Below, in pieces: positions 1 through 38,720 of a stretch of 38,720 nt of DNA. Position numbers and translations under genes: made by a program. This stretch comes from Candidatus Binataceae bacterium (GTDB lineage: Bacteria; Desulfobacterota; Binatia; Binatales; Binataceae): positions 1 to 38,720 of the forward strand of contig JAMXLL010000175.1 of NCBI GenBank assembly GCA_024281015.1, given 5' to 3'. The notes beneath the pieces are model-generated. The model was not told the origin of the DNA. It did not search any database and was given only the letters and a program-made list of their open reading frames with translations. Numbering within the stretch: the stretch's first letter is position 1; every line of letters starts with the position of its first letter.

Positions 1-2
1 TG

Positions 3-1955
3 TCTCAAACGGGCACAGGCATCGTCCAGGTCGCGTTCAGCTCAAACCTGACCTCTTCCGATCAGACTCCATTCGCCGACCTCTACCAGCGGGTGCTGCT
101 AAACGTTGTGTCGGTACGCTTGAACCCCACCCCCGGCGCATCCGATTCGGACTCGGGTTGGGTCGAAATCCCGGGTCCCGCTGCGATTGGCACTACCAAC
201 CCCACCCAGTTCGTTACCACCAGTCTAAATTTTGGTGGCAGCGGCACGATAATCTCCGCAGCCGAGAGTATCCTTCAACTCGACCTGGTGCCGCTTCAGA
301 ACCTTCCCTTTTTTTTCAATGCTGCCAACATCACGGCGCAAAACTATGGGCAGGTTGAGGTGGTGCTCGACTCGGTTGTTCCGGGCAATGTCATGCCTCT
401 GTGCCGCTCAGCTCTTGGCGAGGGCTGCATTAGTTATTTGGCTAATCTCACGCCCGAAGCCAACCTGAGCGTTCCATTTTCCAATGGGGGCTATAGCGTC
501 TCGGCGGGCGGGGTCCAGCAGTTAGTGATCAATGTCGCAGTAAACGTTGGTGGAGTTCCGGGAAGTCCGACCAGCGGCGCTGTCGCCATCACCCCGATCA
601 TAACTGCTCAAGGGAACACACAGGGGAGCAGCAACCCCCCAGCTCTTGGTGTCGTAACCGGCACAGTGGCAAATCCTGCTCCGGGTGCTCTGATCACCGC
701 AGAGTTGGCCGGTACCGATCAAGTCATCGCCACCAGCTATTTGAGCGAAATTGGTACCTTTATCTTGAATCTGCCGGCGCTCTCACAAGCGCAGGGCGGC
801 ACGGCTTACAACTTTTACGTATCGGGTAGCAATACGTATGCGGTAGCGAGCGATCAGAAGATATTTTCTAGTCCGGGCGCCGCGACTAATCTTTCCTTTG
901 CGGTGGAGGGTTCGCCAGTCGGCTTGCTTACCGGCACCATAGCCGACGCGTGCAATGGTACAGCTATCCAGTCGGCCACGCTGCGACTGCTGGTGCCGGA
1001 TACCAACAAAGGCAGTGCGACCAGTTGCGATCTCACTGGCGTGCCACCGGCGATACCGCCAAATTGCGTGGTGGTCGCCACTGCAGCAACGGACGACCAA
1101 GGGCATTATCCGTTGGCAGGCACGCCTTTCACCAAGGTGCCCCTGATTCCGCCGCCGGGAGTTGCGCATTACGATCTGCAAATCCGCGCGCCGGGTTACA
1201 ATACCAGGGTGGTGCCGATTGCACCCGGCTCACTCTTCTGTCCCGATTCCCGATTTGCCAACAGTTGCAGTTTTACACTTGAGCACGGCTTTTTGACTGG
1301 GACGACCGGACTCAGCGCTCCGAACGGCAGCGGCCAACCGCTGAATGCGCTGGTGGTGGCGGAGGACAGCGGCACGAATCATATCGAGAATGTGGCCCTA
1401 TCGACAATTCCGGGGGGCGACAGCTTGGGAGTATTCAAGCTCTCGGTACCGGTTGCAGCACCGTCTTCGGGAGGCATTGCGGTAAACAACTTCGACGTGT
1501 TCGCATCGGTCCAGGATATGTATCAGGGCGCGCCGGAGAAGACGAGCGGTCACTCGATCGGTGCCGTACCATTTGTGCAGGCGCCACCCGCCAACTGTGC
1601 CAGCGTTCCAATTCCCCCCTTGGCCCCTATGGACTGCGCCGGATTGGCGAGCGTGGTGGGTAGCGTGGCGAACGCGAACCCGGGCACGACTTCGGTAGCG
1701 CTGTCCAAGAATAACGTGCAAATTATGCAGACGGAGCCCTATTCGCTGAGTGCCCCACCAGAAAATCTTTACAATTTTTGTGCGCCAGCCGACAACTATA
1801 CCGTGACGCACTATGAGAGCGGGCAGCCAGGCACCCCCGTCCCAGTGACGTTGGCGCCAGAAATACCTATTCCAGGGACCTGCTCGAATATCTGTCAGAA
1901 CGCGCCAGGTCCTTGCGTTGCGTGTCAGCAGACTCCCGGCCCGGCTTTACCATGA
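3..1955 (+). CDS. Secreted DUF4382-like / carboxypeptidase-regulatory-like protein, 5'-truncated by window edge
   Basis: The frame is open from the first bases of the window with no stop, so the true start and any signal peptide lie to the left; 650 codons are visible. The first ~110 visible residues (NVVSVRLNP, a WVEIP strand, LDLVPLQNLPFF, YGQVEVVLDS) follow the pattern of DUF4382 domains in bacterial lipoproteins. Downstream are at least two segments resembling carboxypeptidase-regulatory-like beta-sandwich domains (starting near GVVTGTVANP and VGLLTGTIADA), then a cysteine-rich tail (CSNICQNAPGPCVACQ). The composition, rich in G, S, T, A and P, fits an extracellular protein. It ends in an ATGA overlap with the next gene, so the two are probably translated together. 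Catalytic activity is not indicated; a cell-surface or adhesive role is a guess. Domain assignment is by eye. Confidence 0.7.
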   Translation, partial: SQTGTGIVQVAFSSNLTSSDQTPFADLYQRVLLNVVSVRLNPTPGASDSDSGWVEIPGPAAIGTTNPTQFVTTSLNFGGSGTIISAAESILQLDLVPLQNLPFFFNAANITAQNYGQVEVVLDSVVPGNVMPLCRSALGEGCISYLANLTPEANLSVPFSNGGYSVSAGGVQQLVINVAVNVGGVPGSPTSGAVAITPIITAQGNTQGSSNPPALGVVTGTVANPAPGALITAELAGTDQVIATSYLSEIGTFILNLPALSQAQGGTAYNFYVSGSNTYAVASDQKIFSSPGAATNLSFAVEGSPVGLLTGTIADACNGTAIQSATLRLLVPDTNKGSATSCDLTGVPPAIPPNCVVVATAATDDQGHYPLAGTPFTKVPLIPPPGVAHYDLQIRAPGYNTRVVPIAPGSLFCPDSRFANSCSFTLEHGFLTGTTGLSAPNGSGQPLNALVVAEDSGTNHIENVALSTIPGGDSLGVFKLSVPVAAPSSGGIAVNNFDVFASVQDMYQGAPEKTSGHSIGAVPFVQAPPANCASVPIPPLAPMDCAGLASVVGSVANANPGTTSVALSKNNVQIMQTEPYSLSAPPENLYNFCAPADNYTVTHYESGQPGTPVPVTLAPEIPIPGTCSNICQNAPGPCVACQQTPGPALP

Positions 1956-2641
1956 TGCGGGCGATGTTTCAGGAATTCCGGGCGCTTCGCCGTGGCATTG
2001 TTGTGGGACTGCTCATTGGTGCAGTGAGCGGTTGCCAGACCGGAAATACCGGCAGCCCGGGTAGTACTCCTAACATTGCTCCACAGAGCAGCTATCGAAT
2101 CGTTGGCAACATCGGCACTCCCTTTCAGGCCCTGGTTTCCGATTCGCGGTCATCATGGGTGGTATTCGGGACAATTCCGACGAGCGTGGTGATCGTAAAC
2201 GACAGCCCTCCAGACCGGATACTGGTGACGAAGCTCACCAACGATACGCGCCTGCTTAGCCTCCAGGTGATTCAAGGGTTAAGCATCGGTACCCTGGATT
2301 CAACGGTAAGCGGTTTCGGGACGGCGGTCGGTAGCATCGGCGGCACGCTGCCAGCCTTTGCCCAGCCTGCTTCGCCTGATGTGCGATTTTTCGTCAAAAC
2401 ACCGGTCAGCGGCCTATTCAACGCGCTCATCGAAAGCGCAACTATGAGTAGCGCTTTGGAATCGCGCGTTCCGGCAGTGATTCTGTTCGATTCACCCAAC
2501 GGGGGCAAATCCGGGTCCGTCGACGGTATCTTCGCCCAACCGACCTTCACTGGGGCTTTGGAGGCCGACCTCGTAATCAACGGCCAGTTGGCACAGAGTG
2601 CTTCAGGTGGTAACCCCGTTACGGTCCGCGGTGGCAGCTGA
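1952..2641 (+). CDS. Small predicted lipoprotein of unknown function
   Basis: The protein has 229 residues from the ATG that overlaps the preceding stop codon (ATGA, 1952-1955). The frame could begin further upstream, but that would overlap the previous gene more and place extra residues before the signal peptide. The N-terminus has a basic stretch (RALRR), a hydrophobic core (GIVVGLLIGAVSG) and a lipobox V-S-G-C, so a lipid-anchored protein is predicted. The mature part starts with a G/S/P-rich linker and then carries beta-rich repeats of hydrophobic and small residues (for example IPTSVVIVND and PAVILFDSP). I recognise no family. Coupling to the upstream secreted protein suggests they act together at the cell surface. 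The next gene begins about 65 bp downstream. Confidence 0.7.
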   Translation: MMRAMFQEFRALRRGIVVGLLIGAVSGCQTGNTGSPGSTPNIAPQSSYRIVGNIGTPFQALVSDSRSSWVVFGTIPTSVVIVNDSPPDRILVTKLTNDTRLLSLQVIQGLSIGTLDSTVSGFGTAVGSIGGTLPAFAQPASPDVRFFVKTPVSGLFNALIESATMSSALESRVPAVILFDSPNGGKSGSVDGIFAQPTFTGALEADLVINGQLAQSASGGNPVTVRGGS

Positions 2642-2705
2642 AGCAATTCAGGCTAAGGAAAGCTGCGATTCTTGAACTAAAGTCGCGGCAACCGGACCAA
2701 CCTTT

Positions 2706-4181
2706 TTGATAAGTGATCTTTCCCAAACCGGGGAACAACGCCGTCACGCATTTGGTGCATTCCGCCAAATTTTTGATTCCTGGCTGAATCTTCAGGTCAA
2801 CGCCGGGCGGGTGCTGCTCGGAATAGCCATCTTGTCCGGGATGGCGCTGCGATTTAACCGGCTGGACGCTATGTCCATGACGGCCGATGAAGGGGCTGCG
2901 TGGGCCGCAGCGGCCGAGCCTGTCAAGCGGCTGCTCGCACTCCAGCCGCAGCTCGATTCCGGTAAACTCGCACTTTACGATCTGCTTTTGCACTATTGGA
3001 TAGCGATGTTCGGAGACAGCCTGCGCGCGATTCGCAGCCTCTCTGCGGCTATCGGTGCTATCTCGATTCTATTGATCTTCTGGATGGTGCGAGAGTTAGC
3101 CCAGGGCGGGACAGCTGCAGACTCGCAATCAGAACTCGTTGGGGGCATCGCCGCATTGCTGTTTGCGACGAATGTCGCGCTGGTCGATTCGGCAAGGACT
3201 GGCCGGATGTATCCCCTGATGACAGCGGCCGAACTGGTGCAGATCTTCTTTTTTGTTCGCGCCCAGCGTCAAGGACGAGCCGTAAGTTACATTTTGGCTG
3301 CCCTTTTTCTCAGCCTCGCCATCGCGGCGAATTTCACCGCGGCGTTTCTGGTGGTGGCAGAAAGTCTGTGGGTCGGCTACCTGCTCATAGCGAGATGCGA
3401 CGATGGGCCGGGGCGTCGTTGCCGAATCGCCGCTTCAGCCCTATCGTTAGTTGGGGGGGGGCTTCTGCTCCTCCCCTTTGCGCCGGGGGCGTTGGCCGCC
3501 TCACGAACGGCGCTCAGGGAGGGCGCCCTCGACTGGATTCGATATAGGCCGCCGCTGAGCTGGTTTTGCAGGGCGTTGCTCAGTAGCGTGGGCAACCGCT
3601 GGCTCTTCAGGCTATTTCTGGCACTGGCTGCATTTGGCGTTTGGCGGCATCGCACCGGTAGGGCGCCAAACCAGGTATTCATGGGGGCCATGATGATCGG
3701 GCCATTGGCTGCGATCGCAATCTTGGGCTTACTGGGCAGGCCGATGATGGTGGACCGGTATGTGATTCTGGCGCAACTCGGGTTTTTGGTGCTCGCGGCG
3801 CTCGGTGTGGCGGCCTTTCGCTCCAATATCGGGACCGCGCTGATCGTCCTTCTGATCGTCTGGCTGTCGGCGCGAGCTCTAAGGCATTTCTCGGTGTATT
3901 GGGTGGATTGGAGAGGTGCAGTCGCGATCGCGTGCGCGACGACGTCTTTTTCTCACGAAAGGCTCGGCGTAGTCCCCGAGTATGCGGCCAATGTCGTTCG
4001 GTATTATTTGCCGCCGGAACGCCGCGCACAAGCGTCTGGTCTCGATTCGCAGTGCGGCACCTCGCAGATATTGATAATCAGCCCCGGGCCGTCGATTCCG
4101 CCAGGGTATATCGCAGAATTGAACGCCTGCTATCCGCATTTGCTAGGGCGCGCAACACGGGCAGAAATTCGTGCTCGGTAA
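2706..4181 (+). CDS. GT-C fold membrane glycosyltransferase (PMT/GT39/GT83-like)
   Basis: The protein has 491 residues and about ten hydrophobic segments. After the first membrane segment comes a periplasmic loop with T-A-D-E (D61-E62), the position of the catalytic acidic pair in PMT/ArnT-type enzymes, followed by LYDLLLHYWIAMFGDS. A segment reading ALVDSARTGRMYPLM matches the (S/A)R.G.MYPL motif common in this superfamily. These enzymes transfer a sugar from a polyprenyl-phosphate donor to an acceptor on the periplasmic side of the inner membrane. The start is uncertain: TTG at 2706 is the longest option and has no clear Shine-Dalgarno. The acceptor cannot be deduced; the position just upstream of an MsbA-type exporter favours a lipid-linked glycan. 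Confidence 0.72.
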   Translation: MISDLSQTGEQRRHAFGAFRQIFDSWLNLQVNAGRVLLGIAILSGMALRFNRLDAMSMTADEGAAWAAAAEPVKRLLALQPQLDSGKLALYDLLLHYWIAMFGDSLRAIRSLSAAIGAISILLIFWMVRELAQGGTAADSQSELVGGIAALLFATNVALVDSARTGRMYPLMTAAELVQIFFFVRAQRQGRAVSYILAALFLSLAIAANFTAAFLVVAESLWVGYLLIARCDDGPGRRCRIAASALSLVGGGLLLLPFAPGALAASRTALREGALDWIRYRPPLSWFCRALLSSVGNRWLFRLFLALAAFGVWRHRTGRAPNQVFMGAMMIGPLAAIAILGLLGRPMMVDRYVILAQLGFLVLAALGVAAFRSNIGTALIVLLIVWLSARALRHFSVYWVDWRGAVAIACATTSFSHERLGVVPEYAANVVRYYLPPERRAQASGLDSQCGTSQILIISPGPSIPPGYIAELNACYPHLLGRATRAEIRAR

Positions 4182-4260
4182 GAAGATCTTCATGGCTGCG
4201 CGGACTCATAGAAAACTTGCTAGCGGAGGTTTGTATCAAAAGCTCACCGCTTACGTTATT

Positions 4261-4288
4261 TTGCTCCTGAGCGGCAGAATTGTATTAA
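4261..4288 (+). promoter_or_regulatory. Possible sigma70-type promoter upstream of the ABC exporter
   Basis: In the 188-bp gap before the exporter, TTGCTC (4261-4266) is separated by 16 bp from TATTAA (4283-4288). The match to the -35/-10 consensus is only partial (three and four of six). It sits at a sensible distance (about 80 bp) from the ATG at 4370. This is a weak prediction. Confidence 0.22.
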
Positions 4289-4369
4289 CTAGGCTCGTAG
4301 CATGGCATCGGCGCAGCGCAGCCACTCACTGCAAGCTGAGGCCCGTTGCGAGCCCGGCCCGAGGATCTG

Positions 4370-6241
4370 ATGGCTAAACTCTCGCGTTCCATCAGTGAGA
4401 CGCTCTTTTGGTGGCGTCCACTCGATGGCGAGTCCGATACGACCCAATATTTCGAGCATTACAAGCGTCTGCTGCACTATGTTCGACCGTACCTGTTCCC
4501 GCAGCTTGTGCTAGCGGTGGGCGCAATGCTGTTGAATGGCTCCGTCAATGGCATGATCCCGCTCCTCATCAAGAGGATCATCAATACCATCGCCGCGATT
4601 CCCGCCGCTAAGGCGTCTGCCGGAAGCATCCACTCAATGCACGTGCTGGCCGTTGAGATTCTTCTGGTGTTTGTGGCGCGAGCCGTTACCGATTTCCTTG
4701 CCGATTACCTGACTACCTATCTCGGGATGGAGATCGCCATGGACATTCGAGGCGAGTTCAACGATCGCCTCCAACGGCTGCCGCTGTCTTTTTTCAACTG
4801 GAGGTCGACTGGCGGGCTTATCGCGCACGCGCTCAGCGATGTCCAGGCAGCTTCCTCTGTGATTCACAATACGCTGTTCTCATTGGTGGGAGACAGCGTC
4901 ACGCTGGTCGCCTTGGTGGTAGGGCTTTTCTGGATGGACTGGCGGTTCGCGTTAATCGCGTTTGTGGTGTTCCCGTTAGCGGTCCTGCCGGTAATCGGCG
5001 TTGCCCGGCGGGTGCGCAAGATGTATCGCAGTGCGCAAAAGAAGCTGGCCGATGTAACTACGTTAATGCAGGAAGCAATCCAGGGATGCCGGGTGGTAAA
5101 AGCGTTCGGGATGGAAGAGTACGAATGTAACCGTTTTCGCGACCAACTCGCGCGGCAACTCCGAATGCTTAGGCGCGTGTTGCGAATCGGCTCGTTTACC
5201 GATCCCCTCATCGAAGTGTTGGGTGCTTTTGCCGTAGTTGCCACATTGTGGTACGGGACCGACCTGGTGCTGGCTGGAGCCCGGTCGCCTGGCACTTTTG
5301 CCGGATTCATCGGCGCGATGCTGATCGTCTACAAGCCGTTCAAGCGAATCGCCGGAACCAATAACTCCATCCAGCAGGGGTTGGTCTCCGCCGAACGGGT
5401 GTTCAGAGTCATTGATCATCCGCCGGAACCATACGAAATACCCAATGCGCTCGGCCTCAACGGCGGTCCGCACAGCCTCGAGATGCACAACGTCAGCTTC
5501 CGTTATGCTCCCAACAGCGCGCTGGTGCTGCGCAATATCAACCTGAAAATTGGAACCGGCGAGGCCGTGGCGCTGGTCGGCATGAGCGGCGGAGGCAAAT
5601 CGACCTTGGCCGATTTGCTGCCGCGCTTTTACGATCCGGAAGAAGGGGCGGTGTTGATCGACGGCATCGATATTAAGCGCTTTTCGCTCAAGTCGCTGCG
5701 GTCGCAAATCGCTGTAGTCTCGCAGAGTACTTTTCTGTTCAACGATACGATCCGTGCGAACATTGCTTATGGTGGTCCTGACAAGAGTCTCGACGAGATC
5801 ATCGCTGCCGCCAAGCAGGCTAACGCGCACGATTTCATTACGCGTTTGCCGGCCCGCTACGACACCGCAGTTGGCGAACTGGGGGTTCGTCTCTCAGGCG
5901 GTGAGCGGCAGCGCATCGCAATAGCGCGTGCGTTGCTGAAGAACGCCCCCATCCTTATTTTGGACGAACCGACCTCGAATCTTGACTCCGAGGCTGAACG
6001 CATTGTTCAGGATGCAATCGAGCGGCTGATGGAGAATCGGACCACCCTGGTGATCGCACATCGCCTCTCCACTATCCGCCGGGCCGACCGCATCTATGTA
6101 ATCGTTAGCGGTGAGATCCTCGAGCAAGGAACCCACGATGAACTAATCGCACTTGACGGCGCCTATCGCAGGCTGTGCGATCTGCAGTTCTACGCACCGG
6201 AACTTTCGGAAGTACCCTCCCGCTCGGCTGCCGCCGGCTAG
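4370..6241 (+). CDS. MsbA-type ABC exporter (fused permease-ATPase half-transporter)
   Basis: The protein has 623 residues from ATG 4370, which has GAGG five bases upstream; an in-frame TTG at 4346 is less likely. An N-terminal six-helix ABC exporter domain (about residues 35-330) precedes a complete nucleotide-binding domain: Walker A GMSGGGKST (about 404-412), Q-loop VSQSTFLFND, signature LSGGERQR (about 508-515), Walker B ILILDEP (about 528-534) with catalytic Glu, and the H-loop histidine in VIAHRLST (about 564). Every ATPase motif is intact. Length and order are those of MsbA/lipid-flippase half-transporters, which act as homodimers moving lipid A-core or other lipid-linked molecules across the inner membrane. 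In this locus it is the only recognisable exporter. MsbA itself versus a paralogue dedicated to the local glycan cannot be separated here. Confidence 0.9.
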   Translation: MAKLSRSISETLFWWRPLDGESDTTQYFEHYKRLLHYVRPYLFPQLVLAVGAMLLNGSVNGMIPLLIKRIINTIAAIPAAKASAGSIHSMHVLAVEILLVFVARAVTDFLADYLTTYLGMEIAMDIRGEFNDRLQRLPLSFFNWRSTGGLIAHALSDVQAASSVIHNTLFSLVGDSVTLVALVVGLFWMDWRFALIAFVVFPLAVLPVIGVARRVRKMYRSAQKKLADVTTLMQEAIQGCRVVKAFGMEEYECNRFRDQLARQLRMLRRVLRIGSFTDPLIEVLGAFAVVATLWYGTDLVLAGARSPGTFAGFIGAMLIVYKPFKRIAGTNNSIQQGLVSAERVFRVIDHPPEPYEIPNALGLNGGPHSLEMHNVSFRYAPNSALVLRNINLKIGTGEAVALVGMSGGGKSTLADLLPRFYDPEEGAVLIDGIDIKRFSLKSLRSQIAVVSQSTFLFNDTIRANIAYGGPDKSLDEIIAAAKQANAHDFITRLPARYDTAVGELGVRLSGGERQRIAIARALLKNAPILILDEPTSNLDSEAERIVQDAIERLMENRTTLVIAHRLSTIRRADRIYVIVSGEILEQGTHDELIALDGAYRRLCDLQFYAPELSEVPSRSAAAG

Positions 6242-6291
6242 CGATTTTACAAGCGATCCGCGAATGAAATCGCGTTTGGTCAGCATCATCG

Positions 6292-8499
6292 ATGACAAAC
6301 GGCGAGCTCAGAATGGTATACCTTAAAGGCTGTGCCCAGGGCGCCTCGGCGTTCGCCGTTTACGCGGCACTTTCTATTCTGATATTCGGTCTGCCGGTCA
6401 TCAGGGCTCTATCGCAGGTTTACATAGGGGGCGGTACAGACCCTATCTGTCATATCTGGGCAATCGCATGGTGGCCCTATGCGATTGCGCATCGGCTCAA
6501 TCCATTAATCACACACGCGTTATGGGCGCCCGCCGGCTATAACCTTGTCTGGGGCACGGATATTCCGGGGCCCATCCTGCTTTTTTTCCCGATCACCAGA
6601 ATTTTCGGAGCAGTAGTTTCGTACAATTTGCTCTGCCTGCTAGCACCTGCAGCGAATGCGGCTTCGGGCTTTCTGCTCTGCCGGTACGCATGCGAACGAT
6701 TCTGGCCCGCCCTGGTGGGCGGCTATATTTTTGGGTTTTCGCCCTACGTGATTTGCCACATGCTGGGCCACCTCGTCTTGATCCTCATCTTTCTTATCCC
6801 GTTCGCCGCGTACATTACGTTACTGCGGCTGAAAACAAGGATCGGGCGGCCTGGATTTGTTACGGCCCTGTTCTTGGTCCTGCTGTTTCAATTTCTCAGC
6901 TCGACGGAGATTTTCGCCACCGCGACGGTTCTTGGCGGATCGGCGCTGATACTTGCCTATATGCTTGCCGACGGAGAATCGCGAACGAACCTGATCTCTG
7001 TTGCGAAAGAGGCCGCCTTTGCTTACGCAGTCCTGACTGTAGTTGCTATTCCGTACCTGTATTTCGTGTTCGCCCCGGGTCTGCCGACGCCACCGAATTC
7101 CGCAACCTTTTATTCAAACTACCTATTGAGTTTCGTAGTCCCGCCTCCGGTTCTTTTGTTTGGCCCGCACAGCGTGGGTTTCATATCAGAAAAATTTCTT
7201 AAAGTCGCACCGTGGTGGGAGCAAGCCGGATATCTCGGCCCGGGTCTTCTCACCATAATGTTGCTTTTTGCCTGGTCCTACTGGCGAACAGTCGCTGGTA
7301 AGTTTCTGATCCTGAGCTTTGCACTGGTCGTAATCATGTCTCTGGGCCCTGCGCTCCACACCGGTATAAAACCACGGATGCCGATGCCGTGGCGCTTCTT
7401 TCATATGTTGCCGCTACTCGACGAAGTATTGCCGGGCAGATTGGGGATGTACATGTATCTCATTGTAGCGGTATGCGCCGCCATTTACCTGGCCCGAACG
7501 CCGCTTCCTATATGGCTGAGGATCTTGGGCGCTGGCTTGTCCCTGTTGTTTATCGCGCCGAACTTTTCCATTTGGCGCCACGTGGGGTGGTTTGCACCGT
7601 TGCTTGGTACGCCTGGACTGACCAAAATTCACGTGCCGGATTTCTTCAGCTCAGGGCAATACCGGCAATACTTGGCGCGCGGCGATAACGTCTTGATGTT
7701 GCCCCTTGGCCTGGGCGGCAGTAATGCAGGGATGCTTTGGCAGGCACAATCGGACTTTTATTTCAATACGACGGATTGGTTCGGAGCTGTGGCACCGCCC
7801 GACTCGGGCCGATGGCCCATTATCAAGGCCTTTCACAGCAGCACGACGATAATTGATTTCCGCGAGCAGCTCCAAGGCTTTCTCGGAGGACATCAGGTCA
7901 AGGCGATAATTCTTGACTCAGCAACACCGGGACGTTGGCCGAGCATCCTGTCGGACGCGGGGATGACCTCGGTCTCGGTGGGTGGAGTTTTGTTCTATAG
8001 GGTACCGGGTGCTGTGCTCGCCCTTTTTCGAGGGGCGACAGCCCATCAGATGGCCGAAAAGCATGCCTCGGCTTTGTTCACCGCTCTGGTTTGCGCTGCC
8101 AGGAAGTATGTTGATGCAGGTTATCCGTTGAGCGAACTCACCCTTAATCAAGTCCAACACCTGAAGCTATTTACTCTGCCTGATGACCAGGGCGGTACTG
8201 GTAAACGTGACTCGATTTGGGGCCATAACTTCTGGATTGGGAGTCGCGATGGTCGGATCGACCTCGGAATCGCAGGCAACTATGAAGACCTTCAGTTTCT
8301 GATTGGGAAGTACGGACCCGATGCAGTCCGGGTTTTCTTCCCTTTTCCTAAGCCATTGTCGGAAAGGGGAAAACACGGGAACGGTATCTTGTTAATTTCC
8401 TTCACTCCTGGGGGAGTGCGGCAGGCGGCAAACAAAGCAAACCATCAACAGGGAGCGCAAACAACCGACACCGGGAATAGTGTCGTCGTAAGGCCTTAA
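6292..8499 (+). CDS. Polytopic membrane protein, GT-C-like, first of a tandem pair
   Basis: The protein has 735 residues from ATG 6292. The N-terminal ~450 residues are a series of hydrophobic segments. The first periplasmic loop contains GGTDPICHIWAIAWWPYAI, where the Asp resembles the catalytic acidic position of GT-C enzymes, then HRLNPLITHALWAPAGYNL. The C-terminal ~290 residues are mostly soluble (DNVLMLPLGLGGSN, VKAIILDSATPGRWPSIL). This layout is common among uncharacterised bacterial membrane proteins treated as putative glycosyltransferases. The product is clearly homologous to the next gene along its whole length. Transfer of a sugar from a lipid carrier is inferred and has not been shown for this group. 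It lies 50 bp after the ABC exporter, likely in the same operon. Confidence 0.65.
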   Translation: MTNGELRMVYLKGCAQGASAFAVYAALSILIFGLPVIRALSQVYIGGGTDPICHIWAIAWWPYAIAHRLNPLITHALWAPAGYNLVWGTDIPGPILLFFPITRIFGAVVSYNLLCLLAPAANAASGFLLCRYACERFWPALVGGYIFGFSPYVICHMLGHLVLILIFLIPFAAYITLLRLKTRIGRPGFVTALFLVLLFQFLSSTEIFATATVLGGSALILAYMLADGESRTNLISVAKEAAFAYAVLTVVAIPYLYFVFAPGLPTPPNSATFYSNYLLSFVVPPPVLLFGPHSVGFISEKFLKVAPWWEQAGYLGPGLLTIMLLFAWSYWRTVAGKFLILSFALVVIMSLGPALHTGIKPRMPMPWRFFHMLPLLDEVLPGRLGMYMYLIVAVCAAIYLARTPLPIWLRILGAGLSLLFIAPNFSIWRHVGWFAPLLGTPGLTKIHVPDFFSSGQYRQYLARGDNVLMLPLGLGGSNAGMLWQAQSDFYFNTTDWFGAVAPPDSGRWPIIKAFHSSTTIIDFREQLQGFLGGHQVKAIILDSATPGRWPSILSDAGMTSVSVGGVLFYRVPGAVLALFRGATAHQMAEKHASALFTALVCAARKYVDAGYPLSELTLNQVQHLKLFTLPDDQGGTGKRDSIWGHNFWIGSRDGRIDLGIAGNYEDLQFLIGKYGPDAVRVFFPFPKPLSERGKHGNGILLISFTPGGVRQAANKANHQQGAQTTDTGNSVVVRP

Positions 8500-10736
8500 T
8501 GAACAGTTGCCCGGAAGCCTTGGTTATTAATCGCTGGCGGTCTACCAAGTCACTGATCGGCGTGTCCGCGGCCATGAAGCGGTTGTCACCTAAAATCGGA
8601 ATAGATTTAAGCCAATTCCATTCGATTGTGGCGCTTGCGATCTACTCGGCCTTGTCACTGTTGTATTTTAGCTTCAGGAAATTGCCCGAGTTTTGGACAC
8701 AGTATCGCGGACTCGGCGCGGATCCAACTATTCACATGTGGGCCATGAGCTGGTGGCCTCATGCTATAGCCCATCACCTAAATCCTCTCGTTACAAAAGT
8801 AATCTTTGCACCTGGGGGATATAATTTGGCGCGGGCAGTCAACCTACCGGCGCCGAGCCTGATCATATATCCGGTTACAAGGGCGCTTGGACCGGTCATG
8901 GCTTATAATGTCTTATGCCTGGCCTGCCCTATCGCTGCTGCCTTTGCGGCATTCGTTTTGTGCAGATATATCTGCCGCTGCTTCTGGCCGGCGCTTCTAG
9001 GCGGTTATATCTTTGGGTTTTCGGAGTACGTGCTCTCGGAAATCGGATCCCATCTTTTTCTTCTTTTCATCTTCCCGGTGCCGCTAGTGATTTATCTAGT
9101 GCTCCTGAGAATTAATGGTGCTATCAGTAAATATTTATTCCAATTCCTCTTCATTTTGATACTGGCATTGGAGTTTTTGAGCTCCACTGAGTTATTTGCA
9201 ACGACAACTCTGTTCGGTGCAATGGGGCTGATGCTCTCAGTTGTAATTTTCGCCGAGCAGCGCCCAAAGCTAATAAGCATTGTTGCCGATGTCGCGTGCG
9301 CATATGCAATCTTAGTCCTGGTGCTCTCGCCCTACCTATATTACGTGCTGGCTGGTGGTGTCCCGCAAGTGCTTAATCCCCCGGAAGCGTACTCAAACGA
9401 CGCGCTGGCCTTCATGGTGCCAACTCCTGTTTTGCTGGGCGGCGAGCTATTTAGGCCGGTCAGTGCAGGATTCAGAGATGTCTGGACGGAGATGGCAGCC
9501 TATGTCGGACCTGGCGTGTGGCTCATTATGGTGCTGTTTGCGCGACGGGATTGGGGCAGCAAACCCGGTAAGCTTTTGCTGCTCGCGTTCGGCTTCATTA
9601 TGGTTGCGTCGCTGGGTCCGAAGCTACATTTTAGAGGTACGCCGTACCTTCGATTGCCATGGTTTATCATAGAGAAGCTGCCACTTATCAACCTGGCACT
9701 CCCCGGCCGATTCGGAATGTATCTGTTTTTAGTGGCAGGGCTGATCGTAACGCTCTATCTAAGCTCCTCGGCGAGTGCGCTATGGTTCCGGGTCTCAGCA
9801 GGATTTTGCGCCGTCGCATTTCTGATTCCGAACCTGGCCTTCGTACAAGGAGAGACGACTAGGGTAAACACTCCTGCTTTCTTCCGGACGGGGCTATACA
9901 AAACATATATTTCCCGTGGCGACGTGATATTGATTCTGCCGAACACCATAAACTCAACGAGCCAGGCGTTACTTTGGCAAGCACAGACCAATTTCTATTT
10001 TCGCAGTGTCACTGGATTTTATCTGCCACCCGAGGAGTATCAGCGCTGGCCGATCAGTTCGAGTTTTGTCGATGGTCACAGAATCCCGAACTCCTCGGAG
10101 CAACTCAAGGCCTTTTTGGGCGCGCACGAAGTCAGAGAAATCATCCTGGACGGTGAGTCAGTCGGCTCCTGGCCGCGCATGCTGTCCGAAGCGGGGATGA
10201 CCGGGATTGCTCTGGGCGGGATACGTTTCTATAAAACTCCGCTTGATGTAATAGAGGCGTTTCATGGCGCGACCGCTCACTTGATGGCTGAGAAGGCGGC
10301 TGCAGCGTCTTTTGGCGCCCTCCTAAACGGAGCGAGCCGGTACGTCGATAGCCAGCTCCCGCTGGCCAAGCTCACTCCCAGCGAAGCTCATCGGCTAGGC
10401 CTGCTTGGCGTGTTGCAGGACACGGAGCCTCCGGTGGCCGGCTCCAATTGGTGGAACAATCTCTGGCTCGGGAGTTGGGCGGACCTCGTCGGCATAGGCA
10501 TTTCCGGCGATTATGAAGATCTCGAATTCCTGATTCGCAATTATGGCTCTGAGGCCGTGCAGGTCTTCTTCCCATTTCCACAGAAATGGGAAGAAGACGT
10601 CAACTACGGTGACGGTCAACTCTTGTTTCTTTTCAAGCCGGAGGGACTCCGCCGTGCAACGCGCAACACAATAGCTCCGCGATCTGTCGAGCTCAACGAG
10701 ACGTTAACTCGCGCAACTTCGATGATACACCATTAA
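8499..10736 (+). CDS. Polytopic membrane protein, GT-C-like, second of a tandem pair
   Basis: The protein has 745 residues. ATG 8499 shares its A with the TAA stop of the upstream paralogue (TAATG), so translation is probably coupled; an ATG at codon 26 (MKRLSPKIG) is an alternative. It repeats the upstream gene's architecture: loop GADPTIHMWAMSWWPHAIAHH, then HLNPLVTKVIFAPGGYNL, further helices, and a soluble C-terminal part with VREIILDGESVGSWPRML matching VKAIILDSATPGRWPSIL of the first copy. The conserved Asp in the G-(T/A)-D-P loop is kept in both copies. Both may therefore be active with different donors or acceptors, or they may form a heterodimer. Function is inferred only from fold-level resemblance. 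Confidence 0.65.
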   Translation: MNSCPEALVINRWRSTKSLIGVSAAMKRLSPKIGIDLSQFHSIVALAIYSALSLLYFSFRKLPEFWTQYRGLGADPTIHMWAMSWWPHAIAHHLNPLVTKVIFAPGGYNLARAVNLPAPSLIIYPVTRALGPVMAYNVLCLACPIAAAFAAFVLCRYICRCFWPALLGGYIFGFSEYVLSEIGSHLFLLFIFPVPLVIYLVLLRINGAISKYLFQFLFILILALEFLSSTELFATTTLFGAMGLMLSVVIFAEQRPKLISIVADVACAYAILVLVLSPYLYYVLAGGVPQVLNPPEAYSNDALAFMVPTPVLLGGELFRPVSAGFRDVWTEMAAYVGPGVWLIMVLFARRDWGSKPGKLLLLAFGFIMVASLGPKLHFRGTPYLRLPWFIIEKLPLINLALPGRFGMYLFLVAGLIVTLYLSSSASALWFRVSAGFCAVAFLIPNLAFVQGETTRVNTPAFFRTGLYKTYISRGDVILILPNTINSTSQALLWQAQTNFYFRSVTGFYLPPEEYQRWPISSSFVDGHRIPNSSEQLKAFLGAHEVREIILDGESVGSWPRMLSEAGMTGIALGGIRFYKTPLDVIEAFHGATAHLMAEKAAAASFGALLNGASRYVDSQLPLAKLTPSEAHRLGLLGVLQDTEPPVAGSNWWNNLWLGSWADLVGIGISGDYEDLEFLIRNYGSEAVQVFFPFPQKWEEDVNYGDGQLLFLFKPEGLRRATRNTIAPRSVELNETLTRATSMIHH

Positions 10737-10755
10737 CTAGTCAGGAGCGCGAACC

Positions 10756-10783
10756 AAAAAACGGACTTCGTTAGCGAACTCCG
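10756..10783 (-). terminator. Intrinsic terminator for the methyltransferase operon
   Basis: Read on the minus strand, 10783-10775 (CGGAGTTCG) pairs with 10770-10762 (CGAAGTCCG) through nine positions with one G-G mismatch. The loop is CTAA, and six T follow immediately (A-run 10761-10756 on the plus strand). It lies about 20 bases after the stop of the minus-strand methyltransferase, as expected. It sits between two convergent genes but has no T-run on the plus strand. Confidence 0.7.
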
Positions 10784-10801
10784 GCAGGCGCCGAGCTTAG
10801 T

Positions 10802-11719
10802 TTAAGGCAAAAGCGTCTTCGCCAGCCCCTTATAAGCTTTAAAGTAGGTAGGCTGGAGGTGAATGGCTTTAGTGAAGTTCCTGCGCGCGGTAGCACGGTC
10901 TCCAGCGCGCAAAGCAACCCTCGCGTTATGGCGGAGAATCCGGGCCTGCTCTTCAGGGATGAAGCGGGGATCATAGACGTGCAGCCCGGATGGAGGTCGA
11001 TAACGATGCAGCGTGTTCTCAACGACGAAGGGTCTGCAAGTGGTGAGAATCCGGTTCCACGGATATTCCTCGTAGGTGGATTCCGTCATAGTCCAAAAGT
11101 AATTGGCCCGGACCATTTGCCGCAAGCACGGGATGGTCGGAACAAAACAGTGTAGTCCGCCGTTCAAGTCGAGATATGCTGCCAAATCCGGCTGCACCAA
11201 CCCCTCAGGCGCGAAATCGCCTTCGAATACGACAACCGACTGCTGATGCGCACAATGCCGGACCTGGGTGAAACCGAGGAACGGGTCAACCAAATGATAG
11301 TAGACCCCCATGCAGAGTATAATGTCGAACCGTTCATTGAGCTTGGACAGTTCATAGATCGAAACTTTGGTCCGAATCTCAATGGACGAGCCCATTAGTT
11401 CCTTGGCCAATTTTAGGCCGGAACTCCCTGCCCAGTTTTGCGTCTCGTCGTCCGTGGCTAGCACTCGCGAAGCGCCACGCCGCTCGGCATAAAAACTCCA
11501 GTAACCGTCCCAGCAGCCGATATCCAAGACCGTCTTGCCGGTGAAGTCAATTTTGTCGAGCTCGCTCTGAATCCAGCTCCAAAGCGTGCGATGGGCCTCA
11601 GCATTGTCCGCCTGAGACGATGCTTTGAGACCATTAGGGAATGCGATGTCGTGATACCACTGGATTTGATCAATTCTTTCCTGCAACGCCGCGTGGTTCA
11701 AAATGTAATCCCCCGGCAA
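10802..11719 (-). CDS. Class I SAM-dependent methyltransferase (DUF1698/CmoB-like) with TPR-like tail
   Basis: The protein has 305 residues. W-Y-H at 21-23 followed by FPNG is the pre-domain signature of the DUF1698/Methyltransf_9 group. The SAM-binding motif I is VLDIGCWDGYW (64-74), followed by the acidic motif around VLATDDE. ILCMGVYYHLVDP resembles motif IV/post-IV of the same group. The last ~45 residues (from ILRHNARVALRAGDR) form a helical, TPR-like appendage that is not part of the usual fold. A stop codon lies two codons upstream of TTG 11719, so TTG is the earliest possible start; no clear Shine-Dalgarno is seen. CmoB acts on tRNA, but homologues within glycan clusters are usually assumed to methylate sugars or small molecules. 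The substrate is unknown. Confidence 0.75.
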   Translation of the reverse strand: MPGDYILNHAALQERIDQIQWYHDIAFPNGLKASSQADNAEAHRTLWSWIQSELDKIDFTGKTVLDIGCWDGYWSFYAERRGASRVLATDDETQNWAGSSGLKLAKELMGSSIEIRTKVSIYELSKLNERFDIILCMGVYYHLVDPFLGFTQVRHCAHQQSVVVFEGDFAPEGLVQPDLAAYLDLNGGLHCFVPTIPCLRQMVRANYFWTMTESTYEEYPWNRILTTCRPFVVENTLHRYRPPSGLHVYDPRFIPEEQARILRHNARVALRAGDRATARRNFTKAIHLQPTYFKAYKGLAKTLLP

Positions 11720-11825
11720 CCCATTTTAGAGTTGGGTTGCGTAATGACCGGATAAACAGGACTGCCCGGTGCTGAGAAGTTGATCGGCCAGTCTCGTGCT
11801 TGCGCAACGGCCACGGACACGTACC

Positions 11826-12557
11826 TTACTCCGAGAGCTTCTTAAGCCTGAATACGCCTCGGCTCGAATTATCGCGGGTGTAGGCTCCCCTTAGCCGCTC
11901 ACATGTGAAATCGTACGAACGCGCGAGGTTCAGGACCGCTGTTTGATTAGGAAACAAGAAATTACTGATACCCTTAACGTGGAGGCCTTCTTTGTTCTGT
12001 TTGGCAACAGTCGGATAGAAGTCGCTGGCCCCTTCGTAGATCGGCAGTGTAGATTCTATTTGAGACATCTGGGTCTCCAGACAAAGGAGCCCGCCGTCAG
12101 CTAACAGACTGCGCAGCCGGCGCATGGCCGCAAAAATATTTTCGAGATGGTAGAGTACCCCCAGGAAAAGGATCACGTCGTAAGTGCAGCCAAAATCGTA
12201 AGTCTGAAAATCACCGACAATGACTTCCGGTGCAACATTCCACTGTTGAGATGCGAACACAAGATTCGCGGGATAAGTATACCACTCGGGCGTGTTGATT
12301 GCCGTCACGGTGGTGGCGCCGGCAAGCAGCGCGGCGACAGTGAAGAAGCCGTCATTGGCGCCAATGTCGAGCACTCGCTTCCCGGCAATATCCGCATGAC
12401 TTAGATGCAGAGTCTCCCAGAGTTTAAGTTGCACATTGTGGTCGTTATGGGCGCCAGCGATTCGGTCGCCGTCAGGGAGAGGGATACTATGCCACCAATC
12501 ACAGCCGTTCGGCCGTCGTATCAAGTTGTTATAGTTCGCTTGAAAAAAGCCCACCAT
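11826..12557 (-). CDS. Class I SAM-dependent methyltransferase (DUF1698/CmoB-like), paralogue of its neighbour
   Basis: The protein has 243 residues from ATG 12557. D-W-W-H (20-23) followed by IPLPDG matches the QWYH...FPNG segment of the downstream methyltransferase. Motif I is VLDIGANDGFF (62-72), and VILFLGVLYHLEN corresponds to LCMGVYYHLVD in the neighbour. The two genes are therefore diverged tandem copies in one minus-strand unit, about 106 bp apart. This copy lacks the C-terminal TPR-like tail and ends with a short beta-rich tail (GVFRLKKL). O-methylation of a glycan sugar is plausible given the locus, but the substrate cannot be read from the sequence. Confidence 0.75.
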   Translation of the reverse strand: MVGFFQANYNNLIRRPNGCDWWHSIPLPDGDRIAGAHNDHNVQLKLWETLHLSHADIAGKRVLDIGANDGFFTVAALLAGATTVTAINTPEWYTYPANLVFASQQWNVAPEVIVGDFQTYDFGCTYDVILFLGVLYHLENIFAAMRRLRSLLADGGLLCLETQMSQIESTLPIYEGASDFYPTVAKQNKEGLHVKGISNFLFPNQTAVLNLARSYDFTCERLRGAYTRDNSSRGVFRLKKLSE

Positions 12558-13095
12558 CGTGCAGGAGGGTAGCCAACTTCAAATCGACCGTCAATTGAAG
12601 CAGCGCCGTAGGGACGGTACCTGAGGTCCAAGGCGACTTCACGTTAACCAAGCGGATCCTCCCCGAGCGCTCCAGGGACATATGCGTCTTCCGTTCACAT
12701 GCTTCCTACGATAAGTATCGCACACCCAATGACGACGCTGGCTTTGCCCACTGGACCTGGCATTGGAAAGGCACAGACGGGATTCGCTGGCACCATACTC
12801 CGAGCGCTCTGAGCTGCTGCTTAATCTGTCCTTGGCCCGCCGGATGAACACCGAATCATCAGGATCGAGATTGCGCTTGACTCAGATCCATCAGGGGGTA
12901 AATAGCGCAAGGCAGTCACCGGGGATTCTCTCGCGATGCCACCAAAAGCAGACACCCGGAAAAGAGTTATGAGTATTAGTCATCTGAAGTTCGCTTACTA
13001 TAATAATTCCTTCGTGGTTGCGAAAAAGCGCTGTGTGCGATCCCGCTGGCTAAGCGGCGAATTCCCCATATTTCAACGATAAGGTTGCCGCACAG
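12558..13095 (+). other. Non-coding interval between divergent genes
   Basis: This is about 540 bp between a minus-strand methyltransferase and a plus-strand membrane protein, so promoters for both sides must lie here, though no convincing -35/-10 pair was found. The short frames present (for example 12763-12972 plus, 12639-12851 minus) lack ribosome-binding sites and recognisable protein character. The decamer CCGAGCGCTC occurs twice (near 12663 and 12800). It may include decayed coding sequence. Confidence 0.4.
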
Positions 13096-14502
13096 ATGAC
13101 AGATCACGTAGCAATCGATCAGAGTACAAATCAAACGGAGCGGGCGCAAAATTGCCTAGACCCTGCCGGGGTGCAGAGGACTCATTCACTGAGGAGCCTA
13201 ATTTGCTCCTGGCCGAATCTTATCGGTATTGTAATTTTAGTCACTGTCGCTTGCGCGTTCTACATATCCCCGGTTCGTTATCTCTCAGACAGTGGGTTTT
13301 CCTTGCTGATGGATGAGGCCCTGATTCACAAATCGACGCCCGACATGCTTGACTACCAGGTCCCGCGCGGTCACGGTGGCGTCTTTATCAATGACGGCTA
13401 TCCCTGGAACATCAAGATCATCAAAGGCCGCCTGTTGTACGTCTACCCTTGGGGAAGCTCTCTGCTTTCCTTGCCTGCCGTCGCTTTGTTTAACACTGGT
13501 GGCCTGAAGATCGCGTCACGGGAGAGCGGCTACAGTTACAACTGGTACAACGAGTTAAGGATGCAGGTGCTGATTGCGACGGGCGTTTGCGCTTTGACGA
13601 TTTGGATAGTCTATGTGGCTGCCGCCCGTTTCTTACCGCTCCCGTGGTCGCTGGCGATCGCTTTTGCAACCGCATTCGGAACCTCCTTTTGGTCAAGCGC
13701 GAGCCGAAGTCTGTGGCCACAAACGTGGGCCGCTCTGCTGTTGATGGCCGCCATTTGGATTTTGTTGAGCAGCAGCAACCGACCATTCCTGCTGGGCACC
13801 CTGCTTGCCTGGTCGTGCCTGACACGACCAACAATGATCCCGCAAGTGGCCGGGGTGGCGGTGTACATCCTGATCGGATACGATCGCCGGTTCGTGTTGC
13901 GTTGTGCTGCCGGCGGGTTGTGCTCGCTGACACCGGTTTGCGCGATGATGCTATTCTTCACAGGGGGCCTTTTCTCGGTAGCTTACCCGAGTGTGCTGTT
14001 CGATTTCCCATATCAATTTTGGGTACGGCTCTATGGTGTATTGCTGAGTCCGTCGCGGGGGTTCCTGGTGTTCTCGCCAGTCGTTGCGGTACCACTGTAT
14101 CTCGTAATTCGTTATTGGCGGGTCCTTCCAGACCGCGGACTCGCAATTTTAGGGCTGGTAAATATCGGCCTATATATAATAATGCTCTGTTCCTACCTTG
14201 CCTGGTGGGGAGGGAACTCGTATGGTCCTCGCCTGATGCTCGAGGTGGTACCATGGTTTGTGGTGTTGGCAATCCTGGGTCTCCGGGCATTTGAAGCGGA
14301 TGGGACCGTGACTGTCGCGCAAAGACTGTCGATAATCTGTATCGCCGCATTGTCTCTCGCACTTAGTATCGCCACGAATGCGCCCGGAGCATTGGTTCAA
14401 TATTCGATAAATTGGAAAAGTTATGACGAAGACCATTTGGGCGTGCTGTGGGATTGGCACGACCCGCAGTTTCTTTGCTGGATTCAACGTTTGCAAAGGT
14501 AA
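13096..14502 (+). CDS. Polytopic membrane protein, GT-C-like glycosyltransferase
   Basis: The protein has 468 residues from ATG 13096. A cytoplasmic N-terminus of about 40 residues leads into a transmembrane helix and then a periplasmic loop with D73-E74 (FSLLMDEALI), the acidic pair position of GT-C enzymes. A second loop holds YPWGSSLLSLPAV. Near residue 315 is LLSPSRGFLVFSPV, a segment I know from uncharacterised bacterial GT39/ArnT-like proteins. WWGGNSYGPRLMLEVVPW in a late loop carries a Y-G-P-R block also typical of them. Transfer of a lipid-carried sugar in the periplasm is the likely role. The gene stands about 120 bp before the GT2-methyltransferase fusion. GT2 enzymes of the DPM1 type make polyprenyl-phosphate sugars, so that neighbour could supply the donor. 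Confidence 0.62.
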   Translation: MTDHVAIDQSTNQTERAQNCLDPAGVQRTHSLRSLICSWPNLIGIVILVTVACAFYISPVRYLSDSGFSLLMDEALIHKSTPDMLDYQVPRGHGGVFINDGYPWNIKIIKGRLLYVYPWGSSLLSLPAVALFNTGGLKIASRESGYSYNWYNELRMQVLIATGVCALTIWIVYVAAARFLPLPWSLAIAFATAFGTSFWSSASRSLWPQTWAALLLMAAIWILLSSSNRPFLLGTLLAWSCLTRPTMIPQVAGVAVYILIGYDRRFVLRCAAGGLCSLTPVCAMMLFFTGGLFSVAYPSVLFDFPYQFWVRLYGVLLSPSRGFLVFSPVVAVPLYLVIRYWRVLPDRGLAILGLVNIGLYIIMLCSYLAWWGGNSYGPRLMLEVVPWFVVLAILGLRAFEADGTVTVAQRLSIICIAALSLALSIATNAPGALVQYSINWKSYDEDHLGVLWDWHDPQFLCWIQRLQR

Positions 14503-14515
14503 AGGTAACGGTAAC
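14498..14515 (+). repeat. Three tandem GGTAA(A/C) hexamers over a stop codon
   Basis: GGTAAA-GGTAAC-GGTAAC spans the end of the membrane-protein gene; the TAA stop (14500-14502) lies inside the first unit. Slippage would change only the 3' flank. This is a small simple repeat of uncertain significance. Confidence 0.6.
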
Positions 14516-14622
14516 GGGCGGTTTTCAGATTTTAGCTAAGATTAACCACTAAGTGAGTGGAAGCGGGATCTGCCCATGGTTGTTCAATAGCGGTGCGCGG
14601 TGCCGTGGGAGGAGACGAATGA

Positions 14623-16092
14623 ATGGCCAGTAAGGCGATTTCGCTGTCGGTGTTGGTACCGGCTTATAACGAGCAGCACCTGGTCACAGAATGCCTAAAT
14701 CGTGTGACACTGCTTGCAGAATGCGACTTCCTGTCTTCTATTGAAGTAATAGTAGTAGACGATGGGTCGACTGATCTGACCCCGCAAGTGCTCGCTGATT
14801 ACGCGCGCGCTCGAGTCCAGCCGCCGGGTGATGGGGCGGTGCAGCGGATCCAGTGGTCATTTTGCCGTCATCCTCGCAACCTCGGCAAAGGCGCCGCCAT
14901 TCGCACAGCGCTCGAAAAGGCAACCGGCGATGTAACTGTCATTCAGGACGCCGACCTTGAATATCATCCGCGTGACCTGGTTAAACTGCTGACGGTCTTC
15001 CTCGAACACGACGCAGATGCCGTATTTGGCTCGCGGTTCGTCAGTAGCGGCGCACGCCGGGTGCTGCTGTTCAGACACCAGCTCGGGAACAAATTTCTCA
15101 CGTTCCTGTGTAACTTGATTACCAATCTGAATCTGACCGACGTCTGGACGGGCTACAAGGCGATTCGCACTAAACTGTTCAAATCAATTCCGTTGGCCGC
15201 CAATGATTTTCGACTGGAGCCGGAAATCACGATCAAGCTGGCCAAGCGCCAGGCCCGCATCTTCGAGGTGCCGATCAGCTACTTTGGCAGAAGTTACCAG
15301 GAGGGCAAAAAGATAGGCTGGGTAGATGGAGTGCTGGCGCTTGGGGTGATGCTCCGGTGCGCTATAAGCGATGACATCTACCAGGCGGATGAGCACGGCA
15401 GCCGCATGCTGGCGCGTTTGGCGCGTGCGCCCCGTTTCAATGCCTGGATGGCAGATACGATCCGGCCATACTGCGGCGAACGGGTGCTCGAAATTGGAAG
15501 CGGCGTAGGGAACCTGACCCGCCGTCTGATACCAAGAACCAAGTACGTTGCCAGTGACATCAATCCGCTCTATTTGCAGACGCTGGCAAATCTTGGCGCC
15601 GACCGCCCATACATGGAGACGGTTTATTGCGACGTCACCGATCTTTCTTCATTTCCGCGAATTGACGCCGAATATGACACGGTCATCTGTCTGAATGTCA
15701 TCGAACACGTGGAGGATGACCGGACTGCGCTGACAAATATCAACAGGGTCCTTTCATCGTCCGGACGCGCGATCATTTTAGTGCCGCAAGGGCCCGGGAA
15801 TATGGGAACACTTGATGAGGTGCTCGGACATCGACGGCGTTACACTCGGCAGACTCTGTCGACACTCGCCTCGAAGTGCGGCTTCAGCGTCAGCAGGATG
15901 ATCGAGTTTAATCGAATCGGTACGCTGGCGTGGTTCCTCAATGGTAAGGTGTTGCGGCGGCGGCGCTTCGGCCTGGGTCAAATATTGCTGCTGGATCTGC
16001 TGACGCCGCTATTGCGGCATCTCGATGCGGCGCTTCCACTGCCACCGCTGAGCCTGATCGCCGTGCTGGAGCGCCCGAAATCTCCGACCTGA
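14623..16092 (+). CDS. Fusion: DPM1-type GT2 glycosyltransferase + SAM methyltransferase
   Basis: The protein has 489 residues. ATG 14623 is preceded by a strong GGGAGGAG eight bases upstream. Residues ~5-250 are a GT-A glycosyltransferase of the polyprenyl-phosphate-sugar synthase type: LVPAYNE, VVDDGSTD (D46-D47), DADLEY (metal-binding D109/D111), FGSRF and DVWTGYKAIR. From about residue 265 a class I methyltransferase follows: VLEIGSGVGNLTRRL (288-302), an acidic SDINP strand end, and CLNVIEHVEDD. Both halves keep their key residues, so both should be active. The first half would load a sugar on a lipid phosphate carrier; the second could methylate that sugar or an intermediate. Similar GT2-methyltransferase fusions are known in bacterial genomes. 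It lies directly downstream of a GT-C-like gene that could use its product. Confidence 0.85.
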   Translation: MASKAISLSVLVPAYNEQHLVTECLNRVTLLAECDFLSSIEVIVVDDGSTDLTPQVLADYARARVQPPGDGAVQRIQWSFCRHPRNLGKGAAIRTALEKATGDVTVIQDADLEYHPRDLVKLLTVFLEHDADAVFGSRFVSSGARRVLLFRHQLGNKFLTFLCNLITNLNLTDVWTGYKAIRTKLFKSIPLAANDFRLEPEITIKLAKRQARIFEVPISYFGRSYQEGKKIGWVDGVLALGVMLRCAISDDIYQADEHGSRMLARLARAPRFNAWMADTIRPYCGERVLEIGSGVGNLTRRLIPRTKYVASDINPLYLQTLANLGADRPYMETVYCDVTDLSSFPRIDAEYDTVICLNVIEHVEDDRTALTNINRVLSSSGRAIILVPQGPGNMGTLDEVLGHRRRYTRQTLSTLASKCGFSVSRMIEFNRIGTLAWFLNGKVLRRRRFGLGQILLLDLLTPLLRHLDAALPLPPLSLIAVLERPKSPT

Positions 16093-16132
16093 GGCCGGCA
16101 TCAGCAGCCGAGCCAAATGCTTCGAGGCTTAC

Positions 16133-17206
16133 TCAAGACGCCGGTCCGGAAGAATAGAACCACAGCGTCCAAAGGCCATAGAGATAAGGAGTAGAGATTG
16201 CTGTCGATGAGGGACACGATGAACCAGGGGTCCATGGCGGGCATGCCATCGTTATCGCGTATGACGAGGTGCCAGCTGGGCTTGCGCCCGGTAAGAAACC
16301 ACTAATTGTATTATTGGCATAAACCGCATTGAATTGGTCGGCCACATAATTGGTCAAATTTGCCAAGCCGTTGCCTATCGCCGGCCGCTCCTCAACCCAT
16401 TCGGCGGAATCGCCTTGGAAAATTATGCCTGGCGGAGGATTAAACGCGTACGAGGCCGCCTGCCCGAGGGTAAGATTCGCGAGATAGGCATGCCCAAAAG
16501 GCGGCGTACTTGTGTACCAGACTTCCGCGGCCATCAGGTCACCCTCCTGTACCGCGGGGACGCTCACTCTGACCGCCGCGTAGGGATACCATTCGATCCA
16601 GGCCGAATAAAACTTGGCTTGTGCTGGACTTGAGCAGTAAGCATCCGCTTCAGTGCCGGCCTGCAGCACGTCGTTTGAGCTCAGCCCATCGAACCCGGCC
16701 CATTGGGAAGAATAATCCCAGGAGCCGTCGCACACTCCGAAGGGCTGCTGTGCCACCGGCACCACCCATTCTGAGGAAACAAAAGAGTTGTCATACGTGA
16801 AAGTGCCGGCGGCGGCCCCGACCGCGTAACCGCTCCAATTAAGACTGGTTAGCGCCACCGTACCATTTTTGAGAATTCCGACTCTGGCGGCCTGTCGGAT
16901 TGGACCGTGATACATCTTAGTCGGCCGCAAGGTGCCATTGGCGGGGCGTGGCACCGCTACAAGCTTTTTCCAATGGCGAAAGGCTGCTGGCGCCTTTCGC
17001 GGATCAGGCCGAGGAGGAATACCGTAATTGGCCAGCTCGGCATCCGAGGCACCCAGTGGCTCGAAATGCGGAGGGAGTTGAGGATATTGTATAACGGTTT
17101 GAGCGATGCTCTGATCAGGTGCAACACCCTCTGGAGGTGGACTTCCAGCTATAATCAGCGAATTACTCGCAAACAAGGCGACAACCAAAACCAAGCCAGC
17201 CAGCAC
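16133..17206 (-). CDS. Secreted G1-family (eqolisin-like) glutamic endopeptidase
   Basis: The protein has 357 residues. GTG 17206 is preceded by an excellent Shine-Dalgarno (AAGGGAGGA, five bases before the start); the nearby upstream ATG is out of frame. Residues 1-21 form a signal peptide. Residues ~48-90 (ASDAELANYGIPPRPDP) match the propeptide seen in bacterial members. The mature domain starts near NWSGYAV (123-129), with SSEWVVP, QWAGFDG (168-174), LQAGTEAD and SAEWVEERP. The family uses a Gln/Glu catalytic dyad; Q168 and E269 sit at those positions. The family is best known from acid-secreting fungi (scytalidoglutamic peptidase), and activity at acidic pH is expected. The gene is convergent with the GT2-methyltransferase fusion and stands alone, so it is probably independent of the glycan genes. 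Confidence 0.88.
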   Translation of the reverse strand: MLAGLVLVVALFASNSLIIAGSPPPEGVAPDQSIAQTVIQYPQLPPHFEPLGASDAELANYGIPPRPDPRKAPAAFRHWKKLVAVPRPANGTLRPTKMYHGPIRQAARVGILKNGTVALTSLNWSGYAVGAAAGTFTYDNSFVSSEWVVPVAQQPFGVCDGSWDYSSQWAGFDGLSSNDVLQAGTEADAYCSSPAQAKFYSAWIEWYPYAAVRVSVPAVQEGDLMAAEVWYTSTPPFGHAYLANLTLGQAASYAFNPPPGIIFQGDSAEWVEERPAIGNGLANLTNYVADQFNAVYANNTISGFLPGASPAGTSSYAITMACPPWTPGSSCPSSTAISTPYLYGLWTLWFYSSGPAS

Positions 17207-17611
17207 CGCGGTCCTCCCTTCATGCTAAGTTCATTTGTATATTTATACTGCCTCGCGCCTCTGTTTGCGCAAATTGGATACCACTGCAAGAATGAGCCGT
17301 AGTTTATAGATGGCCGGTAGAGATAGCTAGACCGGGATCGGGACTCTCTCGCGGAATGGTTGTTGACTTCGCGGTCGATTAGAAAAACACAATGAGGAAG
17401 CAGGCGCGTCAGGACCGAGGTTCTGAAAGCGCGTCATCATGGATATCTTACTTGACGCAGCCTTTGTTCGGTGCTTCCTTTGCGAGCTGTCGGCGTGGTT
17501 ACGCCGCTCCAGCCGTTGGATAGCAAGGTATGACGGCAGCCTGGATTTTGCCGTGCACGGCGGCAGCGATGCTCACGTGTGATTCACAGGCGCTCAGCTT
17601 CAGGGATTTTG
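17207..17611 (+). other. Divergent intergenic region between peptidase and FkbM operon
   Basis: This is about 400 bp holding the start region of the minus-strand peptidase and the leader of the plus-strand FkbM operon. On the minus strand an AT-rich stretch with TATAAATATAC (about 17237-17247) is the best -10 candidate for the peptidase. A 47-codon frame (17439-17582, plus) ends just before the FkbM gene but has no recognisable character. Nothing else is supported. Confidence 0.4.
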
Positions 17612-18868
17612 ATGAACTTCGTCTCATATGCCCAGAACCAGGAAGATGTGATGCTGTATCGGGCACTGCGCGATGTGAAGAATGGCTTTTACATCGATGT
17701 TGGAGCGCAGGATCCGGTCATCGATTCGGTGACCAAGGCCTTTTATGATCGCGGTTGGCATGGCATCAACATCGAACCGAGTGACGAATACTACCAAAAG
17801 CTTCAGATCGAACGCCCTCACGACATCAATTTGGCCACCGCGATCGGCATGCAACCAGGGGTGGTAACTTTCTACGAGGTCGCGCATACCGGTCTTTCCA
17901 CCACCAGTGCGGAGTACGCGCAACGCCATTCGCTAGCCGGTCACCAGATAGAGGCCCGTGCGGTGCCTTGCACGACTCTCGATAGTATTTGCGCCGAGCA
18001 TGGGGTCGGGACAGTTCATTTCCTGAAGATCGATGTAGAAGGGTCGGAGCGCGGCGTATTGGAAGGATTTTCATTTGCAACGATTCGTCCCTGGCTGGTC
18101 ATTGTTGAGGCGACCGAACCCAACAGCAATCGTCAACTCTTCACCGAATGGGAAAATCTGCTCCTCAACAGAAATTACCGGTTTGTCTACTTCGATGGAC
18201 TGAACCGCTTTTACGCAGCCGAAGAGCAGGCGGACCTGGCCCGACATTTTTCGTGCCCGCCCAACTGGTTCGATCAGTACGTCAGCTATCAGCTCTGGCA
18301 GACCCGGGCGGAATTGGAGGAGGTGAGAGCTGCCGAGAACAGCGCCTTGGTCAATTCTCTAAACCATATGTTGGCCGAGGTGCAAAGGCTGAGCGAGACC
18401 ATGGCCACCCGAGAGCTGACTCTTCAGTCCGCGATCAGCAATTTGCAAGACGCAGTAAAGGAACGCGAACAGCAGCTCGGCAGTCTCCAGGAGCTGACGG
18501 CCCAGCGTGAACGCCAGCTTGGCAGCTTGCAGGAATTGATGGCACAGCGTGATCGGCAGCTCGGGGCTTTGCAGGCAGATGTCGCAGCAGCCAGGAGACG
18601 CTTAAAATCGATCCGATCATCGGTCTCCTGGAAAATCACCAGTCCCCTACGCGAAATCAGGCGCGTCTTGCTCCGCGTTGCTGATATATTCCACCGGTCA
18701 AAACCCGCAGGTCCGCTACCCTCCGCGTTGGCCAACTCAGAGACGGCGGCGCCAGACGAGATTGCTGGGGGCCTGACTGAGCCCGCGCGGTTGCTTTACC
18801 GCAATTTGAGTGAGGCGGTGGCGCTTCAGCAAATCAAAGAAAAACCGCCAGCTGAGGAACATGTATGA
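17612..18868 (+). CDS. FkbM-family methyltransferase with C-terminal coiled coil
   Basis: The protein has 418 residues. ATG 17612 has AGGGA five bases upstream; an in-frame GTG at 17579 adds 11 residues and is less likely. Residues 1-235 are an FkbM/Methyltransf_21 domain: VSYAQNQEDVMLYRAL at the start, SAM motif YIDVGAQDP (27-35), acidic INIEPSD, and FLKIDVEGSE (138-146), the hallmark post-motif. Residues ~240-345 are a heptad-like coiled coil with three 14-residue repeats, followed by SVSWKITSPLRE, a short motif found at the base of coiled coils in capsule and O-antigen enzymes. FkbM proteins O-methylate sugars or polyketides, so sugar methylation is likely here. The stop overlaps the next start by ATGA, making this the first gene of the GT operon. 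Confidence 0.85.
   Translation: MNFVSYAQNQEDVMLYRALRDVKNGFYIDVGAQDPVIDSVTKAFYDRGWHGINIEPSDEYYQKLQIERPHDINLATAIGMQPGVVTFYEVAHTGLSTTSAEYAQRHSLAGHQIEARAVPCTTLDSICAEHGVGTVHFLKIDVEGSERGVLEGFSFATIRPWLVIVEATEPNSNRQLFTEWENLLLNRNYRFVYFDGLNRFYAAEEQADLARHFSCPPNWFDQYVSYQLWQTRAELEEVRAAENSALVNSLNHMLAEVQRLSETMATRELTLQSAISNLQDAVKEREQQLGSLQELTAQRERQLGSLQELMAQRDRQLGALQADVAAARRRLKSIRSSVSWKITSPLREIRRVLLRVADIFHRSKPAGPLPSALANSETAAPDEIAGGLTEPARLLYRNLSEAVALQQIKEKPPAEEHV
18473..18598 (+). repeat. Three tandem 42-bp repeats encoding a 14-residue coiled-coil unit
   Basis: Units at 18473-18514, 18515-18556 and 18557-18598 encode QLGSLQELTAQRER, QLGSLQELMAQRDR and QLGALQADVAAARR. The 14-residue period equals two heptads, so gain or loss of one unit would keep the coiled-coil register. 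The DNA copies have diverged at synonymous positions, so the array is not recent. Confidence 0.85.
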
Positions 18869-21800
18869 GGGTGGTGGTCGACCTCCAGGCCTTTCCACCA
18901 CGTGCCGGTGGCAATGGCGTCAACCGCTATTCTGCCGCGCTCGTCAGCGCGATGCTTAGACACCCGGGTGATCATGAGGTTAAAGTTGTTGTAACCCACT
19001 CGTCGGAAGAGCTCATTGAAGAGCTGCAGGACCGCTTCCCGGATCTGTTCCGCAGGGGAGCTTTCCATCTTTCGGCTATTCCACTTATAAGCACTGCTGC
19101 TGCGGCTCCTCGCTGGCATCGCATGGCGGCAGAACTTGTGCGGGAACACGCGCTTTTGCAGTTCCAGCCGGACGTTGTCCTCTGCGCTCCGCTGACCGGA
19201 CCGGCCGACGTCGTGACACTGTCAGAGCTACGTTGCGTCGCAATTCCTACTGCCATCGCGCTGTCGGCGGCGGCCGCTGCGACTCCTCCTGGAGCCGCGA
19301 CCGAGACGGGTGTTGACACTAGCGCCTCCCCAAACGGGCTCCACGTCAAGCCACGCTGGACAGCCGAACTGGTGCTGGTTCCATCTCAGTACTCCAGGAG
19401 CCTGCTTGTGGACGCCGTGGAGCTGTCGCCCGATCGTGTGTGGGTTGTTCAACCTGCGGTGAACGAGCAATTCAGCCCGGCGGTGGCGTCGGACGCGCAA
19501 ATCCAAGCTGTGAGAACGCGATTCGCAGCAGGCCAGGAATTTATCCTGTGCATCAATACTGGCGCTTCACGTGGCGGTGTCGAGCAACTGCTGGAAGCGT
19601 TTGGATTATTGCCGCGGCAAGTGCGCGAGGTAAATCGGCTGGTAATAGTGGATGCTGGCAATCCCGGCGAAGAGGAGCGACTGCTCCGGCTCGGGCACTC
19701 GAAAGGCTTGGCTGATAGCGAGTTGGTAATCGCCAGCGACATCCGCGACGACGAACTCGCAGAGCTGTACAAGAGTTGTAAACTGCTGGTTGTCCCGGGT
19801 TGGGACGCTGCGGCTGTCCAGCGTGCATCGGAGGGGATGAGCTGTGGCACCGCGGTGTTGGGCCCGGATCATCCCCAAATTCGAGAAATCATCGGGCGCG
19901 GCGATGCTCTTTTCGACGCCGGGTCGGATCGTCACGTTAGCGACAAGATTTACGAAATCCTAACACGCTCGCAATTGCGCGAAGAATTGAAGTTACATGC
20001 CATAGGACAAGTGCAGAGGTTCTCTGCACAAACGAGTGCCCGCCTGGCGTTGGAAGCTTTGGAAAGGCTGCATACGTCGCGCTCGTCGAAGTCCAAACGA
20101 GCATCGGTCCCGGCGAAAGCGCGGCCTCGAATGGCCTACGTGTCGCCGTTGCCGCCGGAACGATCCGGAATAGCCGACTATAGTGCTGAGCTGCTGCCAG
20201 AGCTCGCCAGGTACTTTGACATAGAGCTGGTCACAGACCTTTCCGAAATTGCCGACCCAGTTTTGGATCGCCAGTTTCGCCGAATACTATTCAGGGACTT
20301 CGAAAGAACAGCGCGCGACTACGACGCCATTCTCTATCATATCGGTAACTCGCCGTTTCATGTCCGAATACCATCGTTGCTCGAGCGTTATCCCGGCACT
20401 GTTGTCTTGCACGACTTCTTCTTGAGCCACCTTTTTAATCGGCTCGAATCCACTGACGGCATATCTTTGTGGCGCAATCTTTACATGTCTCACGGTTACT
20501 CTGGCTTGATCGCGCGTGCGCGCGAAGGTTCCGAGGCGGCGCTGTGGGCGTATCCTTGCAATCTGGCGGTGCTTCAGCACGCTGCTGGGGTAATTGTCCA
20601 TTCGGAGCACGTCGCACACTTGGCCCGTCAATGGTTCGGAATACGGACGGAGCAATGGAAGGTTATTCCCCAGCTGCGCAGAATGCCGCGGGGTGCGAAT
20701 CGAGAGAAGGCCCGCAAGGCGCTAGGTATTCCCCATGAGACATTCTTGGTTTGTTCGTTCGGATTCTTGTCCGAAGCCAAATTAAACGATTTGCTCTTCC
20801 GAAGTTGGATCGCGTCCAGCGTATCCCGCCAGCCAAACTGCTGCCTGGTGTTTGTCGGCGGCGACGGGTTCGGCCGGCCCTATCAGGTCAACGGCCTGCC
20901 CTCGAGCCAGATCCGAGCGACTGGATACGTAAGTAAGCAAGAATACGACCTGTATCTGGCCGCGGCCGATGTCGGTGTTCAGTTGCGGAGCGATCTCTCC
21001 CGAGGCGAAACCCCTCGTTCCGTGCTCGATTGCATGGCGCATGGAATGGCGACAGTGGTGAATTCGCACCCGGCATTAATGGATCTGCCAGACGACTCGG
21101 TGCTTCGGATGAAGGAGAGCAGCGAGCAGGAATTAATCGCTGCTTTTGAGACTTTGTATCGGGAACCTGGATTGCGGGCGGCGCTTGGACGCCGTGCACA
21201 ACAGTACGTGAAAGCTACACGCAGTCCTGCGATTATCGCGAGCAAATATGCAGAAGCAGTCAGGCAATCCGTGGACCACGACCCTGTTAGCCTGACGAAC
21301 CGCATTGTTTCGAAAGGCGCAGAGCTCGTCGCCAGCGCGCGGCCTTCCAATGAGGAGTTAGCGTCAGTTGCAGCTAGTATCGCGGAAAACACTAACCGTA
21401 ACGGCATTCCTCAGCTGCTGGTCGATGTTACGATCCTCGTCATGGTGGGAGATTACCGGACTGGGATCCAGCGAGTTACTCGAGGGATTCTGGCTCATTT
21501 GCTGGAGAACCCCCCTCCAGGCTGGCGGATAGAGCCGGTTTATCGCCGCCATCGTGAAACCTACCGCTATGCTCGCAGCTTCGTCGGTAAATACCTGGGT
21601 CTGGAACGGTTCACTCTTGAAGATGCGGCGGTCGCGGTGAATCCAGGAGACATTTTTTTAGGCTTGGATTGGGATGCGGGAATAGCAATCGATCAGCGGG
21701 CAGCGAATTGGGTGCGACACCACCGGCAGCGCGGGATGAGAACCGTCTTCACGGTCTACGATCTGTTGCCGCTGCAGCACCCCGAGTGGTTTAAACCCGA

Positions 21801-22701
21801 CATGCCCTCGGCATTTCACGGTTGGTTATCGCTAATCTGCCGGCTGACCGACGCGTTCGCCTGTATCTCCCGTGCCGTGGCTGATGACATGCTGAAATGG
21901 CTCGAGGAGTTTTCGGCGCTCGCGCCTCGCGCCTTTGATATTGGCTATTTTCAGTTGGGGAGTGACATCGAGTCGAGCTGGGCAAGCCAGGGACTGAGCC
22001 CGGATAACAAGCAGCTCATGGCCACCCTGAAGGGACGAGAGGTTCTGCTGATGGTCGGAACGGTGGAGCCACGCAAGGGCCATGGCCAGGCGCTGGCAGC
22101 CATCGAAAGTCTGTGGGCGGCGGGCGAGAAGATAAACCTGGTTATCTGTGGCCGCCAGGGCTGGATGGTCGATTCACTCGCGGGACGCCTTCGATCCCAC
22201 CCTGAGCTGGGGCGGCGGCTGTTTTGGCTGGAGCAGGCCAGTGATGAGGTCCTGCAGCAACTGTACTCGACGGCCTCCGCCCTGTTGATGGCGTCCGAAG
22301 GGGAAGGGTTCGGCTTGCCCTTAGTTGAGGCAGCGCACCACGCTTTGCCGATTATCAGCCGCGACGTGCCAGTGTTTCGGGAAGTCGCTGGTGAAAACGC
22401 CTTTTACTTCTCTGGCAACGACCCTACTAAGTTGGCCGCTGCATTGGTGAGGTGGTTCGAGCTTTATAGGCGTGGGGAACACCCCAGGTCTAGCAGGCCG
22501 CCGACGTGGCAGCAGAGCACACAGCAACTGTTACGGATCGCGCTGGGGGGAACTGCATATCGCCGCTGGCAGGGTTCACGGACCCGTGTCAGCCGGTTGT
22601 CTACTCCTGATTGGTATGAGAACGGTGCGATCGATCATGTTGTGTCCGCCCGGCGAGCGGCATCAGATCGCGAGCCCCACCGCACAATCGAAATCGACTA
22701 G
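18865..22701 (+). CDS. Giant multidomain glycosyltransferase with three GT-B (GT4-like) modules
   Basis: The protein has 1278 residues. ATG 18865 overlaps the FkbM stop and has GAGGA six bases upstream. Module 1 (1 to ~400) starts MRVVVDLQAFPPRAGG. Module 2 (~420-800) starts PRMAYVSPLPPERSGIADYS and contains SRGETPRSVLDCM. Module 3 (~850-1230) starts LVDVTILVMVGDYRTGIQRV and contains EGEGFGLPLVEA (E1147 and E1155 make the EX7E motif of retaining GT4 enzymes). In module 1 the equivalent of the first Glu is Ala315 and GFG reads AAV. Known multi-module GTs (WbdA-like) build repeat units or polymers of O-antigens. Here module 3 is the safest catalytic unit, module 2 follows its own family pattern, and module 1 may be structural. 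It acts in the cytoplasm, probably at the membrane on a lipid-linked acceptor. Confidence 0.88.
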   Translation: MRVVVDLQAFPPRAGGNGVNRYSAALVSAMLRHPGDHEVKVVVTHSSEELIEELQDRFPDLFRRGAFHLSAIPLISTAAAAPRWHRMAAELVREHALLQFQPDVVLCAPLTGPADVVTLSELRCVAIPTAIALSAAAAATPPGAATETGVDTSASPNGLHVKPRWTAELVLVPSQYSRSLLVDAVELSPDRVWVVQPAVNEQFSPAVASDAQIQAVRTRFAAGQEFILCINTGASRGGVEQLLEAFGLLPRQVREVNRLVIVDAGNPGEEERLLRLGHSKGLADSELVIASDIRDDELAELYKSCKLLVVPGWDAAAVQRASEGMSCGTAVLGPDHPQIREIIGRGDALFDAGSDRHVSDKIYEILTRSQLREELKLHAIGQVQRFSAQTSARLALEALERLHTSRSSKSKRASVPAKARPRMAYVSPLPPERSGIADYSAELLPELARYFDIELVTDLSEIADPVLDRQFRRILFRDFERTARDYDAILYHIGNSPFHVRIPSLLERYPGTVVLHDFFLSHLFNRLESTDGISLWRNLYMSHGYSGLIARAREGSEAALWAYPCNLAVLQHAAGVIVHSEHVAHLARQWFGIRTEQWKVIPQLRRMPRGANREKARKALGIPHETFLVCSFGFLSEAKLNDLLFRSWIASSVSRQPNCCLVFVGGDGFGRPYQVNGLPSSQIRATGYVSKQEYDLYLAAADVGVQLRSDLSRGETPRSVLDCMAHGMATVVNSHPALMDLPDDSVLRMKESSEQELIAAFETLYREPGLRAALGRRAQQYVKATRSPAIIASKYAEAVRQSVDHDPVSLTNRIVSKGAELVASARPSNEELASVAASIAENTNRNGIPQLLVDVTILVMVGDYRTGIQRVTRGILAHLLENPPPGWRIEPVYRRHRETYRYARSFVGKYLGLERFTLEDAAVAVNPGDIFLGLDWDAGIAIDQRAANWVRHHRQRGMRTVFTVYDLLPLQHPEWFKPDMPSAFHGWLSLICRLTDAFACISRAVADDMLKWLEEFSALAPRAFDIGYFQLGSDIESSWASQGLSPDNKQLMATLKGREVLLMVGTVEPRKGHGQALAAIESLWAAGEKINLVICGRQGWMVDSLAGRLRSHPELGRRLFWLEQASDEVLQQLYSTASALLMASEGEGFGLPLVEAAHHALPIISRDVPVFREVAGENAFYFSGNDPTKLAAALVRWFELYRRGEHPRSSRPPTWQQSTQQLLRIALGGTAYRRWQGSRTRVSRLSTPDWYENGAIDHVVSARRAASDREPHRTIEID

Positions 22702-25063
22702 GCTTGGCCATCACGCGGTGTTTCCGAATCTGCCCATTGAGCCGTCTGTCAATACGCGGCCTGCGGCGCGCGTCTGCATCGCCACCTACGAGATCCTCGG
22801 ACCGTCGAAAAACGGCGGCATCGGTACCGCATATCACTCGCTCGCAACCACCCTGGCTGCGGCCAATCATCGCGTGACGATTCTGTATCTTTGGGCGGGG
22901 CGTTCAGGCGAGGCAGAGATGCGATACTGGGAAAGCCAGTTTCGCGAGTTGGGCATTACATTTGTCCCGCTTCGAGCCTCGTCAGGAATCCACGGGGTGC
23001 CCGACTGTATGCATGTGGCGTTCGATGCGCACTCGTGGCTGCGAAAGCAGCAATTCGACATCATTCATTTTCCCGAGCTTCACGGTCACGCTTATTACTG
23101 CGTCCTGGCCAAACGCCAGGGATTGGACTTCCATCGCACAACCTTGTGCATCGGCACTCACAGTCCCATCTCCTGGATCCGCGAGCAGAATAAAGAAGGT
23201 CCGTATAGCCCTGACGAACTGGAGATGGATTTCATGGAGCGCCGATGTGTGGCGCTGGCCGACGTCGTTGTGAGTCCGAGCCAGTATATGCTCGGTTGGA
23301 TGCGACGAAATGGGTTTGTATTGCCCGCACAGTGTTACGTGCAACAAAATATTGCGCCGTCTCAATCAGTCGCAGCGATGAACTGGAAGAAGAGGGAACC
23401 CTTCCAGAAGACCCCGGAGTTGGTTTTCTTCGGGAGGCTCGAAGCACGTAAGGGTATCAGCCTATTCTGCGACGCGCTTGATCTTTTGAAACGCGAGAAC
23501 CTCCCACCGTTTGGCGTTACTTTCCTTGGAAAGAATGGCCGGATAGACCGGCAGGATGGAGCCGGCTATATCAGGGCGCGGGCGGAACAATGGACATTTC
23601 CTTGTCGGATATTGACCGATTACGGGCGCGACGCGGCATTACAGTTCCTCGCCGAAGATGCGGGCCGAATCGCGGTCATCCCCTCGTTCGAAGATAATTT
23701 GCCGAATACCGTGATGGAATGTTTGGCGGTCGACATTCCTTTCCTGGCGGCCAAAAGCGGAGGAATTCCTGAGCTGATTGCCCTTTCCGACGTCGAACGG
23801 ACGACTTTCCCGCCGGATAGCGCCCAACTCGCTCGGCGTCTGACTCTCGCAATTCGGAATGGGGTGGCTGTGGCCAAGCCCGCGATCGAACCCGAGGAGA
23901 ACCGGAGCAGATGGTTAAATTGGCATGCCGCCTTGGCCTCTGATCCCGACCACCATGGGGAACTGAGCGCCGGCCGACAATCCGCACAACCGCTCGTCAC
24001 CGTCTGTTTGAATTACCGAGGCAACTGCGAGTTGCTGCAGCACAGCCTGGACTCGGTGCGGCGCCAGACCTATGAACGTCTTGAAGTTCTACTCTGTGAC
24101 TGCACGGCTGAGAAAGAGGAGGGGCAGCTACAGCGCGTCGCCCAGAATTTCGACTCTAAGAATTGGCGAATACTTCGGACTGGTGCCAGCTGCAACAGCG
24201 TGCCCATAGCTGAGGCAACGGGCGAATATATATTGTTTATCGAAGGATCCGATTATCTAGCCCAGGATGCTATCAGCGTTTTCGTCAGCGTGGCCAACCA
24301 AATCAGGGCGGATGTCCTGACCTGCTTTCTTGCTCATTTTAGCGGCGCGGAAGAACCTGCGGAAGAGAACTTGCTGGGGCATTGTCTGTTCCTGGGCTGC
24401 GCCGCGGTTTCCGGTGTGTTTCGCAATTACTTCGGCCAGAGGGCTGTCTTCGTCAAAAAAGATACCCTCATGCGATTGGGGGGCTTTCCGGTAAGCTCGC
24501 CACGTGAGATCGCCGACTGGGAATTCTTGGCACGAGCCGTTCTTATGGATTCTCGAATGGACGTCGTCCCGGTCCCACTTGCGTGGTGTCCCATCTTTGA
24601 TCAATCAGGCTCAAACGTTCCGGTAGTGTATCACCGGCAATTGCAGGCCATTATTCCGTATGCGCAAGCAATGCCACCGGCGCTACGGGACCTCCCCAAG
24701 GCTGCGATGACAATGGGACTGCACCATAACCATCTGTTAAGGCGCTTTTATGACAGTCCCGCACGCACCATTCTTCAGCGGCTCGCCATAGACGGCAAGG
24801 ACCACAGTTGGGAGCAGCTCATACCCGACGAAGGCGCGTTGTTCTTGGCGCTGAACCGAATGCCCAGGCGGGCTCGGAAGAAAATAACGTCCATCCTTGA
24901 CGCGTGGCTGGATTATTCACAGGCTCGAGCAGCGCTCCCGCCAGTCGGCATGCAGCGTATATCACACATCGCGCGCCAATTGCTCAGAGGCCACTATCAC
25001 CGGTATGGCCACGGCTTCGGTAGCGCGCTTCGAGATCTGCGCAAACCTTCGCAAACCACATAA
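22637..25063 (+). CDS. Fusion glycosyltransferase: GT4 module + degenerate GT2 module
   Basis: The protein has 808 residues from ATG 22637, which would overlap the previous gene by 65 bp. ATG 22616 and GTG 22718 (just after that gene's stop) are alternatives, and none has a clear Shine-Dalgarno. The GT4 module starts at RVCIATYEILGPSKNGGIG (45 on) and continues through FFGRLEARKGI and SFEDNLPNTVMECLA, with donor-site glutamates present. From residue ~452 a GT2 fold begins (PLVTVCLNYRG, DSVRRQTYERLEVLLCD), but the usual DDGSTD reads CDCTAE (487-492) and the usual D-A-D-D reads E-G-S-D (536-539). The GT2 half may therefore not bind metal or nucleotide normally. The last ~150 residues are helical. 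The gene is third in the operon with the FkbM and triple-GT genes and is likely part of the same chain-building machinery. Confidence 0.82.
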   Translation: MLCPPGERHQIASPTAQSKSTRLGHHAVFPNLPIEPSVNTRPAARVCIATYEILGPSKNGGIGTAYHSLATTLAAANHRVTILYLWAGRSGEAEMRYWESQFRELGITFVPLRASSGIHGVPDCMHVAFDAHSWLRKQQFDIIHFPELHGHAYYCVLAKRQGLDFHRTTLCIGTHSPISWIREQNKEGPYSPDELEMDFMERRCVALADVVVSPSQYMLGWMRRNGFVLPAQCYVQQNIAPSQSVAAMNWKKREPFQKTPELVFFGRLEARKGISLFCDALDLLKRENLPPFGVTFLGKNGRIDRQDGAGYIRARAEQWTFPCRILTDYGRDAALQFLAEDAGRIAVIPSFEDNLPNTVMECLAVDIPFLAAKSGGIPELIALSDVERTTFPPDSAQLARRLTLAIRNGVAVAKPAIEPEENRSRWLNWHAALASDPDHHGELSAGRQSAQPLVTVCLNYRGNCELLQHSLDSVRRQTYERLEVLLCDCTAEKEEGQLQRVAQNFDSKNWRILRTGASCNSVPIAEATGEYILFIEGSDYLAQDAISVFVSVANQIRADVLTCFLAHFSGAEEPAEENLLGHCLFLGCAAVSGVFRNYFGQRAVFVKKDTLMRLGGFPVSSPREIADWEFLARAVLMDSRMDVVPVPLAWCPIFDQSGSNVPVVYHRQLQAIIPYAQAMPPALRDLPKAAMTMGLHHNHLLRRFYDSPARTILQRLAIDGKDHSWEQLIPDEGALFLALNRMPRRARKKITSILDAWLDYSQARAALPPVGMQRISHIARQLLRGHYHRYGHGFGSALRDLRKPSQTT

Positions 25064-25077
25064 CGAGGACAGAGAAA

Positions 25078-25827
25078 TTGATCCTCTCTGAGCAGTTTGG
25101 ATTCGTCTTCATCAAGGGTAAGCGCGTCGGCGGAACCAGCGTCGAAATGCTTCTTTCCGCAGTTTGTGGCCAAAACGACATCGTCACCCCAATTGCGCCT
25201 GTCGACGAACTCGAACGAATGCGGTTCGGAGGGCGGGCGCGCAATTATGCCATGGACCGGCAGCGCGAAGACGCCTATCTCGAACTGATCAAATCGACGC
25301 CGCGCAAAGCGCTCGCCCAGGTTTCCGTGCCGAAGGAGCGCTATTACAACCACATGCCGCTCCGGGAGGTGATGGCGCTATACGGTCCTGCGGTTTCTTC
25401 CTTTGACATAGTCTGCGTGGAACGATCGCCGTTTGCCAAAATCCTGTCATGGGCGAATTGGCTCGCCAGTTCAGAGGCATATTTGTCCGGCGGAAAATTA
25501 CAGAACAACCTCCAGGCTTTGCGATCTTCGGTCAACCGTATCTTCGATAATGGCGAATTTGCTGAAGTAAAGAATATCGACCTCTACCGCGGCGAGGACG
25601 GCCGCGTCGCGGCATCGGCGCTGCGCTACGAGAGTCTCGAAAGCGATGTGCGAAGATTCCTCAATTCGCACGCGATCCATAAGATACCGGCCCTCCCGCG
25701 GGCTAAGGCCGGCCTCATGTCGGATAACCTGGAACCCCGCGACTTCTTCTCAAACGAACAATTGCTCAGAATCAACGAAGTATTCGCGGAAGAATTCGAC
25801 GCATTTGGCTATTCTCGCCTAGCTTAG
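25078..25827 (+). CDS. PAPS-dependent sulfotransferase family protein
   Basis: The protein has 249 residues from TTG 25078, with GAGGA eight bases upstream, 14 bp after the previous stop. FVFIKGKRVGGTSVEMLL (9-26) is the PAPS 5'-phosphosulfate-binding loop, in the K-x-x-G-T-S form of the sulfotransferase group that starts with a short beta strand. FDIVCVERSPFAKILSWANW supplies the 3'-phosphate-binding Arg and Ser. YNHMPLREVMALYG matches the conserved YNHMPA(R/K)E block of bacterial members. It should transfer sulfate from PAPS to a hydroxyl, most likely on the sugar chain made by the two upstream glycosyltransferases, in the cytoplasm. It is the last gene of this operon. It is clearly different in sequence from the other two sulfotransferases in the window. 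Confidence 0.8.
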   Translation: MILSEQFGFVFIKGKRVGGTSVEMLLSAVCGQNDIVTPIAPVDELERMRFGGRARNYAMDRQREDAYLELIKSTPRKALAQVSVPKERYYNHMPLREVMALYGPAVSSFDIVCVERSPFAKILSWANWLASSEAYLSGGKLQNNLQALRSSVNRIFDNGEFAEVKNIDLYRGEDGRVAASALRYESLESDVRRFLNSHAIHKIPALPRAKAGLMSDNLEPRDFFSNEQLLRINEVFAEEFDAFGYSRLA

Positions 25828-26289
25828 CCACACATAGCTGAAAGCGGTTTCCAGTCGCGATCTGGATCTCTCGGTCGTCACGGGTGTTATAGCGGTGGCG
25901 CCGCGGTAAGGGCTGGGCGTCACGGCGTTGCCGCACCTAAGGATGCGCCGCTTGGGATCAGACTTGCTATTCCACTCGATACTTGATGCCTGAAGACGTC
26001 TGAAAGTAATCAAGGTCAATACTAGATGACCGTAAGGAATATTAGGCTAAGATGAACGTTAGATAACAACTCATAGGGCATCGCTCTTGCTCCCTCCCTT
26101 ACGAGTTGGCGGCGCAAACTACGGGAGAGCAAGCGGTGACGGAAAAGCACGCAGGCTGCAGATGCCTGACGACTATACTGCGGTTCATCGCGCATCTCGC
26201 TGGTGGCGCGTCGAAAACCAGCTTCCCACAGGGCAGATCCAACTCACGTCCACGTCCGCCGCCCTACTCATTCCATTTTGCTTGAAGTC

Positions 26290-26307
26290 GCCTCGAATCT
26301 TCGAGGC
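26290..26307 (+). promoter_or_regulatory. Leader hairpin 1 (near-palindrome)
   Basis: GCCTCGAA (26290-26297) and TTCGAGGC (26300-26307) are perfect inverted copies separated by TC. It may form an RNA hairpin in the leader of the secreted-protein gene, or be a protein-binding palindrome. It is not followed by a T-run, so it is not a standard terminator for the upstream operon. Confidence 0.5.
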
Positions 26308-26335
26308 TTAAGCACTTGCAGTCGGTAAACACTAG

Positions 26336-26355
26336 ACGTTCGCTGAAGCGAACGT
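26336..26355 (+). promoter_or_regulatory. Leader hairpin 2 abutting the Shine-Dalgarno
   Basis: ACGTTCGCT (26336-26344) and AGCGAACGT (26347-26355) are perfect nine-base inverted copies around GA. The stem ends directly against GGGGGA (26356-26361), the ribosome-binding site for ATG 26373. It could protect the 5' end of the mRNA or tune ribosome access. Confidence 0.6.
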
Positions 26356-26372
26356 GGGGGAAACTTTTGCTT

Positions 26373-27545
26373 ATGAATAAGGGCATCTTACCCGCAATCC
26401 TGCTCGGTGGTGCGCTGTTTAGCACCCCGGCTTTGGCTGCCAAGAACGTGGCGAATACGTCGCAAAAGGGCAGCCTGCTCATTTATCCCAAAATCAGTGT
26501 CGATCCTGCGGATAATCAAGACACAATGATCGAGATCTCGAACGATGATAATGCTGGCTCGGTCCAGGTCGAGTGCTATTACATCAACGAGGCGAAAGAC
26601 CGGGTTGATTTCGATTTCACTCTGACATCCCATGAGACGGCCTCGTGGGACGTCGGAACCGGCGCCGGCGATCAGGTTAATCCTCCTCCGTTCCCGAGCG
26701 GCGGCACGTTCACTCCAGGAGATCCTAATCGTGGTGAGCTGATCTGTTTCGCGACCGATCCGGCTTCACAGAAGCAAATCGCATGGAATCAACTGACCGG
26801 GACGGCGACCGTGATGGATACGACAGGGACCGGTCTCCTGCCAGGCGACGGCGATGCCACCCAGCCGCTTCAGGCCTATCGATATAACGCGTTTGCGTTT
26901 GCTGCAGAATCTAGTACGGGTCTCGCAGCTAATGGCACCGTTATGGGTGTGCCGGGCCACCTCGTCCTATCGGGCGCCGGCGCTGGCACGTACGATGCCT
27001 GCCCACAGTACAACATCGCCAACTTTATGCCGGGTGAAGGTGCGACGCCCGGTGTCGGCGGTTCACGGCTCGGCAATATTTACACCATCGACAATGATCT
27101 GACGACGGTAAGCTGCAACCAGGATCTGCGGCAAGACTGGGTGCTGCACCTGACCAAGCTCCAGTTTACGGTGTGGAATTCTAAAGAGCAGTCGTATACT
27201 GGCGCCTATGCATGCGTTGACAGTACCAATCAGGTGCCGCTCAACGTAATCGATGAGGAGGAAGGTGGGGTCGTAGTGCACGATATCACCAACTTCTCGG
27301 AACCAACTCTTACTACGCCTAACGCCAGGTTCCAGGTGCAGGGGGTCGCGAGCACCCAATGCCCGGGTTCTGAGAGCGCGGGTCTGCTCGGCGTGTTGAC
27401 CTCGTCCGTAAACGTGGATGGAACAGGCACAGGGGAAGATGCGGAACTGGGCAGCACTACTCAGGGAGCAGGGTTCCAGGCTGGCTTCGTTCTATGGGAT
27501 CCGTCCGGTAGTGGTGTGACGCCGCAAGGGCCGACCACACGTTAG
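26373..27545 (+). CDS. Secreted/periplasmic protein of unknown function
   Basis: The protein has 390 residues. ATG 26373 lies 11 bases after GGGGGA and begins a classic signal peptide (MNKGILPAILLGGALFSTPALA, cleavage before AKN). The in-frame upstream start at 26316 would place 19 polar residues before it and run through the leader hairpins, so it is rejected. The mature protein starts with KGSLLIYPKISV, then DTMIEISNDDNAGSVQVECYYIN, a pattern of beta strands with paired acidic residues. It is rich in G, T, D and N, has few Lys, and has several Cys that could form disulfides (about seven in the mature part). I know of similar uncharacterised exported proteins but no function. Leader hairpins and a strong terminator make it a single-gene, probably well-expressed unit. 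A surface or envelope structural role is a guess. Confidence 0.75.
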   Translation: MNKGILPAILLGGALFSTPALAAKNVANTSQKGSLLIYPKISVDPADNQDTMIEISNDDNAGSVQVECYYINEAKDRVDFDFTLTSHETASWDVGTGAGDQVNPPPFPSGGTFTPGDPNRGELICFATDPASQKQIAWNQLTGTATVMDTTGTGLLPGDGDATQPLQAYRYNAFAFAAESSTGLAANGTVMGVPGHLVLSGAGAGTYDACPQYNIANFMPGEGATPGVGGSRLGNIYTIDNDLTTVSCNQDLRQDWVLHLTKLQFTVWNSKEQSYTGAYACVDSTNQVPLNVIDEEEGGVVVHDITNFSEPTLTTPNARFQVQGVASTQCPGSESAGLLGVLTSSVNVDGTGTGEDAELGSTTQGAGFQAGFVLWDPSGSGVTPQGPTTR

Positions 27546-27573
27546 AGAAGTTGGAAATTGGCTTAACATGAGC

Positions 27574-27591
27574 GCGGAATGCTGATTCCGC
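27574..27591 (+). other. 3'-UTR hairpin upstream of the terminator
   Basis: GCGGAAT (27574-27580) and ATTCCGC (27585-27591) pair around GCTG, seven perfect base pairs with a four-base loop. It lies between the stop codon and the main terminator and may protect the transcript from 3' exonucleases. Confidence 0.5.
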
Positions 27592-27598
27592 CTCCAGC

Positions 27599-27632
27599 CC
27601 GGCGCCGAGCATGATCGGCGCCGGTTTTTTTT
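27599..27632 (+). terminator. Strong intrinsic terminator of the secreted-protein gene
   Basis: CCGGCGCCGA (27599-27608) pairs perfectly with TCGGCGCCGG (27615-27624) around a six-base loop and is followed by eight T (27625-27632). It lies 54 bases after the stop codon at 27545 and separates this gene from the convergent minus-strand sulfotransferase. Confidence 0.93.
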
Positions 27633-27639
27633 GCGTCCA

Positions 27640-28437
27640 TCAATCTATATCTATACGATGGCCGACTTCACTTTCCTCATACGCGACGCCTTGCCCGGTC
27701 GAAAGCTCCTCCCAACGCCTGAGGGCGCTTGCGCGGCTTAGCCAATAGGGCCGAACAGAATAATCCAATACCTCAAAGAAACGCTTGTGCCGTTTGTATA
27801 TCGTGCGGGCGTCACCGTAGACGATCAGCTCCCGCCATAATCCAGGCCGCCCCTGCCAGCCATGTCTATTGGGCAAGCCCCTGAAGAATGGCAGGTTGAA
27901 TTCATCCACTGCTCCATTTACATCCAAAGCCTCAGACTCGAATGCCCGAGCCAGGTTAAGCAGCGTCTGATGCGGCCGCTGCACCAACTGCTCGTAACGA
28001 ATTTTGAGGGCCTCAGGGTCATGCCACCATTGGTAGGAAATGCTCAGCACATTCTCGGCTCCCCAGCTCGTTGCATATCGGAGGAATTCGTTCGATGTAG
28101 GCGGTTGCCCAATTAGGCTGGGCGGAATTTCGGCGTTTCCTTCGAGCCAGCGCGCCGTCAGCGGTTCATGGCGGATGAAATTCAGGATAGAGACCAGCAC
28201 ATCCAGCGGATGACGCGCGATTACGATCATCTTGAATCCATAATCGTGCAAGAAGCGCTGGAATCCCGGTTCACGATACCAATGCAGTTGCAGAATCGCG
28301 CGATCCGGAATCGCTTTGAGTTCCGCGTAGTTGTGCACAGCCAGCTGCTCAAGCTTCAGGATGTTGCCGAGCACCGATCTCACCCATGTGTTGCCGCATC
28401 TGGGTGTACTAATTACGGCGACCCTTAGGCTAGCCAT
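27640..28437 (-). CDS. Sulfotransferase domain protein
   Basis: The protein has 265 residues from ATG 28437. The frame extends 38 codons further upstream, but that would run into lptD and adds nothing domain-like. MASLRVAVISTPRCGNTWVR places the PAPS 5'-phosphosulfate loop (STPRCGNTW, 10-18) right at the N-terminus, as in cytosolic-type sulfotransferases. MIVIARHPLDVLVSILNF is the 3'-phosphate-binding segment with its R and S. IRYEQLVQRPHQTLLNLA is the (R/Y)YE.L...P......L block common in this family. Transfer of sulfate from PAPS to a glycan is likely. The gene lies 46 bp downstream of lptD on the same strand, so the two are probably co-transcribed, which points to LPS or a co-exported glycan as the target. 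No terminator was found on this strand. Confidence 0.82.
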   Translation of the reverse strand: MASLRVAVISTPRCGNTWVRSVLGNILKLEQLAVHNYAELKAIPDRAILQLHWYREPGFQRFLHDYGFKMIVIARHPLDVLVSILNFIRHEPLTARWLEGNAEIPPSLIGQPPTSNEFLRYATSWGAENVLSISYQWWHDPEALKIRYEQLVQRPHQTLLNLARAFESEALDVNGAVDEFNLPFFRGLPNRHGWQGRPGLWRELIVYGDARTIYKRHKRFFEVLDYSVRPYWLSRASALRRWEELSTGQGVAYEESEVGHRIDID

Positions 28438-28483
28438 TCGCAGTGCTGAGCGAGGCGCTAACCGTACCCTTACCTGCTCAGTA

Positions 28484-30904
28484 TCAGTAGCTGGTCGGGA
28501 GAACCCCGAGGTGTGACCGAAAGGGCATCCGCAGAAAAGGACTCTTTCCAACGGAGCCGATGCCGCCTAGCGTGACCTGGAACTGAAACTGCGTCTCGCT
28601 AGGATTGACCGTGTTGGTGATGCCCATATCGAAGGCCCAGCAATCGCACGGTGCTTTGATTCGCACGCCATATTCGGCCGTCAGCAATTGATGGGTTGCA
28701 AAGTCGTACGAAGGTGCAAACAGAACGGCCACCCGCCTGAACAACTCATAGTAAGCTCGTGCGGTCAGAAACTGATTGAACCCGGCATTGACGCCCGGCT
28801 TCGACTGAGGGCCGGGGCCAATATAAATGTATCCGACTTGGAGCGAGGAGTCGGTCGAGACTTTGCTCTTGCGCGTCCACCACGGCTGAAAGTTCAGATA
28901 GGTGCTGGCGTAGTGGATGCTCGCAACCTGCGGTGAATAAGTGAGCTGGCCTCCGATTGCCAGCGTGTTGGCCGGGAAGGCCGTCGCGACCAGGCCAAGG
29001 TCTGACAAGCGCGAGCTGCCCTGTGCGACTGCATGGTTGGTGTCGTAGGCCTGCATCACCGAGAGTCGCAAAATCTCCTCAATCGTAGAACCATTGATGA
29101 AGCTGCGCGCCATAAAGGGATGCATTGCGAAATCGCTCTCATCTTCAGCGGTGGGCTCCTGCTGACCTTCTCCCTGCGCGGTCCGGTGTTGAGCCAATTT
29201 CAGGAAGATCCTGGAAGTTATGCCGTAAGTGATCAGGCTGCGGCCCTCGACCCGGTCGGTCTCATCAAACAGGGGAAGCGAGCCTTGATCATAATTGGGC
29301 ACGTAATCGTAAGTCACAAACGGTTCAATGGTGTGCTTGAGTTTCTCGGCAGGCTCCCAATTAAGGTCGTAGACCTTCTCAAGCTCAGTGGCGATGCCGG
29401 CGCTCCCATAGATCATTTCGCGCGATTGGAATCCTCCTTCGGCGAGAGGACCCAGCGAAAGTCCATTGTTGTACTTGCGTCCGTCTTCCCCTACGGGCGT
29501 TATCTCGATTTGGTGCCCGGAGGTGTCATACATCGTTTCGCGTAAGCCCAACCTGCCGAAGCCGTATAGATAATCCCCCAAGCGCCATGGAAGAGTGACG
29601 CGCGGATTCGCATCAAGCCGCAGCCCGGATTGACCATGGCGCCGGTAGAAATTGTCACCACTAATGTCGTAATCAGTGTAAAGCAGCCCGCCGAGCAAAT
29701 CCTTACGGCCACTCATCTGGATTTCGGGCAAGGTCTGCAGGGCAAACGGCTGATATTGAATGAGATCCTGATTGTAGATTCCGCCAAATCTCAGGTAGCT
29801 GTTCTGATAGGTTTGAAGCAGCCCAAAATCTGACATTGCGTTGCGCATCAGTTGAAACTGGCTGGGATAGAAAATGCCGGCGGCAGCATTGCGCGAAAGC
29901 GTCCAGACGTTGAGCTCGCGGAGCAGCAGGGGATCGCTTAGGGTCATGCCGTCGCCATAAGCCACCAGACTATCCGTAATGTGCTGTCGCGCCATGGCAA
30001 TCAGGTCATAGCGGTCAACCGGGATGAATGGATTAGCAATCTGAGTGTCGACTATATCGTTCTGCCGGTTTTGCGAACTACGCAGGCTCTCATTGTAGAA
30101 GCCGCCGTCGAGCACGAAATAATTGTCCGGGCCGGTGACCAGCCGATACTCGCCCAAACCCCCGACCCGCTGCGAGGTTTCGGTATCGACAGCGAAGCTG
30201 GCATCAGAGCTCCGGTTGATTGCCCAAAAATAGGGCTGCAGGTATTGAAAGCCCCGCAATCCAGACTCGCCGAGCCGCGGCGTGAGAAATCCCGAATGGC
30301 GGCTCGTGTCAGCCGGAAAGATTGCATACGGTGAGTACAACACTGGATATCCGAGAACGTTGAAGTGCGCCCGACGGGCGGTCGCGCTATCTCCAACCTT
30401 CACATCCATTTGGTCGGCCGAGATACTCCAGTCAGGTGTGCCAGGCTCCGACCCGCAGGTGGTGAATAAGCCGTCCAACACTGAATAGCGCTGACCCGCA
30501 AACTTCTTTATCCGCGCGCCCTGGATGCGAAAAGTTTTGTTGAAATTGCTGATGGAGGCGTCGCTCAGGTCACCGGTCTCCTGCTGGAGATTCAGATGTC
30601 CCTCTCGCGCGTGGATTTCCGTCAAGGGATCGACCAAATGCACGCGGCCTTTGGCATGCAGTTCACGCTTGCCGCGGGCGAGATCGATTTCGTCGGCCGT
30701 GAGAATACTCGCCTGCTGGGCGACCGCGGCATCGCCGGTAACAACAAAGGTGTTGGTTTTGTAATCGTAAACGAAATTTCTTCCGGTTACTTGCAGCGGG
30801 CCTTGATGTTGGTGTTGGACAATCGACGAAATCGGCGGCGCGGCCCATACACCCGCTGACAGCACGCTAGCTCCCGCCAGGAAAAGAATTATCGGCCGCC
30901 GCAA
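28484..30904 (-). CDS. lptD: LPS-assembly outer membrane protein LptD
   Basis: The protein has 806 residues from TTG 30904, with GAGGG six bases upstream. It has a signal peptide (cleavage near VWA-APP, 21), an LptA/OstA-like beta-jellyroll (~35-140), and then the LptD barrel domain: LFTTCGSEPGTPDWSI (~147-161), YSPYAIFP, GFLTPRLGESGLRGFQYLQPYFWAIN and many alternating beta strands to the C-terminus. LptD, with the lipoprotein LptE, inserts LPS into the outer leaflet of the outer membrane. In E. coli, Cys31/173/724/725 form two disulfides; here only Cys150, Cys753 and Cys755 are seen (C-D-C-W near the end), so only one long-range disulfide is possible. The gene shares its strand with a sulfotransferase 46 bp downstream. 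Confidence 0.9.
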   Translation of the reverse strand: MRRPIILFLAGASVLSAGVWAAPPISSIVQHQHQGPLQVTGRNFVYDYKTNTFVVTGDAAVAQQASILTADEIDLARGKRELHAKGRVHLVDPLTEIHAREGHLNLQQETGDLSDASISNFNKTFRIQGARIKKFAGQRYSVLDGLFTTCGSEPGTPDWSISADQMDVKVGDSATARRAHFNVLGYPVLYSPYAIFPADTSRHSGFLTPRLGESGLRGFQYLQPYFWAINRSSDASFAVDTETSQRVGGLGEYRLVTGPDNYFVLDGGFYNESLRSSQNRQNDIVDTQIANPFIPVDRYDLIAMARQHITDSLVAYGDGMTLSDPLLLRELNVWTLSRNAAAGIFYPSQFQLMRNAMSDFGLLQTYQNSYLRFGGIYNQDLIQYQPFALQTLPEIQMSGRKDLLGGLLYTDYDISGDNFYRRHGQSGLRLDANPRVTLPWRLGDYLYGFGRLGLRETMYDTSGHQIEITPVGEDGRKYNNGLSLGPLAEGGFQSREMIYGSAGIATELEKVYDLNWEPAEKLKHTIEPFVTYDYVPNYDQGSLPLFDETDRVEGRSLITYGITSRIFLKLAQHRTAQGEGQQEPTAEDESDFAMHPFMARSFINGSTIEEILRLSVMQAYDTNHAVAQGSSRLSDLGLVATAFPANTLAIGGQLTYSPQVASIHYASTYLNFQPWWTRKSKVSTDSSLQVGYIYIGPGPQSKPGVNAGFNQFLTARAYYELFRRVAVLFAPSYDFATHQLLTAEYGVRIKAPCDCWAFDMGITNTVNPSETQFQFQVTLGGIGSVGKSPFLRMPFRSHLGVLPTSY

Positions 30905-31073
30905 TTTGGGCCCTCGATTCAGGAGAGGGAACTCACTGCCCGCTTTGTAGAAATCACCGCCAAGGCCTCCCCACGTTTTTGGAGCGGTCCAACACTACAT
31001 CATTTTAGGGATTCTCCGCTAGAACCTTCGCAGATTTCGGCGCGCATCACGTGCATGCTCTCCGGTCAGCTTG

Positions 31074-32789
31074 TTAACGTTCCCCGGCTGGGCTCACTTG
31101 CGCATCCCGGCCAAAACTACTGTGGTCGAGGTTCAATAAGAGCATGCGGCCCCGGCTCGCAATCGGGTGCGAGGCCAGGACTACTGAGCTCCGGGAAAGA
31201 GTTTCATTTGGCCGAAACCGGTCGACTTGCCGGCTCCAGGCAAGCACGTAGGGCGTATTGCGGGGCTGATTACCCGTGACAAGTTGCTTTGGCAAAGCGG
31301 GCACCCCGCGGCCGAAATAGTATGAAACCTCATAATTGGGCACACCCGCGATCATGACCTCGTGATTGCCGACGATGGTTTTTGCGTCGAGAACGAAACT
31401 CTTGAGCGTATGCTGTCTCGCGAATTCTGGCATCAGAACCCCGATCCACAGGCTGACGGCAGCGAGTTCGGCTACGGCGACGCAGAAGGCTGCGGCGCGA
31501 CCGTTTCGACTCCAGACAAGACGCAAAGCTATCGCCGAACCAACCGCGGTTACCGCTATTATCAATCCGATCCATACCGGTCGATACCGGGCCTCCGCGA
31601 GAAAGAATCTCACGTATTCGGCGTCACTTGGATGCAGTTTTCCCGAGAAGCCCGCAATAGGAGCTGCATAACTGCACGCGATAAGGCCCGCAAGCGCTAG
31701 CGTTAGTAGCGCAAACGCCGCTACGCCGCTCGCCATATCAGCTACGCGTGCCGAGAAACCGTCTACAGTGTCGTTAGCGAGCGGCGCAGCTATCACCATC
31801 GCGAAAGAAGGAAGGGCGGTCAGGATGTAATCGTCGCGCTTGGCGGCGGAGATTGTAAACAAACCCAGCGTCACGATAAGGAACCCTAACTGATATAGAA
31901 GCATTTCCCTCGACTTGCGCTCGAGTCGCAACGCGGCAAGTGTCGCCACCAGGTAAAGATTGAGCGGCAATGTCGCGCCCAGGAACCGGATAAATGTGTA
32001 GTAAAAAGGTCGCGCTGCCTCTCCCGTGCCACCTAGGTGTGCCGGCAGGAAGTGCCCGAGGTTCTCTTCGACAAATTGCACCTGCAGCAGGTTCGGGCTG
32101 CGAACAAAGGCAGGCACGTACCAGGCGCTCGCGATGACCAAAGCGACGGCGATGATTATCCAAAGCTTCGGTTTGGCCAAAATGGTAAGCGGATTTCGAC
32201 GCGTCAGGGCAAGGAACACCGCGATCGCGCCCGAACAAAGAACGAGCGCAAGCGGTCCCTTGGTCAGGATCGCGAATCCGAGCAAGCCTCCGACGACGAT
32301 AGCGAGCCAGATGGATGCTTCTCCGGTCGCCAGCGGGTAGAGTGCGCAGTAACCGAGGAAGACCAGAAACGTAAAGAGTGTATCGGTGCGGGCGAACGCT
32401 GCGCGCGAGGCGAAACCGTAGGTTCCAAGCAGGAAGAGGTAAGACAGCCAAGCCGCGGGGGTTCCGAAGTACGCACCCGCAACTTCAAGCACCACCACGG
32501 CGCTTGCGGCTGCTGCGACTAACGAAACTACACGGGCCCCCAATTCGTCAACGGTCCCGCCGCGAGCTTCGGCTACGGCGGCGCTTGCCCAGTAAAACAG
32601 CGGCGGCTTTCTGCTCAACTCACCGTGAAGGTCACGGGGGACCAGCCAGTCGTGATGATTTACGAGATCAAGTACAATCCCCGCAGGTCGTGTCTCTTCG
32701 TCGTTTTGAAAAGGCGCGGTTATTCCCTGCCCCAGAAAGACCAAGGCGAAGATCAGAGCCGGGAGTATCCGAAAAACGGGTCCGGTCAT
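31074..32789 (-). CDS. ArnT-like GT-C glycosyltransferase (GT83/PMT family)
   Basis: The protein has 571 residues from ATG 32789, 23 bp after the stop of the upstream sulfotransferase gene. GTG 32846 in frame would overlap that gene and is an alternative. The first periplasmic loop has FQNDEETRPAGI (D30-E31), the catalytic acidic motif. KPPLFYWASA, ARTDTLFTF, AILTKGPLA, ASAWYVPAFV and SAAKRDDYILTALPSF are all hallmark blocks of ArnT and relatives. ArnT moves 4-amino-arabinose from undecaprenyl phosphate to lipid A; relatives add other lipid-phosphate-linked sugars to lipid A, O-antigen or proteins. The sugar and acceptor cannot be specified. The pairing with a sulfotransferase and the nearby lptD favour LPS as acceptor. 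Confidence 0.85.
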   Translation of the reverse strand: MTGPVFRILPALIFALVFLGQGITAPFQNDEETRPAGIVLDLVNHHDWLVPRDLHGELSRKPPLFYWASAAVAEARGGTVDELGARVVSLVAAAASAVVVLEVAGAYFGTPAAWLSYLFLLGTYGFASRAAFARTDTLFTFLVFLGYCALYPLATGEASIWLAIVVGGLLGFAILTKGPLALVLCSGAIAVFLALTRRNPLTILAKPKLWIIIAVALVIASAWYVPAFVRSPNLLQVQFVEENLGHFLPAHLGGTGEAARPFYYTFIRFLGATLPLNLYLVATLAALRLERKSREMLLYQLGFLIVTLGLFTISAAKRDDYILTALPSFAMVIAAPLANDTVDGFSARVADMASGVAAFALLTLALAGLIACSYAAPIAGFSGKLHPSDAEYVRFFLAEARYRPVWIGLIIAVTAVGSAIALRLVWSRNGRAAAFCVAVAELAAVSLWIGVLMPEFARQHTLKSFVLDAKTIVGNHEVMIAGVPNYEVSYYFGRGVPALPKQLVTGNQPRNTPYVLAWSRQVDRFRPNETLSRSSVVLASHPIASRGRMLLLNLDHSSFGRDAQVSPAGER

Positions 32790-32812
32790 CTGCTCGAACA
32801 AACGCCGTTCGT

Positions 32813-33754
32813 CTAAGATCGCGATTCGCTTGAAGATGCCGGCCACGAGTGCCGCAGGTCGGGAAGGACGTGACCGACCAGCGCTTCCAGCAATTTCAGG
32901 TCGGGTTCAAAGATTGAGCGGAGCCACACTCCGGCTTGCTGATCCATTGGGGGTTTGGGCACCGCTTTAACAAAGTACCGCTGGTACACCATCTTTTTTA
33001 TGGTGTGATTACTCCCAAGACTAACCGGGACCAGGATTTGCCCGGCCCGCCGCACCCAGTTAGCCCCGGCCATGCGTCTGGCCCAGGACCATCGCGCGGC
33101 GGCGAATCCGTTCTCCGCAAGACTGGTGTCTATGTCAGGCAGCGGTGCCACATCAAGATCCAAAAAACGCAGGACATCGACGACGACTGATTTGCCATTT
33201 AGTGCCGATTTGGTCAGCTCTTCGAACATCAGGATTAACACCTGTTCGGGACCAAAGACTTCAAGGTATCGCCGCACTTGGCTGGCATATAGCCCCAACT
33301 CCACATACAGGTGCGAGACGCTCCAGCCCTTTTTGTTTTGGTGCCAGTCGCGATGCAATGCCTCACGAAACGCCAGATCCTGCAGACCTTCGCGGACATC
33401 CATCAAATAGTGAGAGTAGGCGCGCTCTACCGGATCTCGAAGAAGGATGATGATTTTCGCGTCTGGAATGGCGCGACGGATTCGATAAGGTGCTTCTGGC
33501 TCCCAGAGATACGAGGGACTGGCTTCGCCGATTGCCTTGTACGCTTGCGCGCGGTGGAAAAGCCTCAAGTACGACGACTCATCTCGGATGATGGTCCTTA
33601 GATAACGCTGCTCGCGTGAAGGAGTGAGCTGGGCGAAGTAGTGCGGTTCCTTAAGGGCTGGCAGGAATACGTCAGGATGCTGCTTGAGATAACCGTACAG
33701 CGAAGTGGTGCCACTGTTCGCGGCTCCCACAATGAAAAAATTGGGCCAGATCAT
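32813..33754 (-). CDS. Sulfotransferase, heparan-sulfate-type (Sulfotransfer_1)
   Basis: The protein has 313 residues from ATG 33754. FFIVGAANSGTTSLYGYLK (6-24) is the PAPS 5'-phosphosulfate loop, with the GTTSL form seen in NDST/heparan-type enzymes. Then come HPDVFLPALKEPHYF (the catalytic-region K-E block of that group), IIILLRDPVERAYSHYLM (3'-phosphate-binding R and S) and WHQNKKGWSVSHLYVELGLYASQVRRYLEVF, corresponding to the (S/G)xYxxQLxxWLxxF block. All known key positions appear present. It should sulfate hydroxyl or amino groups of a sugar chain. It heads a minus-strand unit with the ArnT-like gene and is divergent from the asparagine synthase. Confidence 0.88.
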   Translation of the reverse strand: MIWPNFFIVGAANSGTTSLYGYLKQHPDVFLPALKEPHYFAQLTPSREQRYLRTIIRDESSYLRLFHRAQAYKAIGEASPSYLWEPEAPYRIRRAIPDAKIIILLRDPVERAYSHYLMDVREGLQDLAFREALHRDWHQNKKGWSVSHLYVELGLYASQVRRYLEVFGPEQVLILMFEELTKSALNGKSVVVDVLRFLDLDVAPLPDIDTSLAENGFAAARWSWARRMAGANWVRRAGQILVPVSLGSNHTIKKMVYQRYFVKAVPKPPMDQQAGVWLRSIFEPDLKLLEALVGHVLPDLRHSWPASSSESRS

Positions 33755-34205
33755 TGCCTTGTCTTGATCGATTCAGCCGCCCAACTGGCGATCACAAGCG
33801 CGTCGACGGCAGAGATGTATGATTCGGCGGGCTCAATACACCGAGAGCACGAGCCAATAAAGTTGCGCAACATGCGATGCCTCTTCCGACTTGTCACTCT
33901 GTTCCACTAGGGTTTGGGCGCGATTAGGAGCGAGAGCCTTGGTGAGGAAGGTTACTAAAACGGGCCCGCACGAATGTTAGCGGTGTTCCTTTGTAATTCC
34001 TGACGCAGCGCAGCAGATATAGCACGTCGCCTGAATGCCCAGGTCTATGCGCGAAGCCCCTGCTGGCAATTTCCAGCAAGCAGCAAAGGCACCGTATCGG
34101 TTGAGGCTGGCCGTTTCAAGTGCAGGGCAGGTTCGGAATCGACCGTGCACGACGTCACAGTCGCTTACTGGTATCCAGGGCGTGCACAGAATAAAAATGA
34201 TGCCC
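33755..34205 (+). other. Divergent intergenic region between sulfotransferase and asparagine synthase
   Basis: This is about 450 bp that should hold promoters for both directions. No convincing -35/-10 pair or terminator was found. A weak inverted repeat GCTGG-caattt-CCAGC lies near 34063-34078. A frame continuous with the asparagine synthase starts at 34035, but it is rejected because the enzyme needs Cys as residue 2. Confidence 0.35.
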
Positions 34206-35975
34206 ATGTGTGGCATAGCCGGTGTGATGATGCGCGACGGCAAGCTGCTTGACGTGCGGCTGCTCGATCGTCTCGAGCGCGCTCTTGCGCATCGAGGTCC
34301 CGACAGCAAGGGGCGCTTCATTTCACGCGACGTCGGGCTGCTTAATACCCGCCTGGCTATAATCGATCTCGCAACGGGTGGCCAGCCACTATACGAGCCG
34401 CGCGGGGCGGTCCTGGTTGCGAATGCAGAAATTTACAACGATCCTGAAATACGCCAGCAACTGCGTGAGGTTGATTTCGCGACCCGCTCAGACTGCGAAG
34501 TCGTACTTCATCTCTATCGCCGTGATGGGGTTGGTTTTGTAGATGCCCTGCGAGGCATGTATGCGATCGCGCTCTATGACCCGACTAGCCATCGGCTGAT
34601 TCTTTCCCGCGATCCTTTCGGCATCAAGCCCCTCTACTATGTGGAAACGGGCGAGTCCTTCGCCTTCGCTTCCGAGCCGCAGGCCTTGCTCTCTGCCGGC
34701 CTCGCGCATCGCTCGCTGCGCAGCCCGGCACGGGCCGAATTGCTGCAACTCAAGTTTACCACCGGGGCCGGGACTATTTTTTCCGAAATTAGACGCGTGC
34801 TTCCGGGTGAGACACTTATTGTCTCGGACGGCAGCATTCTCGAGCGGCGGCGCCGCGCCGCGTTAAAAGAGGGACCTGCGCCAACGGTCGATTACCAAGA
34901 CGCCCTGCGCCAGCTCGACAGCGTGCTGGTCGACACTGTCGAGCATCATCTCCGGTCGGACGTTCCTTATGGTTTGTTTCTCTCCGGGGGCATCGATTCA
35001 GCGGCGCTCGCAGGTTTGATGGCTCATGCTGGAGCAAAGCCGCTGGTAACTTTCACAGCGGCATTTCCCGGCAGCACCGCGGCCGACGAGTTTCCTTACG
35101 CGCAACGCGTGGCGCGCTTCATCGGTGCGGAGCATCATGTGGTGGAGATGGCGGCAAGCGATTTTTGGCATCTCGCACCGCGCGTCGCGGCTGTCCTCGA
35201 CGACCCGACCACAGATGCTGCGGCGTTGCCCACGTATGCGCTCGCGCAGGCCGCGCAGAGGCAGCTGAAGGTTGTCCTTACCGGCGAAGGCGGCGACGAA
35301 ATGTTCTGCGGCTACAGCCGTTACTATCGCGCCCGCCGCTTTTACGGCCTGTTCACGCATATGGCGCGCTCACGCGGCGAATTCAACGGTCTCGGCGATA
35401 TGAACGGTGCGCTCGACCAATGGCGCGACGGGCTGAGTCGGACTGAACTTGAGCAATCCCTGAGCGGCCGCAGCTTCATCCAGACTTTGCAGGCGATTGA
35501 TTGTGCCGAATGGCTGCCCAACGACCTTTTAACCAAAGTTGACCGTTGCTTGATGGCTCACGGTCTCGAAGGCCGCACCCCCTTTCTTGATCCGGTAGTT
35601 GCCGATTTTGCCTTCCGCTTGCCCGACGGGACGAAGGCGACTCGCACGATGGCCAAGCGGCTGCTCCGTGATTGGCTCGCGGCCCACATGCCCGCTGCAG
35701 AACCGTATCGCAAGAAGACCGGTTTCAACCCGCCAATCGTCGAATGGATCGCCGATCGTCAGACTGTTCTGCAGAAGCTCGTCGCTCACCAGCCTGGAAT
35801 TCGAGAGATCTTCCGCCGGGAGGACGTCGGCAACGCTTTTGCCAACCTGCACAAACACCATCAGGCGGCGTGGAGCCTGGTGTTCTACGCGCTTTGGCAT
35901 AGCCATCACGTGCTCGAGGTCCCTTGCGACGGCACTATCGAAGATGTGCTTAGCCAGGCTGCGGCGCTGGGTTGA
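34206..35975 (+). CDS. asnB: Asparagine synthase (glutamine-hydrolysing), class B
   Basis: The protein has 589 residues. The start is set by chemistry: MCGIAG at 34206 puts the catalytic Cys at position 2, to be exposed by Met removal. Two ATGs lie just upstream (34197, 34200). The N-terminal Ntn amidotransferase domain (~1-190) has HRGPD, LAIIDL, NAEIYND (73-79) and the DCEV block. The synthase domain has SGGIDS (260-265, ATP pyrophosphatase loop) and TGEGGDEMFCGY (359-370). It makes asparagine from aspartate with glutamine as N donor. In O-antigen clusters, homologues amidate uronic acids, and that role is likely here. The usual NGE of the glutaminase site reads NAE. ArnT-like gene 22 bp downstream: one operon. 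Confidence 0.9.
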   Translation: MCGIAGVMMRDGKLLDVRLLDRLERALAHRGPDSKGRFISRDVGLLNTRLAIIDLATGGQPLYEPRGAVLVANAEIYNDPEIRQQLREVDFATRSDCEVVLHLYRRDGVGFVDALRGMYAIALYDPTSHRLILSRDPFGIKPLYYVETGESFAFASEPQALLSAGLAHRSLRSPARAELLQLKFTTGAGTIFSEIRRVLPGETLIVSDGSILERRRRAALKEGPAPTVDYQDALRQLDSVLVDTVEHHLRSDVPYGLFLSGGIDSAALAGLMAHAGAKPLVTFTAAFPGSTAADEFPYAQRVARFIGAEHHVVEMAASDFWHLAPRVAAVLDDPTTDAAALPTYALAQAAQRQLKVVLTGEGGDEMFCGYSRYYRARRFYGLFTHMARSRGEFNGLGDMNGALDQWRDGLSRTELEQSLSGRSFIQTLQAIDCAEWLPNDLLTKVDRCLMAHGLEGRTPFLDPVVADFAFRLPDGTKATRTMAKRLLRDWLAAHMPAAEPYRKKTGFNPPIVEWIADRQTVLQKLVAHQPGIREIFRREDVGNAFANLHKHHQAAWSLVFYALWHSHHVLEVPCDGTIEDVLSQAAALG

Positions 35976-35997
35976 CGGCGCTCCCGGTCCCATTCAT

Positions 35998-37614
35998 ATG
36001 CGAACAACTCCGCTGTGGTTACGGAGCGGCGCCTTCCCTCATTTGCTTCCGTCGGCCGCTATCGTTTTACTCCTGGCCTTGCTGACGCTCAATCGCTTGG
36101 GTGCCGCAGATGTATGTGGAGGAAGCGAAGCGGCAATGGCGGTCTATGTGCAACAAATGGTCGAGCATAAACAGCTTCTTTTCCCGCTCGACAACTGTAG
36201 TATTCCGATGTACAAACCTCCGCTTTACCATTGGACTGCGACGGCACTGGCTTTCCTGTTGCGGCAGGCTACCACGACGCCGTTCATCCTGCGTCTGCCG
36301 TCCGCAATCTATGCCATCGCTGCCTGTGTTCTCACGATGGGTTTCGCCGCACGACTTCTTGGACCCCGTGGCGCCATTCTTTCCGGTCTGTTTCTCTGCG
36401 CTTCGTATCAATACATCAGCCAGGCGCGAATCGGGCTGGTCGATATGACGCTGACTTTTTTTGAAACGATTGCACTTTATACCTTCTTTGCATGGTTCAC
36501 ACTTGATGCCAGGATTTGTCCCCCGGCGCGCCTGCGCAGCGCCTTGCACTACCTGCTGGCGAGCGCGATGGGCCTTGGTGTTCTCGCCAAAGGGCCGGTC
36601 GGGGCACTCCTTCCGGGCGCATCGATGCTGCTCTTTCTAGCCGGCGAGAAAGCCGGCAAATCCGTCAAACACCTGCTCAAGCCAGGACCCATCATCGTCG
36701 GCGGCGTTATCGCATCGGCTTGGTACCTCGCCTGCCTCGCCGGCCGTGAATTAAATTTTCTGAGTCTGCAAATTGGTAGCGAGAACTTTGGGCGTTTTTT
36801 CGGCAGTCTCGGCACCATGCCGCCATGGTATTACGTTCAACCGCTACTACTGAACTCAATCCCCTTGAGCTTCTTCGTTCCGGTCGCGGTGCTTGATGCG
36901 CTGCACAGCCTTGGCGAACGAGGAACACGTTCCACCAAGAGTTTTTCCGAACTGCTCTGCGCTCGCACTGACCGGGCTGCGGTTGCAGTACGTTTGCTCG
37001 CCTGCTTCTGGGTCTTCACCGTCATTTTTTTTGAATTTGCTTCGTATAAGCGACGTGCGTATCTACTTCCACTCTGGCCGGCATCGGCTGTGTTGCTTGC
37101 GTGGTGGGTAGTCGATCGCGTTATCCCGAGGCTCAGACGGTCCCTCGCTACGATTACCTACCGCTTGGTGATCGGGACATGTCTGGTACTTGCAGCCGTT
37201 AATTTCTTGTTTATCCCTGCATTAGAACTTCACGGATGCGGTGCGTCCTTCACGCCGCGCGCGCTCTTTCGCTGGCCTTCCGCGGGCTTTGCGGGTGAGT
37301 CATCCATTGATTCCGGACAGACGAGGTCGTATCGCGAAGCCGCCGCGCAGATTAACCGGCTCACCTATTCCGACGGGCCGCTGTATGTAATCGGAGTTCC
37401 GGATGCACTGGAGCCGCTCGTCTTTTATCTCGATCGATGCGTCCAGCCGTTGCGGCCCGGGAGCATCGCGCCCCCTGCCGGATTTGTTATCGCAGCCGAA
37501 AATACATGGCGGCGAGCGGGTGTTGAGGTGTCTAATTTTGCACCGATCGCCAGCATCCCGTACGACAAGGGTGATCAGCTCCTCCTCCTCCGCCGCTCTT
37601 TCTACTCACATTGA
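35998..37614 (+). CDS. ArnT-like GT-C glycosyltransferase with altered acidic motif
   Basis: The protein has 538 residues from ATG 35998; the frame extends upstream into asnB but the first transmembrane helix begins only after this ATG. MYKPPLYHWTATALAF, RIGLVDMTLTFFE, GVLAKGPVGALLPG, ASAWYLACLAG and FASYKRRAYLLPLWPA match ArnT/PMT hallmark blocks. The loop after helix 1 reads DVCGGSEAAMAVYV (38-51), so the usual D-E pair is S43-E44, with Asp38 five residues before. This looks like a subfamily trait rather than loss, because the rest is well kept, but a direct activity claim is not safe. It probably adds a lipid-phosphate-linked sugar in the periplasm. It is co-transcribed with asnB and convergent with the GT2 gene on the right. 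Confidence 0.83.
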   Translation: MRTTPLWLRSGAFPHLLPSAAIVLLLALLTLNRLGAADVCGGSEAAMAVYVQQMVEHKQLLFPLDNCSIPMYKPPLYHWTATALAFLLRQATTTPFILRLPSAIYAIAACVLTMGFAARLLGPRGAILSGLFLCASYQYISQARIGLVDMTLTFFETIALYTFFAWFTLDARICPPARLRSALHYLLASAMGLGVLAKGPVGALLPGASMLLFLAGEKAGKSVKHLLKPGPIIVGGVIASAWYLACLAGRELNFLSLQIGSENFGRFFGSLGTMPPWYYVQPLLLNSIPLSFFVPVAVLDALHSLGERGTRSTKSFSELLCARTDRAAVAVRLLACFWVFTVIFFEFASYKRRAYLLPLWPASAVLLAWWVVDRVIPRLRRSLATITYRLVIGTCLVLAAVNFLFIPALELHGCGASFTPRALFRWPSAGFAGESSIDSGQTRSYREAAAQINRLTYSDGPLYVIGVPDALEPLVFYLDRCVQPLRPGSIAPPAGFVIAAENTWRRAGVEVSNFAPIASIPYDKGDQLLLLRRSFYSH

Positions 37615-37668
37615 CATGACGCTGCGGCAACTATCCTATCTGAGCGCTTAAAAGACTCGGACGTGTTT

Positions 37669-38601
37669 TCAGGAGCGTTTTGTGCCTGCGGTCTGCCCGC
37701 TCAACGCTCTGGCGATCGGGGTGGGGAGAAACGTCCTGACGTAACGAAGCGCTGATTTCAAATGAGTAGGATGTTGGCGAAGAATGCGAGCGAAGTAGTG
37801 GCGCGCCGCAACTCGATTGCCGGCCTGCATCTGCAGGAGCCCCTGGTAGCCGAGCCAGTTCGTATAGCTCCGAACCGTGCGATGGATCAATCCTTCAGCG
37901 GCCCGGCCATAACGCTGACGCAACCGGCGGAAAAAAACCCGCTGCGACGTTAAGTATTTTTCCATCCGCTCACTACGCTGTTCGATTAGCGTGTAGTAAC
38001 TCAGCGGCTGCGGTACGTAGATGAAGTGGCCGTGCTCACGCGCCCGAATCCAAAGATCGGGATCTTCGTAGCCAAATTTGAATTCCTCGCTAAAACCTCC
38101 ACATCCCTCGAATATGTCGCGCCGCATGACCACGGTGCTGGTGATGATCGGCCACAACTCCGCCAACAGTTCATTCATCGAAGGCGGATGGGCCTGCTCG
38201 GATGATACACATGATGGCGCAATCTCCCGGCCGGTCCGGTCAATGGCGACGGCATCATGGAAAAGCATTACGGCCTGCTCGTCGCTTGCCAGCTTCGAAA
38301 CTGTGCATGCCAACTTTTGCGGCACGAACGCATCGTCCGCATCCAGGAAGGCGATAAACTCGGCATTTGAAAGCGCCACGCCGGCGTTGCGCGCATAAGC
38401 CGGGCCACGGTTTTGCTGGTGCAAGATGCGGATACGCCCCTTATATTGTCCGAGTACTGTGCCAGTAGCATCAGTTGACCCATCGTCGACTGCGATGATT
38501 TCGCAGTTCCCATCGAAATGCTGCTCGAGGACACTGTCGAGCGCCCGCGCAACAGTTTTCGCACCGTTGAAAACCGGGATAACGACCGCCACGCTCAACA
38601 T
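37669..38601 (-). CDS. GT2 glycosyltransferase with TPR-like C-terminal tail
   Basis: The protein has 310 residues from ATG 38601. VVIPVFNGAKTVARALDSVL begins a standard GT-A domain, with AVDDGSTD (D39-D40), FLDADD (metal-binding D87/D89) and GYEDPDLWIRARE, the acceptor/base region. The GT2 core ends near residue 215. A helical tail follows, with AGNRVAARHYFARIL and a final LPTPIARALSG segment. The start sits one base after the stop of the upstream gene (TGA-G-ATG), so translation is probably coupled. It should transfer a sugar from a nucleotide donor to a lipid-linked acceptor in the cytoplasm. The upstream gene encodes a paralogue with the same tail. Confidence 0.88.
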   Translation of the reverse strand: MLSVAVVIPVFNGAKTVARALDSVLEQHFDGNCEIIAVDDGSTDATGTVLGQYKGRIRILHQQNRGPAYARNAGVALSNAEFIAFLDADDAFVPQKLACTVSKLASDEQAVMLFHDAVAIDRTGREIAPSCVSSEQAHPPSMNELLAELWPIITSTVVMRRDIFEGCGGFSEEFKFGYEDPDLWIRAREHGHFIYVPQPLSYYTLIEQRSERMEKYLTSQRVFFRRLRQRYGRAAEGLIHRTVRSYTNWLGYQGLLQMQAGNRVAARHYFARILRQHPTHLKSALRYVRTFLPTPIARALSGQTAGTKRS

Positions 38602-38602
38602 C

Positions 38603-38720
38603 TCACTGACCGTTCTTTGGGGAGGGTGGAGGCGTCAGTTGGGCACCAGCGGTACGGCCACTGAGCGCGCGCGCCAACGGGGCCGGCAAGAACGTCCGCA
38701 GCAGGCGCAGTGCGGATTTC
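38603..38720 (-). CDS. C-terminal end of a GT2 paralogue, truncated by the window edge
   Basis: The minus-strand frame from the right edge gives 38 residues, KSALRLLRTFLPAPLARAL continuing SGRTAGAQ..., then a TGA at 38605-38603. This aligns without gaps to the C-terminus of the next gene's product (KSALRYVRTFLPTPIARAL, SGQTAG). The upstream gene is therefore a tandem copy of the GT2 gene. Only the tail is visible; that its catalytic part is also GT2 is inferred. It ends in a P-rich stretch absent from the other copy. Confidence 0.75.
   Translation of the reverse strand, partial: KSALRLLRTFLPAPLARALSGRTAGAQLTPPPSPKNGQ

Follow-up and report, generated by a model that had tools for sequence, protein, structure and literature searches.

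A three-module WbdA-type polymerase homologue from Candidatus Binataceae in which the N-terminal glycosyltransferase module is probably non-catalytic

Introduction

The succession wzm, wzt, terminator, polymerase is the layout of polymerase-terminator O-polysaccharide systems (PMC11231755). In E. coli O9a and K. pneumoniae O3, whose operon includes Wzm/Wzt and for which GDP-mannose is the known donor, the polymerase WbdA (L048:8155-10677) is a two-module GT4 protein; its N-terminal module makes 1-2 linkages and its C-terminal module 1-3 linkages, and the region in contact with the terminator WbdD lies within the C-terminal module (PMC5529442). The coiled coil of WbdD is a molecular ruler, the end of which recruits WbdA (PMC5082667; PMC3482155). 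The WbdA of E. coli O8 and K. pneumoniae O5 (L058:5296-8937, 1213 aa), encoded downstream of WbdD, is reported to consist of three modules, each of which makes one of the linkages (PMC11231755). In the WbdA model the number of modules thus equals the number of linkages, a rule that a dead module would break, since the module count would then no longer give the linkage number.

Two further systems bear on what may be expected of a module with an altered active site. PglH loses its activity when one or other of its phosphate-binding residues (the equivalent Arg or Lys) is changed to alanine, and its turnover falls about 300-fold when the same change is made at one of the two glutamates (PMC5792488). 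In the S-layer glycan system of Geobacillus, WsaE is a methyltransferase fused to two glycosyltransferase domains, and the single-module WsaF, with Pro at the position of the first Glu of the EX7E motif, is nonetheless reported to be active as a rhamnosyltransferase (PMC2943079).

We have analysed a window of 38,720 nucleotides, contig JAMXLL010000175.1 of Candidatus Binataceae bacterium (GCA_024281015.1), together with the corresponding region of a sister species. The source assembly is a draft, 92% complete with 5% contamination, and that of the sister is also a draft.

Results

Architecture of the polymerase homologue

The window contains one long open reading frame in which Pfam Glycos_transf_1 matches three separate stretches above cut-off (E = 2e-49), bearing out an earlier note on this DNA that had described three GT-B modules in a single protein of 1278 residues. 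Homology to GT4/GT-B enzymes is present in every module, as seen from Pfam, from comparison of a module-2 model with GT4 structures and from a module-1 profile. The gene and the module limits that we applied are as follows.

18865..22701, + strand: three-module GT4-type polymerase homologue, 1278 aa (open reading frame, Pfam, full-length relatives)
18865..20079, + strand: module 1, aa 1-405, WbdA-N-type GT-B, catalytically eroded by motif content (identity to relatives, 33/63 conserved columns)
20113..21309, + strand: module 2, aa 417-815, RGET-type GT-B, intact by the standard of its family (alignment, AlphaFold)
21400..22539, + strand: module 3, aa 846-1225, WbdA-C-type GT-B, canonical (identity to WbdA C-module, conserved columns)

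With several glycosyltransferase modules, the N-terminal one resembling WbdA-N and the C-terminal one WbdA-C, the protein has the WbdA-type layout and is, as judged by homology, a homologue of the WbdA-type O-polysaccharide polymerases. The motifs on which the modules were compared are given below; the motif table covers 28 module-1, 24 module-2 and 31 module-3 copies, and a column was counted as conserved when it was so in at least 88% of the module family.

18913..18930, + strand: glycine loop of module 1, NGVNRY where the family has RGIGRY and the sister DDLDRY (motif table)
19264..19278, + strand: module-1 site of the family motif Y/H-D-L-I-P, aa 134-138, now Ser and alanines (motif table, conserved columns)
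19570..19575, + strand: diphosphate-binding R-K of module 1, with R236 kept and K237 replaced by Gly; Ala-Gly in the sister (motif table, conserved columns)
19807..19833, + strand: EX7E position of module 1, with A315, AAV for GFG and E323 kept (direct check, motif table)
21001..21030, + strand: module-2 motif R713-G-E715-T-X5-D722, RGETSxxVLDCM in relatives (motif table)
22072..22077, + strand: diphosphate-binding R1070-K1071 of module 3, in GTVEPRKG (motif table)
22303..22329, + strand: EX7E of module 3, E1147...E1155, beginning E1147-G-F-G (direct check, motif table)

Module 3 retains 64 of its 66 family-conserved columns and is 43% identical to the C-module of E. coli O9a WbdA. It is the only module with a clear EX7E motif, as the earlier note had it, and a direct check placed both glutamates at E1147 and E1155. 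In the wider family, truncated module-3 remnants in Rhodovastum, Sphingobium and a lineage designated L070 contradict the idea that module 3 is never lost.

Module 2 lacks EX7E and has RGET-X5-D instead, so that its acidic residues indeed fall outside EX7E spacing (R713-G714-E715-T716...D722, that is E-X6-D). The impression that the module is unusual did not survive comparison with its relatives, 18 of 22 of which carry RGET and two more GET, and phage contigs (L090-L092) encode an RGET module as a stand-alone protein of 412 residues. With RGET-X5-D as the norm of the family, we rejected the view of module 2 as degenerate. The module retains 64/78 family-conserved columns. Its AlphaFold model (pLDDT 71) is a GT-B fold that matches the retaining GT4 structures MshA, HepE and BshA; the module-2 sequence alone found no match in the PDB, whereas a profile search did. 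At the RGET site the C-module of O8 WbdA aligns with TGESASGAV (hhalign E = 7e-4, with a probability of only 27%).

Loss of donor-site and catalytic motifs from module 1

Direct inspection upheld the reading of module 1 as having Ala315 for the first Glu and AAV for GFG: the site is W313-D314-A315-A316-A317-V318, and the second Glu is retained as E323 (A315+8). The alignment with E. coli O8 WbdA is gapless through the motif and sets Ala315 opposite the first Glu, which is therefore not displaced by a gap. The sister has Pro at the Ala315 position and has lost both glutamates and both phosphate-binding residues. Taken together, the glycine loop, the Y/H-D motif, the diphosphate-binding Lys and EX7E are lost from module 1 in both species, and we saw no alternative motif common to the two at the lost sites. 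Outside the genus, EX7E is kept in 24/26 module-1 copies, the G-I/V-G loop in all 24 copies that span the region and Y/H-D in all 25 that span its site. Module 1 retains 33 of 63 family-conserved columns and its sister counterpart 21/63; in leave-one-out comparison the other module-1 members retain at least 53 of 63-71 columns, with the single exception of lineage L012 (44/63). Among the copies compared, this state of module 1 was seen in two species only.

Identity of module 1 to copies outside the genus is 24-31%, Pfam Glyco_transf_4 matches it above cut-off, and the module-1 family profile matches MshA (E = 1.6e-27). An AlphaFold model built from two sequences, those of the two species, reached a pLDDT of 45 and was discarded; that module 1 is still folded is suggested by the Glyco_transf_4 match and by the 38% identity between species.

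Loss of the first Glu alone is no proof of inactivity, as the Pro of WsaF at this site shows. The argument rests on the donor-site motifs having been lost together, and we conclude that module 1 is probably non-catalytic in this genus, a real, lineage-wide inactive module. The earlier proposal that a conserved Glu-to-Ala change would mark a true inactive class is supported as to the inactive state, which extends to the sister, and not as to the exact residue, which there is Pro.

Divergence of module 1 between the two species

The two proteins are 61% identical overall, with 38-40% identity in module 1, 71% in module 2 and 75% in module 3. The ratio of module-1 distance to the distance over modules 2 and 3 is 3.10 for this pair, against 0.99 +/- 0.16 (maximum 1.49) for 78 other pairs. 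Non-synonymous divergence (dN) in modules 1, 2 and 3 is 0.61, 0.19 and 0.16, and divergence at four-fold sites is 0.64, 0.71 and 0.78. Similar silent-site divergence with unequal dN speaks against a mutation hotspot, replacement by foreign DNA or an assembly error, and horizontal replacement of module 1 was rejected on this basis and because the two species cluster together in all three module trees. The acceleration is confined to module 1, which evolves in the manner expected under relaxed catalytic constraint, to go by these substitution patterns. A dN/dS (NG86) of about 0.27 for module 1, a rough value with dS near saturation, suggests that some constraint may remain.

The stem branch of the species pair already measures 1.31 in module 1, as against 0.73 and 0.51 in modules 2 and 3, and both species carry the replacements K to G (K237G), N to G (N238G), R to H and Q to P. 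From these shared replacements and the longer ancestral branch it follows that the loss began before the species split. That the reading frame is intact is no proof of module-1 function, because stop codons there would remove modules 2 and 3.

Relatives and their modules

A handful of 395 evenly sampled genomes of the same phylum encode full-length relatives whose modules stand in the same order (36-40% identity); among these genomes the sister species is the only other carrier in the same taxonomic order; further relatives lie in other orders and, by tblastn, on plasmids of Rhizobium, Novosphingobium, Jannaschia and Azospirillum. Relatives of this architecture are sparse across Pseudomonadota and usually stand in wzm–wzt–terminator–polymerase operons. 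A pattern scan of genome contigs with the full protein matched the sister species alone, a scan of viral contigs with a relative gave no match, and at the nucleotide level the DNA of a relative matched nothing in E. coli genomes; WbdA was found by the plasmid tblastn search.

Ten homologues (L008, L009, L011, L012, L028, L038, L049, L050, L051 and L052) have the module order 1-2-3, are nearly full length and share 33-40% identity with the Binataceae protein. Most of them, unlike it, have three intact modules, and their genes mostly stand beside wzm, wzt and a terminator of the WbdD or FkbM type. In the literature searched, no characterised member turned up among homologues of this module order. 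Within O9a WbdA, the N-module corresponds by homology to module 1 (26% identity) and the C-module to module 3; the protein is encoded beside a coiled-coil terminator, as the Binataceae protein is, but has no RGET module and keeps EX7E intact in both modules. In O8 WbdA the canonical N-module shares 30% identity with module 1 (E = 4e-44), and the remaining two modules show only a distant relationship to modules 2 and 3.

Eroded modules also occur elsewhere in the family. Module 1 of L012 is full-length with DDFN for EGFG and PN for RK, on a branch of 1.11 in module 1 as against 0.70 and 0.78 in the other modules, and module 2 of L028 is full-length but has kept none of the glycine loop, HD, K or RGET, on a branch of 1.24 in module 2 as against 0.50 and 0.56. 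L070 combines modules 1 and 2 with a piece of module 3, a remnant at a recombination joint, and with two modules of the O8-WbdA type; partial module remnants lie at recombination joints in further lineages.

Partner gene, neighbours and export

Two genes flank the polymerase homologue directly.

17579..18868, + strand: FkbM methyltransferase with coiled coil and SWKITSPLR (18626-18652), a WbdD-like candidate terminator (Pfam FkbM 40-202, coiled-coil matches)
22472..25063, + strand: GT4-GT2 fusion, given as the longest frame, with the true start probably at or after 22616 (adjoins the polymerase, also in the sister)

The FkbM gene overlaps the polymerase gene by 4 bp, and the pairing of candidate terminator and polymerase recurs in the sister as well as in the wzm-wzt operons that relatives carry. 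At 429 aa the FkbM protein is of the same length class as O8 WbdD (425 aa), with which it has a coiled-coil/SWRIT tail in common (SWRITQPLR in WbdD; E = 0.002), and of 17 partner proteins from outside the genus, 12 have a tail of the SWKITSPLR type, among them O8 WbdD; the methyltransferase of O8 WbdD, unlike this one, is not FkbM-type. We infer that the FkbM protein acts as chain terminator of the polymerase.

Synteny with the sister genome covers the whole window. Neither the window nor the syntenic sister region contains Wzm/Wzt, and the genome, roughly 92% complete, contains no Wzt_C (carbohydrate-binding Wzt) domain. Because no Wzm/Wzt was found at the locus and no Wzt_C in the genome, we call the protein a WbdA homologue that would work like the WbdA polymerase, and not a member of a Wzm/Wzt O-antigen system. 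A Wzm/Wzt pair without the carbohydrate-binding domain may lie elsewhere in the genome, and export of the polymer may differ from that in O8/O9a; an MsbA-like exporter is encoded at 4346-6241 and is highly conserved (88%). A gmd gene lies elsewhere in the genome and gmd/rmd stand beside several relatives, which is suggestive of mannose or a GDP-6-deoxyhexose as the sugar of the polymer. DUF6311 was compared as a possible relative of two multi-membrane proteins, and the relationship was not supported.

Discussion

Taking the sequence comparisons as a whole, we consider it likely that the Binataceae protein is a WbdA-type homologue in which modules 2 and 3 work and module 1 is inactive, with a structural or acceptor-holding part to play. 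Modules 2 and 3 would act as glycosyltransferases that extend the chain. In O9a WbdA it is the alpha-1,3 module that module 3 resembles by homology, while module 2 would be an RGET-type GT-B enzyme to which our proposal assigns no linkage. The residues with which module 1, the homologue of the WbdA alpha-1,2 module, bound the donor and carried out catalysis would have disappeared in the ancestor of the genus; the module would no longer transfer sugar and would have stayed in the protein, in frame and still folded, most likely in a structural or acceptor-holding capacity. The repeat unit would then comprise at most the linkages of modules 2 and 3, plus any contributed by separate enzymes, for example the GT4-GT2 protein. 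The polymer itself would be a lipid-linked O-polysaccharide, built in the cytoplasm and capped by the adjacent coiled-coil methyltransferase.

The explanation that best survives beside this one is that module 1 is dead weight, a relic without structural role that is translated only because the start codon precedes it. The strongly relaxed divergence of the module is what such a relic would show, its N-terminal site means that modules 2 and 3 behind it compel the frame to stay open, and plain remnants of modules, left by recombination, are found in other members of the family. Against this, module 1 keeps 38-40% identity between the species and many core positions, and its dN/dS, rough as it is, is low; moreover, a shift of the start codon could rid the protein of an N-terminal module that is not needed, and in neither species has this happened. 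We regard dead weight as unlikely, though a serious competitor, and favour a scaffold role over it, to a limited degree and on weak grounds. Of the suggestion in the earlier note that module 1 might be a non-enzymatic scaffold, the loss of catalysis is thus very probable, while the scaffold is what we hypothesize; a role in setting chain length is more hypothetical again.

We find it improbable that module 1 goes on working as an enzyme by means of a divergent active site. WsaF shows that activity can outlast the first Glu, and module 1 of the source genome keeps its second Glu and Arg236. However, WsaF keeps its second Glu and phosphate-binding residues, and in the sister both glutamates and both phosphate-binding residues are gone; nor do the two species, which have both lost the glycine loop and Y/H-D, share a motif that might substitute. 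Lower still do we rate the chance that all three modules are active, each making one linkage of a trisaccharide repeat after the manner of O8 WbdA. Most relatives do have three intact modules, and in O8/O5 WbdA each module is reported to make one linkage (PMC11231755), but in this genus module 1 is without the residues for donor binding and catalysis, so that the alternative raised earlier, of a different linkage for each module, probably fails for module 1, and with it the rule reported for WbdA. That the state of module 1 is a sequencing, assembly or alignment artefact, as draft assemblies might allow, or a foreign domain replacement can be dismissed for practical purposes, since the sister, an independent genome, shows the same state, synteny spans the window, silent-site divergence is similar across modules and the motif alignment has no gap.

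The likely arrangement of two working modules behind an inactive one has a wider bearing. It is possible, although we would not put it at an even chance, that multi-module polymerases repeatedly inactivate one GT-B module and retain it as a non-catalytic part that holds the acceptor or positions the other modules, as a general device for changing repeat units. The independent cases behind this idea are module 1 of this genus, module 1 of L012 and module 2 of L028. If it is true, dead modules change repeat units without dismantling the polymerase. A dead module is also a natural test of the non-catalytic roles that a module may have, namely chain holding, active-site spacing and contact with the terminator. 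The parallel erosion of different modules in different lineages points to one way in which surface polysaccharides may diversify.

Module composition of polymerase relatives

Relatives of the polymerase, or of its modules, at other loci include the following:

L070:6275-11545 (-), mosaic polymerase of 1757 residues
L055:6001-9915, Sphingobium polymerase relative
L028 / L064:7173-10931 (-), three-module polymerase relative
L012:900-5870, four-module polymerase relative
L090:4977-6212, stand-alone RGET-type glycosyltransferase on a phage contig

In the L070 polymerase, modules 1 and 2 of the query family are joined to an N-terminal piece of module 3 and then to middle and C-terminal modules of the E. 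coli O8 WbdA type; this mosaic make-up is evidence for module shuffling in such polymerases. The Sphingobium protein retains only the N-terminal half of module 3, after which comes a glycosyltransferase domain of the DXD sugar-binding type (PF04488). At L028 / L064 erosion has affected module 2 rather than module 1, the eroded module reading NNRIRAY, NDF and SAEASINILD, and the branch is lengthened in module 2 only. In the L012 protein module 1 is eroded and an additional copy of module 3 lies at the C-terminus. The phage enzyme, from one of three identical IMG/VR stretches (L090-L092), is 42% identical to query module 2.

Other genes of the window

Further features of the window are:

4346-6241, MsbA-like ABC exporter
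6292-8499 and 8499-10736, two adjoining multi-membrane proteins
16133-17206 (-), Peptidase_A4 (acid protease) gene
27640-30904 (-), LptD gene and sulfotransferase-domain gene, overlapping by ~70 bp
32813-33754, second sulfotransferase

The exporter, which sits in a polysaccharide locus without Wzm/Wzt, shares 88% identity with its sister-species copy, a conservation far above that of neighbouring genes. The multi-membrane proteins are paralogues (42% identity) for which Pfam gives no match; a homologue (31%) is encoded at L060:16177-18000, close to the polymerase of that locus. The Peptidase_A4 gene, kept in the sister species (76%), is flanked by a GT2-methyltransferase gene and the terminator-polymerase pair. 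The LptD/sulfotransferase-domain overlap falls within the polysaccharide region; the glycan may be sulfated.
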